Assembly (NCBI GenBank): GCA_905250025.1
Contig: CAJNOJ010000382.1
Location: 1 to 64,000, forward strand
Reading direction: 5' to 3'
Length of the DNA stretch: 64,000 nt
Origin: Adineta ricciae
Lineage: Eukaryota; Rotifera; Eurotatoria; Adinetida; Adinetidae
Position numbers and translations under genes: made by a program. Shown piece after piece: positions 1 through 64,000 of the stretch; positions within the stretch are counted from its first letter, which is position 1, and each line of letters begins with the position of its first letter. The notes beneath the pieces are model-generated. The model made no database searches and was not told the DNA's origin. It worked only from the letters and a program-made list of their open reading frames with translations.

Positions 1-1
1 T

Positions 2-178
2 TTGCAGGTGAGTTTCTATGCGTATATAATTTCATCATCACGGTTTCGTCGTCAAGTCAAATATTTGTTATTCAAGAAATGTTGGCATGGTTGTAAACAA
101 TGTTTTCGTACGAAAAGCAATAGTATTGTACCTCAGAATTCTGATATAGATGCTGTGGAAGTCGAAGAACTGTCGTAA
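2..178 (+). CDS. C-terminal fragment of a rhodopsin-like 7TM receptor (5' end outside window)
   Basis: The open frame enters from the left edge and stops with TAA at 176-178. The translated tail begins with a VSFYAYIISSSRFRRQ-like stretch: the end of TM7 followed by the basic helix 8 (FRRQVKYLLFKK) and a polar cytoplasmic tail ending in VEVEELS. The same SFYxYI..S.RFRRQ.KY pattern ends the complete receptor at 38522-39560, so this is the last exon of a related bdelloid-type GPCR. A tract resembling a splice acceptor (ttgcag) precedes GTGAGT at positions 2-7, so the exon may start near position 8. Ligand unknown. Fragment identity is fairly secure; everything upstream is missing. Confidence 0.7.
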   Translation: MQVSFYAYIISSSRFRRQVKYLLFKKCWHGCKQCFRTKSNSIVPQNSDIDAVEVEELS

Positions 179-1039
179 ACAACGCTGAATCCCGAAACAA
201 GGTTGAACTAGTCCTTTTGATTTAAGATACCCTTTGTAATTTTGTGTCTATGAATACTCTATACACTTGTTATTGGGATGTTAATTTAAGATGACGTGAA
301 AAAGATGACTGGTTGTGACAGCAAGGAATGAATTAATTTCTTTTCTTAAGGACGAAAGTGAAATTTGATGAGTATGAGTGTCCCATTATCAATTGCACTC
401 ACATGCTAGCTGTCACAATAAGCATGTCAATACGCTCAAAATTTAAACAGACCTGGTAGGGTGTATTTTGTTTGTTCATATATGATCATATTGCTTAGTT
501 TTACAACGTTGGCGATAATCGTCTGTCTACCTCTCTATCAAAGTCATTACTGTTCTATGTACTTGATGCAGGCAGCACTTTCGTTTCATATTCTTCTGAA
601 GGGGAAATTCAGGGAGAAAGTCTCCTTTAGTCAAAGAGAAACAACTCGATACACTCTTGTAAAACTATACTGAAGCTCTCAATTTCAAACTTTTTTCATT
701 TTCATCTACCTAGTATGAGATATCAGTATCTGAAATAACATTGATGCGCATTAATCAAGCTGTATAAAGATTATGATGAAGCTAAATTTATTTTCTTGAA
801 GTGCAGCACAAAAGTATACTCTTGTCTAGTTTTCAAAAAACGACTGTATTGACAAATGACTGGATTGATCTTCAACAAGTTTCATCATCGATATTGTCTT
901 CATTTTCATGCATAAATAAGTACCTAAATATCGTGATACTACGTGCTTTTGCTCGACCAGTATGAAGGGAGACGTTTGTTACGATTATAGATAAATTCCG
1001 ATCACCGACAGAATATCGGAAGACGAGACATTTCGATTA
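179..1039. other. Non-coding interval containing a dispersed repeat
   Basis: No convincing gene. The only open frame of note (about 70 codons from 461) begins with GTG and overlaps the repeat that starts near 515, so it is not accepted. The right two thirds (about 515-1010) is a copy of a repeat also present at 12.5 kb and 48.1 kb. Confidence 0.6.
515..1010 (+). repeat. Dispersed repeat, copy A of three
   Basis: About 490 bp that matches 12500-12995 almost base for base between 540 and 955, with a more diverged, deleted match at about 48080-48450. It has no open frame, no obvious terminal repeats and no target-site duplication that I can identify. Copies A and B are far more alike than B and its counterpart in the second block copy, which suggests recent copying or gene conversion between 0.5 kb and 12.5 kb. 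Confidence 0.75.
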
Positions 1040-2978
1040 GATATTCTTTTGGGAAAAATCACTGTATGCTTTCGCTTTCCATCGACTAATTTGATTGTTC
1101 TCTTTGAATATCGTAAGGATGCAGATGTCAGTGTGCATGTGATTGTTTACAAAGATGTGCCATTTACTATGGACTTGAATAGTTCACATACAAAACGTAC
1201 AGTTCTCTTTTGGTTCCATCACAATGAAATGGTTGTTATCCATCAGCAAGTTGCATTTCTCGGCGGAATCGATATGTGCTTTGGCTGATGGGATGATGAG
1301 TATATGCGATGAGTAGAGATACAACTACGGTAGGATATTACACATCTACCTCTTTTTCTCAGCCTTGTTGACCTAGGTGACGAAAACATTAGAAATTCAA
1401 TTGTACCGCAAAAAATGCAAACCGTGAATAAAATACTGTGTTAGGTTTATTTCTGTAGGGAATAATGAAAGATGATGAAATCGAAGAAACACCTGAAACA
1501 CCATCGGATTCGCTTTTCGTCAGTAGAAAAAAATCGATATTTCATGAGAAACCATTTCAATCATTTGAAAAGTACAATGAAGGTTAATCAATCATTTACG
1601 CATTCGTTTACCTATTTTGAATGAAATGAAATTTAGATCGTATTGATCGAACAACAGTCTCTCGTATGCCATAGCCTTTCATTCAGCGATGGAATGCTCT
1701 CAAAGCGAGAAAAGTAAAATATCATGAGAATAATTCGTATCCGTTTCTACTATCGAAAACGTATGATGACGAAAACGACCTTAATGACACGAACTGGAAA
1801 GCATTTCTCGAGAGTCATCCTTTCCGAGTCGATGTTCAGTGTGTTCTAACAATGGGACCATAGTCATCAGATGTAAAAATCACCGAAGCCTCTGTTCACA
1901 GTGCTTACATAGAAATGATTCAAGCTGCCCAACATTACATATTCATCGAAGTATCGATAATAACGAACGAGTTCTTTGCTATATTTCACTTTTGTTATTG
2001 TATTTTTGAGCATCAATTTTTCGTTACTGGTTCACATGCGGATATCCATAACCAAATCGGTGACGCTCTTTATCAATAAATAGTTCGAACACATCAGTAA
2101 ACATAAACTTTGGTTTTTTTAATTATGCTTTATATTTTATTCGTTAGGGTTCAAGAAAAGTTTCGAGTTTATATTTTTCTTCGTCTCTTGCTCGGTTTCT
2201 ATGATGTTTCATCTGTACTGAATGAACTTTATTTGATCATGTGTTCAACTACAAAAGGCGAAGGTTCACTATTCAGTTGATTAGAAAACGCTGGTAAAAT
2301 ACCATCTTCTTCTATTACTTCTCTTAGTTTGTTTCAGGTATTCCAATTCACGATTAAATTAACTTTTTCGGAATGCGTAATCATGACATTCTGCTGGGTA
2401 ATCTAGTAAGTGTGATAAATAAAGTAATGCGATGTCTCATGAAATGTATGAAGATAACAGAAATCATCTACGTTCATTCGAAAATAATGATTACTGACGA
2501 TCGCACGGCAATCTGTGGCAGCGTCAATATCAATGATCGATCGTTACTTAGAGATTGGAATAATGAAATATGTGTAATAATAACTGATGTTGAAACAAAA
2601 CAAGCTTGATTCAATGGTCAATCTGTTCAAGTCGGACGATTTTCATTCTAGCTGGCGAAAGAAAATCTTTTTTGTAAGTTAATAAAATACTGACTAATGA
2701 ATGAGTTTTACTGACAAACTTCTCCCAGAATGATGTTAGGTATTCAATTCGAAAATTCACTTGAGATTCATATCAATGATCCAGTGTGCAATAAGTTTTA
2801 TCAATACTTTCGAGATATTGCAAGAAAAAATACACTGATCTGTGAAGAAATCTTTGCGACTCTACCTGGCAATCGTGTTAGATCAAATCGATGGATACAA
2901 AGGAATATCCTTATTGAAAGACACGGATCCTATTCGAGTATGCATAACGATAGATTGATCAAATATACTTCTCTTTGA
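1040..2978 (+). pseudogene. Phospholipase D (PLD1/2-type) pseudogene
   Basis: Successive fragments in shifting frames follow the order of eukaryotic phospholipase D, which hydrolyses phosphatidylcholine to phosphatidic acid and choline. At 1049-1288 is the first HKD region, but the HxKxxxxD motif is spoiled (HHNEMVVIH: Lys and Asp lost). At about 1635-1950 is a stretch matching the FIQRWN...YPFLL and E.SxHxAYxxMI..AxHYIFIE segments. At 2373-2609 is the second HKD, still recognisable as HSKIMITDD...GSVNINDRS. At 2730-2978 is the C-terminal DPVCNKFYQYFRDIARKN...EIF.TLP region. In-frame stops (about 1286, 1851, 2066, 2607) and several frame changes make it non-functional. N-terminal PX/PH regions are not seen. 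Confidence 0.85.
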
Positions 2979-3155
2979 CTTCTTTTACTCAGGCTTAACA
3001 TTTTGACGGTGCAAGACGGTTTATCATTATTTTTCGGCACCTGTGTTATAATCGGTGGTAAACTGTCCTATGATGACATTGTTTTCTATAAGGTATCGAC
3101 TTAGTTGAATAAAACACTAAAAGACCACTCTGTGCCTATACTCGAAATATTTAAG

Positions 3156-3263
3156 GAAGAGTTTATTTCATAAGTTATATTTAACAATACAAAAAACCGC
3201 AGTGGCATCTACAGCTAAAGTTAGAAAATGTATATTGAGTTATCGTGACCAATTTCAGTTCCA
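3156..3263 (+). repeat. 108-bp exact direct repeat, left copy (assembly overlap)
   Basis: The sequence immediately left of the N at 3264 is identical to 6242-6349, immediately right of the N at 6241. This is the signature of two contig ends that overlap but were scaffolded around an intervening contig. Confidence 0.9.
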
Positions 3264-3264
3264 N
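3264..3264. other. Single-N scaffold join
   Basis: A single ambiguous base at which non-coding sequence changes abruptly to the middle of an FG-GAP repeat domain. It is read as a contig junction, not a real breakpoint. Confidence 0.85.
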
Positions 3265-6240
3265 GATCGGCGTCGGAGATCTCAATGGAGATGATCGATT
3301 GGATATATTTACTGTTAATATCGGACTGAACAACACTGCTTTACTTCTGGGTTTGGGCGATGGCAGTTTTTCCAATGTTATAATGAATACAACTGGATCT
3401 ACTTCATCCATCTCATTTGTCTTATGTGATTATAATAAAGATAATCGGTTGGATGCAATCATCGTTAGTAATGACACTGGAAGTATTGAACTTCTCAAAG
3501 GCCATTTTGCAGGTTTTCCATCATACGCAAAGCACGATGTTGGGTACCATCCGACGACTGTAGCTGTCAATGATTTTAACCATGATGGAATATTAGATAT
3601 GATACTTCTTAGTAACACAGATGATATGATGATGGTGTCTTTTGGATACGGTAATGGAACATTCCAAAGTCCGAATCTCTATGCAACGAACGACAGTCCA
3701 TATTCCTTAGCGATGGGTGACTTTAACAACGACACAAATATAGACGTAGTTGTTGCTAATAGAGATAGTCAAAATATTTGTGTATATCTTGGCAACAGTG
3801 ACGGTACTTTTGAAACTCCATCGAACTATTCAACGGGCTCCCGGCCAGTGTTCGCAGCTGTTGGTGATTTTAATAACGATCACCGTCTGGATATTGTTGT
3901 TGCTAACTATGGTAGCAGAAGTGTGGGTGTCTTCTTAGGATACGGTAATGGCAGTTTTACAACTCAACGAAGATACTCAAGTGGTTATAGACCATATTGC
4001 ATAGCAATAAGTGACTTAGATAATGATAATCAAGTCGATCTAGTTGTAGTCAACTATAGTAACAAAACTATAACTGTTCTTAAGGGATATAACAATGGAA
4101 GTTTTGGAAATCCAACAACATATGGAACTGGTACACACCCATACTTTGTAGCGGTTGCTGACTTGAATAATGACAATCGAATGGATATTGTTGTTGCCAA
4201 TTATATAAGCGGTACGGTGAGTGTTATATTAGGAGATCGTAACGGTACCTTTGCAACACAAGTTACATATGGAGTGGGTAGCGCACCAGCATGGATAGTT
4301 ATTGTCGATTTAAATAATGACACACGATTAGATCTTATTGTCAGTTGCTCTGGAGTGACAAGTGTGTACATTTTATGTGGACTCGGTAATGGTTTGTTCG
4401 AAGCTGCAGTGACATATCGTGCGTACGTAAACGCATTCTCTGTAGCAGTTGGAGATCTAAATAATGATAAACGGCTGGACTTAATTCTAACAGCCAATAG
4501 TGGTACCAAAGTAAATATATTACTCCAGTCTGATACAGGTGCTCTGGTAACCGACTTAATATATGCCTCTGGTGGTGGTTCCAAATTACAGTCGATGGCC
4601 ATTTGCGACCTGAATAACGATGGTCGACTAGACATGGTTGTTGCGAATTATGGTACTGATGATATTTCAATTCTGTTTGGTACTGACAATGAGACCTTCC
4701 TCAATCGACTCACGATTGGCATGGAAGCGAATTCTCAACCTACGTCAGTTGCTATTGGCCATTTCAATGAGGATTCTCAATTAGATATTGCAGTAGCCCT
4801 TTCTGGTTTTCGTCAAGTTGGAATCTTACTTGGAGATGGTCGAGGATCTTTCATCCGTCAAGCATCCCACCAGGTTCCTTCTGAATCTCCTCCGTTCGTT
4901 ATTTCCTCTGGAGATTTTAATAATGATGGACGAACAGAAATTGTTGTTGGATACGGTGATAGCGATGAGATCGATGTGCTTACTGTGTTGAATTCTGGAT
5001 CATTTGCAGATCCGCAGACATATTTAGTTGGAATAAATCCACGGTTTATAGTCCTCGCAGATATGAATAACGACAGTTATGCTGACATGATGGTTGTTAA
5101 CTATGATTCTGACAGTGTAAGCGTCTTCTTAGGAGTTGGAAACGGCAGTTTTCAATACGAATCAACATATTCGGTTGAAAGCAGTCCAACTTCTGCAGCT
5201 GTCGGCGATTTCAATAACGACGATCGGCTCGATCTAGTTGTTACCAGTGATGAGACTGTAAATCTTGCTCTATTTCTAGGATTCGGCAATGGATCCTTTG
5301 GAGTTCTTATGACAATTACAATTGACTATACTTCAGCATCTATGGCTGTGGGTGATTTTAACAACGATAGAAACCTTGATATACTTGTGCGATCGTCCGA
5401 TGGATTAATTGTGTTACGAGGCTACGGTAATGGCTCGTTTGCATCTGAAACTATCGACTCAGATTATTCTCCTCCACGCTACATTTTTGCGGCTGATTTT
5501 AATAACGATACTTATCTGGATTTTGCTGTTGCTAACTATGATTTTGATAATATTGGAATTTTTCTGAACTATGGTAATGGATCATTTACACCACAGACTA
5601 CGTTTTCGGTGGACACCGGTCCAATCACATTAGCAGTTGGGCATTTAGATGATGATGGCCGATTAGACATTGTTGCAGGTACTATAGGCTATCGTACAGT
5701 GACAATTCTACTAGGAAACGGCGATGGATCTTTCCAAAATGAAATCATATATTCAGTAGGTAGTCTTCCGCAATCAGTAGTGATTGGTGATTATAATAAT
5801 GATGGATACTCAGATATAGTTGCTGCCAATGTTGGTAGCAATTGTCTTAGTGTTCTCTTGGGATATGGCGATGGACGATTCGCGCCTCAAATCACATATC
5901 AAACTGGTTCTAGTCCACGGTTTATCGTTGGTAGTGATCTAAATAGTGACGCTAAACTTGATATTGTGGTCGCGAACGCAGGTGATAACACCGTTACTGT
6001 CTGGTTTGGCTGTTCAAACCTTATTTTTGGAAAGCAAACCACTCTTTCGATTGACTACAGTTCCAAATCACCATCGTTTACCATTCATGATTTTAACCAT
6101 GATAATTACACGGACATCATTGTTGCTAATTCATACAACAATAATATCAGTGTTTTTCTTGGCTACGGTAATTTTTCATTTACAAATCGAACAGTCTATT
6201 CAACAGGTGCAGCATCATCTCCATATTCTATAGCAAGTGG
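3265..6240 (+). CDS. FG-GAP/VCBS repeat propeller protein, internal fragment (both ends missing)
   Basis: One uninterrupted frame of about 990 residues made of roughly 20 tandem units of about 48 residues. Each unit has the calcium-binding loop DFNNDxxLDIVVAN followed by VFLGxGNGSF. This is the FG-GAP/VCBS repeat that folds into integrin-alpha-like beta-propellers, usually extracellular and Ca2+-binding. Asn-rich glycosylation sites (NGS, NGT) recur. It begins and ends mid-repeat at N joins. From about 4165 on it aligns with 7901-9968, with roughly 88-93 percent protein identity over most of its length. It therefore looks like a second allele, ohnologue or paralogue of the gene at 7509-10369, inserted here by scaffolding. 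Its 5' third supplies blades missing from that gene. Confidence 0.88.
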
Positions 6241-6241
6241 N
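6241..6241. other. Single-N scaffold join
   Basis: The FG-GAP reading frame is cut mid-repeat (after SIASG) and the next base begins the right copy of the 108-bp duplication. Confidence 0.85.
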
Positions 6242-6349
6242 GAAGAGTTTATTTCATAAGTTATATTTAACAATACAAAAAACCGCAGTGGCATCTACAG
6301 CTAAAGTTAGAAAATGTATATTGAGTTATCGTGACCAATTTCAGTTCCA
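6242..6349 (+). repeat. 108-bp exact direct repeat, right copy (assembly overlap)
   Basis: Identical to 3156-3263; see that entry. Confidence 0.9.
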
Positions 6350-7508
6350 TAGCTGGCTCAGGCGGCACCAGTGATGCGATCAGAATTTAGCAGTTTTGAC
6401 AATCTTTTATGGATTTTCGATCGTTTGTGTACAAATACATCTGTCATTTTCTAGCTGATAAACTGTCAGTGTGCTCTCCAACTCTACGATCGATTTTTCT
6501 CCGATTCGCAGCATATGGAATGCCACTTGTGCAATACATATATGTACACGCACGCCATCTGTCCGATGGAACTGGTTCTATATGAAAACTAAACACATAA
6601 CTGAAAATAGTACCTATTTTCAATAATTACGGCGATGTTCATTTCTCGGCGTTTGCTAGTAGAAACTAGATGTCTTCGCCGTCGGCGCATTCGCCAGTAA
6701 TTAATATTTTTATTGCATTTTTTGCGCGACAGAACACACCGTAACGTTTATACATAACAAAAAAAAAGGTTAAACAGCTATTTTATCATGTGTATATATC
6801 CAGTTATACGTCAGTTTGTGCCTCATTTCACAATTAAAAAAAGGTATAGAAAGCACGCTTATTATATCGCGTGAATGCGTGTGATAGGGCTCGGATTTAA
6901 AATTACGCTCTTTCGAAAATTTATGTGAGTGTTTATAGAGAGCGTTTCATAGAAACTTTTTGTTTTGTTACGATCCTTTCGAAAGCGTCACGTGAAATGA
7001 TGTACAATTATTAAGGTAGGAACGGATACTACTGTTTTACTGATAGAAGCGGAGTTAATACTGGTAAGGATTTCGATTTTTCATTCGAGCGAGTTTGGAG
7101 TGGTAACAGAACTATAGTTGATGGAGATGTTTACTATCATCTGTACGACAAAGATTTCTCACTGTGAGAGATCTGTACTTTAGACATTCAACACTCAAAC
7201 TCGAATATAAACTCAAAGAATAAAGCCAAAGTTCAACCTCAAGACTTTAGAATTGTTTTATCCCTAGTTACACTCTAAGTTTGCCCACTCACGTTCCAAG
7301 AAAAGGAAAAGATGAAATACAGATCAACCATAAAAATCTATCAACCGAATATTTTAGTGTCTTATACTTAGTTTTCATATATCTCGCTATGACTCTCTAG
7401 ACGAGGTCGAAATGTACTTTTAGATCATATATTTACCTCTGCCTATAAACGACTAAGAAAGACGGTGTTTTTGTCACTTGATTGTATCCATTTGTCGAAC
7501 GGTACACT
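6350..7508. other. Non-coding interval upstream of the FG-GAP gene
   Basis: AT-rich, with stops in all frames and no recognisable domain. It presumably holds the promoter and 5' leader of the FG-GAP gene that starts at 7509. No TATA-like element could be assigned with confidence. Confidence 0.5.
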
Positions 7509-10369
7509 ATGGATCAGGTATGAAACATTATTCGAATATGATTGTGGTACATCTTTTAGTTTATTCCATTTAGATTGAAATGCTCACTACTGATCGACAC
7601 ATTACTTCGGTAGAACGTGCGGTTGCTGGCATTCCAATGCATAACAATTCTGAACTATTTTCGAACACACAGTCTACATTCGATTTCTATGATGAAACAC
7701 AAGAGAAGGATGAAATCAGCATTTCGAATCCTTCACATGAGCTGTGCGTGTTTCTTTTTCTTTAAATTCAATTTTGAATACTTTTTCTTCAGAAAACGTT
7801 CCATTCTTGGAACACCGAGCGGCATTCTCCGTATCTTCTTATCTTCTACATTCATTTGTACCATGATGACTATTGGAATTATCATCGTTTGTTTAACTGN
7901 AATAATGACAGCCGAATGGATATTGTTGTTGCTAATTATATAAGCGATACGGTGAGTGTTATATTAGGAGATCGTAACGGTACCTTTGCAACACAAGTTA
8001 CATATGGAGTGGGTAGCGCACCAGCATGGATAGTTATTGTCGATTTAAATAATGACACACGATTAGATCTTATTGTCGGTTGTTCTGGAGTGTCAAATGT
8101 GTACATTTTATTTGGACTCGATAATGGTTTGTTCGAAGCTGCAATATCGTATCCTGCGCACGCAAAACCATTCTCTGTAGCAGTTGGAGATCTAAATAAT
8201 GATAAACGACTGGACTTAATTCTAACAGACACCAGTAGTACCAAAGCAAGTATATTACTCCAGTCTAATACAGGTGCTCTGGTAACCGACTTAACATATG
8301 CACCTGGTGGTGGTTCCAAATTACAGTCGATAGCCATTCGCAGCCTGAATAACGATAGTCGACTAGACATGGTTGTTGCGAATTATGGTACTGATGATAT
8401 TTCAATTCTGTTTAGTACTGACAATGAGACTCTCCTCAATCGACTCACGATTGGCATGGAATCGAATTCTCAACCTACGTCAGTTGCTATTGGCCATTTC
8501 AATGATGATTCTCAATTAGATATTGCAGTAGCTCTTTCTGGTTTTCGTCAAGTTGGAATCTTACTTGGAGATGGTCGAGGATCTTTTATCCGTCAAGCAA
8601 CCCACCAGGTTCCTTCTGAATCTCGTCCGTTCGTTATTTCCTCTGGAGATTTTAATAATGATGGACGAACAGAAATTGTTGTTGGATACGGTGATAGTGA
8701 TGAGATCGATGTGCTTACTGTGTTGAATTCTGGATCGTTTGCGGATCCGCAGACATATTTAGTTGGATTTAGTCCAGGGTTTATAGTCCTAGCAGATATG
8801 AATAACGACAGTTATGCTGACATGATGGTTGTTAACTATGATTCTGACAGTGTAAGCGTCTTCTTAGGAGTTAGGAACGGTAGTTTTCAATATGAATCAA
8901 CATATTCGGTTGAAAGCAGTCCAACTTCTGCAGCTGTCGGTGATTTCAATAACGACGATCGGCTCGATCTAGTTGTTACCAATGGTGACACTGAAAATCT
9001 TGCTCTATTTCTAGGATTCGGCAATGGATCCTTTGGGATTGTGATAACAATTAAAATTGACTATACTGCAGCATCTATGGCTGTGGGTGATTTTAACAAC
9101 GATAGAAACCTTGATATACTTTTGGGATCGCCTAATAGAGTAATTATGTTACGAGGCTATGGTAATGGCTCGTTTGCATCTGAAACTGTCTATTCAAATT
9201 ATTCTTCTCCACGCTACATCTTCGTCGCTGATTTTAATAACGATACTTATCTGGATTTTGCTGTTGCTAATTATGATTTTGATAATGTTGGAATTTTTCT
9301 GAACTATGGTAATGGATCATTTACACCACAAACTACGTTTTCAGTGGACTCAAAGCCAATCACATTAGCAGTTGGGGATTTAGACGATGACGGCCGATTA
9401 GACATTGTTGCAGGTACTATAGGCCATCGTACAGTGACAATTCGGCTAGGAAACGGCGATGGATCTTTCCAAAAGAAAATCATATATTCAGTAGGTATTC
9501 TTCCAGAATCAGTAGTAATTGGTGATTTTAATAATGATGGACACTTAGATATAATTGCTGCCAATGTTGGTAGCAATTATCTTAGTGTTCTCTTGGGATA
9601 TGGTGATGGACGATTCGCGCCTCAAAATAAATATCAAACTGGCTCTGGTGCGCGGTTTATCGCTTCTAAGGATCTAAATAGTGACGCTAAACTTGATGTT
9701 GTGGTCGCGAACATAGGTGATAACACCGTTACTGTCTGGTTTGGCTGTTCAAATCTTATTTTTGGAAAGCAAACCACTCTTTCGATTGACTACAGTTCCA
9801 AATCACCATCGTTTACCATTCATGATTTTAACCATGATAATTACACGGACATCATTGTTGCTAATTCATACAACAATAATATCAGTGTTTTTCTTGGCTA
9901 CGGTAATTTTTCATTTACAAATCGAACAGTCTATTCAACAGGTGCAGCATCATCTCCATATTCTATAGCAAGTGGCGATTTTAATCATGACAATCACTTA
10001 GATCTAGCTGTCGCTGATTTTCTTTCTAATACTATCGAGATATTTTCTGGCGATGGAAACGGTTCATTCTCTCCCAATCAGACAACCTATTCAACCGGTT
10101 CATCCTCGTCTCCCTCTTCGTTAGCTGTTGATTATTTTAACAATGATACGAATCTCGATATCATTGTTATTAATTATAACAACAATAGATTTGGAGTATT
10201 TCTTGGTCGAGGCGATGGAACATTCGACAACATGCTCTCATACTCGATGCCTTATGGATCAAATCCATTTGCGGTTGCAACTGGTGATTTTAGTAAAGAT
10301 GGAAAAGTGGATTTTGCTGTAGCAAACAAAGCCACTGATAGTTTGAGCATTTATGTCCAGACATGTTAG
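7509..10369 (+). CDS. Membrane-anchored FG-GAP/VCBS repeat protein (interrupted by an assembly gap)
   Basis: Start ATG at 7509 (MDQ). Model: exon 1 7509-7517, exon 2 7574-7743, exon 3 7793-7899, then the gap and 7901-10369. Frames join exactly across the 56-bp and 49-bp introns (phases 0 and 2). The first ~60 residues are polar. They are followed by KRSILG...RIF and a hydrophobic TM of about 22 residues, which suggests a type II anchor with the propeller outside. After the N, about 17 FG-GAP repeats (D.N.D..LDIVVAN / GxGNGSF) run to the stop, ending in SLSIYVQTC. The frame changes at the N, so sequence is missing there; the fragment at 3265-4165 shows what the absent blades look like. An AATAAA lies at 10465-10470. 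Role unknown; adhesion or surface recognition is the usual inference. Confidence 0.8.
7900..7900. other. Single-N scaffold join inside the FG-GAP gene
   Basis: The coding frame of the TM exon (position mod 3 = 0) does not continue into the repeat domain (mod 3 = 2), and the repeat domain starts mid-blade. Coding sequence is missing. Confidence 0.85.
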
Positions 10370-10464
10370 AAATTTTCTTGTAATTTTAAAAGAAAAACTT
10401 TCCCTACATGTATACATGTGGGTTTTTATTCAATCGTTTTAATGAAGCTTTTTTCTATTTGTTC

Positions 10465-10470
10465 AATAAA
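10465..10470 (+). terminator. Poly(A) signal of the FG-GAP gene
   Basis: AATAAA about 95 bp after the TAG stop, within an AT-rich 3' region. Confidence 0.5.
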
Positions 10471-10990
10471 TTGACTTGATGAAAATATTGTGGAAACAAT
10501 TTCATGTACAATATTACGTTTTATTAAACAAGTAACGCTCGTCTGTGAACTCGCTCAGCTCTTTCTCGTAGAAATCATCCTCTATAATATCACGGAAGTT
10601 TCTGTTTATATAATATGTAAAACCTGATTTGAGATTCGTAATTCTCGACTTCGAAAACCCTTCGGTCAAACTTCACCAAAAAACAATTTTTCCGTAAAAA
10701 ATAACCCTTTTCCTAAAAAATTTTTTTTATGAAAAATTTCAAAAAAATAACATCAGATTCGAAGTCTCCGCATCGAAATACATCTGGAAATGTGTTTTCG
10801 AAAAAATCGATTTTCAAGGTTTTTTTGACCCTGCGGACATACAAGCAAACAAGCAAGCAAACAATTTATGTTTCTAAGACTCTTCTTTACGAGAAAGAGA
10901 ACATGCCTCATCGTTAAGCGGTTTGTTATATAATAAACTTCACTGAATGAACCAAGTCGCATGTCTGCTATACCAGTATTAACTAGTTTT

Positions 10991-11543
10991 TGTGAAACAC
11001 GATCTGAAAGAGAGTGTTGAAGTGTGTAGGGGCAGAAATTTGGACCCTCCCCCCACAGACGTTACAGACGCTGGAAAACCACATCACAGACGTTACAGAC
11101 GCCCCAAAAACCAGTCAAATACCGTTGTAAACAAGCGCAAAAGCCCTGTGACAAACCGTTACCGTCTGGCCTTGACTGTTACTCACTGTTTTCTGTAAAA
11201 GGTGTACCTAAAAAATGAAGAGAGAGAGAGAGAGGTTGTTATGTGAAAAGGCAAATAAGCTCTATATCTTTGTCTGACAGACAGGGTGGCTCTCAACTTC
11301 GTTACGTCGACCCACGTAGATCTCACCGTCAACACAGATCGGGATCGGTTAATGGAAGCGCAATAGGAAGCATCACATATTGTGACCGATGAAACGAAGC
11401 TCTTTTAACAAGCAGCGGACATCACTATTGAGAATGATATGTTATTTTCAACAGCTTAAGTTTAAATAAATAGGAATGCACACTGGGAAGTAAATTGACC
11501 ATTCTATGTGTTGAAAGTTTCTCCAGTTGGATCGTGTTTCACA
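10991..11543. mobile_element. MITE-like non-autonomous DNA element with 14-bp terminal inverted repeats
   Basis: A perfect inverted repeat, TGTGAAACACGATC at 10991-11004 and its reverse complement at 11530-11543, bounds a 553-bp non-coding segment absent from the matching place in copy 2 of the block. Flanks are T-rich on both sides (tttt), so the target-site duplication is ambiguous. Inside are two copies of ACAGACGTTACAGACGC (near 11055 and 11087) and a GA run. No transposase is encoded. Family not identified. Confidence 0.6.
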
Positions 11544-12499
11544 TTTTTAATCCCGTTAGGGATTGCGCTGAAAGCTTTTTTATAAGCTTTGCGTTTATGC
11601 TCGATATAGTTGTCCGTCTTATGTCTTTTTTTCGATTTCAATCGTAATTATTGGGTAAGCTTATTTTCTATCGGCGATAACCGAAGAAACTGACTACATC
11701 CAACCTGCTGCACTTATTTACCCAAGTACAAGAGAACCGAATGGAGAATCCAGCGATGAACCGTTCTTCGACCCCCAGTCCCTCTAATGACTCAAAACGG
11801 AAAAGATAAAAAAAAACGACATCGGAATCGGATGTCTGATTTCAGTTGCTTTGGGAATACATACACAATTATACCATAATAGCTTGGGAGGGAAGCGAAA
11901 GAAAATGTCTACATCTGCGATTGATTTACTGCGTGTTGGCTTTGTGTAAAACATTAAGAATAAAATTTGTTCACCTTCTGAATGTACCGTGTATCGAACG
12001 ATGATTAGCTTTTGTTCCGTTGATTACAAATTTAATTGTGTTGTTTAGAAAAAAGTTTCGATGAAGTTCAGTTTCTATTGGATAGCAAAACATATAACAG
12101 TAGAAAGATAAGATAAATGGAGGTCGATTCAATGATCAATCTACCCGAGTTGGAAAATTTTGTTTTCAGTCCGTGCAAGGGATAGTTTCTTATGTGAATA
12201 AAATATAAATAACGCTCGTCGATAGTAACTCGCATTACCACGACTGAAATAGTAGCTCAGCGTACGATACTTTTCATTCATGTTTCATACGAAAAAAAAA
12301 CAGAAATATTGAATTAGGTTTGACTTCTCGAGAACTATCTGTAGCGATAATGACATCGTCTCCTTCTGTTCATCTCTCTCTCTGTTTTCCTCTCTCAAAA
12401 GAAGCGTGTCTTATTGTGAAGTAGACACATTCTGGATACGTGAGTAAGCTCAAGAAACATCTATACCGTCAGAAACACTTAGCTACTCAACCAGTTTGT

Positions 12500-12995
12500 C
12501 GTTACACCTACCTGTCCATCAAAGTCATCAGTGTTCTATGTACTTGACGTAGGCAGCACTTTCGTTTCATATTCTTCTGAAGGGGAAATTCAGGGAGAAA
12601 GTCTCCTTTAGTCAAAGAGAAACAACTCGATACACTCTTGTAAAACTATACTGAAGCTCTCAATTTCAAACTTTTTTCATTTTCATCTACCTAGTATGAG
12701 ATATCAGTATCTGAAATAACATTGATGCGCATTAATCAAGCTGTATAAAGATTATGATGAAGCTAAATTTATTTTCTTGAAGTGCAGCACAAAAGTATAC
12801 TCTTGTCTAGTTTTCAAAAAACGACTGTATTGACAAATGACTGGGTTGATCTTCAACAAGTTTCATCATCGATATTGTCTTCATTTTCATGCATAAATAA
12901 GTACCTAAATATCGTGATACTACGTGCTTTTGCTCGACCAGTATGAGGGTTGACATTTGTCACGATTATATCTAAATCACAGTCACTAACATTCA
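12500..12995 (+). repeat. Dispersed repeat, copy B
   Basis: Near-identical to 515-1010. The corresponding segment of block copy 2 (about 48060-48450) is shorter and more diverged. No coding content. Confidence 0.75.
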
Positions 12996-13550
12996 GTGTT
13001 AACATTGAAAACTTTAGAAAACCAGAGAACTTCTTTGTCTTTTACCTATTTAAGAAATATTTGTTGTAATAAAATGCTAAAACACATTACGAGAAAAAGA
13101 GGTGAAATACAAGAAAAAATTAGGGGAGGGGGAGATTTCCCCTCCTGCTCTCCCAAATCGTAAACCCTGTATCTAGGTACAAAAATAGTAGATGACAATG
13201 GTATTCATTTCCAGGCATTAAGTGCAAAATCTGATACTGGAACCACAGGTAGTAATTAATTCACGAACAGTTTTGAATCAACTACCGAATCCTGAACGGA
13301 ATCGGTTTTTTAATAAACATAGTAACCTGAAAGATGCTTTTAGACCATTTAGCGAGACATTTCTTGATCAATTTAGTGATACATTTTACCGTATGGTGTA
13401 AGTATGACTATCTTTTGCGTATTTCAGTTGGGGCCGTTGCAGTAGTAAACTGTTTTGTATTTGAAACAGAAAAGAATGCTTTTAAAAGTTTTGAGAATAT
13501 GGTTAAACTTAGTTTTAATTAGTAGTTTGAACAGAACAATAACACGCTGG

Positions 13551-14210
13551 TCACTCAAAATATGTCATTACCGAAATAATCATATAGAATTTATGGTATT
13601 GTAATATTGTCATAGTAATTTTGATCGTTGACAGAGCTTTCTGTTCATGTCCACGATCAAGAAATAATGCTATTAATACGAAGTTTAAAATGATTAACAT
13701 AGATTCTATAGCCATTAGACTTTTCAGTCGTGGGACTTCTCCTCGAGTTTGTCTACGAAGCTGAACATATTGATAAAAAGTAAATAAAAAGATAAGCATA
13801 AAGGCGATGTGGTTCATTCCCGAATGTCCATTTCTATACTGCAAATGATCGAAACAACCTCCGATTAATACTAAACCCGAAATAACCACGAAAAACCGTT
13901 GTACTTTCTGCCCGTTTTCTCCGACAAACAACGACATTGGATAGCATAAAGACAGACTAATAAATACTCGAATAATCTCATGTGTTCGCCAGAAAACTGC
14001 TTTCCATTCAGCATACGTATTCGTATACAGAATATATCCTTCTGTCATAATAACCAATTCGTCCAAAATGAAGACAGCGAGCAAACGTTGAACGAATACT
14101 TTCAAATAGGGATTTTTCACTGGTTCCAAAGCAATAAGACCGATCATCATTGCTTCGCATATAATTCTTGCGACGAGCATTTCATCATTACAGCTTACAG
14201 CGATCGACAT
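13551..14210 (-). CDS. Unrecognised multi-pass (about six-TM) membrane protein, copy 1
   Basis: 219 aa from the first in-frame ATG (complement 14208-14210). About six hydrophobic segments: near residues 10-28, 37-60, 80-100, 105-122, 132-150 and 165-185. Short loops contain PVKNPYLKVFVQR and RRQTRGEVPRLKS. No family motif is recognised. The copy at 48903-49562 is the same length with about nine substitutions, mostly conservative, while flanking DNA has indels. That argues for purifying selection and a real gene. It is transcribed away from the neighbouring TPR-ART remnant. An additional upstream exon cannot be excluded. Confidence 0.7.
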   Translation of the reverse strand: MSIAVSCNDEMLVARIICEAMMIGLIALEPVKNPYLKVFVQRLLAVFILDELVIMTEGYILYTNTYAEWKAVFWRTHEIIRVFISLSLCYPMSLFVGENGQKVQRFFVVISGLVLIGGCFDHLQYRNGHSGMNHIAFMLIFLFTFYQYVQLRRQTRGEVPRLKSLMAIESMLIILNFVLIALFLDRGHEQKALSTIKITMTILQYHKFYMIISVMTYFE

Positions 14211-15191
14211 GTTCGCAAACACAGAAATATCTATACGAATGCTTTATTCACGATATAAAAACACTGTAATAATATTTTTCCTACTGTTTTTATGCTTTTA
14301 TATCACGTGAGTCATAGTTGTTTTTCTCTCTTCTGAATATACGACAATGACGGACGGAGAACATAAGGCACATTGAAATTTTTGCGTTCCTCCTATAAGG
14401 AAACGGGAACATTGCTCCGATCGAGACGTATACTTAGTTATTTTCATCTTCGTCTGTGTTGGAACAGAACAAAAGTTTACTCCGTGTAAATCTCGTTGCA
14501 TAGAAAAATAATCGAGCGTTTTCTATTACGAGAACGATTTACTCATGAAAAATCGTTAAAAGTCTTGTATTTTGACAATTCTTTAAGTATATTATCTGAG
14601 TTCAAGCATTCCCGATTGACGAAGTACGTTGACCTATAAGATCGTTATAAATTTGTATTTCAATTAAAAATTGCAATAATATGGAAGAACGAGAGAAGAT
14701 CAGCAGAGTATCCAATCCAGTGTATTCATTTGCTTGAAGAAAATGACGACTACTTTTCTCAGCATTGTCGCATTTTATATTTTCACCTCTTTCAAATCTG
14801 AAGAAGATGGTAGTGAGAAGTCAGCACTCTGTCTGGATGACAATCTTCTTATAAAAAAAAAGAAATAGTAATCACACTTTGTTGACTTGACGTTTTTGAA
14901 ATGCTAGTATCATTTGAGAGATGATATAAATACAATTATACGTGACCAATGATTTTTACCTAACGAATTTATTGTTGCACTAGTGTTTGTGCTCATATAT
15001 GATCAATTTTCTCTTTGACAACGTTGTCGTAAATATCTTGAAGTATAATTATGCGTGTTGGAAGAAAGTGAAGTCTTACCTTTATACACACAAAAAAGAA
15101 AGTTACGTATTGTTACTGTTTTGCTGTCTCGATCACAGAACTCTTGGTACACTTCACACTTTTATATCTTTAACACAAAACAACGAAAGGT
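14211..15191. other. Non-coding interval, conserved in copy 2
   Basis: Matches 49563-50482 with scattered indels. Presumed 5' region of the six-TM gene. Short open frames here (for example minus strand 14298-14501) are not kept intact between the two copies and are not accepted. Confidence 0.5.
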
Positions 15192-16560
15192 ATGAACACA
15201 ACTGAGAAACAAACTATAACTAACAACATTGTACAAATATCAGGCGGTCTGATCGTGTGGTTGAATAACTATGTTCACGGTGATAATCAAGATCATCCAA
15301 GAACATCTACACAACTCCAATACACTTTACCCGAGATCAGTATATTCAATGACAATGATCAATGCATCAATTATATTCGTGACAACATCGACTGAAAAGT
15401 ATGTCTGATCATTTGAGCATCACTTGTACGGTATGTTGTATTGTATATGTACGACATCCTAAACATCGATTCAACTTACATCCTTGATGACGGAAAAGAT
15501 CAACATGGGCAATCGGTAACGATATCTCCAGTGATATCACGCAGATCTGTCAACCGACCACCCGTCGATATCAAATCAATGATAGTCCAATGAGCTTTTT
15601 GGCATCTGGTAAAAGACTAGATCATCTAGATCCATCATTGATGTACAGACAAATCATTAGAGAAATCCTCTTGATGATGATTGAATTTGAAGATAAACAT
15701 CGAAAAGAATTCGTAGACCATTGCTGAGACACATTTCTTGACAATGACATCGATCAAAAGAAAGTGAAACAATTAGAAGATGAACATCACAGTCATAAAC
15801 CCATCTGTTGGTTTACAATAGAGAGATGATCACACTGATGGGAAAGATGATAAAGTCGTGAGCGTCTTTTTTTTATGATGAAGATTAATCCTAAGCAGTC
15901 AACGATGCCACTTGCTTTGGTCGAACACGTAAGTCAGTTTGGAGAAGAGAAAGAAGTTCTGTTTTCGATGCACAGTGTGTTTCGTGTCAATGATGTCAAA
16001 GCAGTGGACGAAAACAAGGGAGTGTATGAAGTGAATTTTTGTTGCTGACCAGTAGCACTGATGAAGAGTTACGTATGCTAACTCGAATAGCACAGACGGA
16101 TATTATTGAACAGATCGGTAGAGATCTGACCAATAAAACAATTCATGAAAACAACGCGACATGGATTCATAATCAACTTGGCTTATTTAAATACCAACAA
16201 GGTCAATATGAAGGCGTCATAATATTGTATGAAAAATCTCTCGAAATACTACTTGAGTCATTTCCTTCTAAGCATCCCGATATGGTATCGTCCTACAGCA
16301 ACATTGGTTTGATATATTTTGAAATGAACGATTTTTCAACGGCACGTATAGCATATGAGCAGATTCTCCAAATTCAACGACAATCACTCCTTCTCAATAA
16401 TCGTTCTGCGTTGGCTGCATCGTACAACAACTTTGGTTTAGTGTATCATAGAACGGGCGATTATTCGGCGGCTCATTTGTTTTTCAAATACGCTCTGCAA
16501 ATTTGACAACTAGTTCTACCATCAAGTCATCCTCGCATATTCATCTCTATAAAAGAAACA
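15192..16560 (+). pseudogene. TPR-repeat / NAD:arginine ADP-ribosyltransferase family pseudogene, copy 1
   Basis: Pieces follow the order of the large bdelloid family with an N-terminal domain, an arginine ADP-ribosyltransferase (ART) domain and C-terminal TPRs. The N-terminal module (GLIVWLNNYV...QLQYTLPEISIF...CINYIRDNID) is followed by TGA, then KVCLIIS...STYIL, then LDHLDPSLMYRQIIREILLMMIEF, then the end of the ART domain (EEKEVLFSMHSVFRV). An intact-looking stretch of about 155 codons (16039-16506) holds two or three TPR units (NQLGLFKYQQGQYEGVIILYEKSLEI; YSNIGLIYFEMNDFSTARIAYEQIL). Most of the ART catalytic core is absent and several stops and frame changes occur, so no enzyme is expected. 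The same TGA after NID is present in copy 2. Confidence 0.85.
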
Positions 16561-17568
16561 TTAAAACTACTGAGAATTTGTAACTTTTATTTTTGTTCTC
16601 ACATGAAGAGAAAAAGAAACTGAAGACAAAAGTGTACGTCGTCATTGAGTATCTCAACAACCATAAAATTGATTTTTTTGTACACCATTCATTTTTTTCT
16701 GTTCACATATACCACATAATTATTCTGATTATTCACAATTTTTACAGTGCCTCGTATTCGATCGTCTAACTAGTTATCTTGTCGATATTTTCAATTGATT
16801 AACCCGAAGACCAAGTCTTTATCCAGTCGTACATGCTTTGTTTCAGTCGAATTTACAAGAAATTCAAGTTCGAATCGATGACACTAATCATAATTAGACA
16901 CTTGCGCCTACTCATTTTCATTTGAACAGATCGAATTGATGACGTGACATTTTGTTTCTTATAAGATGAAGAAGTAATGGCATCAATGATAAGTATCTTC
17001 TTGAACACAGTCTCAAGCATGTATTGAAGGACGCGTTGTGACAATAGATAAACTTGTTCAGATTCGTAAAAAAACGAGCCATTTATATCTTCATTGGACA
17101 TAACGAGCGTCGAACGTGCACCAACAATATTTTATCGACAAACGTTGCTGCGAATATGATATTCAGATGAAATTGTTCATCGGCATACTTTCGTCAGTAT
17201 ATCCGAAATAGTATAAGAAAACTTGCCAATAACAATAATCTCTTTATTCATTTCCTTTTTTCTCGACGATCCTTATAGCAAACAAATGTATTCTTTTTCA
17301 GAACCCACAATGCATATCTAATTTTAGGAGACACTAGTCATCTGTCAGGACTAAGCAGCAGACAATTATTTTTATTGGATACTTTAACATTTTTTTAAAG
17401 TGATCTATATTTAACCTCGTCCAGTGTTACAAGAACAAACCTCTCTCACACGACTAGATACAAAGGCACGCAAAGATCTTGTGACTCCTTTTCATGTTTT
17501 CCGATAATTAGTTCAATCCGTCTCGCTCTTCACAATTACAAAGATAGAAAAAAAAAGATGTGCTGTTC
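16561..17568. other. Non-coding interval between the TPR remnant and GPCR
   Basis: Low-complexity AT-rich DNA colinear with about 51760-52763. It presumably includes the 3' end of the minus-strand GPCR. No gene supported. Confidence 0.5.
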
Positions 17569-18567
17569 TTAATGAGATTGATGAAGGTCCGTTATTGTGT
17601 GAATTTGATTGTTCGTAAAACGATGATGATGTTTACTACGGTAAAATAATCTTTGTACTTCGTGTCGGAGGTGTGGCGTTGAAATGAAATAGATATAAAA
17701 ACTTGAAACTGGATTAACATAAAATAAAATTGATGAAATGACATGCAACAGAAAGATCAATCCGGATTGTTGTTGATTACCATGAGCAAACATTTCGTAG
17801 TAGAGTTGCTCAACGCAATATGGAATTGATGAGATAACAATTGCAATTGACATTAACACGAGCATTCGAGACAATTGTTTATCGACATTCAAATGATTTT
17901 GAACATGAACTTGTAGTTGTTTTAACTGCTGAAAGGTTAGTGTGCCAAATATTGATAGAAATACGATGGGAAAGATGCCGTGTAAAAAGATTTGAGTAGC
18001 GTATAAATAATAGTAAGAATATTGATTTGAATTGACATCGCAATCACCGGTTGATGAAACTTCGAAGAAGATGAGTAGAGGAATGTTATGGAGACAAAAG
18101 AAAAGAAAGACGAGCAGAATTATTTGTATGGTGCGGTGTTTGGTAGTGCTAAGATTTCTCAAATGAGCATTTCTGGATGTTATTAAATACCGATCGAAGG
18201 TAGCCATACAAAAATATGTTAAAGACATCAAATCAGAAGTGTGTAAAACGAAGAATCGAATTTTGCATAGGAAAATCACTTGATTTTGTGAAACTGAATA
18301 ATTAAATCCATCGAAAATGATTCGAGTGACCAATGGATATAAAAGAACGATTAAATTAGAGATCGATGATGCGAGTAAGTATAAAGAACTGTTATTGGCT
18401 TGATGCGTATCCTGATGATGATCTTTGAGCGTTCGTCGAGAACGAGACCAAAGAGTGAACACATATATGTTGAGAAGATTCCCAATTGAACCAAAGATTA
18501 ACATGATTAGACCAGCGATGATCATCAGGAGATGAGCAACAGTATACGCTTCTTCCATGTTAAGCAT
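17569..18567 (-). CDS. Rhodopsin-like 7TM receptor, copy 1
   Basis: 332 aa from the ATG at complement 18565-18567 (MLNMEEAYT), the position matching the ATG of copy 2 (complement 53760-53762), which also gives 332 aa. Class A features: TM1 with GN (residues 29-30), TM3 preceded by Cys and ending FDRYLIT (DRY box), an ECL2 Cys (TGDCDVN), TM6 with SIPYCVEQLYY, and TM7 ending NPVSSFYIYF (variant NPxxY) followed by a basic helix 8 (HLRHEVQRLFYR). The cytoplasmic tail is His/Asn-rich. Single exon. It belongs to the large bdelloid FMRFamide-receptor-like expansion; ligand unknown. About 95 percent identical to copy 2. Confidence 0.9.
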   Translation of the reverse strand: MLNMEEAYTVAHLLMIIAGLIMLIFGSIGNLLNIYVFTLWSRSRRTLKDHHQDTHQANNSSLYLLASSISNLIVLLYPLVTRIIFDGFNYSVSQNQVIFLCKIRFFVLHTSDLMSLTYFCMATFDRYLITSRNAHLRNLSTTKHRTIQIILLVFLFFCLHNIPLLIFFEVSSTGDCDVNSNQYSYYYLYATQIFLHGIFPIVFLSIFGTLTFQQLKQLQVHVQNHLNVDKQLSRMLVLMSIAIVISSIPYCVEQLYYEMFAHGNQQQSGLIFLLHVISSILFYVNPVSSFYIYFISTPHLRHEVQRLFYRSKHHHRFTNNQIHTITDLHQSH

Positions 18568-19489
18568 TGTGTTGTGAAAGAGTGACACGAGTATGACTGT
18601 GAGTTTTATACGCTCGTTAAAAAGTAGAAATAACCGCGTAGATCATTATAAATTGCGAAGGACTTTTTTTTCTTAAAAGGACATAAAATTTATTCTATTG
18701 GATGAGCTTTATTTAACAATCGGACTTTGATTTTCTTTGAACGGTACCCTGTGATTATTGACGCATGGTGAAAGAATTAAGTTGTTTATAAGAGGAAAAA
18801 CCACGTTAAAATGAATGAATAGAGAAATTAAACCTGATTTGTCTGGAAGATTCACTATTATTCTGTGTAAAAATATGTACTTAAAGAAGATTCATTCGTT
18901 TGGAATTCATTTGACAAAGTCGAATATCTAAGTAAGGTGTTGTGAGTGCAGCAGTAGAGACAAGATTAAGCTTTTCTTAATGTGACTAGTCTAATCCGAG
19001 TTGTTATGTAGATGGCACGTTGAATCGACACCCTCGTTTACTAACAGGATGCATCTATAGTTGAATTTCCTTTTTCTTTGAAACTTGACACGTATATAAA
19101 CAGATATTTTAATATAGTAAGACGTAGAAATCCGTTTTCTTTATCAATTAAGATCATGGAATGAATATTTTTCAGTTTGGATTATTATTTCAAAGTAAAG
19201 AAAGTGAATAATCATGACTTAAACCTTCATAATATTGAGTTTGTGATATGAATGTGTAAATAGAAAGTGCCTCTTCAAATACACCATCGCTTTCTTTACT
19301 TGTTAAAAGTATTCTCATCGACAAATCATGATGATCACAGAGCTGTTGTGAACACGAAGAAAAACAATATCAATCAAAACCATATTCATTAAAACACCTA
19401 TACACTATGAATAATGGAAAGGAAAGGAAGATATAAGTGTCGAGGAAAACATGAACGAAGTCATTTCTACTTGACATATTTCATTGAAT
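18568..19489. other. Divergent intergenic region between GPCR and NHL-7TM receptor
   Basis: The two genes point away from each other, so both promoters should lie here. Partly conserved with 53763-54959, best near the NHL-7TM start (about 19330-19490 versus 54780-54959). No discrete element could be assigned. Confidence 0.45.
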
Positions 19490-20726
19490 ATGTGGATAAA
19501 GAGTCTTTTCAACATTACTGTTGTCTTCCTGCCGATTTTCATCAATGGAATATCAGGTAACCGTCGGTATCTGACGTAGTGAATTAACCGAGCCTGTCGC
19601 TTTGATTGTGTAGCTGTTTGCGTCAATCAACCAAAATTCTATCCAACAGTCAAATAGAATCCGATTGCAACGACTTTCTGTGATAAACACGTGGCATTCA
19701 CAAAGTATGCTGCTGATATATTTATTGAAGCGAACGACACGATTTATATTTCTATTACTGAAAAATATCAAATTCTCGTTTGGCATGAGGGTGATGATGA
19801 TCCTACGATGATTGCTGTAGCAGATGGATGCATATTTCAGTTCATTTATGTCTTCAAAACTTATGAAATTTATATCCGCTATGTTTAAATAACAAATTCA
19901 TTAAATGGGTGCCAAGTAAAAGGAGTTTCGTTGACATTATCGTTCTTGGACGTGGCTGTAAGTCGATTGAAACGCTTCTGCTACCCAGATGCTTAGCTCA
20001 ATGTCCGTGTAGCAGTGGAACGTACAGTGAGCGTTTATAAAGGAGTCAGTTTTGACAAAGAGAAAAAGAAAACGCTTTGCTCGATGGATCATCTCCATTT
20101 TACCGATTTTCGTTGTGGAAACGATCATCCATGAGCCACTGTATCGTCAAATCTTCGAACATAAAATAAAGGAACGTAGGAAGATCGACGAAGAGACATA
20201 TACTTCGAAAGAATTCGCGACGGATACACTCTGCTGGCGTATGACTACTTATCCACAATCACTTCAAGATTACAATACAGTCATTCTCTTCATTCATCTT
20301 CTTGATCCGTTCAGCATAAATCTTTTGCCTTCGATGTTCATCATCATTGGAAGTGCTCGATGACGAGCAGAAGCTCAAAATCAACAAACATGTAGACAAC
20401 ATCTTCGCAAACAATGGAGCGAACACAAACACCTTGTCGTGAGTCCCATCATTTTAGTTGTTCTCTCCACACCTCGTCTGGTCATTTCGTTGTTATCTGG
20501 CTGCATCGATGTGTCTCAGTACACATGGTTATATCTGTGCAGTTATTTTATTTCGTTCACCCCATCGATACTTGTGTTTGTTGTGCCTTCGGATTTGTAT
20601 GGGAAAACGTTCAACGGATCGTTTTTTAGACTTTGTAAAAGGCGGCGATCGTATAAGAAAGGATCGCCGTTTCTTGTCATAATTATCTGGAGAAATACAT
20701 ATGAAGAAGTGGATAGTGTTGTGTGA
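19490..20726 (+). pseudogene. NHL-propeller/7TM receptor pseudogene with large internal deletion, copy 1
   Basis: Counterpart of the intact gene at 54960-59055. Exon 1 (ATG at 19490, signal peptide) and its GT donor (gtaacc) survive. Exon 2 still reads VNQPKFYPTVK but meets TAG, then follows the NHL start (IYISITEKYQILVWHEG). Near 19885 the frame stops, and shortly after (about 19950) sequence jumps to the receptor TM3 region (copy 2 about 58340). Most of the propeller, all three PPC-like domains and TM1-TM2 are therefore missing. The remaining TM4-TM7 part (RWIISILPIF...HEPLYRQ; QDYNTVILFIHLLDPFSINLL; TWLYLCSYFISFTPSILVFVV) is readable in mixed frames, with TGA at about 20360. Confidence 0.9.
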
Positions 20727-21168
20727 TAAAGAAAGTTCTGAAAACGAATTCCAAAGTATTGACACAGACTAACCATTTGCCGTTCTATGTAATGTAATAT
20801 ACATTGAAAGTCACGAATATTGATGGTTGTGCGTTGATATTTTCATAAGATTTTCATTGTCACAGGCGGACTTCACGAGTTGAAGAATAGTTAGAATCAG
20901 AGGTTTGAATTTGACCATCATTTTAAGGAAGAACACGATAGACCATGACGATTGTTATTTTGAGACAGAACCATTCAAACTCCAACGGGTTTGGTAAAAA
21001 TGGTCTAAGTTATTCCAGTAAGAACACATAAATAGATATTTCATCGTCAACACGAAGGACGAACAAAATATTCACGCAGAAAGAAATAACACGTTTACAG
21101 AACCACGTGTGTGCACCGGCCAATGACACCTTTCTCCATCGTGATAAACATCATGCAAAAGTACATTG
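20727..21168. other. Non-coding interval
   Basis: No gene seen. It separates the receptor remnant from the sulfotransferase remnant and aligns loosely with 59056-59613. Confidence 0.45.
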
Positions 21169-22010
21169 ATGCACATAAAAGGCACAGTTTCATTAGCATT
21201 TTTCGTTCTGATACATTACTTGGCAATATTTGTCATCTCGACAAAAATTTTTCTTGTCAACGAAGCCCATAGTATTCAACTAACAACAACTAGTTTCCAC
21301 GTATGTAATTCACAGTACCATAAACAGCTAGTGAAATGCTTCGAAATCTATTCCGTGAACGCGCACAAGCTCGACGTTTTACAATCAAGAACGAACAGAT
21401 TTTCGTTCCCTTTCGTTTGACTCCAGAAGCTCATCAAGAAATTGCAAGCGGTATGCTCAATGGGAAAACGCCTGTGTTCCACGAACGGCATATGTACTTT
21501 ATCGATTTCAATTCTTTAAATTATCCACAACCGGTATACAGCAATATTATACGAGATCCTATGCGAAGAGTCGCGTCAAGAATACTATTGGGCACGTGAA
21601 ATGTGTCGCGACGAGAATCGATGCTATTTCGATACAACATTTCTGAATGAAAAATTGGATGAATGTGTTCAATGTCGACCAGTACTCGAATGTATTAGTG
21701 TGTCACACGGAGTTAATACCATTCTTCCTTTCTTTTACGGTCATGATCCTAATTGTGAAACTTCGTCTAGTTTTTCACTAGACAGAGCGAAGAAGAATAT
21801 TATTAACCGTTACATAGTTGTTGGTATTGTTGAAGAATTATACAACTTCTTATTTGTACACGAACGAGTGGAAAACGGCCAGAACCAAGTGATACGACCA
21901 AAGTGTTATTACGTTCCGCACTTGTTCTGGTGTCTAAACTTTATAATTTTGTCAAGAAACGTTTTCGCAATAAATTTCAACAAGTTTTATTAATCATGAC
22001 TGAGATTTGA
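21169..22010 (+). pseudogene. Heparan-sulfate/uronyl 2-O-sulfotransferase-like pseudogene, copy 1
   Basis: An N-terminal hydrophobic anchor (about 21190-21255) is followed, after a frame change, by MLRNLFRERAQARRF. Then comes a stretch typical of the HS2ST/UST family of Golgi PAPS-dependent 2-O-sulfotransferases: G.TPVFHERHMYFIDF and PVYSNIIRDPMRR. The frame shifts at about 21583, then continues YYWAREMCRDENRCYFD, ECV, ILPFFYGHDPNC and LDRAKKNIINRYIVVGIVEELYNF. The 5'-phosphosulfate loop region seen in copy 2 is deleted here. The shift after VASRI is present at the same place in copy 2. C-terminal FVKKRFRNKFQQVLL ends with TGA at 22008-22010. Not expected to be functional. Confidence 0.8.
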
Positions 22011-22128
22011 TTTTCTTTTGTGAAATATTTCCTTCTCTCTTTTTTTTCTCTTGTTCTTTCGTTCTCATTGTTTTGACTACCCTGTGCACACATGTATTCG
22101 ATTGTTGATTTCATCTATCGCTGATGGC

Positions 22129-23940
22129 ATGAAAATCGTGGATGAGAACAACAAAGAAAAATGTGATGGCAAATTTCTTTTGCTTCACAAACATCGAATG
22201 AATTCGTCTGAAAAAATGCAATTTGAATCTTTACCCAATGATTTACTACTCGAAATCTTCGATTATCTCGATGGCATTGAACTCTTCCGAATCTTTCCTC
22301 ATCTTAATTCACGTTTTACCGAACTCCTCTCGTTCTACTCACGCTATTATGATTTCAATTTTCAATCGATCACCAAGAACGAAATGGATTTGGTTTGTCA
22401 GGAATCATTTCGGGAGAATGTTTGGAAAATCTCCTCATTGACACTTTCCGATGATGATGATACGCCCTACCAGACTGAATTATTTTTCTCCTATAGATTA
22501 CCTTTTCATAATTTCTTTTCATTACGATCGTTGTCTTTATATCATATCCGTTCTAAAGTGGCATTCTATTGGTTATTATCAAACTTAAGGTTTTTTCCGC
22601 ATTTCAACTACTTAAAAATCGATCAAATCGATATTGATCGACAGGATATTTATCCTTATTGTTACTCAATTTGGTCCCTGTTCGCTCTTACCGACCTTTA
22701 CATATCCGATCCGAACCTTTTTCTCGATTATTTCTTGTACAATCTCGACATATCTGTATCTCTTAAGCGCCTACATCTATTGGAAATTTCGTTTCTTCCA
22801 ACTGAATTCGAAACTTTACTCAAACATTCACCGTCCGTAGAAGAATTAACAATCGAAATCTACCAAGATTTGGATGACGATGATCTTTCCATTGACGCGG
22901 ATTTGCAAAGCACTCTTCCATTAATAACAATCCTAAATCTAAAATTTACCGGCTATTTCAGTGGATTAGATCATATTCTTCGATTAACACCACATGTACT
23001 CAAATTACACATCGAATTATTCAATCAGAAAATCGATGGCTATCAATGGCAAGACTTGATTTGTAAACATTTACTGCACTTGTCAGATTTTCATTTAAAA
23101 ATGTCGTTTTACTTGACAATGGACTACGATCTTGAAATGGAAGTCGATGAATTAGTTGAATCGTATCAGAGATCCTATTGGACTTTACAACGGCAACTGC
23201 ATTTTCGTTGCCTATCCAATCTTGAATATAACAATTCGGAAGAGCAGTATTTCGTTCTGTTCTATAGTTTACCATACGTATTCGATGCATTCAAATATAT
23301 CAAACCTGTTTACTCGAAGTCGACGTATAATTTTCAAGCCATCGAATGTGAATCATATGACACCGTTCGCATTCTCTGTCTGGTTCCCGATGACGACAAA
23401 CCTACTGATGAAATCGATGAAAGAATTCAATTTTCCAACCTTCGCCATCTTGTTATTGGTTATACATTCAAATATCTCGATATTTTCTGTCCAAAATTGA
23501 ACTTTCTAACAATCCTCGACATTCAGTATCTCGATGGTCAAGTTCGATCGCATGTGCAAACGTTACTCAATCGTGCACCTCGGTTACAAACGATCATTTT
23601 CAATAAGAATAACTGGTCGTTTTTTTTCCTTGCAAGTAATTCTGTTCGACGTCTGTCTATTCGAGATGGAATCTATTACAACATTCAACAATGCGAGCAA
23701 CTATGTTCTTCTTCATTGTTTCAACAATGTCAAGTTTTAGAAATCAATCTTCAGAAGAAAACAAGTGTAGTCGATCTCATCAATCGAATAACGTGTCTAC
23801 GAACACTAATTTTCCAGTGTCAATGCGAACAATGGAAAGAAAGTCCGACGAAATTAGAAACATGGTTTAAACATTATTTACCATCGCGGTATTTGATTAA
23901 GCGAGACGAATTCGGATCGTTTCGACTGTCGCTACAGTAA
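22129..23940 (+). CDS. F-box / LRR-like protein, copy 1
   Basis: 603 aa from the ATG at 22129 (MKIVDENN), chosen because upstream codons lack an ATG and copy 2 starts at the equivalent place. An F-box lies at about residues 30-68 (FESLPNDLLLEIFDYLDGIELFRIFPHLNSRFTELL). It is followed by about 500 residues of irregular leucine-rich repeat-like sequence (LRSLSLYHIRSK, LTDLYISDP, LKRLHLLEISFL, VEELTIEIYQ, VLKLHIELF). This is the common bdelloid F-box layout. F-box proteins usually bind Skp1 and present substrates to an SCF ubiquitin ligase; the target is unknown. Single exon, about 96 percent identical to copy 2. The Ly6-like gene begins only 105 bp downstream. Confidence 0.88.
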   Translation: MKIVDENNKEKCDGKFLLLHKHRMNSSEKMQFESLPNDLLLEIFDYLDGIELFRIFPHLNSRFTELLSFYSRYYDFNFQSITKNEMDLVCQESFRENVWKISSLTLSDDDDTPYQTELFFSYRLPFHNFFSLRSLSLYHIRSKVAFYWLLSNLRFFPHFNYLKIDQIDIDRQDIYPYCYSIWSLFALTDLYISDPNLFLDYFLYNLDISVSLKRLHLLEISFLPTEFETLLKHSPSVEELTIEIYQDLDDDDLSIDADLQSTLPLITILNLKFTGYFSGLDHILRLTPHVLKLHIELFNQKIDGYQWQDLICKHLLHLSDFHLKMSFYLTMDYDLEMEVDELVESYQRSYWTLQRQLHFRCLSNLEYNNSEEQYFVLFYSLPYVFDAFKYIKPVYSKSTYNFQAIECESYDTVRILCLVPDDDKPTDEIDERIQFSNLRHLVIGYTFKYLDIFCPKLNFLTILDIQYLDGQVRSHVQTLLNRAPRLQTIIFNKNNWSFFFLASNSVRRLSIRDGIYYNIQQCEQLCSSSLFQQCQVLEINLQKKTSVVDLINRITCLRTLIFQCQCEQWKESPTKLETWFKHYLPSRYLIKRDEFGSFRLSLQ

Positions 23941-24011
23941 AAACAGTCCGCCCTTTTTTGTTTTGTACACATTGCATGACAGGAATAAATTATTTTGTTA
24001 AAAGTTTCTTG

Positions 24012-24019
24012 TATATAAG
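24012..24019 (+). promoter_or_regulatory. Possible TATA box of the Ly6-like gene, copy 1
   Basis: TATATAAG lies 34 bp before the ATG at 24046. The same octamer sits 34 bp before the ATG of copy 2 (62627-62634). It would put transcription start almost at the start codon, so a very short leader or trans-splicing is implied if it is used. Confidence 0.35.
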
Positions 24020-24045
24020 AGACGGTGCGTTGATCGTATGTAGAA

Positions 24046-24999
24046 ATGACGGTGCTCTTCGTATTCTTCTGTATGTTGATACTTCGTTGTCAGAGTTTCA
24101 TGAATATCGATCAATTTATGATGACGAACGAGACAAAAAGTCGAATGAACCTGACTTGTCTCTATTCCAATTATATGGTTACAGATTGTGAGTATTGCGT
24201 ATACCAATATTATAGTTATGGATCGAACATCGAAGTCATTCAGGATTTTATTCAAATAACAAATACGTATAAAAGTTTCGCCGAACGATGCAATGGCTTT
24301 TCGAATCAAACTGATATTGGATATGGTAATTGTTCACCGTTGTCATATGAAACATTTAATACATCGATCTTATGTATTTGTGCAACGAATTTATGTAATC
24401 ATGATCTTGATTCGTGCCGATTTTCAGTTCAGAATCAAACACAATCAAATTCTGCACCAGTAAGTTTACCAGCATTGCTTCCTCGACTGCAGACATCGAT
24501 TTCTTGTGTCAATTCATTGTTTTCTCAAACTGATACTGTCAATACGACTTATTATTGTGCCAATTCGCACTCTCCTTATATCAATTTGACCGCATGCATT
24601 GAATATTATCGTGCAAATACAGTTTTATGTGTTCTTATACTTCAAGGCAATGGAACTTTGGCGGTCGGATTATCCGAAGACGAATATCGATTGATTCTGC
24701 TTGCAAATATCCAAAATATTCACTATTTTGATCAGTATTCCGGTGTAAGTGTAGCATATAATCAAAGTTCATCATACTTTTATGTGATTTACAAGCAAAT
24801 AATTGATTCAAGTAACGAAACGTATATTCAACAAGTATGCTTTTGTGCCCAAGATAATTGCACGTCAAATATGACAAGCTGTCTTAATGCAAATCGATCA
24901 TTAACCGTTACCAATAATGGTCAGAGTAATCGTTTTCTTTCTGAAGAAAATCAGATTAATATATACTTATTCATTTTCTTCTATTTCTTTTTTTATTAA
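24046..24999 (+). CDS. Secreted Cys-rich, Ly6/uPAR-like, probably GPI-anchored protein, copy 1
   Basis: 317 aa. A signal peptide covers residues 1-17 (MTVLFVFFCMLILRCQS). There are two cysteine-rich halves, each ending in the three-finger (Ly6/uPAR) signature: CICATNLCNHDLDSC (about residues 111-125) and CFCAQDNCTSNMTSC (about 271-285). Many N-glycosylation sites (NLT, NQT, NTS, NTT, NGT, NSS analogues) are present. The hydrophobic C-terminus (INIYLFIFFYFFFY) fits a GPI-attachment signal. Assignment to the Ly6 superfamily rests on the Cys pattern only; function unknown. About 96 percent identical to copy 2, with open frame and length kept, which suggests selection. A poly(A) signal AATAAA lies at 25019-25024. 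Confidence 0.8.
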   Translation: MTVLFVFFCMLILRCQSFMNIDQFMMTNETKSRMNLTCLYSNYMVTDCEYCVYQYYSYGSNIEVIQDFIQITNTYKSFAERCNGFSNQTDIGYGNCSPLSYETFNTSILCICATNLCNHDLDSCRFSVQNQTQSNSAPVSLPALLPRLQTSISCVNSLFSQTDTVNTTYYCANSHSPYINLTACIEYYRANTVLCVLILQGNGTLAVGLSEDEYRLILLANIQNIHYFDQYSGVSVAYNQSSSYFYVIYKQIIDSSNETYIQQVCFCAQDNCTSNMTSCLNANRSLTVTNNGQSNRFLSEENQINIYLFIFFYFFFY

Positions 25000-26642
25000 G
25001 TGATTTAGATTTCTTTTCAATAAAACTACCCATGAAACTATCTTGAGGATGCGTGAGAGTGCATTAGGTGTGTACGATATTCTGTTCATTTTTCGTTACG
25101 TGTGAACTAGTGCACTATCAAATATGTTATAAAACAATCGATGGTTCGTATAAAATAATAGAGTCGGATACAAAATAACGCTCTCCTGAACCTTGAGAAA
25201 AGGTTTTGTAGGATAATACGAAAATATTAGGGTTCTCATTTTGTAAACTTGAAGCATTTTCAGAAGATATAGAATGCAGAGATGGATGACATGTGATGTG
25301 CGTATATATGTGCACATTAGTAGGTTCAATATATGTTTGTATATTCGAAGGAAAACTTCAACATGCATATTACGAAATAATCTATATTAACAACCGGATT
25401 GCACTTTTATTCCATCAGAGGATACTTTTTTGAAATAGTGGATCGTTGACGATTTATATGAGAGGGATGCAAGACAGAGATGTCGATATCGTAGTATTCA
25501 GATTAACGATTATTACATGTCTGGAAACTAGGGAAACAGTTATAAAGAGAAAAGGTTTAGATATCGTGCAAGAATCACTACAGCGCGTATAGATAAGAAA
25601 ATTAATCATTTTCTATATTATAATGTGTTGTTTTATTGAAACAGTTGAAAAACAGCTTTTGTCATCAATCATCGCTTATTGCTAAACATTTGCTAAAGTC
25701 ACGAAGGCATGTGTGAACGTTTTCAATATGAACGGATGAAAATCAAATGTTGTTAAAACGATCTATTATACCTGTTTTCTATAAAAATGCACTGAAGGTA
25801 CAAAGTCTCAATAGATTTATTCAGTCTGTTTCGTTCATTTTCTTGGGCTCACTCAGATAGATATTCTATCAACATACGAGAAACAATACTTTATATTCTT
25901 CTAAGTTATCAAGAACTCTTTAGGTGTTTTCTTAAAAAATCTGGTTTTCTAATTTCATATTTATGTATCTAAGAAAAAGCGTTTCTTTGTTGTCCCCGTA
26001 ATAGTTGTCATCCCCAAACTTTGTTCAGATTCGAAATAAAGATCAAAAGAAAGCGAACACAATTGTTAGAAGTTGAAGGTTCACGTGAGGCTCTATCTGA
26101 TTTGCATACATTTTCATTCAGACTGATTTTCATGAGATTCGAGAAAGTTACCAATCCATTACCCTGAGCTTTTATATATCTATTTGCTCAAATGCTATAG
26201 AATTGGAGTACTTAGAAGTAAGGATCACAAACCTTTTGTATTGAGATATCTAAATGAACGTTAGAAAATGTACATAGGAAAGACTTGATTGTATAGAAAA
26301 GCGCAAATATGTAAATGTATATAAATTAAAACTTAGCTTCTGGTATCTCACGAATGTGTGTGAACTGAAATGAGCGCGTAAGTATAATTCGTCCACTCAT
26401 CAATGTTTACATATCTTACTTCCTTCATCTAAAACAGTACCCACGTCCTATCTATTTCCAACCACTTGCACGTGGCACATAAAAGTTGTCTTTATTGATC
26501 ATTTAGTACACAATCAATGTAAAAAAATAAGAAGGTTCGAGGCATTTTTTATTTACGTCTTTTTCAGGCTGTTAAATAACGAGTGCATTGCAATTTATGA
26601 AATACATATATATTTACTGCTGTTGAAAGCGAACAAGTCTCA
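25000..26642. other. Non-coding interval; right edge of copy 1 of the duplication
   Basis: 25000-25396 matches 63615-63998 (end of window). From about 25400 to 26642 the sequence is unique, AT-rich and without a supportable gene. Confidence 0.55.
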
Positions 26643-27970
26643 ATGAATCTACGGACCTTGTCAAAGCGTTATTTGCATCAAACCAGAATCTCTTTGAGTG
26701 AATTAAATTTCTTTTCAACTGAAGAAGACGAAGATACACATGAACTGCATAATCAAACGCTTTCAACACGTATATATTTAATCTTATTAGTAGTGTCCGT
26801 GTTTGGCCTTTTGATCTATACATTGACTGTACCCATTACAGAAACAATCGTTATCAAACAACCCTTCTATCATCAATATCAAAAACTCATATATGAACAA
26901 CATAATCTTCAATGTCAATGCAAACAAACTTCGATCACTTTTGATGAATTTGTCGATTTGCAGCCGCACTATCATCCTGTTTGCACGTCAGACTTCATAA
27001 GTGATCAATGGCTTGACTTTCTAAGCAATATAAGTCAATTACCTCATCTAAGTGTCATCGATTTTCGTCGAACAGCAGTTTATTCGTTTCAATTTCTTCA
27101 ACATTTATGTAAATTTGCTGAAACAAATATCGATCAATTTGTTCAACAGCAATTCAAGTCTCGATCGTATATCAGTTATCATTTAAAGGGTAATGATATA
27201 TTTCAAGAAGAAATTCGTTCATATGTTGATAAATTGATTGAGACAGAAGAAGTCAATTTTGTACAATTAATTCGAATATTTTCTGATTTTATACATTCGC
27301 AAGGCTTGGTATCCACATTATCTACGAATATTGTTCACTACAGAAATATACCATCAGTTGTTACGTCAGACGTAGAGAATTTGCTTACATATTATCGTGA
27401 TAGGAAATATTATGATAAGAAAACACATACGAATTGCCGATGTTTTTTTTTCAAATGTATTCAAGAATATGAAATTCGAGATTTACAAACTTCTAGCATT
27501 CTCTTTACAATTCCAAACTTTTACACAGGCTGTTTCATAGTTGATTCTTTACTTGACTCAAGTCTCATATGTTTCTATAACCAAACATGTATCAAAGAAT
27601 TAACATTTCATCTCAATTCTTCATTATCTATCACTACGATTAATTTGTCACGATCATTCTCAAAAATAAATCAAACAGTCTACGAACTTGCAAGTCATCT
27701 AATGATTAACGAATGGAACACAACTACTTATTTTCACAAATACTATGACCTTTGTCAACCATTCCAATGCATATATACATATGAACATCGATTTGTTATA
27801 TCTTATGTGATTACAACATTGTGGAGTGCTATTGGTGGTTTGGTAACTATCTTTCGAGTGTTAGTGCCAAATGTTGTAAAACTGATTAGAAAAAGAAGAA
27901 ATGATACTAATGAAAGTAAGTTTTCGATTTGCTGGTAAATCAATAACTAATCTTTTCCATAGAAAAGTGA
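26643..27970 (+). CDS. Two-TM ectodomain protein, paralogue 1 of 3 (unrecognised family)
   Basis: ATG at 26643. About 40 polar residues, then TM1 (TRIYLILLVVSVFGLLIYTL, about residues 42-62), a roughly 320-residue ectodomain, and TM2 (ISYVITTLWSAIGGLVTIFRVLVP, about 388-411) followed by VVKLIRKRR. Ectodomain marks shared with the two downstream genes: CQCKQTSI soon after TM1, HPVCTSDFISDQW, CFYNQTC, and YYDLCQPFQCIYTYEHRF before TM2. A clean 47-bp intron (27916-27962) gives the C-terminus DTNEKK with stop at 27970; unspliced reading stops at 27938. The two-TM, Cys-rich ectodomain shape recalls DEG/ENaC-like subunits, but no diagnostic motif was found. Confidence 0.78.
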
Positions 27971-28134
27971 AAAGAACTGTTGGAATTCGATAGACTGAGA
28001 AGTGTAGATTCTGTTCTTGAGCTTTGGATTTAATGATATTTATTCCACTGACAGAAACTAAAATATTAAAGTATAAAATGATTGCTTCTCTATTTTCTAT
28101 ACGATGTAATTTTGCTTAAAATTTGTGCAAATAG

Positions 28135-29535
28135 ATGATAACTCGGAGTGAATTTCTATAGTTCACATTGATCTTGTTCTATTTTGTGCTTCTTTTAGAG
28201 ATTTCCAAGCGCCGTTGGTTGGTTGGACAACTCAAATCCGTTAACTTATTTAAATCGACTCCACCATCCACCGATTTCGAAGTAGTTTATCTTGAAATTA
28301 TTTCAACGTATATTTATATTTTCGTTTTTCTTGTCTCACTCATTCTCCTAACAATCTATACAGCAGTCCTGCCACAAAAAGTCACAATTACAGTGTCTTC
28401 GCCATCTATCAAAGAATATGAACATCTAAATGTTCACCATGCTGATACTCTTACGTGTGAATGTACACAGATTTCTATTGATTTACAAACATTTATCGAA
28501 ATAACACCTAAATATCACCAAATCTGTTCAAGTGTCTATATAACAGACATATGGTACCAATATTTAATTAGTCGTGCTGAGAATGTTTCATCAGGAATTC
28601 TTTATACTGCAGATGATTTTCCGACAGCTATCGGACCAGCTGTCTTTCGTATGCTTGAAGCATTTTGCAAGTTGAGCCAGGAAAACGTTCAAACCAAGTT
28701 AAACAATCTGAAATTATCCACTTATATTACAAAAGAAGTCGTACGAAGGACAGTTTTTGTTGCACAACAAAGTCATACTGTCGAATTATTCAAACTTGAT
28801 CAACATCTGACGAACGCTTTATCAATGGAAATGTTTGCAGAAATGATACAATGGAACTCTCTATATTCCTACATGCAAATAAACTATTCGCCATATCTGC
28901 GATACCCTCCATGGTCAGTGCATATGGGATTTTCCTATGCTGATAAATGTTTATGTATACTCCAATACAGACGCTGCTTTATCCCTGCGACCATTGCAGC
29001 TCTTGAGCCAAATAAGACTAGTGTATATGGATCTTTTTGGCCTGTACCAGGAATTTTCGGCGGATGTTATCCATATTTTGGTACGTTACCGTCTACTTTA
29101 GTCTGTCTGTATAATAAGTCATGTTTATCTGGATTAATATACTATCTTCGACCGACGTTTGAATTGAATATCACTGTACTAAAAGAACATTCGCCTCCAT
29201 CGATATTCAATTCAACAACGAGAATTATTGAATTAATCCAAGAGTCAATGATCGAGCATTGGCAAATAATCATTAGTTATGAGCAATATTATGAAAAATG
29301 TAAACCAAAGCAATGTACTTATACATATGTAAAACGATTTTTGATTACTTATGTTATTTCAATAATTCTGGGTGTTATCGGTGGTTTATCTTGGTCACTA
29401 AGATTAATTGTACCATATTCAGTGAAATTAATAAGAAAACTATGGATCAAGATAAGATATGAAGATGATCAGAATCAAGATGACATAAGTACGTTTACGA
29501 CTTATCTAAAAGTATTATTCCTTCATATCACATAA
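28135..29535 (+). CDS. Two-TM ectodomain protein, paralogue 2 of 3
   Basis: The long frame has no ATG before TM1. A short first exon, 28135-28147 (MITR), spliced through a 51-bp intron (28148-28198, gtgaat...ttttag) restores one and gives MITRKISKRRWLVG. TM1 is STYIYIFVFLVSLILLTIYTAV. The ectodomain has CECTQISI, YHQICSSVYITDIWYQYL, CLYNKSC and YYEKCKPKQCTYTYVKRF; TM2 is ITYVISIILGVIGGLSWSLRLIVP, then SVKLIRKLW. The tail past DQNQDDIS may be altered by another intron (gtacgt at about 29490), so the last 14 residues are uncertain. Same family and strand as its neighbours, about 165 bp after paralogue 1. Confidence 0.75.
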
Positions 29536-29880
29536 AACGATCTTGAAGCATTCGGAACGTGACCGCAGTTCTGTTCAGAAAAAAACGCTATTCGATTCAT
29601 CTTTTTATAACATATGCTTAGTATATTTTATGGTACAATGTTATTTGGAAAGTTTCACCTCCCTAATTGCCTTCTGTAGTATTCTAGCTAAGTATAGAAT
29701 AAATATCATGGTATTTTGAAACGGCATGAAACTAATACATGCATATGAGCATACAAGTAAATACTAACTCTACAGCTTTTCTGAACTTTGATATTTTTAT
29801 TATCGATGGGGAGGAAAATCATATAAATTTTTCTTCTATTCAAAGGTTCTGACGTTCGGCTGGACATACTATGTTTAAGG
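29536..29880. other. Short intergenic spacer between paralogues 2 and 3
   Basis: AT-rich, no gene seen. Presumed 3' UTR of paralogue 2 and promoter of paralogue 3. Confidence 0.5.
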
Positions 29881-31215
29881 ATGACTAGATTCGCTAAAAA
29901 TTTCAATTTATTCAAACCTTTATCCAAACGGCCACCATCTGTACCGGTATTAGAATGTGAAAAGCAGTTACAATTGAAACAACAGCTTTTGTCAACGCGC
30001 GTCTACATCATTTTCTTATTTTTCTTTACAACTGCACTTATTCTTTACACATCTTTACGCTATAATGTGGAAATGAGAAGATTCTCTGTGTCATCGTACT
30101 CTGACTATCAAAACTTATCAGTTCAGTTTCGGGCGAGTTCATTATCTTGTCCATGCACGATCATCAGTAATGAATATTCGAATTTCATCTCAATTGCATC
30201 TAAAGCATTGCATCCAGTCGATGTTAGTCCCTTATTTGATCCAAGATGGATAGGACTACAAATAAGTCTTACAAATGTACCCATTGAAGAAAATTTACCT
30301 TTGATTTTTGTGTACTATTTACAGTTCACAAAAAATCTCTGCTTTATTGCCAGAACTTTTGCTCAGGCGAGAATTGAACGTTTTCTATCTACATTCTATA
30401 CAACATCATTTTTAACTGACAAAAAGCACTTCGAGAAAGATCTCGAACTACAAGTAGACCGATTTATACAGTTACTTGCATCGCAATACAAACATCTAAT
30501 AGAAGTAAGTCGTGCAATGATATCCTCAAATAGCCTATTACCTGCAGTTCAAACAAATTACGAATGGGATCTGATCCGAACGCCAAATAATCAAAGTGGA
30601 ATGCCGTACATATCAGACATTCTATACATAAATAAGAAATGGAAGAAATATCGTAATCAAACGTATTCGTGTCAAATACCATCGAAATTCTATAAAAAGC
30701 AACTATATTTTCCAAGAACGAAAATCCCTGTGCCTGGAATGTATCTTAGTTGTTATCTCATTGACGGTCTCCTTCAATCCACACTTGAATGTTTTTTCAA
30801 TATCAACTGTCTTGAATTACTAAGAATTCATATGTTTTCACAATACAACATATCGGCAGGCAAGTTTGACGAACCATCAAATTCATCTTTGTACCGAGCG
30901 AATTCAACAGTGCAAGAATTAATAGACATATTGTTTGTTGCAGAATGGTCTGTTAATATTACTTATTCATCATATTACGACAAATGTCAACCAAAAGAAT
31001 GTCATTACGCAGTTATAAAAAAGTTTCAATTATCTTATGTAATGGCGATAACGTGTAGTATTTTGAGCGGTTCACTCAAAGCATTGCCGATAGTTATTCC
31101 TCTACTAGTTAAAATTTGCTTTAAATTATGGAAATATAGGAAAGTTAGACACTGCTTTCGACGACAAGGAAACAATAATCGAATCAAGCCTGTGAAACCA
31201 TCTTTATCGGCGTAA
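29881..31215 (+). CDS. Two-TM ectodomain protein, paralogue 3 of 3
   Basis: 444 aa, ATG at 29881, apparently single exon. TM1 is at about residues 40-62 (STRVYIIFLFFFTTALILYTSL). The ectodomain starts SCPCTIIS, with CFFNINC and YYDKCQPKECHYAVIKKF before TM2 (LSYVMAITCSILSGSLKALPIVIP). TM2 is followed by LLVKICFKLWKYRK and a basic tail (KVRHCFRRQGNNN). It keeps the family C-x-C, C-x5-C and C-x3-4-C pairs but is highly diverged from the other two, so the tandem is old. The basic juxtamembrane region after TM2 fits a cytoplasmic C-terminus. Confidence 0.78.
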   Translation: MTRFAKNFNLFKPLSKRPPSVPVLECEKQLQLKQQLLSTRVYIIFLFFFTTALILYTSLRYNVEMRRFSVSSYSDYQNLSVQFRASSLSCPCTIISNEYSNFISIASKALHPVDVSPLFDPRWIGLQISLTNVPIEENLPLIFVYYLQFTKNLCFIARTFAQARIERFLSTFYTTSFLTDKKHFEKDLELQVDRFIQLLASQYKHLIEVSRAMISSNSLLPAVQTNYEWDLIRTPNNQSGMPYISDILYINKKWKKYRNQTYSCQIPSKFYKKQLYFPRTKIPVPGMYLSCYLIDGLLQSTLECFFNINCLELLRIHMFSQYNISAGKFDEPSNSSLYRANSTVQELIDILFVAEWSVNITYSSYYDKCQPKECHYAVIKKFQLSYVMAITCSILSGSLKALPIVIPLLVKICFKLWKYRKVRHCFRRQGNNNRIKPVKPSLSA

Positions 31216-32006
31216 TTTTCAGAGAACAATGCTTTATTCATTTGTTGTGATACGTAATCGCATGCACTAATGAAAATATTCTTTTCCTATTCAAATACCA
31301 ATTTGACCAATATTTATTATTAAAGATACAACAAAACTATCGTTCTAATTTTGTTTCAGTAGCAAGCTTCACATAAGTGATCATCAAAGAATTTAGATAC
31401 TTAACGAACATTTCTATGTCGTAGATCGATTTCGAGTAAACTTTGTCAGTAGTGCATACATACCGTATAGTATAACGTAGTCCTATACTATATAACTGAT
31501 AGATTTCAATGCTCAACAAGATTCTTCTTGGTGAAATTCAAAATGATCGTATTGGCCGTCGATATTTTTCACTGATTGGCATCATGCGAAAATATCGAAA
31601 ACTCCTCCGAATGTTTCATACTTTCAAATATGAAATACGATATCTACCGATATTCATCCGTATAAGCCAACTGTGTAATTCCGGAATAGACTAGAAACAA
31701 AAGAAGGTTAGAGTAAGTGTCTTTGTAATCGCTATTCTTGGCTCGATAGCGAGACTTCTCATTCTTCAAATGATAAAGTCAATTGATAAACCTAAGTGGG
31801 AAGCGTAACCGACGGGAGTATCTTTTCTATAAAACAAATTTATAATGATCTTTATTACATTTAATAAGCGTATAGAATCATGCATAATACCAAAAATAAA
31901 GATTCAAATAAACTATTAACAAATGATAAAATAAAGACTTAATCTGGAAAATGTTCTATTCGTTTGATATTCACTACGTATGAAATTAAAGACTGGTTTG
32001 TTGGTT
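31216..32006. other. Intergenic region between convergent genes
   Basis: Holds the 3' ends of the two-TM trio (plus) and the peptide transporter (minus). A minus-strand AATAAA (tttatt on plus, near 31850) may serve the transporter. A 61-codon open frame at 31509-31694 has no recognised content and is not accepted. Confidence 0.5.
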
Positions 32007-33934
32007 CTAGTCTATCGACGCTGGCGATACACGCACTTTGCCTTCATTACGAAAGACAAGAAAGAATATGATTCCAACGGTAAATGACATGATCGATAAG
32101 GATGCGTACATCCACAGTAGTTTGGGATTGACAGTTACTGGTACAAGTGCAAAACCCAACGCACTACCAATGGCTGACGTGAAGAGAAAAAGAGACATGA
32201 CGATTGATTTCATAGACGCAGGTGCTTGGGTAAAGGCGTATTCGAGACCGGTGATGGAAGCAAAGATCTCCGAGATAGCAATAAAAAAATACGATGGGAT
32301 TTGCCAAGCAACGATTATATTGTTGTATTTCTGACATCCGTCACATGGTTTCACAGCATAGTTAAAATTGGGTCCAGTCTGATAGATTTGATGTTGAACA
32401 AACGCTGACCATGCCATGGCAATCGAAACACAGATGAATCCACATGTGATACGAGGAATGGATGGAAAATTAATTTTAAATCGTCGTAAAGATGGATAGA
32501 TCACTTTATCGAAGATTGGAATGAAAGCAATCAGTACGATTGGATCAATATTCTGTAAGACATCATTGGGTAGAGGACCTAAGGAAATAAATATGGTTCT
32601 CATGAGAAATTGGATGATTAAAACCGACTTACCAACATTCATTTGTGCTGCTTGTGATACTAAATTAGTTCCCAATTGATTGTAGCAAATCCAATAGAAA
32701 GGATAGAAGAGAAAGACACGACAAGCTCGTGCTGCTTGTTTGAGATCATCAATAAATTGGTTTTCTTTTGCCAATGCTAGTTTTTGTTCTTCATCTTGTA
32801 TCGGCGATGCTGGATACTCTTTGGCATAATCTAACAGACCGGACCGATCGGGTTGTTTACCTAACTTTGATCGCATTCGAATGGCTTTGATCACGACACG
32901 ACCCGCACGAAGTAGTAATGAACCCATTGGTGGTGAGAGAATGTATCGCTTACGACCAAGTATTAGAACAACGATAGAACCAGTGAAAACGACCAAAGGT
33001 ACGAGATAAGCAAGCCAAAATGAATAGTATTTTTCAATATTTGTCGTGGCTATTGAGGAGATCGCACCAATATTGATAGCCCAATAAAACCAATTGAACA
33101 TCGACTGTACCGTACTGAAAAATAGATACTGCATGTATTATAAAGATAAAGAGATCATTTCCAACAACTTACACTTTCGGATCAACAATTTTCCTTTTGC
33201 CTTTAATGTCTAGAAAGTAAAATCATCAAATCGATCTTCATTCAATCCGTAAATCAAGTACCTTTGACCACGGCCTTCGTCACAGTGTACTGTTCGGCCA
33301 TCAGCGGACTAACATTACTTTTCACACCACCAGTTCCCATGCCGATAATAGTCATAGCAACGATTAAACCTGGAAAAGCAACACCGGCGTTAAGCGATGG
33401 CGGTATACTCGATAAGACAAGCACCAGCAGTCCAACCATATAGATACAACAGGCCACCATAATCGTTTTATATTTGCCCCAAAATTGATCAGCAAGAATA
33501 GCACCAGCGATCGGTGTGAGATACGCAAAAAACTGGAAATATGTCGTTAAAGCGGTAGCAGTCTGTTGACCACGATTGAGCGCACCTGGTTGGGTGCTGT
33601 TTTCACTCGCTGGGGGAAATTGTATATAGTTTTGAAAAGGACCTGAAAGACCATAGAAAGCAAAACGTTCACACAATTCACAGACGACAATCAACCAAGC
33701 TCCAATGGGTATTCGATCAGAAACATGTTCTAACGATATCATTTCCTCTTCTGTTGGCTCTCTATCGACGGATTGATCAGTCCATCCTACAGTAGTCTCC
33801 ATATTTGTATTACTAACAGCTTTCATTTCAACAGCATCTTTGTCATCCGTATTGTTGGCATTGTTGTTTTCACTAAGGTATGGGACATCTGTACTGATTA
33901 CATTATTCATCTCAATATCGTCGTTGGCGTCCAT
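32007..33934 (-). CDS. Proton-coupled oligopeptide transporter (POT/PTR2 family), fungal type
   Basis: Four exons on the complement: 33934-33262, 33209-33173, 33114-32633, 32578-32007. Introns are 52, 58 and 54 bp; the model totals 587 aa in frame. The last intron has no stop and would read through if missed. The ATG at complement 33932-33934 is the first real Met. An acidic/Asn-rich N-tail is followed by TM1 with the ExxER proton-coupling motif (VVCELCERFAFYGLSGPFQNYI), then GTGGVKSNVSPLMAEQY, KRKIVDPKVTVQSMFNWFYWAINIGAIS, LGRKRYILSPPMGS, QMNVGPLPNDVLQNIDPIVLIAFIPIFD and RITCGF. It imports di/tripeptides with H+ across the plasma or vacuolar membrane. These blocks resemble fungal PTR2 more than animal SLC15, so horizontal origin is plausible. 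Confidence 0.9.
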
Positions 33935-34642
33935 GTTTGTATGCAAATTCTCTTGATAGTTCTCTTTAGACTTGAAATTTATTTGTCGTATTTAAAACTT
34001 TTGATAACACACTTTTTCTTAACATATTGTAAAGATAAAAGATGGCTCGTGCTCTTTCTATTCTTTTCCTCTCTTTCTTCTGCTCTCGGTTGTTTTATCT
34101 TTATTTTGCCTTTCAAGGTACTTCTCATGTAAATATCACGCACAAGGATTAGTTGTTATTTTTACTTTGTTTAAATCCTTCAGAGAAACAGTTACAAGAC
34201 ATACCGACCCTCATCAAATGTATAGATGACTCGTTGTTCCTACACAACCAGGTTCTTAACAATGAAGGATAATTAGAATACTTTATTTTTCGTTGTCGAG
34301 ATTTTGGTCTCTGTAAATCAGCAGATATTCAACAAGTTTGTCCCATACATACGTTTTTTACTTTTATATTCTGTTTAGTCAAAGTACGATAATTTTTTCA
34401 AGTGTCTTCAGTACCGATAAATTTCATATTAAATACGTACTTGGAAAATAATCATATACTTCGTCTCAAGATTTGATTGAGGATGGCTGGTCGTAGGATT
34501 GGAGGTGTAGTCATTCTTTCGTCGTTTTGCTACATGAAAATGTGCATTACTAAGTCTAATACATTGATCAATTATTTACAAGAATCGAAAAAAAAAGAAA
34601 ATGAACGTTGGTTTAGATGAAACTTTTTTATTCATCCGAGTA
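33935..34642. other. Intergenic region
   Basis: 5' region of the transporter and 3' region of the claudin-like gene (both minus). AATAAA on the minus strand at about 34627-34632 lies shortly after the claudin-like stop. Nothing else seen. Confidence 0.5.
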
Positions 34643-35556
34643 TTAAAATCGTCCTATATTAGCAAGTTGTTGACGAGCTAAGGACGCGAGCAGTGGCGAC
34701 GCTGGTGGTTCGAACATACCACCATAGCTAGGGTACGGATAGTTTGGATAGAATTGCGGAGGTGGTAACACCGGTGCCGGAGCTGGATAACCCGTTGGCC
34801 ATTGGTTATAAGATGGATACAAAGAGTAAGGTGGTGGATATACCAAATTTCCAGCTATCATTGGTGCAAAACCACTCCAGTTTTGTCGTCCTGGAGTGAA
34901 ACCGTTACCGTTGTTCATTTTAGGTGTATTGGTTTGATATATATCAAGAACGAAGACAATTATGAGCACTACACAGATTATGGTGACGATTAATCCAAGA
35001 AGGCCGATCCACCAAGCCCAATCTAGATATGCACCGGGATGATTACTACGGCCTTGAGCACTCATTACACCTAATGCTGCCGATAAGAAGATAACTACGA
35101 AAGGAAAGAGAAAAGAACATTAGATTTGAACCATAAAATGTACTCACTGGTGAGAAAGAGAAGTGCAGCTGCAGCTAAAAACATGGTTTCCAGCGGCATG
35201 ACTGCGAGATCGATAATACCAAGAATGATCAATACTCCAGCGATAATATACAGAATAATAGAAGTAATCTCGAGACCTTGAGCAGCTTGAATAAAACCCG
35301 GTTTTCCGCTGAAAATCACAACATTCGTAGCAGAATCGACTACATTCGAATCACTCGACCATTGACTACATGTGCGTGTTGCAGATGCTGCTCCATAACA
35401 AACACGCCACAGACCAAACTGCAGATTATAATCTGTATACATAATCCATTGGAGTCCGCCAAACGAAACTAAATTTAGAATCAGCAAAAAAATATATAAG
35501 GCAATTATTGAAGCTAATACGCCTCGACCAAGTATAGTTGCCGGAATATACACCAT
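34643..35556 (-). CDS. Claudin/PMP22-like four-TM protein with Pro/Tyr-rich tail
   Basis: Two exons on the complement, 35556-35148 and 35094-34643, joined through a 53-bp intron (gtgagt...cgtag, phase 1); 286 aa. Four TMs: about 10-33, 88-113, 118-142 and 162-188. The first extracellular loop carries the claudin-superfamily signature W-(x)n-GLWxxC-(x)n-C (QWIMYTDYNLQFGLWRVCYGA...RTCSQW). The loop between TM3 and TM4 is short. The roughly 95-residue C-terminus is rich in Pro, Tyr and Gly (PPPYSLYPSY, APAPVLPPPQF, PNYPYPSYGG), with PPxY-type motifs that could bind WW domains. Such proteins act at cell junctions or in membrane organisation. The superfamily call is good; subfamily unknown. Confidence 0.82.
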
Positions 35557-35826
35557 CGTTATGAAAATGCGCAGTTTGAATATTCAGTCATCCTTATATT
35601 TTCTCTTTCTACCTTGATCACTTGTTTTGTTTTTCATTCTCAAGGTATTCGTAAATCATTAACAGATTGACTCATTTGTAACGCACGTGTTACTCCTCAA
35701 CTAAACGTAACAGTCTATTAATATATTTCGTAGCTAAGTGTCTATAAACAAAAAATTGTTTATTCATAAACTGATCAAGCTAGCAGTTATTTGAAAAAAC
35801 TTCTGAATAGCATTTTCCGCCGGAAT

Positions 35827-36492
35827 TCATCCGTGCTCATGTTCCTGTGTGTTGTCGTCGGAATGGCTCATGAACTGTTGATTGTATAATCTTTGTAGCT
35901 CAGCTCTAGCGATTTGTTGTGAGCGGAACCATCTGGCCTTGTTTTTGTCACCCTCATGTATACTCTTCATCTCTTGATCTAGATAATGGTTAATATAAAG
36001 ATCGCTAGCGGTGCAGCAAGCGGATTGAATGTGCGTTTGGCATGCGCCTTGAATTGAACGCGACCATTTCAGTTGAGGATAGAATCTTGTACACAATCGC
36101 TGTTTGTAGTAGCAGCCATTGTCCGATAGTATGAAATAAGTGTCTACGCCTGGACGATTATGTATGTTTTTTTGAATAAAGTCTACGATTTCGGCATATG
36201 TTTGGGTGGGTAGTACGACGATAACAGCAAATCTCCGACTTCTAGCATTTTCTATTTCCTCACGCCAGGTTGCTACATCAGAATGGATTTTAACAACGGT
36301 ATAGTAAGGTCCTAAACTATCTGTTGGATGTTGGATCGATTCGTTCGGATCAATAATCCGAATAAGGTATTCATCATCAAAGAGGTCTGACGGATATGAT
36401 GAACCCAATTTCACACTCTTATAACAAAGAAGAATAAGTGAAGCGAAAAATAGGAAACATATTATAAACTCACCATTAGAAGTTTTTACCAA
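35827..36492 (-). CDS. Unrecognised single-pass membrane/secreted protein (N-terminus unresolved)
   Basis: An open frame of 221 codons with no ATG near its start. A splice acceptor (ttctag) just before the TTG at complement 36490-36492 suggests an upstream exon I could not find. It opens with a hydrophobic segment (FIICFLFFASLILLCY, about residues 9-24), fitting a signal anchor. The rest is polar, with several Cys (CYYKQRLC, QGACQTHIQSACC) and a His/Asp-rich C-terminus. The hydrophobic stretch also resembles a 56-bp intron (gtgagt...ataag), but removing it breaks the frame. No family recognised. It lies between the claudin-like and GTPase genes, same strand. Confidence 0.5.
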   Translation of the reverse strand: MVKTSNGEFIICFLFFASLILLCYKSVKLGSSYPSDLFDDEYLIRIIDPNESIQHPTDSLGPYYTVVKIHSDVATWREEIENARSRRFAVIVVLPTQTYAEIVDFIQKNIHNRPGVDTYFILSDNGCYYKQRLCTRFYPQLKWSRSIQGACQTHIQSACCTASDLYINHYLDQEMKSIHEGDKNKARWFRSQQIARAELQRLYNQQFMSHSDDNTQEHEHG

Positions 36493-36675
36493 TCTAGAAC
36501 AGAAGAAAAACGATTGAAGTTGTTTTTGTCAAATAGCACTGTCATGATGAACAATAGTTATTCTTTATTAAGTTATTTGTTAAGTAAAAAAATGAAGCCT
36601 CATAAACTGTGTGTATAAACAGTAGATGCATTCACATCCTATCACAAGTGTCCAAAAATCACATCGACTGTCGAA

Positions 36676-37984
36676 TCAAATTACAGCTCGTTTCGTTTCT
36701 AATTGGAACATCTCGTAGCACGTTATCGATTTCGAGAGAAGCATTTCGATGGATAGATGATCACCCTCATTCTCGCGGATGTGTACAGCTTCTTCTCGAT
36801 AGAAGACAGCAAGATCATGGTACAGTCTGCGTATTAAATTATTTACACTATTGACGCAAGTAACGCATTGCAACGAATCGTTTTGCTTGCATTCGGAGTT
36901 CAAATAGTAAATCTTACCAATGGTATCTTTAGGTATTCTTGGTGGTTGTGACGAAATATAGGTAATAAAATATGAAGCTTGAGAAGCCATTGGTGGAAAC
37001 GAACCGAAATGTGCAATTTCAAGAAAGCAGTGTTGTTCAGACAGAAAAGCATTGGACAAATATTTCTTATCCTCTTGGCATAAGCTTTTATCGTAAAGGA
37101 AATACAGAAACGGTGTTCGAATCTGATCACCTGTTGATGCTTTTTCGGATGTTGTAGAATTTGTTTCTTCAATGATATTTTCACACGGTTTTTCTATTAG
37201 AAAGAAAGATTTTTCTCACGTCAGTGAATATTATCAAAATTGTGATCTCCTACCTTGTGGCATTATATAGGAAATCAATTCTTGCCAATCAGGATATTGG
37301 GCCGGGTTTAAAGCGTTGACAAACCAAACATTTCTCAAACATTTTAACCTATGAATTCTGATCTGATCTCTTATATAGATCTTAAAAATCTGTTGAGATT
37401 TTAATTCCACAAGGTCCATTTTATTAACTACAATATCATAACTCAAGCCAATGTCATCGAATAGACGAAGTATTTGAGCTAATTCGGTAACCGATGTGGT
37501 GATTACAACAATCCGTATATTTAGGCCTTTCCAAAAGCTAATATTGTCTTTAGTAAAATTTGTACTGATATCATCGAGTCCCGGCGTATCGTAGATATAG
37601 AAATCTTTTGCTTTATATGTCTGGGTTTGCTTTGTTACTTCACCAACACCCACTTTGGCTACGTTACACCCTAAAAGCGTATTAATAAGAGTACTTTTAC
37701 CTGTGCCCGAACGTCCGATGAGACCGATGGATGGACCAGCAAGTGATCGTGATGGCGTTACTGCCGCCATGGGTACTAATATATCCATCATTTTTTTATT
37801 TAACGTTTGCCACGAAAGAAACGACTGCATATCCGTTTTTCTCAACTGTTTATATAAATCTTCTACAACTGCATGAACTTGAAATTGAGCTTCGTAAGAC
37901 GAAGAGACATTGTTAGAATTACCTGACATACACGTATTTCTTAGTCATATTTAAGTTTATTAGAATCGACTTACTCGCACCCAT
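36676..37984 (-). CDS. G-domain GTPase with predicted N-myristoylation (IRG-like in design)
   Basis: Preferred model on the complement: exon 1 37984-37975 (10 nt), exon 2 37922-37254, exon 3 37193-36676. Introns are 52 and 60 bp; total 398 aa. Exon 1 gives MGASNS, a good N-myristoylation consensus (Gly2, Ser6). A shorter start at complement 37929 lies in the intron and would lose it. G1 is GLIGRSGTGKST (about residues 70-81), G3 DTPG, G4 NKMD. Helical N-terminus before G1; a roughly 170-residue C-terminal region follows the G-domain and is not recognised. Myristoylated, membrane-targeted G-domain proteins of this size include the immunity-related GTPases, but family membership is inference. 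AATAAA on the minus strand lies near 36565. Confidence 0.78.
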
Positions 37985-38521
37985 TTCACGTAAGAAAGAT
38001 TCGACGACACTATTCGATTTGAATCTAAAATATGAGTAACCGATGATACGCTAAAATCTCATGACTCTGTTTTTGTTGCAACACAATGGTTTATGGAGAT
38101 CGTAGCGAAAGAATACTTTTTATTTTATTACTCTCAAAGTATGGATAAGATATAAAAAGCGATAAGCATACGACAGAAAAGGTGAATTCAGTTTTTGTAT
38201 TTGACTAATTTTATTCTTTAATTCAACGTCAACACAACATCAGAGATGTACTAGTTACAAAAAGTTATTTTTACTCTTAATTAACATTCTGTGTCACCAG
38301 TATATTGCAAAGATTTTCCACAATTAAGTGCGTCATTTTGAATTATGTTAAGTAGACTCAAAAAAGAAAAAAAAAACTTTCTTTTTTTTTCAACAAATGC
38401 TCTCGACAAAAAGGATAACACCAAAAGCTTTTCTTCTTCTCTCTTGACGTGTAAACATCTTCTTGCTGAAGAATAAGAATTCATTTGATGTAACTCTTCA
38501 TTTGTTTTATCACTGAACAGA
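37985..38521. other. Divergent intergenic region
   Basis: Lies between the GTPase (minus) and the 7TM receptor (plus). AT-rich. The minus-strand open frame at 38281-38538 is low-complexity Lys/Phe/Ser and overlaps the receptor start, so it is not accepted. Confidence 0.5.
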
Positions 38522-39560
38522 ATGAGCACAGAATACATCGCATCACTTTATTATGCAAGAATGAAATTTGCTCTCTACGTTTCCATTCCGATCTGGTTTA
38601 TCTGTCTATTCAGTGAACTGTTCAGCATCATTGTTTTTCTCAGTCTGAAAACTTTTCGACGAAGTTCATGCGCATTTTATCTTCTGATCATGTCCGTCTT
38701 CAATCTCATTCGATTAGTATTCAGCACATCACTTGTCACTATTTCAATGGCATTTACGATCAACTGGACGTCGGCTATCGTTTTCTACTGTCAAATAAGA
38801 AATCTGATCGTGGCCACATGTGTCATCAGTGCCGTGACAATGCTGTGTTTAGCAATAATTGATCAGTATTTCGCGACTTGTACTCGACCACGATGGCAGA
38901 AATGGTCAAATATTAAAATAGCTTATCGCTTGACAATTATCATTTCGACAATTTGGACAGCAAATGGTGTATTGTATATGATCTATTTGCGACAAATGTC
39001 ACCAATAAATACCGCTGTTTGTATTCCAGTCGATCCAATTTTTCTTCAATATCATGTTTACGGATATTTTCTAACATTAAGCAATCTTTTCCCATTAATA
39101 GCTGTTATTTTTGGCATATTGTCTTATCGAAATGCACGAACATTGACGACACGAACGCATCCTCTAGTTAGACGTGAATTAGACAAACAATTGACAGTGA
39201 TGGTTTTAGTAGAAATTACTGTTTATGTTTGTACTTACTTACCTTATTCGATTACCAGTGGATTTTTACAACTAAATACAAATCGTGATCCTGTTACTCT
39301 CGCTCAACTCAATCTCATCAATGCTGTCACACTTACTATCAACATTTTGACGAATGGGGTAATGTCTTTCGTTGAGAAGATAATCGAACTTGTTTTTGTA
39401 TATATTGCAGAGTTCATTTTACACATACATTTGTGTATCACAACGATTCCGTCGACAGGCGAAATATGTTCTTTGTGATATCTGTATGAATCGATTTCGA
39501 CAAAATCGTATCGAACCTGATCAAGTAACCAATGAGATTTTCCTTGGCAATATGCTTTAA
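38522..39560 (+). CDS. Rhodopsin-like 7TM receptor (bdelloid-expanded type)
   Basis: Two exons, 38522-39358 and 39411-39560, with a 52-bp intron (gtaatg...ttgcag, phase 0); 328 aa. Seven hydrophobic segments. TM3 is preceded by Cys (FYCQIRNLIVATCVISAVTMLCLAIIDQYFAT), where the DRY box is changed to DQY. There is an ECL2 Cys (TAVCIPVDP). A TM6-like LPYSITSGFLQL follows RRELDKQLTVMVLVEITVYVCTY. TM7 ends TNGSSFYTYI and runs into basic helix 8 (SQRFRRQAKYVL) in exon 2. Without the intron the end of TM7 is lost, which supports the splice. Ligand unknown. The tail resembles the fragment at 2-178. Confidence 0.87.
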
Positions 39561-40989
39561 ATCACACTTTATGTATATTCGAATATATTTTATACGGACG
39601 AAGGAGAGTAAAAATAAATGACTTGCACTTCAAACTATAGCTGCTACATTGCCTTCAATTATCAATTATCGGTCTTTTTTATTTTGCTTTTCATAGAGTG
39701 CATTAACACTAATAGAATGAAGCTGTTAAATTGAAAAGTATGTTCGCAAAGCTTTCTCAAAGATAGAGGGTGTAAATTAGGGAATAACTAATTCTGAATT
39801 TGTAAAAATCCTGTATGATTCTAAGGCTAATTAGGAAGTCAATTGCTTATCTTCTGAATCGTGCATTGATTTGATCTCGAAAATAACCAGTGTTTTAATG
39901 GTTATGTACTTCGACGTGTTGTTTTAATATCTCAATAGAGATTGCTTGTGTCGACCTGCTTTTTTTTTAAAGATGTAGAATTTGATTGTCTATCGATTAT
40001 ACAATACCTATCAAAGGTGAAAATTCATTTAAATTCTTTGGATAATGAAAAGTAAAGATTAACAGAATATTGGCAGTTCAACCAAAAACTGTCGAGATTT
40101 AAGCGAAGGACCTTGTTCAAAAACAGCCAAAAGATGGTACAATATGATAAGCAAAACGGGTTCCGTCAATGCTTCATCATTTCCAGATCGACTCTCGTCC
40201 GTACTATTCCAAAAAGAGAATTACAGTTCGATAATTATTATTTAATAATCTCAAAGCTTTTCGAATAAGTATTCATCGAATTTATTATGATGTGGCTTGG
40301 CGCACGTTCGAAAGAAATCACATTCTCGGTCATTTTCCAGCTTTTGTAAACAAAGATCGTTGGACAATAGATGGTCCGCATACAAGATCCACTGGCTAAC
40401 GTAAATGAATAGAATCGAGTCATAGCAGAGAAAGACTTGATTAAAGGATTAAAAGCGGCTTCGACTACAAATTCGATCCGATGTAGTGCCTGAATGTTGT
40501 AAGTTTTTAAAAACGATGGAAATCGTTTAGATAAATAAAAGCATACGATCTTTGTAGAAAATTAGATTTTGCATCTTATAGGACGAAATCAGGCAGATTT
40601 ATCAGTGTGAAAGTACACAACAAGATTTGAATGCGGTTCGTAATGATGAACGTGTCATCATAATTTCAAAGGTCGATCAATCCAGAAGAACAACACGTAT
40701 TCTTCCCTGCCAGCAAAAAAGATTACACTCAAATTAGTCTGTTTCTTCTTATATTCTATAACAGGAAGTGTTTTTTCTCTTTTTCAAATAGAGAGCGAGA
40801 AGAGAAAGATGTCTTCCTCTTTCTTCTCCATTCCACCGTCCGTTTGCATTTTCTTTTAACTAAAATTTGTTTCCGCTAGCTAGAAGCTGCTCAAACTTCA
40901 ATACACATCTAGATTTCATAAAAGGGAGACCACCAACATTGTTGTAGTTGAAAAATTTCATTATTTTTTTTTCAAAGAAAACTTCAACA
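39561..40989. other. Gene-free interval with a possible decayed transposase
   Basis: No intact gene. Around 40090-40260 a short plus-strand frame (CRDLSEGPCSKTAKRWYNM then TGSVNASSFPDRLSS) resembles the helix-turn-helix linker of Tc1/mariner transposases. The remainder to 40740 has coding-like patches with stops that I cannot assign. Confidence 0.4.
40087..40260 (+). pseudogene. Possible Tc1/mariner transposase N-terminal remnant
   Basis: A reading frame with the pattern K-T-A-K-R-W-Y-x3-x-K-T-G-S-V-x4-F-P-D-R-L, similar to the second HTH and the TGSxxxxxRSGRP linker of Tc1-like transposases. It is stopped by TAA at about 40243. No terminal inverted repeats or catalytic DDE region found. Weak. 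Confidence 0.3.
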
Positions 40990-42156
40990 ATGATATCTAG
41001 GTGTAAAATATGTGAAGCACCAGCACAAGGTGTTTATTATGGATGCATCGCATGTAAATCATGCAAAACATTCTTTAAACGAAACGCCGAGAAACAGGTT
41101 AGTTGACGCGTTGCATTGCTCGGAGAAATTGTGTTTGTTTTTAGAGAATACGTCGATGTTTGTATGGGAATAATTGTCATATTATAAATATTAGTAATGG
41201 ACATATTTGTACATGTTGTCGATTGAAGAAATGCCTGGAGAACGGTATGGATACAGCCAGATTTCGAGAGCCTTGGAAGAACTCAAAGCAGAACAAATTG
41301 ATTGCACAAAACTCGAATATAATCACACTTAAAACGCCTGAAAAGGTTCGACACATTCCTAATCTTCAGTGAATGATGAATCTGTTTTTATCTATAATTT
41401 CAGCTGCCAACTTTAAATCTACTGGCAGCAGATCAATCAGATTTGACCAGCGATCAATGGAAACTTCTTTCGAATTTGTTACAATGTTATGACGAATACA
41501 GTGGGTTATTAATTGGTCGAAATTACCTGCATGAACAAAACAAACTTCCTGTTAAACTACGCTATAAGCCCGTAACAGTGATTGAGTTAATCACTTCACT
41601 AATGCGTCAGAATCCTCTTCTGTACATCAATAATCGAGATTTCATTGATCTATCGGAAAATGATCGTGCACTTCTATTGGATAACACTCTTGTCTACACA
41701 ACAACAAGTTCTGTGAACTTTGTTCATTCTCAAATCGGTCTCAATGATTTACCTGTTTTTCTCGAGGCTGTCGGACTGATTAGTCATCCAAGTTACATTC
41801 CAACTGTTCAACAAGTTGCTCATCGTATAGTTCCGGATAGTATTATCATGAAATTGTTGTTCGCAATCATCTCCTTCTCAACTGTGCAATACACGGTCTA
41901 TCGAGACGAACCTCCTCGAAATCTATCGAACATCGCCCGAATCCTAAAAATTCAAGACAAATACGTTGACTTAGCATGGCGATACTTAGTCTACACTTAC
42001 AAATTTGAGTGGACAGTGAAGTATTTTTCCGATCTGTTACGATTTTTATTTGTTATACACGATGGTGTAAGAAAAGCTGAGGAAGTTAAATGGTACACAA
42101 ATACAATTGATTCTTTAACTCAACAAACAAAAGATGTTCTAACTGTCGAAGACTAG
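40990..42156 (+). CDS. Nuclear hormone receptor (C4 zinc-finger DBD plus ligand-binding-like domain)
   Basis: Three exons, 40990-41097, 41145-41345 and 41404-42156, with introns of 47 and 58 bp, all phase 0; 353 aa. Finger 1 is C-x2-C-x13-C-x2-C with P-box CKSCKTFFKR (canonical form CEGCKGFF). Finger 2 is C-x5-C-x10-C-x2-C, then RLKKCLENGM, the typical end of a nuclear-receptor DBD. The DBD begins at residue 5, so there is almost no A/B domain. The C-terminal region (about 250 residues) is helical and fits a divergent ligand-binding domain (NNRDFIDLSENDRALLLDNTL; LSNIARILKIQDKYVDLAWRYL). Acts as a DNA-binding transcription factor; ligand and targets unknown. Confidence 0.88.
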
Positions 42157-42678
42157 ATGTTGTATACCATGTATTTCTGTTTTTTTTTATCAAGAACAAA
42201 TGCGTTTTTGCAAGTGTTTATCTCAATATACACCATGATCGTAGTCGTCAGCTATTGAAATTTTTAAAGTACCGAAAAAAAAGTTAAATGCCTATAAATT
42301 CCTCGTTAACAGGATGCTGATTCATAAGAAGAACTATTATGATCGAAAGAAAAGCGCCTGCTCTTCCACAGAATAAGACAAGTTCAATGGGTGAACTTAT
42401 TTGTTCTTCTTCTATAGAGCGAGGTATTGTCTGCGCCTTTCTACTATATATCCAAACGTCGGTGCACAGTCACAGAACGAGAGGAAAAAATGATATTGTG
42501 TTATTTCTTTTCTCTTCTATCTTCTTTAGAAAATGTGCTACTAAAAGATAAAAGAAAGTTTAAGTTCGCAATGAAACCAGAGCTTATGAATGAAATAATA
42601 GTTAGATTCCTTTTGAAAAGCTTTTTGCATTCTATAGACAACAGAATAAAAAAGCATCTGCAAGGAACATCATTAATC
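42157..42678. other. Spacer between the tandem nuclear-receptor copies
   Basis: AT-rich 3' UTR and intergenic DNA. Open frames here are not conserved with anything recognised. Confidence 0.5.
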
Positions 42679-43390
42679 ATGCAGTGTAAGTGTAAAATTT
42701 GTGGAGAATCTGCTACTTGTTGTTTTTACGGATGTATCGCATGTAAATCGTGCAAAATGTTTTTCAGAAGAAACGCCGAGAAACAGGTCAGTTCGCACGA
42801 TCGTTGTTCGTCTCTTCATTCGACAGGTTTTATTCTATTGGATACACTTCAATATCGTTAGGATGGCAATTGTGATGTGAATAATCGACATTTTTGTGGT
42901 TTTTGTCAATTGAGGAAATGTTTTGCAAGTGGAATGGAAGCTGTCAGATTTCGAGAAAGTTTGCAAAAGTCAAACAAAAACAAGTCGGTGACAAAACAAT
43001 CAACTGCGGTCGGTGTGAAAACGCTCGCCAAGGTTCAGTTTATGACTAGTTTTTCCTTCATATATAATTTTAGTTACCTACATTGAACCCTTTAGCCGGA
43101 GATCAATCGGATTTGACTAGCGAACAAGGCGAGCTTGTTTCAAATTCTATACATTATTATGATGAGTATAGTAGATTAATAATTGGTCGCAACTATATGT
43201 ATGAACAAAGCAAACTTTCTGTGAAACTACGCTATAAGTTCTGGATTTACTTCAGTCATTAATGCGCCAAAACCAATTGATCTACACCAACAACCGAGAT
43301 TCTGCAGAGTTATCTGAAGATGATCGGTCGATTCTATTAGATAACACACGTTGACATTTGCTACATTAAGTTCAGTGAACTTCTTTTTAT
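42679..43390 (+). pseudogene. Nuclear-receptor pseudogene, broken tandem copy
   Basis: ATG at 42679 starts a good finger 1 (CKICGESATCCFYGCIACKSCKMFFRRNAEKQ). Finger 2 lacks its first cysteine: the reading before GNCDVNNRHFCGFCQLRKCFASGMEAVRFRE hits a TAG at 42859-42861. Splicing from the donor after EKQ (gtcagt) to that TAG would still skip the cysteine. The ligand-binding domain starts well (LPTLNPLAGDQSDLTSEQ...DEYSRLIIGRNYMYEQSKLSVKLRYK), then loses frame after about 43230 and ends near 43390, far short of the upstream copy. Tandem duplicate of the gene at 40990. Confidence 0.8.
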
Positions 43391-43408
43391 TTGGTAGCTT
43401 CAAAGAAA

Positions 43409-44368
43409 TTAGATACGCAAAGTCATGTTCGGATGAGTTTTGCTAAATTCCATTCGTAGTGTTTGAATTTCTTCCGAGGAGAACATATTGTTATTAATAT
43501 AAAGTTCCGCAAGGTATTTTAATTTGAAAATGCTTCGTGGCAAATGAACGAGTTTGTTATGAGACAAATCCAAATGATAGAGTCTTTGCAGTTTGTCAAT
43601 CGTGCTCGGAATCGATATCAGTGTTGTATTTCGAAGTTCCAGAATAGCGAGATAAGTGAAAGAATCGATTGAACTTATATCTTTCAACGGATTATTGTTC
43701 ATCCGAAGAATTGCCAGACTAGTCGGAGTTTTGAAAAATGGTATTTCGGTGAAGAGATTATCAGCAACATGTAAGCAATCCACATCGGTTCGAAATCCTT
43801 CGATTCTTGACAGACGATTATTGTCAAGATAAACATGTCGTAAATACGGCATGTTACTCAGACTGGGAATCTCGGAAAGCGAGCAATTATTCAAGGTTAA
43901 TGAATAGAGATGAATGAGAGACGAAAATTGATTGGTTAAATTCATAATCGACGAGTTCAACATTTGAATGGTGTTCACTTGTTGTAAATTTGCCAAACTA
44001 TCGGGTACAATGCCTAATAGGAAAACTCAGTTGAACTCCAAACAACATGTTTTCATCTTACCATCTGAGAAAGCACCATTTACAATCGTCAGTCCGGTCA
44101 GTTTTTTCAAACAAAAGAGAATTTCAGGAATAGGAGTGTTTCCATCGATTAGTGAAAGTGAAGAAACAAAAGTATTCGTTCTGTCCATAGTCGCCGAATT
44201 GCTCGCTGGATAATGCAACATCGGGTTGATTCTAATACGAAATGGAAAATCCAATAGCACTTCATAGTCATTTGCATAGCGTGAACAATCGATTTTGAGT
44301 GATTCGTTGGTAGTTGTATACGTAACCAATGTACATGATATCAGAAAAAGAATTCTGTAGACAGTCAT
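43409..44368 (-). CDS. Secreted leucine-rich repeat protein, tandem copy B
   Basis: Two exons on the complement, 44368-44062 and 44013-43409, 48-bp intron (gtaaga...ttattag, phase 1); 303 aa. Signal peptide at residues 1-18 (MTVYRILFLISCTLVTYT). The N-terminal part has a Cys pair and FPFRIRINP. From about residue 65 LRRs run to the end (LxxLxxLxLxNNxL; LYHLDLSHNKLVHLPRSIFKLKYLAELYINNN). No TM or GPI signal at the C-terminus, so it is probably secreted. Same design and intron position as the upstream copy. Ligand unknown. Confidence 0.82.
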
Positions 44369-44472
44369 TTATTTTTCTCTTTTCGAACGTCGTACAAAAA
44401 ATGAATTTAGGATTAATAGAACATGAATATCGGCAGTTTGGTTGATATTTATGTTGTTAAATGACATACTTA

Positions 44473-45449
44473 TTAAATACACAGAGTGATATTTGGATGA
44501 CTCATATTAAAATACGTTTTGATTGTTTCAATTTCTTGATCGGAGAATGAATTGTTATTAACGAAGAGTGTGTTAAGTTTATTTAATTCGAGAATATTGA
44601 ATGGTAGATAAAATAAGTCGTTGTAAGATAAATCAAGACGCTCAAGTTTTTGCAGTTTGTTAATCGTCGGTGGAATGGAGGTGAGAGTTGTATTGTGAAG
44701 ATCAACTCGCTCTAAGTTGATAAACGAATCAAGTTTGATGATATTTCGTAAAGGATTATTATTCATGGTAAGTTCTTCGACGTATGCGGGGATTTTTACA
44801 GTCGGTATTTCAGAGAAGAGATTGTTCGAGAGTGACAAACTGAGAATGTCCCCGTCTAATCCATCAAGTTTCGATAGATGATTGCGATCAAGTTCAATAT
44901 GCCAGACATTCGACAAATTACTCAGATTAGGTAATTGCGGAAGTGAACAGTTGACCAAGATTAACCAATAGAGATGTTTTAAAACCGTTAATTGATTCGT
45001 CATCTTAGTAATCGTCGTGTTGATTATTTCAAGACGTTGTAATATTTGTAGATCTGCCAGACTATCCGGAACTATACCTAAGAAAAACGTACACTTGATA
45101 CTAATAGAGACTAATAAGAAAGTTTGTCACCATCGCTGAAGACCATATTTTTGATGATTAAATATTTAAGTTCTTTCAAGCAGAAGATACTCTCAGGAAC
45201 AACACCATTTGGCTCGACGAGCGTCAGTGAATTGACAACACGTTCTGTCGGATACATAGTAGCAATACTTTCATTCGTATGAATTGTTTCTGGATTAATT
45301 AAAACGGGAAACGGAAATTGTTTGAGAATTTCATAGTCATCAAGATAATGTTCACAACCGAGAGATGGTGATCGGTGAAATACAGCATCACTATATTTCA
45401 CCGTCCAATAGAAGATGACGTATAGAACAACGATTTTACATTCAGTCAT
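44473..45449 (-). CDS. Secreted leucine-rich repeat protein, tandem copy A
   Basis: Two exons on the complement, 45449-45131 and 45077-44473, 53-bp intron (gtgaca...ttcttag, phase 1); 307 aa. The ATG at complement 45447-45449 (MTECKIVVLYVIFYW) is the first Met and starts a signal peptide. The N-terminal domain (GCEHYLDDYEILKQFPFPVLINPE) matches copy B (CSRYANDYEVLLDFPFRIRINP). LRR segments include LPNLSNLSNVWHIELDRNHLSKLDG and LERLDLSYNDLFYLPFNILELNKL. Head-to-tail with copy B, 104 bp apart. Secreted; role unknown. Confidence 0.82.
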
Positions 45450-45606
45450 TTGTTTCGACAATCGATTAATCCTTTATTTCTTATTTAGATTCGGTTGGTA
45501 TATTTGCGTACTACTTTACTTTGGATGAATGTCACACACGTTTTACATGTTAAGTTTCTCTAATGGAAGGAGAATAAGGGCTACTCCCGATCATGTTGAT
45601 GTTCCA

Positions 45607-46212
45607 TTAGTTTTTTAATGTATACGTATTGTACCAATACGTCATTTCATCGAGATTTGGAAACGTCTTGGTTACTCGCTCAGCTGTTTCTTGATCCATG
45701 CTAGTACCTAAGCATGGTCTTCCTTTCGGGACATTACACCAAGCATGACCTGCTTGTTTGGGTTTTGTTTTAATATGTATTTCAAAACCAATATGCTTCC
45801 TTTGTTGACTGCCTTCAGGAGGTATGTCAGCATCGATAGTAAAGCGAACTTTCCATTCATGTCCGAGAGGAAATACTGATGTTTTCTTTTTAATTATTCC
45901 TTCAAATTCGGCGTCAACTTGCACGACTCCTTCGTCGATATGCTTGTGAAAATTAACGAACGCTTCGCATAATTTTAATTCTTCCATAATGGCTTGTTGT
46001 GCTGCATTTGTAATTATGCCGCCGGCGAAGTTTTTAAGATGTTGATACATGACTTGGATTATATCTCGATTTGCTGATTCCAAATTTGGAGCATCCCAGT
46101 CATAAACAATCTGTGCCATTTCAGTCGTGATTATTTCTGATCTGCTGATGATGAAAATTAGCAATATATCACGCGTATTTATATTCAGCGACGTTGTTTG
46201 GTATTTTCCCAT
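45607..46212 (-). CDS. Hypothetical protein
   Basis: 201 codons if the ATG at complement 46210-46212 is used. A second ATG at complement 46117-46119 (MAQIVYDWDAPN) gives 170 aa and looks more natural, because the upstream part is hydrophobic and of odd composition (LLIFIISRS), possibly leader or intron. The body is soluble and mixed alpha/beta-like (FEGIIKKKTSVFPLGHEWKVRFTIDADIPPEGSQQRKHIGFEIHIKTKP), ending FPNLDEMTYWYNTYTLKN. No family recognised. Confidence 0.6.
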   Translation of the reverse strand: MGKYQTTSLNINTRDILLIFIISRSEIITTEMAQIVYDWDAPNLESANRDIIQVMYQHLKNFAGGIITNAAQQAIMEELKLCEAFVNFHKHIDEGVVQVDAEFEGIIKKKTSVFPLGHEWKVRFTIDADIPPEGSQQRKHIGFEIHIKTKPKQAGHAWCNVPKGRPCLGTSMDQETAERVTKTFPNLDEMTYWYNTYTLKN

Positions 46213-46677
46213 GGATGTTGTTCTATATGCGCTGACGTACGATCGTTGTTGATAATTTTCTTTCCTTCACTAGACAAATGTGGGTCGTGTATCAGAACGA
46301 TGCGGGTTTTGGTAAGACGAAGTGAATACGTCACTGAGCCCGGGAATGAATGATTCACATACAGGAACATTCCGACACGTTGTCTTAGAGAAGATTGATA
46401 TCAACTCCAAATAAACTAACTACTTTTATGAACAAAGATCATATGGGATTCGTACATGCTATACATCAATGGCACTGCATCCACCGTTAACAATCTTATA
46501 GCCATTTGTTACGTTCCATATGAATAGACGATTTACGTCTTTCGAAAAATTCGTATTCTTATATTTTTCCTTGTCCGATGTTATTTAATGCTATAACAAC
46601 GATAACAATATCTACAAAGATATCAAAAATCGAATATTATCACCCTTCTCGAGTTATTGTAATCGATATTAATCATT
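46213..46677. other. Non-coding interval
   Basis: Presumed 5' region of the hypothetical gene. A minus-strand open frame (46185-46370) overlaps that gene start and has no recognised content. Confidence 0.45.
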
Positions 46678-46830
46678 TCATTCCCAATCTACTTCGAATT
46701 TTTCCACTCGATTATTCTCAGTATCAGCAACAATGAGATTTCCGTGCCTATAGAATCGTATATCATGTGGTTCACTTAAATATCCCACCCATCTTCCTTT
46801 ACCATTCTCATCAATAAGAACTTCATCTTA
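46678..46830 (-). pseudogene. NHL-repeat gene fragment (C-terminal piece)
   Basis: Complement reading DEVLIDENGKGRWVGYLSEP, then HDIRFYRHGNLIVADTENNRVEKFEVDWE and a TGA at 46678-46680. P.dI....GN.iVADt.NnRV.kF is the NHL repeat core. The upstream reading is closed by a stop at about 46832, so only one to two blades remain, unless an unseen exon lies further right beyond the N at 47127. Confidence 0.6.
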
Positions 46831-46897
46831 TTTGTCTCCTTGATATCATCGTAGAATTCGGTTATTTTCTGAGTCTGCGATATAGGTATCCGTCAAG

Positions 46898-47060
46898 AAT
46901 GTCCGTTAGAAAATGTCCTTTAGAAAACGTCCTCAAGTTTTGGTCCTTTTAGGAAATGTCTTGTGTTGTAAATGGCCTTTTAAAAAATGTCCTTTAGAAA
47001 TAGGCCTTTGTCATTTGGTCCTATGAAAAAATGTCCTCCATTATTGGAATGTCCTTTCGG
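46898..47060. repeat. Degenerate minisatellite, core AATGTCCTTT
   Basis: About ten or eleven imperfect units of 12-18 bp such as aatgtccgttaga, aatgtcctttaga, aacgtcctcaag and ggtccttttagg. It lies between the NHL fragment and the single-N join at 47127. Confidence 0.65.
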
Positions 47061-47126
47061 TATAAAACAAAGAAACAGTCGATGGGTAGTGTAAATAATC
47101 TATTTTCTATTATAACGAGTCAAATT

Positions 47127-47127
47127 N
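47127..47127. other. Single-N scaffold join at the edge of duplication copy 2
   Basis: Similarity to copy 1 begins within a few bases to the right of this N (gtcatctataccagtatta versus gtctgctataccagtatta at 10962), so the physical linkage of copy 2 to the left part is not proven. Confidence 0.85.
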
Positions 47128-48079
47128 GTCATCTATACCAGTATTAATTAGATAACAAGTTTTCCATTTATGTTCGATATATTTGTTCATCTGATGTATT
47201 TTCTTTTCGATTTCAGTAGTAATCATTGGGTAAGCTTATTTTCTGTCAACTATGACTGGACAAACTGATTACCAAGTACAAGAGGGCCGAATGAAGAGTC
47301 CCACGATGAACTGTTCCTCCATCCCCAGTTCCTCTAATGACTCGAAATGGAAATGATCAAAGAGAACGGCATCGGCATCGGATGTCTGATTCTAGTTGCT
47401 TTGGAAATACATGCACAATTATACCATAATAGCTTGGGAAGGGGGACGCGAAAGAAAATGTCTACATCAACGACTGATTCACAGCGTGTTGACTTCGTGT
47501 AGAACGTATTAAGAATAAAATTTGTTCACGTTCTGACTGTACCGTGGATCGAACGATGATAAGCTTTTGTTCCGTTATTGACAATCCTTTATCTCTTCCT
47601 TTGATTACAAATTTAATTGTGTTGTTTAGAAAAAAGTTCCGATGAACTTTAGTTTCTTTGAATGACAAAACATATATTAGTAGAAAGATAACACAAATCG
47701 AGGTCGATTCAATGACCAATCTACCCGAGTTGGAAAATTTTGTTTTCAGTCCGTGCAAGGGAAATTTTTATTATGTGAATAAAATATACACAACGCTCGT
47801 CGACATTAGCTCGCATTACCCTCGACTGAAATAGTAGTTCAGCGTACAATAGTTTTCATTCATGTTTCACATAAAAAAAACAGAAATATCTAATTAGATT
47901 TAACTTCTCGAGAACTATCTGTAACGATAATGATATCCTCTCCTTCTGTTTTCCTCTCTCTATATAAGCGTGTGTCTTATTGTGAAGCAGACACATTATG
48001 GATACGTGAGTAAGCTCAATAAACGTCTATACCGCCAGAAACGCTTAGCTGCTCAAACAGTTTGTCGTTACACCTATTT

Positions 48080-48450
48080 CTCCATCAAAGTCGCCATTCG
48101 TCTATGTACTTGATGAAGACAACACTTTCGTTTCATAAGAGGGAGAAAGTCTCCTTTGGCGAAAGAGAGACAACTCGATACATTTTGTAAAACTATACTG
48201 AAGCTCTCAATTCGAAGCGTTTTCATTTTCACCCACCTAGTGTAGATATCAGTATCTGCGATAACATTGATGCGCACTAATCAAGCTGTATCATGATCAT
48301 GATGAAGCTAAGCTTATTTCGTAGAAGTGCAGCACAAAAATATACTCTTGTCTACTTTCAAAAGAACGGGTGTATTGACAAATGATTGGGTTGATCTTCA
48401 ACAACTTTCATCATCGGTATTGTCTTCATTTTCATGCATATACAAGTTCA
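48080..48450 (+). repeat. Dispersed repeat, diverged copy C
   Basis: Aligns with 540-955 and 12525-12940 but has deletions (for example the segment after tttcgtttcata) and many substitutions. Confidence 0.65.
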
Positions 48451-48568
48451 ACGTTAAAACACATTACGAGAAAAACTTCAGAGAGAGAAAGGTCGCATAC
48501 AAGGGAAAATTAGAAGGGGGGGGGGGATTCCCCTCCTGCTCCCCCCGCAAATCGTAAACCCTGGATCT

Positions 48569-48667
48569 AGGTGCAAAAATAGTAAATGATAATTGTGTTC
48601 ATTTTCAGGCATTAGGTGCAAAAATAGTAAATGATAATTGTGTTCATTTTCAGGCATTAGGTGCAAA
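48569..48667. repeat. 45-bp tandem duplication
   Basis: A 45-bp unit starting aggtgcaaaaatagtaaatg occurs twice exactly (48569-48613, 48614-48658), with a third partial start. Copy 1 of the block has a single unit here (about 13176-13220), so the expansion is private to copy 2. Confidence 0.85.
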
Positions 48668-48902
48668 TTCTGATACTGGCGCCGCTGGTAGTAATTACTT
48701 CAGGAACAATTTTGAATCAACTATCGAATCCTCAATGAAATCGTCTTTTAATAAACATAGTAATCTGACAGTTGCTGATAGAAGAGAGCATGCTCATTTA
48801 GCGAGAAATTTCCCGATCAATCTGGTAATGCATTTTATCGTATGGTGCGAACGGTTAAACTTAGTTTTAATTAGTAGTTTGAACAGAACAATAACACGGT
48901 GG

Positions 48903-49562
48903 TCACTCAAAATATGTCATTACCGAAATAATCATATAGAATTTATGGTACTGTAATATTGTCATGGTAATTTTGATCGTTGGCAGAGCTTTTTGTTCAT
49001 ATCCACGAGCAAGAAATAATGCTATTAATATCAGGTTTAAAATAATTAACATAGATTCTATAGCCATTAGACTTTTCAGTCGTGGGACTTCTCCTCGAGT
49101 TTGTCTACGAAGCTGAACGTATTGATAAAAAGTAAATAAAAAGATAAGCATAAAGGCGATGTGGTTCATTCCAGAATGTCCATTTCTATACTGCAAATGA
49201 TCGAAAAAACCTCCGATTAATACTAAACCCGAAATAACCACGAAAAACCGTTGTACTTTCTGTCCGTTTTCTCCGATAAACAACGACATTGGATAACATA
49301 AAGACAGACTAATAAATACTCGAATAATCTCATGTGTTCGCCAGAAAACTGCTTTCCATTCAGCATACGTATCCGTATACAGAATATATCCTTCTGTCAT
49401 AATAACCAATTCGTCCAAAATAAAGACAGCGAGCAAACGTTGAACGAATACTTTTAAATAGGGATTTTTCACTGGTTCCAAAGCAATAAGACCGATCATC
49501 ATCGCTTCGCATATAATTCTTGCGACGAGCATTTCATTATTACAGCTTACAGCGATCGACAT
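48903..49562 (-). CDS. Unrecognised multi-pass (about six-TM) membrane protein, copy 2
   Basis: 219 aa, ATG at complement 49560-49562, same length as the gene at 13551-14210. Replacements are few and mostly conservative (for example Asp/Asn, Val/Ile, Phe/Leu, with one Cys to Phe and one Asp to Ala). All hydrophobic segments are kept. Family not recognised. Confidence 0.7.
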   Translation of the reverse strand: MSIAVSCNNEMLVARIICEAMMIGLIALEPVKNPYLKVFVQRLLAVFILDELVIMTEGYILYTDTYAEWKAVFWRTHEIIRVFISLSLCYPMSLFIGENGQKVQRFFVVISGLVLIGGFFDHLQYRNGHSGMNHIAFMLIFLFTFYQYVQLRRQTRGEVPRLKSLMAIESMLIILNLILIALFLARGYEQKALPTIKITMTILQYHKFYMIISVMTYFE

Positions 49563-50482
49563 GTTCGCAAACACAGAAATATCTATACGAATGCTCTATT
49601 CACGATATAAAAACACTGTAATAATATTTTTCCTACTGTTTTTATGCTTTTATATCACGTGAGTCATAGTTGTTTTTCTCTCTCCTGAATATACTACAAT
49701 GACGGACGGGGAACATGAGTCACATTGAAATTTTTGCGTTTCTCCTATAAGAAAACGGGAACATTGCTCCGATCGAGACGTGTACTTAGTTATTTTCATC
49801 TTCGTCTGTGTTGGAATAGGATAAAGAGAAAAAGTTTACTGCGTGTAAATCTCTTTGCACAGCAAAAGAATCGAGCGTTTTCTATTACGAGAACGATTTA
49901 CTCATGAAAAATCGTTAAAAATTTTGTATTTTGGCAATTCTTTAAGTATATTATGTGAGCCCAAGCATTCTCGATTGACAAAATACGTTGACCTATAATA
50001 CCATTATAAATTTGTGTTTGAGTTAAAAATTGCAATAATATGGATAGAATGAGATAAGATCAGCAGAGTATCCAATCCAATTTGTTCATTTGCTTCAAGA
50101 AAATGACGACTAATTTTCTCAGCATTGTCGAATTTTATATTTTCACCTCTTTCAAATCTGAAGATGATGATAGCGATAAGTCAGCACTCTATCAGAATGA
50201 CAATCTTCTTATAAAAAATGAAATAATAATCACGCTTTGTTGACTTGACGTTTCATCACATGAACGCTTCTGAAAATGTTAGTATCATTTGAGAGATGAT
50301 ATAAATACAATTATACATGACCAATGATTTTTACCTAATGGATTTATTGTTGCACTAGTGTTTGCGTTCATACAAAGAAAGTTACGTAATGTTACTGTTT
50401 TGTTGTCTCGATCACAGAGTTCTTGGAACATTTCACACATTTATATCTTTAACACAAAACAACGAACGGTATAAACACAACT
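49563..50482. other. Non-coding interval, conserved with copy 1
   Basis: Corresponds to 14211-15191 with small indels. No gene supported. Confidence 0.5.
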
Positions 50483-51760
50483 GAGAAATAAACCGTAACT
50501 GGCAACATTGGACAAATATCAGGCACTATTATTGTGTGGTGGAATAACTATGTTGACGATGATAATCAAGATCATCAAAGAATATCTACACAACTCCAGT
50601 ACACTTTACCCGAGATCAGTATATTCAATGACAATAATCGATGCATCAATTACATTCTTGACAACATCGATTGAAAAGTATGTCTGATCATTTCAGTATC
50701 ACTTGTACAGCATGTTGTATTGTGCATCGACGCACGTCCTAAGCATAAATTCAGTTTACATCCTTGGTGATGGAAAAGATCAACATGAGCAATCGATGAA
50801 AATATGGTCGAAGGTAAAAGATGTCTCCAGTGATATCACACAGATCTGTCAACCGACCGACCGTCGATATCAGATCAATGGCAGTCCAATGAGCTTCGTG
50901 GCATCTGACAAAAGACTAGATCATTTGGATCCGTCATTGATGTACAGACAAATCATCAAAGAAATCCTTTTGATGATGATTGAATTCGTAGACTATTACT
51001 GTGACATATTTGTTGACAATGACACCGATAAAAAGAAAGTGAAACGATTAGAAGATGAACATCACAATCATACACCCATCTGGTGATATACAACAGAGAG
51101 ATTTCTGTTTGATACCCTCAATCGTGCATTGAGAATGACGAATGGTGAGGTGATCACACTGATGGGAAAGATAATAAAGTCGTGAGCGTCTTTTTTTTAT
51201 GATGAAGATTAATCCTAAGAAATCAACGATGCCACTTGCTTTGGTCGAACACGTGAGTCAGTTTGGAGAAGAGAAAGAAGTTCTGTTTTCGATGCACAAT
51301 GTATTTCGTGTGCTAACTCGAATAGCACAGACGGATATTATTGAATAGGTCGTTAAAGACCTGATCGATAAAACAATTCATGAAAACGGCACGACATGGA
51401 TTCATAATCAACTTGGCTTAATTATATATCAACAAGGTCAATATGAAGACTTCATAGTACTGTATAAAAAATCTCTCGAAATACTACTTAAGCCATTTCC
51501 TTCTAAGCGTCCCGGTATGGTATCGTCCTACAGCAACATTGGTTTGATATATTTTGAAATGAACGATTTTCAAAGGCACGTATAGCATATGAGCAGATTC
51601 TCCAAATTCAATGACAATCGCTCCTTCTCAGTAATCGTTCTGCGTTGGCTGCATCGTGCAACAACGTTGATTTAGTGTATCATAGAACGGGCGATTATTC
51701 GGCGGCTCATTTGTTTTTCAAATACGCTCTGCAAATTTGACAACTAGTTCTATCATCAAG
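50483..51760 (+). pseudogene. TPR-repeat / NAD:arginine ADP-ribosyltransferase family pseudogene, copy 2
   Basis: Counterpart of 15192-16560. The start ATG is lost (gtataaac instead of gtatgaac) and there is an early TAA. The TGA after the NID residues is shared with copy 1. The segment 50703-51086 keeps SVYILGDGKDQHEQSMKIW...LDHLDPSLMYRQIIKEILLMMIEF and HNHTPIW, so copy 2 preserves some residues deleted in copy 1. The end of the ART domain (EEKEVLFSMHNVFRV) runs directly into the TPR part with stops and a frameshift (near 51569). The ART catalytic core is missing. Confidence 0.85.
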
Positions 51761-52763
51761 TCATCGTCATCTCCGACTCTATAAAAGAAACGTTGGAAAA
51801 TACTGAGAATCTGTAACTTTTATTTGTGTTCTCTCATGAAGAGAAAAAAACTGAAGAAACAAGTGTACATCTTCATTGAATATCTCAACAACCACAAAAT
51901 TGATTGTTTTGTACGCTATTCATTTTTTTCTCTTCACATATAACGCATAATTGTTCTGCTTAATCACAAGTTTTACAGCACTTCGTCTTCGATCATCTAA
52001 CTAGTTATCTTGTCGAAATTCTCAATTGATTAATTGAAAGACCTAGTCTTTATCCAGTCGCAAATGCTTTATTTCGATCAAAGACTCAATACAATCATCT
52101 AATTTCAATTCAGTCGAATTTACAAATTCAGGTTCAAATTGATGATACTGACACTACTCATAATTAGACACTTGCGCATACTCATTTTCATTTGAACAGA
52201 TCGGATTGATGACGTGACATTTTGTTTCTCATAAAATGAAAAAGTAATGGTATCAATGATAACTATATCCTTGAACACAATGTGAAACAGCTAAATAAAG
52301 GGCAGGTTGTGGAAATAGATGAATTGTTCAGGTTCATAAGAAAACGAGCCATTTGTCTTCATTGGACATGATGAGCGTCGAACGTGCATCAACAAGGTTT
52401 TTATCGACAAACGTTGCTGCGACTATGTCTCTTCATTCATTCATTGCTTTTTTTTTCTTGACGATCCTTACAACAATCAAATGTATTCTTTTTCAGGACC
52501 CACAATGCATATCTGATTGTAGGAGACACTTAGCCATGTGTCAGGACTAAGCAGCAGACAATTATTTTTAGCGGATACTTTAACATTTTTTTCAAGTGAT
52601 CTATATTTGACTTCATCCAGTGTTACAAGAACAAATCTCTCTCTCACACAACTAGATACAAAGGCACGCAAAGATCTTGTGACTCTCGTTCATGTTTTCC
52701 GATAATTAGTTCAATCCGTCTCGTTCTTCACAATTACAAAGATAGAAAAAAAATGCGCTGTTC
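51761..52763. other. Non-coding interval, conserved with copy 1
   Basis: Corresponds to 16561-17568. Nothing supportable. Confidence 0.5.
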
Positions 52764-53762
52764 TTAATGAGGTTGATGAAGGTCTGTTATTGTGTGGATT
52801 TGATTGTTCGTAAAATGAGGACGATGTTTACTACGGTAAAATAATCTTTGTACTTCGTGTCGGAGGTGTGGCGTTGAAATGAAATAAATATAAAAACTTG
52901 AAGCCGGATTTACGTAAAATAAAATTGATGAAATGACATGCAAAAGAAAGATCAATCCGGATTGTTGTTGATTACCATGAGCGAACATTCCGTAGTAAAG
53001 TTGCTCAACGCAATATGGAATTGATGAGATAACAATTGCAATTGACATTAACACGAGCATTCGAGACAATTGTTTATCAACATTCAAATGACTTCGAACG
53101 TGAATTTGTAGTTGTTTCAAATGCTGAAAGGTTAGTGTGCCAAATATTGATAGAAATACGATGGGAAAGATCCCGTGTAAAAAGATTTGAGTAGCGTATA
53201 AATAATAGTAAGAATATTGATTTGAATTGACATCGCAATCACCGGTTGATGAAACTTCGAAGAAGATGAGTAGAGGAATGTTATGAAGACAAAAGAAAAG
53301 AAAGATCAGCAGAATTATTTGTTTTGTGTGGTGTTTGGTGGTGCTAAGATTTCTCAAATGAGCATTCCTGGATGTTATTAAATATCGATCGAAGGTAGCC
53401 ATACAAAAATATGTTAAAGACATCAAATCAAAAGTGTGTAAAACGAAGAATCGAATTTTACATAGAAGAATCACTTGATTTGGTGAAACTGAATAATTAA
53501 ATCCGTCGAAAATGATTCGAGTGACCAATGGATATAGAAGAACTATTAAATTAGAGATCGATGATACGAGTAAGTACAAAGAACTGTTATTGGCTTGATT
53601 TGTATTCTGATGTTGATCTTTGAGGACTTGTCGAGAACGAGACCAAAGAGTAAATACATAGATGTTCAGAAGATTACCAATTGACCCAAAGATTAACATA
53701 ATTAGACCAGCGATGATCATCAGGAGATGAGCAATAGTATACGCTTCTTCCATGTCAAACAT
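52764..53762 (-). CDS. Rhodopsin-like 7TM receptor, copy 2
   Basis: 332 aa, ATG at complement 53760-53762 (MFDMEEAYTIAH). Same motifs as copy 1: GN in TM1, FDRYLIT, ECL2 Cys, and NPASSFYIYF ending TM7 with basic helix 8. Intact, single exon, about 95 percent identical to 17569-18567. Ligand unknown. Confidence 0.9.
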   Translation of the reverse strand: MFDMEEAYTIAHLLMIIAGLIMLIFGSIGNLLNIYVFTLWSRSRQVLKDQHQNTNQANNSSLYLLVSSISNLIVLLYPLVTRIIFDGFNYSVSPNQVILLCKIRFFVLHTFDLMSLTYFCMATFDRYLITSRNAHLRNLSTTKHHTKQIILLIFLFFCLHNIPLLIFFEVSSTGDCDVNSNQYSYYYLYATQIFLHGIFPIVFLSIFGTLTFQHLKQLQIHVRSHLNVDKQLSRMLVLMSIAIVISSIPYCVEQLYYGMFAHGNQQQSGLIFLLHVISSILFYVNPASSFYIYFISTPHLRHEVQRLFYRSKHRPHFTNNQIHTITDLHQPH

Positions 53763-54959
53763 GACGTTGTGAAATGATTATATGAATATGACTGAGTTTA
53801 TAAGCCCGTTAGAAAGTAAAAAAACCACGCGGATCATTATAAACTGCGGAGGAATTTTTTTCTTAAAAGGACATAAATTTATTCTGCTGGATGAGTTTCA
53901 TTTGACAATCAGACTTTGATTTTCTTTTAATAGTACTCTGTAATTGTTGACATTCACTGCAAGAATTACGTTCTTTACATGGAGAAAAGACCGGCAAAAA
54001 CTAATGAATAGATAAATTAAACCTTGTTTGTCGGGAAGATTCGCGATTATTCTATCTAATAATATGTACTCGAAGAACATTGTTTTGTGAAACATTCATT
54101 TTAATTTGAATAAAATATGACACAGTCGAATATATTATTAAGATGTCGTGAGTACAGTAGCAAGATTAAGCTTTTCTTGACATGATCAGTCTAATTCAAG
54201 TTGTGATGTAAACTGCACATTGGACCGACACCATCACGCTCGACATGCTCCAAAAACACTTTCACTGGAAAAGTACGACTCTTAAACTGTTTGATACTTA
54301 TCGAACGGAAACGAGGCCATATAAACAAAGAAACCAAGGGAATGCCAATGTAAAATTTACGCTCGTGACATGCAGATACCTTTACATTGTGATGGTTAAC
54401 AAAATGCATACTATTGTTTACCAACAAAATTCGTCTATAAGAGAATTTTTTCTTTGAAACTTGACAGGCATATCAATACATATTTTTATATACTGATATG
54501 TAGAAATCTGCTTTATTTGCCAGTTAAAATCATGGAATGAATACCGCTCAGTTTGGATTATTACTTTAAATCGAAGAGAGTGAATAATCATGACTTGTAA
54601 TCTCATAGTATTGAGCTTGTAATATAATAAATAATAATAATAATAATAATACCGTTCCATAGGCTTTTACGCTCGTTGGAGTCGGCCGCGGTTATTATTA
54701 GTATTTTTTCCATATGCAGCCGGGTTGTATCGTCTTTTCCTTTTGCGAGCAGTGGTTTCGGCACCCTCTTCTTCAAAAGTGTTCTCATCGACAAATCATG
54801 ATGATTACAAAGCTGTTGTGAGCACGAAGAAAAACAATATCAATCAAAACCATATTCATTAAAACACCTATACACTATGAATAATGGAAAGGAAAGGAAG
54901 ATATAAGTGTCGAGGAAAACATGAACGAAGTCATTTCTACTTGACATACTTCATTGAAT
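53763..54959. other. Divergent intergenic region with a copy-2-specific insertion
   Basis: Presumed promoters of the GPCR (minus) and NHL-7TM receptor (plus). Contains a TAA/TAATAA microsatellite (about 54625-54650) and a fold-back segment (to about 54705) absent from copy 1. Confidence 0.5.
54625..54705. repeat. (TAA)n microsatellite with inverted partner
   Basis: aataataataataccg at the left is followed about 40 bp later by cggttattattagta, its imperfect reverse complement, so the segment can fold into a hairpin. Not present at the matching place of copy 1 (about 19250-19310). Confidence 0.5.
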
Positions 54960-57900
54960 ATGTGGATAAAGAGTCCTTTCAACATTACTGTTGTTTTCCT
55001 GCTGATTCTCATCAATGGAATATCAGGTAAGCATCGTTTTTCCGAAGTATCTGACTTTGAGAATGAATTGAACTTGCTCCTTCGATCGTCTAGCTATTTG
55101 GTTCAATCAACCAAAATTCTGTCCAACAATAAAATGGAATCCGGTTGCAACGACTTTTTTTCGTCAAGACGTGACATACACAGATTATGGTCTTATTCTA
55201 TTTATTGATACGAATAATACAATTTATATCTCGGACACCGAAGACTATAAAATTCTCGTTTGGCATAAGGGTATTGGTGATCCCACGATAATTCCTGTAA
55301 AAGATGGGTGCATATTTCAGTCTACGTATGTCTCCAAAATTCATGAAATTTATATCCCTTGTGAAAATAAGAAACTCATTAAATGGGTACCAAATGAAAG
55401 GATTTTCGTTGACATCATGGACTTTGACAAAGTATGTGATCAGCTTTTCATCGATGTTGAGAATTATTTATATTGCTCAATTGCTTCTGGCACTGTAATT
55501 GAGAAAATATGGGTGGATAACACAAGCGAGACGGTGGTTGTGGCTGGCACAGGGAATCCTGGCTCAGCACCAAATGAACTCAGTGGCGCTAGTGACATCT
55601 TCGTTGACACAAATTTGGATCTCTATGTGGCTGACACCCAGAATCATCGCGTTCAACTTTTTCTCTTTCGCGAAACAAATGGAACAACAGTTGCAGGACG
55701 AACTTCATCAGATATTACAATTACGCTCTCTTATCCATTGTCAATCTTACTAGATGCTGACAAATATCTCTTTATTTCCGACAGTGAAAGTCATCGTGTT
55801 GTTGCCTCGGGACCAACCGGTTTTCGTTGTCTGGTTGGATGCGATGGCGAAGGTTCACAATCTCATCGGCTAAACTGGCCAGACAAACTTAGCTTTGACG
55901 TTTATGGAAATCTCTTTGTTAACGATCGTCTCAATTACCGTGTTCAGAAATTTCATCTGCATCAAGATTCTTGTGGTAAATATGGAGTATGAGCATGATT
56001 TACATTAGAATTCAGAAAAGATGAAATAATTAGATCATAACTCCCTTGTTTTCTTCATCTTCTCTTCAACTTTACCATCACCTTCACAACTATACTCTTC
56101 TTCATTATCGAACACTTCATTTCTTTTCCTATTTAGAAAATGTGCCACCAACGGCTCAAGCGACATATTCAGCAATCTTAACCGACAATCATCCACTGTT
56201 TTCACGCACTATATTGCATCCCTCAGATTATCACTACGAAACCATCGAAGTAATTGTCGTCAGTAAGAGTGACTTTTACATTCTCACTGCGAACAGCACA
56301 GTCGATCTTTATGGTCATCTCTACAAACATCATTTCGATCCATCGAATCCGACAAGTGATCTGATTGCATGGTATGGAAAATGTTGCAACAAAGAGCAGT
56401 TCAAGTTCACTCTTGAACTGTTTGTCAACATCAGATACATTCTGGTTGTCACAACATACAATCCAAATGTAACAGGCTCATTCTCAGTCACCGTCTTTGG
56501 TTCAAACCCAATTTGTCTGAAACCACCAAGTGAGTGACTAGATACGACTAAAATGAATATTGGATGGATAAAGACCTTCACTATAATCTGATTGTAGGCT
56601 GATTCAGTTCAGTCTAGATGTGTGTAAGCGCAGGCACCCGTCATGACAGAGAGATCTGAAGTTATTCATCGAGTTTCCATACCAAATCAGATTAAAACTG
56701 CGATTGATGTTTGTATTTTGTGCTGACTAAGACATCACGCACATGTTGAATACATTCGATCGGGCAATTACTTTAATACTTGAATAGCAGGAGCACATTC
56801 CCAATACTTTTTATGCTGTATAGATGCTGACCAACTGGTCGAATCAAACTACAGGTTTGCACTCACACACAATCATCAGACATATTCTCCTCCTTCTTGT
56901 AAGATGCTCTCAAGATACTACTATGAAGCATTGCAAATAAGTGTGAACGAGAGTGGTTTCTATACTATTCTCAGTAGCATCGATAATACGTACATGGATA
57001 CGTCGTTTTACATTTATAAACATGAGTTCTATGCACTTATTCCATTTGCAAATTTAATACGTATGAAAAACGATGCTTGCAATAAATACGATTCATCTGA
57101 AAATACAAATACCATTGAACTTCAAATCAACATTCGATACATATTAGTTGTGACAACATGTTCGTCCAACAGAGTGGGAAACTTCTTGATTAGAGTATCT
57201 GGCAGAAACCGTGTTAGTTTCGAACGAACAAGTGAGTAGTATATATGATCTTCACGAGTTGTACTAAGAAACACAACTCACATAAAGCAGATCATGCTAG
57301 TGGTATCGCAAATGAAACTTTTTATATTTTTCTACATAGATGCTTTGGCAAGTGTCCATTCGAACTATTCATCGGAACTAACAAAAGATAGTCCAAAGTA
57401 TGATAAATATTGTAATGGCCAAGATTTTTACTATGAATCTATACAATTAACTGTACTCACTAGTGGAAACTATAGTCTTGTTATGAGTCAAGTTTCGAAT
57501 GGACCTTTTGTTATACACATATATATGTATAAAAACCATTTCGATCCATTAAATCCGCGCGAAAATTCAATGTCAATCGATGACTATGCTTGTAATAAAA
57601 AATCTGAGAAAGAATTCACATTCACAGCTGATCTTCGCCATGATGACACATATATGCTAGTTGTGACGAATACTTATAATCGAGCGTATACACCGCGATT
57701 CTCAATCACTGTTTATGGTCCATCAAATGTTACTCTTCAGCGCATCGGTGAGTATCAACAACAGTCATACACTGAACACATAAAATGTTGTTTATATATA
57801 GAAAGACCACATTCATCTCTTACACCCTCACGCTTGACAGATAGCATAAAGTAGTGAGAAGACTGGAGATTATAGAAAGAAAGAAATTTTCAACTCTGTA

Positions 57901-59055
57901 AACATTTGCAATACACAGATGATACATGAAGATTCTGACAGATTGTTTTCTTTTTCAATGATTTGTTTAGTTGATGATAACTCTACTCGCTGTTATGTTG
58001 GTGGTCCGTGCAATACTCAAGTGAAAAGTATTGGTCTGACTCTCGATGACATTCTTCGACTGGAAATCAAGCCAAACATGACAATACATAATCAACCATT
58101 GTCCATCAAAATCAGTGCTGCATTATCGGTAATTATGTTTGTCGCGGGTGTCATCAACAGTCTCTGTTCATTCTTAACTTTTCAAAATCCAAATGCACGA
58201 ACAGTCGGATGTGGCCTGTATCTTCTCGCGTCCTCAGTCACTTCTCTCCTCACAATCACAATGTTCGGAATCAAATTTTGGTTTGTTGTGGTCATACAAA
58301 TGGATATATCTGTTCCTCAATCTGTCCTCCAAGGTGGTTGTAAGTTGATTGAGACTCTTCTTAAACTCTTCTGCTACTGGGATGCTTGGCTCAATGCGTG
58401 TGTAGCAGTGGAACGTGCAGTGAGCGCTTACAAAAAAGTGAGTTTTGACAAAGAGAAAAGTAAACGCTTAGCTCGATGGATCATCTTCATTTTACCAATT
58501 GTGATCATGGGAACGATCATCCATGAGCCACTACACCGTCACATTGTCGAATATAAAAGACAGGAACGTAGGGAGATTGACGGAGCGATTTATACTGAAA
58601 AAGACGTCGTGATAGATACGGTTTTCTGGTGTATAACTACCTATCCACAATCACTTCAAGATTACAATACAGCCATTCTCTTCATTCACCTTCTTGGTCC
58701 GTTCAGCATAAATCTTTTGTCTTCATTGTTCATCATCATTGGAAGTGCTCGACGACGAGCAGAAGCTCAGCTGCAACAAACATATAAACAGCATCTTCGT
58801 GAACAATGGAGCGAACACAAACAACTTGTCGTCAGTCCCATCCTTTTAGTTATTCTCTCAACACCACGTTTGGTCATTTCATTGCTATCTGGCTGTATAG
58901 GTGTGTCTCATTATACATGGTTATATCTTTGTGGTTATTTCATTTCATTCACACCTTCAATACTTGTCTTTGTTGTGTTTGTCCTTCCTTCGAGTTCTTA
59001 TCGAAAAACTTTCAAGAAATCGTTTTTTCGACTTTGTAAAAGGCGGCGATCATAG
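54960..59055 (+). CDS. Modular 7TM receptor: signal peptide, NHL propeller, three PPC-like domains, rhodopsin-like 7TM
   Basis: Six-exon model: 54960-55026, 55094-55975, 56137-56529, 56824-57231, 57340-57747, 57971-59055. It sums to 3243 nt (1080 aa) with no stop and all five introns phase 1. Exon 1 is the signal peptide (MWIKSPFNITVVFLLILINGIS). Exon 2 (about residues 23-316) starts IWFNQPKFCPTIKWNP and has NHL repeats (IYISDTEDYKILVW; LYVADTQNHRVQLF; LFISDSESHRVV; LFVNDRLNYRVQKF). Exons 3, 4 and 5 each encode one domain of about 131-136 residues with YYEAIQ.sV..SGFYt...s.idty.YlYk..Fdp and RYILVVTT..pn..G.FsitV.G, like bacterial pre-peptidase C-terminal domains. Exon 6 opens VDDNSTRCYVGGPCN and holds seven TMs with CVAVERAVSAYK at TM3. 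A surface sensor; ligand unknown. Confidence 0.88.
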
Positions 59056-59613
59056 GAGATGTCATCGGTGTTTGTCACTATTGTTATGCGGTGATTATTT
59101 GAAAAAATACATGTTGAAGAAAGTTCTGAATATCAATTTCAAAGGATTGGTACAAGCTACTTATTCGCATTTTTATGTGATACACGCTAAAAATCACGCA
59201 TATTCATGGTTGGATATTGATCTTTTTATAAGGTCTTGTTTGTCACAAGCCAGATTCAGGCGTCCAAGAACGTTCTGAATACGTTTTGTTTCTGACATGT
59301 CTTTAGTTAAGTATTGTCTACAGTATACTAAAAGTGTCGCATAAAAAGACCATTTGGCGGAAAATAGATGAATCTCCATGCATTCACACGCTTTAGTGGC
59401 CATGCTTGATATTATTGCACGATAAGGACGCATAAGTAGATGTTACATACTCTACACTAAGCGAAAGAAATAGCATGCGTACAAAAGTACGTGCATGTGC
59501 TTTTCCACGACACTTTTCTCCATCGTGATAAAGGCCATATAAAAGTGCATTGATTATGTTTGGAGGTACATGGGCGTACATAAAATGCACATTTTCATAA
59601 ATGATCCTTCGTT
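59056..59613. other. Non-coding interval
   Basis: 3' region of the receptor and 5' region of the sulfotransferase remnant. Nothing recognisable. Confidence 0.45.
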
Positions 59614-60531
59614 ATGATCAATCACTTGATAAGATTTGTAATCGCGGCAAATATTATTCTTGCCAAAGCAGTCCATAGTACTCATCCAACAACAACTAGC
59701 CTTCATATACGTAATTTAGATTCATTCAGAAAGTTTTGCAATAACAGTTCCAAGATTAAAACTAATAAATCCTTAACCATAGCCAAGCGCTACTCTCTCA
59801 ATGTCGTTTATAGTCGGGGACTCAACACAACTAGTGAAATGCTTCGAAATCTATTCTATGAACACGCACAAGCTCGACGTTTTATAATCAAGAACGAACA
59901 GATTTTCGTTCCCTTTCGTTTGACTCCAGATAAGCTCATCAAGAAATTGCAAGCGGTATGCTCAATGGGAAAACGCCTGTGCTCCACGAACGGCATATGT
60001 ACTTTATCCATTTCAATTCTTTAAATTATCCACAACCGGTATACATTAATATGATACGAAATCCTATGCGAAGAGTCGTGTCAAGAATACTATTGGACAC
60101 GTGAAATTTGTCGCGACGAGAATCGATGCTATTTCGATTTGAAATTTCTGAATGAAACATTGGATGAATGTGTTACTGTGCCACATGGAGTTAATACCAT
60201 TCTAACTGTAACACTCCGTCTGGCTTTTCACTAGTGACAGCGAAGAAGAATATTATTAACCATTACACAGTTGTTGGCATCGTTGAAGAATTGTGCAACT
60301 TCTTATTTGTACTCGAACGATTATTACCACGGTTCTTTAGCAATATCTGTCTCACATATATGACATATAGAAAATAGCATACGAACGACTGGTAGACGAC
60401 TAGAACCAAGCGATACGACCCTAGCGTCGTTAGGTACAGCACTTGATCTGGAATATAAACTTTACCATTTTGTCAAGAAACGTTTTCGAGACCAATTTCA
60501 ACAAGTTTTACTAATCAAATCTGATATTTGA
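59614..60531 (+). pseudogene. Heparan-sulfate/uronyl 2-O-sulfotransferase-like pseudogene, copy 2
   Basis: ATG at 59614 (MINHLIRFVIAANIILAKAVH) with a signal-anchor-like N-terminus. It keeps SLNVVYSRGLNTTSEMLRNLFYEHAQARRF, where the family has its PAPS-binding loop, a segment deleted in copy 1. A one-base insertion after LTPD (about 59932) breaks the frame, then PVYINMIRNPMRR appears in another frame. The shift after VVSRI (about 60086) is the same as in copy 1, followed by YYWTREICRDENRCYFD. The region equivalent to FFYGHDPNC is damaged. The C-terminal LYHFVKKRFRDQFQQVLLIKSDI ends with TGA at 60529-60531. Confidence 0.8.
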
Positions 60532-60727
60532 TCTTCTTTTGTGATGCATTTTGCTCTCCCGTTTTCTTCTTGTTTGTATCCGACAGGAAATATATTTTCT
60601 TTCGTTCGTTCTATATGATTTATGAAATTATACGTTCTCATTGTTTTGACTACTCCTTGCGCACGTGTATTCGATTGTTGATTTCATCTATAGCTGATGA
60701 AAACTGAAAAAAAGCCAACGTGACGGT

Positions 60728-62554
60728 ATGAGAATCATGGATGAAAAGAATTGCAATGAAAGCAACGAAGAAAAATGTGATGCCAAATTTCTTTTGCTTC
60801 ACAAACATCGAATGAATTCGTCTAAAAAAATGCAATTCGAATCGTTACCCAATGACTTACTACTCGAAATCTTCGATTATCTCGATGGCATTGAACTCTT
60901 CCGAATCTTTTCTCATCTCAACTCACGTTTTACCGAACTCCTCTCTTTCTACTCACGCTATTATCATTTCAATTTCCAATCGATCACCAAAAACGAAATG
61001 GATTTGGTTTGTCAGGAATCATTTCGAGAGAATGTTTGGAAAATCTCCTCATTGACACTCTCCGATGATGATGACACGCCCTACCAGACTGAATTATTTT
61101 TCTCCTACAGATTGCCTTTTCATAAGTTCTTTTCATTACGATCGTTGTCTTTATATCATATCCGTTCTAAAGTGGCATTCTATTGGTTATTATCAAACTT
61201 AAGCGTTTTCCCGCATTTCAGCTACTTAAAAATCGATCAAATCGATATTGATCGACAGGATATCTATCCTTATTGTTACTCAATTTGGTCCCTGTTCACT
61301 CTTACCGACCTTTACATATCCGATCCGAACCTTTTTCTCGATTATTTCTTGTACAATCTCAACATATCTGTATCTCTTAAACGCTTACATCTATTGGAAA
61401 GTTCGTTTCTGCCAACTGAATTCGAAACCTTACTCAAACATTCACCGTCCGTAGAAGAATTAACAATCGAAATCTACCAAGATTCGGATGACGATGATCT
61501 TTCCATCGACATGGACTTGCAAAGCACTCTTCCATTAATAACAATCCTAAATCTAAAATTTACCGGCTATTTCAGTGGATTAGATCATATTCTTCAATTA
61601 ACACCACATGTACTCAAATTACACATCGAATTATTCAATCAGAAAATCGATGGCTATCAATGGCAAGACTTGATTTGTAGACATTTAATGCACTTGTCAG
61701 ATTTTCACTTAAAAATGTCGTTTTATCTGACGATGGACTGCGATCTTGAAATGGAAGTCGATGAATTAGTTGAATCGTATCAGAGATCCTATTGGACTTT
61801 ACAACGGCAACTGCATTTTCGTTGCCTATCCAATCTTGAATACAACAATTCGGAAGAGCAGTATTTCGTTCTGTTCTATAGTTTACCATACGTATTCGAT
61901 GCATTCAAATATATCAAACCTGTTTACTCGAAGTCGACGTATAATTTTCAAGTCACGGAATGTGAATCATATGACACCGTTCGTATTCTCTGTCTGGTTC
62001 CCGATGACGACAAACCTACTGACGAAATCGATGAAAGAATTCAATTTTCCAACCTTCGCCACCTTGTTATTGGTTACACATTCAAATATCTCGATATTTT
62101 CTGTCCAAAATTGAACTTTTTAACAATCCTCGACATTCAGTATCTCGACGGTCAAGTTCGATCGCATGTACAAACGTTACTTAATCGTGCGCCTCGATTA
62201 CAAACGATCATTTTCAATAAGAATAACTGGTCGCTATTTTTCCTTGCGAGTAATTCTGTTCGACGTCTATCTATCCGAGATGGAATCTATTACAACATTC
62301 AACAATGCGAGCAACTATGTTCTTCTCCATTGTTTCAACAATGTCAAGTTTTAGAAATCAATCTTCAGAAGAAAACAAGTGTAGTCGATCTCATCAATCG
62401 AATGACGCGTCTGCGAACACTAATTTTCCAGTGTCAATGCGAGCAATGGAAAGAAAGTCCGACGAAATTAGAAACATGGTTTAAACATTATTTACCATCG
62501 CAGTATTTGATTAAGCGAGACGAATCCGGATCGTTTCGACTGTCGCTACAGTAA
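60728..62554 (+). CDS. F-box / LRR-like protein, copy 2
   Basis: 608 aa, ATG at 60728 (MRIMDEKNCNESNEEKCD). Same organisation as 22129-23940: an F-box (FESLPNDLLLEIFDYLDGIELFRIFSHLNSRFTELL) then irregular LRR-like sequence to the end. It has five extra residues near the N-terminus (CNESNE region). Intact, single exon, about 96 percent identical. Probable substrate receptor of an SCF ubiquitin ligase; substrate unknown. The Ly6-like gene starts 106 bp downstream, as in copy 1. Confidence 0.88.
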   Translation: MRIMDEKNCNESNEEKCDAKFLLLHKHRMNSSKKMQFESLPNDLLLEIFDYLDGIELFRIFSHLNSRFTELLSFYSRYYHFNFQSITKNEMDLVCQESFRENVWKISSLTLSDDDDTPYQTELFFSYRLPFHKFFSLRSLSLYHIRSKVAFYWLLSNLSVFPHFSYLKIDQIDIDRQDIYPYCYSIWSLFTLTDLYISDPNLFLDYFLYNLNISVSLKRLHLLESSFLPTEFETLLKHSPSVEELTIEIYQDSDDDDLSIDMDLQSTLPLITILNLKFTGYFSGLDHILQLTPHVLKLHIELFNQKIDGYQWQDLICRHLMHLSDFHLKMSFYLTMDCDLEMEVDELVESYQRSYWTLQRQLHFRCLSNLEYNNSEEQYFVLFYSLPYVFDAFKYIKPVYSKSTYNFQVTECESYDTVRILCLVPDDDKPTDEIDERIQFSNLRHLVIGYTFKYLDIFCPKLNFLTILDIQYLDGQVRSHVQTLLNRAPRLQTIIFNKNNWSLFFLASNSVRRLSIRDGIYYNIQQCEQLCSSPLFQQCQVLEINLQKKTSVVDLINRMTRLRTLIFQCQCEQWKESPTKLETWFKHYLPSQYLIKRDESGSFRLSLQ

Positions 62555-62626
62555 AAACAGTTCGCCCTTTTTTTGTTTTGTACACATTGCATGACAGGAA
62601 AAAATTATTTTGTTAAAAGTTTCTCG

Positions 62627-62634
62627 TATATAAG
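62627..62634 (+). promoter_or_regulatory. Possible TATA box of the Ly6-like gene, copy 2
   Basis: TATATAAG 34 bp before the ATG at 62661, as in copy 1. Confidence 0.35.
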
Positions 62635-62660
62635 AGACGGTGCGTTGATCGTATGTAGAA

Positions 62661-63614
62661 ATGACGGCGCTCTTCGTATTCTTCTGTATGTTGATACTTC
62701 GTTGTCAAAGTTTCATGAATATCGATCAATTTATGATGACGAACCAGACAAAAAGTCGAATGAACCTGACTTGTCTGTATTCCAATTCTATGGTTGCAGA
62801 TTGTGAGTACTGCGTATACCAATACTATAGTTACGGGTCGAACACCCAAGTCATTCAGGATTTTATTCAAATAACAAATACGTATAAAAGTTTCGCCGAA
62901 CGATGCAATGGCTTTTCGAATCAAACCGATATTGGATATGGTAATTGTTCACCGTTGTCATATGAAACATTTAATACATCGATTCTATGTATTTGTGCAA
63001 CGAATTTATGTAATCATGATCTTGATTCGTGTCGATTGTCAGTTCAGAATCAAACACAATCAAATTCTGCACCAGTAAGTTTACCAGCATTGCTTCCTCG
63101 ACTGCAGTTATCGATTTCTTGTGTCAATTCATTGTTTTCTCAAACTGATGCTGTCAACACGACTTATTATTGTGCCAATTCGCACTCTCCTTATATCAAC
63201 TTGACCGCATGCATTGAATATTATCGTGCAAATACAGTTTTATGTGCTCTTATACTTCAAGGCAATGAAACTATGGCGGTCGGATTATCCGACGATGAAT
63301 ATCGATTGATTTTGCTTGCAAATATCCAAAATATTTACTATTTTGATCAGTATCCCGGTGTAAGTGTAGCATATAATCAAAGTTCATCATACTTTTATGT
63401 GATTTACAAGCAAATAATTGATTCAAGTAACGAAACGTATATTCAGCAAGTATGCTTTTGTGCCCAAGATAATTGCACGTCAAATATGACAAGCTGTCTT
63501 AATGCAAATCGATCATTAATCGTTACCAATCATGGTCAGAGTAATCGTTTTCTTTCTGAAGAAAATCAGATTAATATATACTTATTCATTTTCTTCTATT
63601 TCTTTTTTTATTAA
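62661..63614 (+). CDS. Secreted Cys-rich, Ly6/uPAR-like, probably GPI-anchored protein, copy 2
   Basis: 317 aa, same length as the copy at 24046-24999. Signal peptide (MTALFVFFCMLILRCQS), two Cys-rich halves ending CICATNLCNHDLDSC and CFCAQDNCTSNMTSC, and a hydrophobic C-terminus. All cysteines are kept between copies; changes are scattered and mild. Poly(A) signal AATAAA just after the stop. Function unknown. Confidence 0.8.
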   Translation: MTALFVFFCMLILRCQSFMNIDQFMMTNQTKSRMNLTCLYSNSMVADCEYCVYQYYSYGSNTQVIQDFIQITNTYKSFAERCNGFSNQTDIGYGNCSPLSYETFNTSILCICATNLCNHDLDSCRLSVQNQTQSNSAPVSLPALLPRLQLSISCVNSLFSQTDAVNTTYYCANSHSPYINLTACIEYYRANTVLCALILQGNETMAVGLSDDEYRLILLANIQNIYYFDQYPGVSVAYNQSSSYFYVIYKQIIDSSNETYIQQVCFCAQDNCTSNMTSCLNANRSLIVTNHGQSNRFLSEENQINIYLFIFFYFFFY

Positions 63615-64000
63615 GTGATTTAGATTTCTTTTCAATAAAACTACCCATATGATGCTGCATTACTGTGCTTTAATAGTAGAAAAAAATGCTGATCTTCAAT
63701 GAAGAGTTTCGGTTTATATGACCAGAGCGTTCTTTATGTGTGAACGAGTGCACTACCACATATGTTATAAAATATGGTCGCGGGGATACAAAACAAAGCT
63801 CTCCTCAACTCTGAGAAAAGGTTTTGTAGGATAATACGACAATATTAGGGTTGTTGAAGCACTTTAGAAGATATAGAATGTTGAGATAGATGACATGTGG
63901 TGTGCGTATATGTGTACACCTTGGTAGATTCAATATATGTTTGTATATTTAAAGGAAAACTGCAACATGCATATTATGAAATAATCTACAGATAATAACC
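63615..64000. other. 3' flank of copy 2, cut by the window end
   Basis: Matches 25000-25396 with indels (for example tgcatattatgaaataatcta). No gene. Confidence 0.6.

Follow-up and report, generated by a model that had tools for sequence, protein, structure and literature searches.

A predicted six-exon gene of Adineta ricciae joins an NHL propeller, three related all-beta domains and a rhodopsin-like seven-transmembrane core

The DNA analysed here, hereafter the window, is the stretch of 64,000 nucleotides at positions 1-64000 of contig C382 of Adineta ricciae, within a genome of 130 Mb in 1033 contigs. At 54960..59055 it carries a predicted six-exon gene that looks real (Table 1). The preliminary description had built this model by hand, with 1080 amino acids, five phase 1 introns and three domains each occupying exactly one symmetrical exon, and all of this was borne out on translation: the coding sequence of 3243 nt has its sole stop at the end, the coordinates are correct, the introns (67, 161, 294, 108 and 223 nt) are all GT-AG and in phase 1, and exons 3 to 5 have the lengths noted. 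From the N- to the C-terminus, the protein consists of a signal-peptide-like exon, an NHL propeller, three related all-beta domains called here D1 to D3, and a divergent rhodopsin-like 7TM, so that an ectodomain of about 730 aa stands before an exon 6 of 360 aa.

Table 1. Positions in the window of the receptor exons, the elements of the hinge and the partial receptor copy
Feature	Position	Strand	Basis or remark
Exon 1, signal-peptide-like, 22 aa + split codon	54960..55026	+	hydrophobic residues 7-25
Exon 2, NHL propeller, 293 aa	55094..55975	+	Pfam NHL, PDB phmmer
Exon 3, domain D1, phase 1-1, 393 nt	56137..56529	+	splice model, predicted fold
Exon 4, domain D2, phase 1-1, 408 nt	56824..57231	+	D1 identity, D2 clade
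Exon 5, domain D3, phase 1-1, 408 nt	57340..57747	+	D1 identity, D3 clade
Exon 6, hinge + divergent rhodopsin-like 7TM	57971..59055	+	stop 59053-59055
Cys pair C-x5-C, exon 6 residues 7 and 13	57991..58011	+	invariant in 17/17 rows
IGLTLDDILR, before TM1	58030..58059	+	lowest-entropy 10-residue window in exon 6
Truncated left receptor copy	19490..20651	+	exon 1, part of NHL, later 7TM part

The same arrangement is found in a paralogue (L042, C181:108500-115600), which has a related signal-peptide exon followed by NHL, D1, D2, D3 and 7TM, and in which consensus splice sites give phase 1 at all five junctions, with the caveat that several acceptors are possible at two junctions and that a weaker pair between NHL and D1 would yield phase 2. 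When splice sites were picked ignoring the frame, 63 of the 72 unique full-length D domains came out as phase 1-1, against about 1/9 expected under random phases, the rows being related and hence non-independent. Four of the nine exceptions belong to L046, whose architecture differs; the others are L008, L018 and L013 (odd acceptor or donor pick), L040 (locus edge) and the last D domain of L045, where a stop precedes any donor. The end of an NHL exon was present upstream of D1 at 14 of the 48 loci searched, in 13 distinct places, and the NHL was read through in the window and L042 only, because most of the other NHL ends are cut by the locus edge.

The NHL assignment of the preliminary description held well: PF01436 scores 44.2 bits against a cut-off of 20 (30.3 bits in L042), a phmmer search of the PDB aligns exon 2 with the NHL domain of Drosophila Thin at 7.2e-19, and five blades were recognized by pattern and a sixth by eye. 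Leucine-rich repeat families give no match at E<=1 in exons 2-5. D2 and D3 are respectively 35% and 32% identical to D1. The preliminary description called these domains PPC-like. The PPC profile (PF04151) does not match them, has 0 matches genome-wide and is not in the best 25 of the 28 Pfam families touching any of 62 D domains. The fold predicted for D1 by AlphaFold2 (pLDDT 84.2, with three window rows as input) has bacterial PPC-type domains as its second-nearest relatives, after calpain domain III. The predicted D1 structure agrees with the Calpain_III fold, whereas the corresponding profile (PF01067) stays below its cut-off, with 13-13.9 bits versus 21, and reaches E<=1 in 10 of the 62 D domains with a best value of 0.03. 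Calpain domain III and the bacterial PPC and collagen-binding domains occur within proteases, while in the present gene the D domains belong to a predicted receptor, and no profile match with calpain domain III or PPC rises above cut-off. GPR180 combines a 7TM region with a GOLD-type domain at its N-terminus, and its comparison with the present protein concerns the D1 fold alone.

D domains were also seen in other settings. Four of them follow the end of an astacin, outside receptors, in L046 (C345:50000-55000), and six are consecutive in L045 (C530:13500-21500), where the stretch lacks a 7TM. A scan of genome contigs with an astacin-linked D domain returned one relative among 98 candidate stretches, from a Ruminococcus MAG, with 37% identity over query residues 43-101; this stretch matches no Pfam family and its full open frame matches DUF2846 only, below cut-off. 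A bacterial origin of the D domain by transfer was considered and set aside, this single match being neutral evidence either way.

Exon 6 had been described as rhodopsin-like, and the term can be kept in a restricted sense. Its 7tm_1 score is 22.2 bits, below the cut-off of 30.5, but 16 of the 17 aligned family members match 7tm_1 at E<=0.1 (best 5.7e-8), and a family 7TM profile run against the PDB retrieves class A receptors, the best being melatonin 1A at 2.7e-5, together with CCR6 and CCR9, in a search whose noise level is marked by nitrate transporters at 0.33. The whole frame of L043, an EGF-rich paralogue, has no 7tm_1 match at E<=0.5. Class A GPCRs are recognized by the cysteines joining TM3 to ECL2, the arginine of TM3, the CWxP of TM6 and the NPxxY of TM7. 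Here C123, C220 and R148 are invariant in 17/17 rows, and NPxxY and CWxP are missing from the 17 aligned rows, where the prolines P328 and P298 alone are invariant. A hydropathy scan called six of the seven helices and missed the TM3 region, and single-sequence structure prediction of the 7TM gave a pLDDT of 39.5. Mean entropy is 0.56-0.67 bits in TM2, TM3, TM5, TM6 and TM7 and 1.20 in TM1; the C-terminal tail is short and basic. We therefore file exon 6 by its sequence as rhodopsin-like, short of a proven class A member.

The segment that precedes TM1 is the most conserved of exon 6. Over 17 aligned rows, one of which is long-frame, IGLTLDDILR has a mean entropy of 0.117 bits, versus 0.289 for the best non-overlapping window, and it comes shortly after the cysteine pair. 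This hinge is retained in the EGF-type L043, where the equivalent C-x5-C pair closes an EGF-like pattern. The receptors FSHR, LHCGR and TSHR are alike in having a big ectodomain, a conserved Cys-linked segment before TM1 (P10) and a class A-like 7TM, and the P10 of FSHR is described as a tethered intramolecular agonist counted among the most conserved regions (PMC9889800). By analogy we propose that IGLTLDDILR may be a hinge or a tethered agonist, its likeness to P10 being one of position and conservation. The ectodomains differ, being made of leucine-rich repeats in the hormone receptors and of NHL plus beta-sandwiches here.

Genome-wide, the 7TM exon gives at least 115 rows (113 of 703 candidates scored) and D3 at least 150, both counts being lower bounds because the searches score the best candidates only. 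Among the matches listed, 11 of the 115 7TM rows have in-frame stops and some are fragments. Two types can be distinguished in these matches. The short-frame rows (<560 aa) number 59, and 44 of these are preceded on their own strand by listed D rows at a distance of up to 6 kb; the 56 long-frame rows have a listed D upstream in 0/56 cases, and their match begins, by eye, at query residue 3-7 in 56/56, which is the start of exon 6. The one long-frame gene that was read, L043, shares the hinge and 7TM with the window gene at 44% identity and is unlike it in being a single open frame, of 1496 aa with 91 Cys, carrying EGF-like patterns in place of NHL-D1-D2-D3. Three such patterns were found, the last abutting the hinge, with Pfam EGF slightly below cut-off and LDLa-like modules visible by eye only. 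Long frames are usually of 1200-1600 aa; the largest listed, 3574 aa, contains the 7TM match at G000:C141:32769-33689 (-). Another paralogue, L047, has D and 7TM within a single open frame. Among the matches listed, 58 of the 150 D rows lie away from listed 7TM exons. The design had been called unusual; it is no isolated oddity, and on sequence grounds the gene belongs to a large family in which one membrane module bears differing exon-built outer parts. Lineage-specific expansions of Adineta vaga include both 7-transmembrane receptors and NHL proteins (PMC3846280), given separately in the sections drawn on here, with no mention there of a joint NHL-7TM architecture; a general GPCR expansion is described for terrestrial lineages (PMC12804077).

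The window itself contains a direct segmental duplication (12015-25384 versus 47596-63988, in pieces 69-93% identical), which may be either a genuine duplication or the product of joined haplotypes. Besides the receptor, the duplicated segment includes another 7TM gene together with two further frames, one F-box-like and one Cys-rich and surface-like. The second 7TM gene is intron-free and adjoins the receptor in both halves (52764-53774 and 17569-18642, both on the minus strand), its right copy matching 7tm_1 above cut-off with 35.9 bits. Elsewhere in the window, two near-duplicate long frames (3239-6259 and 7778-10369, plus strand) have DLNNDxRLD repeats that are FG-GAP/VCBS-like by eye. The left receptor copy lacks the rest of the NHL, D1-D3 and the early 7TM, and shows one TGA in its 7TM part. 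On C223 there is a third copy with D2, D3 and 7TM, its NHL and D1 being unmatched in the 6.6 kb read. The copy at 54960..59055 is the sole complete one of the three.

D1 forms a single clade over 12 receptors, and D2 and D3 each do so over 14; therefore the array is older than the radiation of the family. Over 12 receptors, mean identity is 0.59 for D1, 0.42 for D2 and for D3, and 0.67 for the 7TM. Compared with the C223 copy, dN/dS is 0.28 for the 7TM, 0.34 for D2 and 0.45 for D3, and as judged from these codons there is purifying selection between the two copies. Other close pairs range from 0.13 to 3.97, and since several values are near 1, constraint may be relaxed in some copies. Positive selection is not claimed: of 20 pairwise comparisons, a single D2 pair reached 3.97, and of seven exon pairs tested, a single one gave p 0.0044, uncorrected. 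The distance matrices of D1, D2, D3 and 7TM (12 receptors) correlate weakly, with r from -0.16 to 0.37; exon exchange after the expansion was set aside as an explanation, a star-like radiation fitting this weak correlation equally.

Starting from the observed gene structure, domain order, conservation pattern and minimal family size, and from the predicted D1 fold, our main reading, to which we give a probability of about 0.45, is that of a cell-surface receptor with an exon-built ectodomain, a hinge acting as built-in agonist and a G-protein output. The signal peptide would export the large ectodomain, made of a six-bladed NHL propeller and three beta-sandwiches of calpain-III/PPC type, which would capture a protein, glycan or surface ligand. 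D2 and D3, being less conserved, would be the likeliest variable contact surface, and NHL-D1 the scaffold. Ligand binding would shift the short, Cys-paired and nearly invariant hinge, IGLTLDDILR would push onto the 7TM bundle from above and serve there as a built-in agonist, in the manner of P10 in the FSH, LH and TSH receptors, and the 7TM would then engage a G protein. Surface location, ligand binding, hinge agonism and G-protein coupling are all presumed here, and the role may be chemosensory, food-recognition or immune.

The most serious competitor, which we consider rather unlikely, is an adhesion or scavenger protein. Its ectodomain would attach to cells, matrix or food particles, with the 7TM serving chiefly for anchoring or endocytic transport and not signalling through G proteins. 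The absent NPxxY and CWxP, the ectodomain about twice as long as exon 6 and the D rows found apart from listed 7TM exons would suit it; the invariant TM3 arginine and both disulphide cysteines would not, and the low entropy of five of the helices exceeds an anchor's needs. The LGR-type layout and the fairly conserved D1 and 7TM would also agree with an ordinary large-ectodomain receptor for a peptide or protein hormone, with one fixed ligand class and duplicated without diversity of recognition, which is improbable given that a genome with over 100 7TM rows, and a mean identity of 0.42 in D2 and in D3, go beyond the needs of a single hormone system. Two separate genes, one for a secreted NHL-D protein and one for a 7TM protein, would be suggested by the D arrays of L045 and L046 read without 7TM, and become very improbable in view of the consensus phase 1 junction between D3 and 7TM in the window and L042, the upstream same-strand D rows of most listed short-frame 7TM rows, and the single frame of L047. 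Least probable of all is a decaying copy, functionless at present: its two sister copies are truncated and stops interrupt some listed 7TM rows, but here 1080 codons are open, the splice sites are intact and dN/dS against the C223 copy is 0.28-0.45.

For the receptor reading, the many paralogues, of which at least one is EGF-rich on the common hinge and 7TM, suggest a single output module with many inputs. The family may be an undescribed sensing system. A broader proposal, which we hold only tentatively, is that of an undescribed recognition system of about a hundred or more copies, in which one hinge-7TM module would carry swappable ectodomains (NHL-sandwich in phase 1 exons or EGF-rich in a single frame), the hinge being the common tethered agonist and the whole a combinatorial chemosensory or immune repertoire of this lineage. 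If a conserved hinge-7TM output does serve many ectodomains, a few chimaera assays could reveal the ligands of an orphan family, and the family would offer a natural case of symmetrical-exon modules bringing to membrane receptors a sandwich fold better known in proteases.
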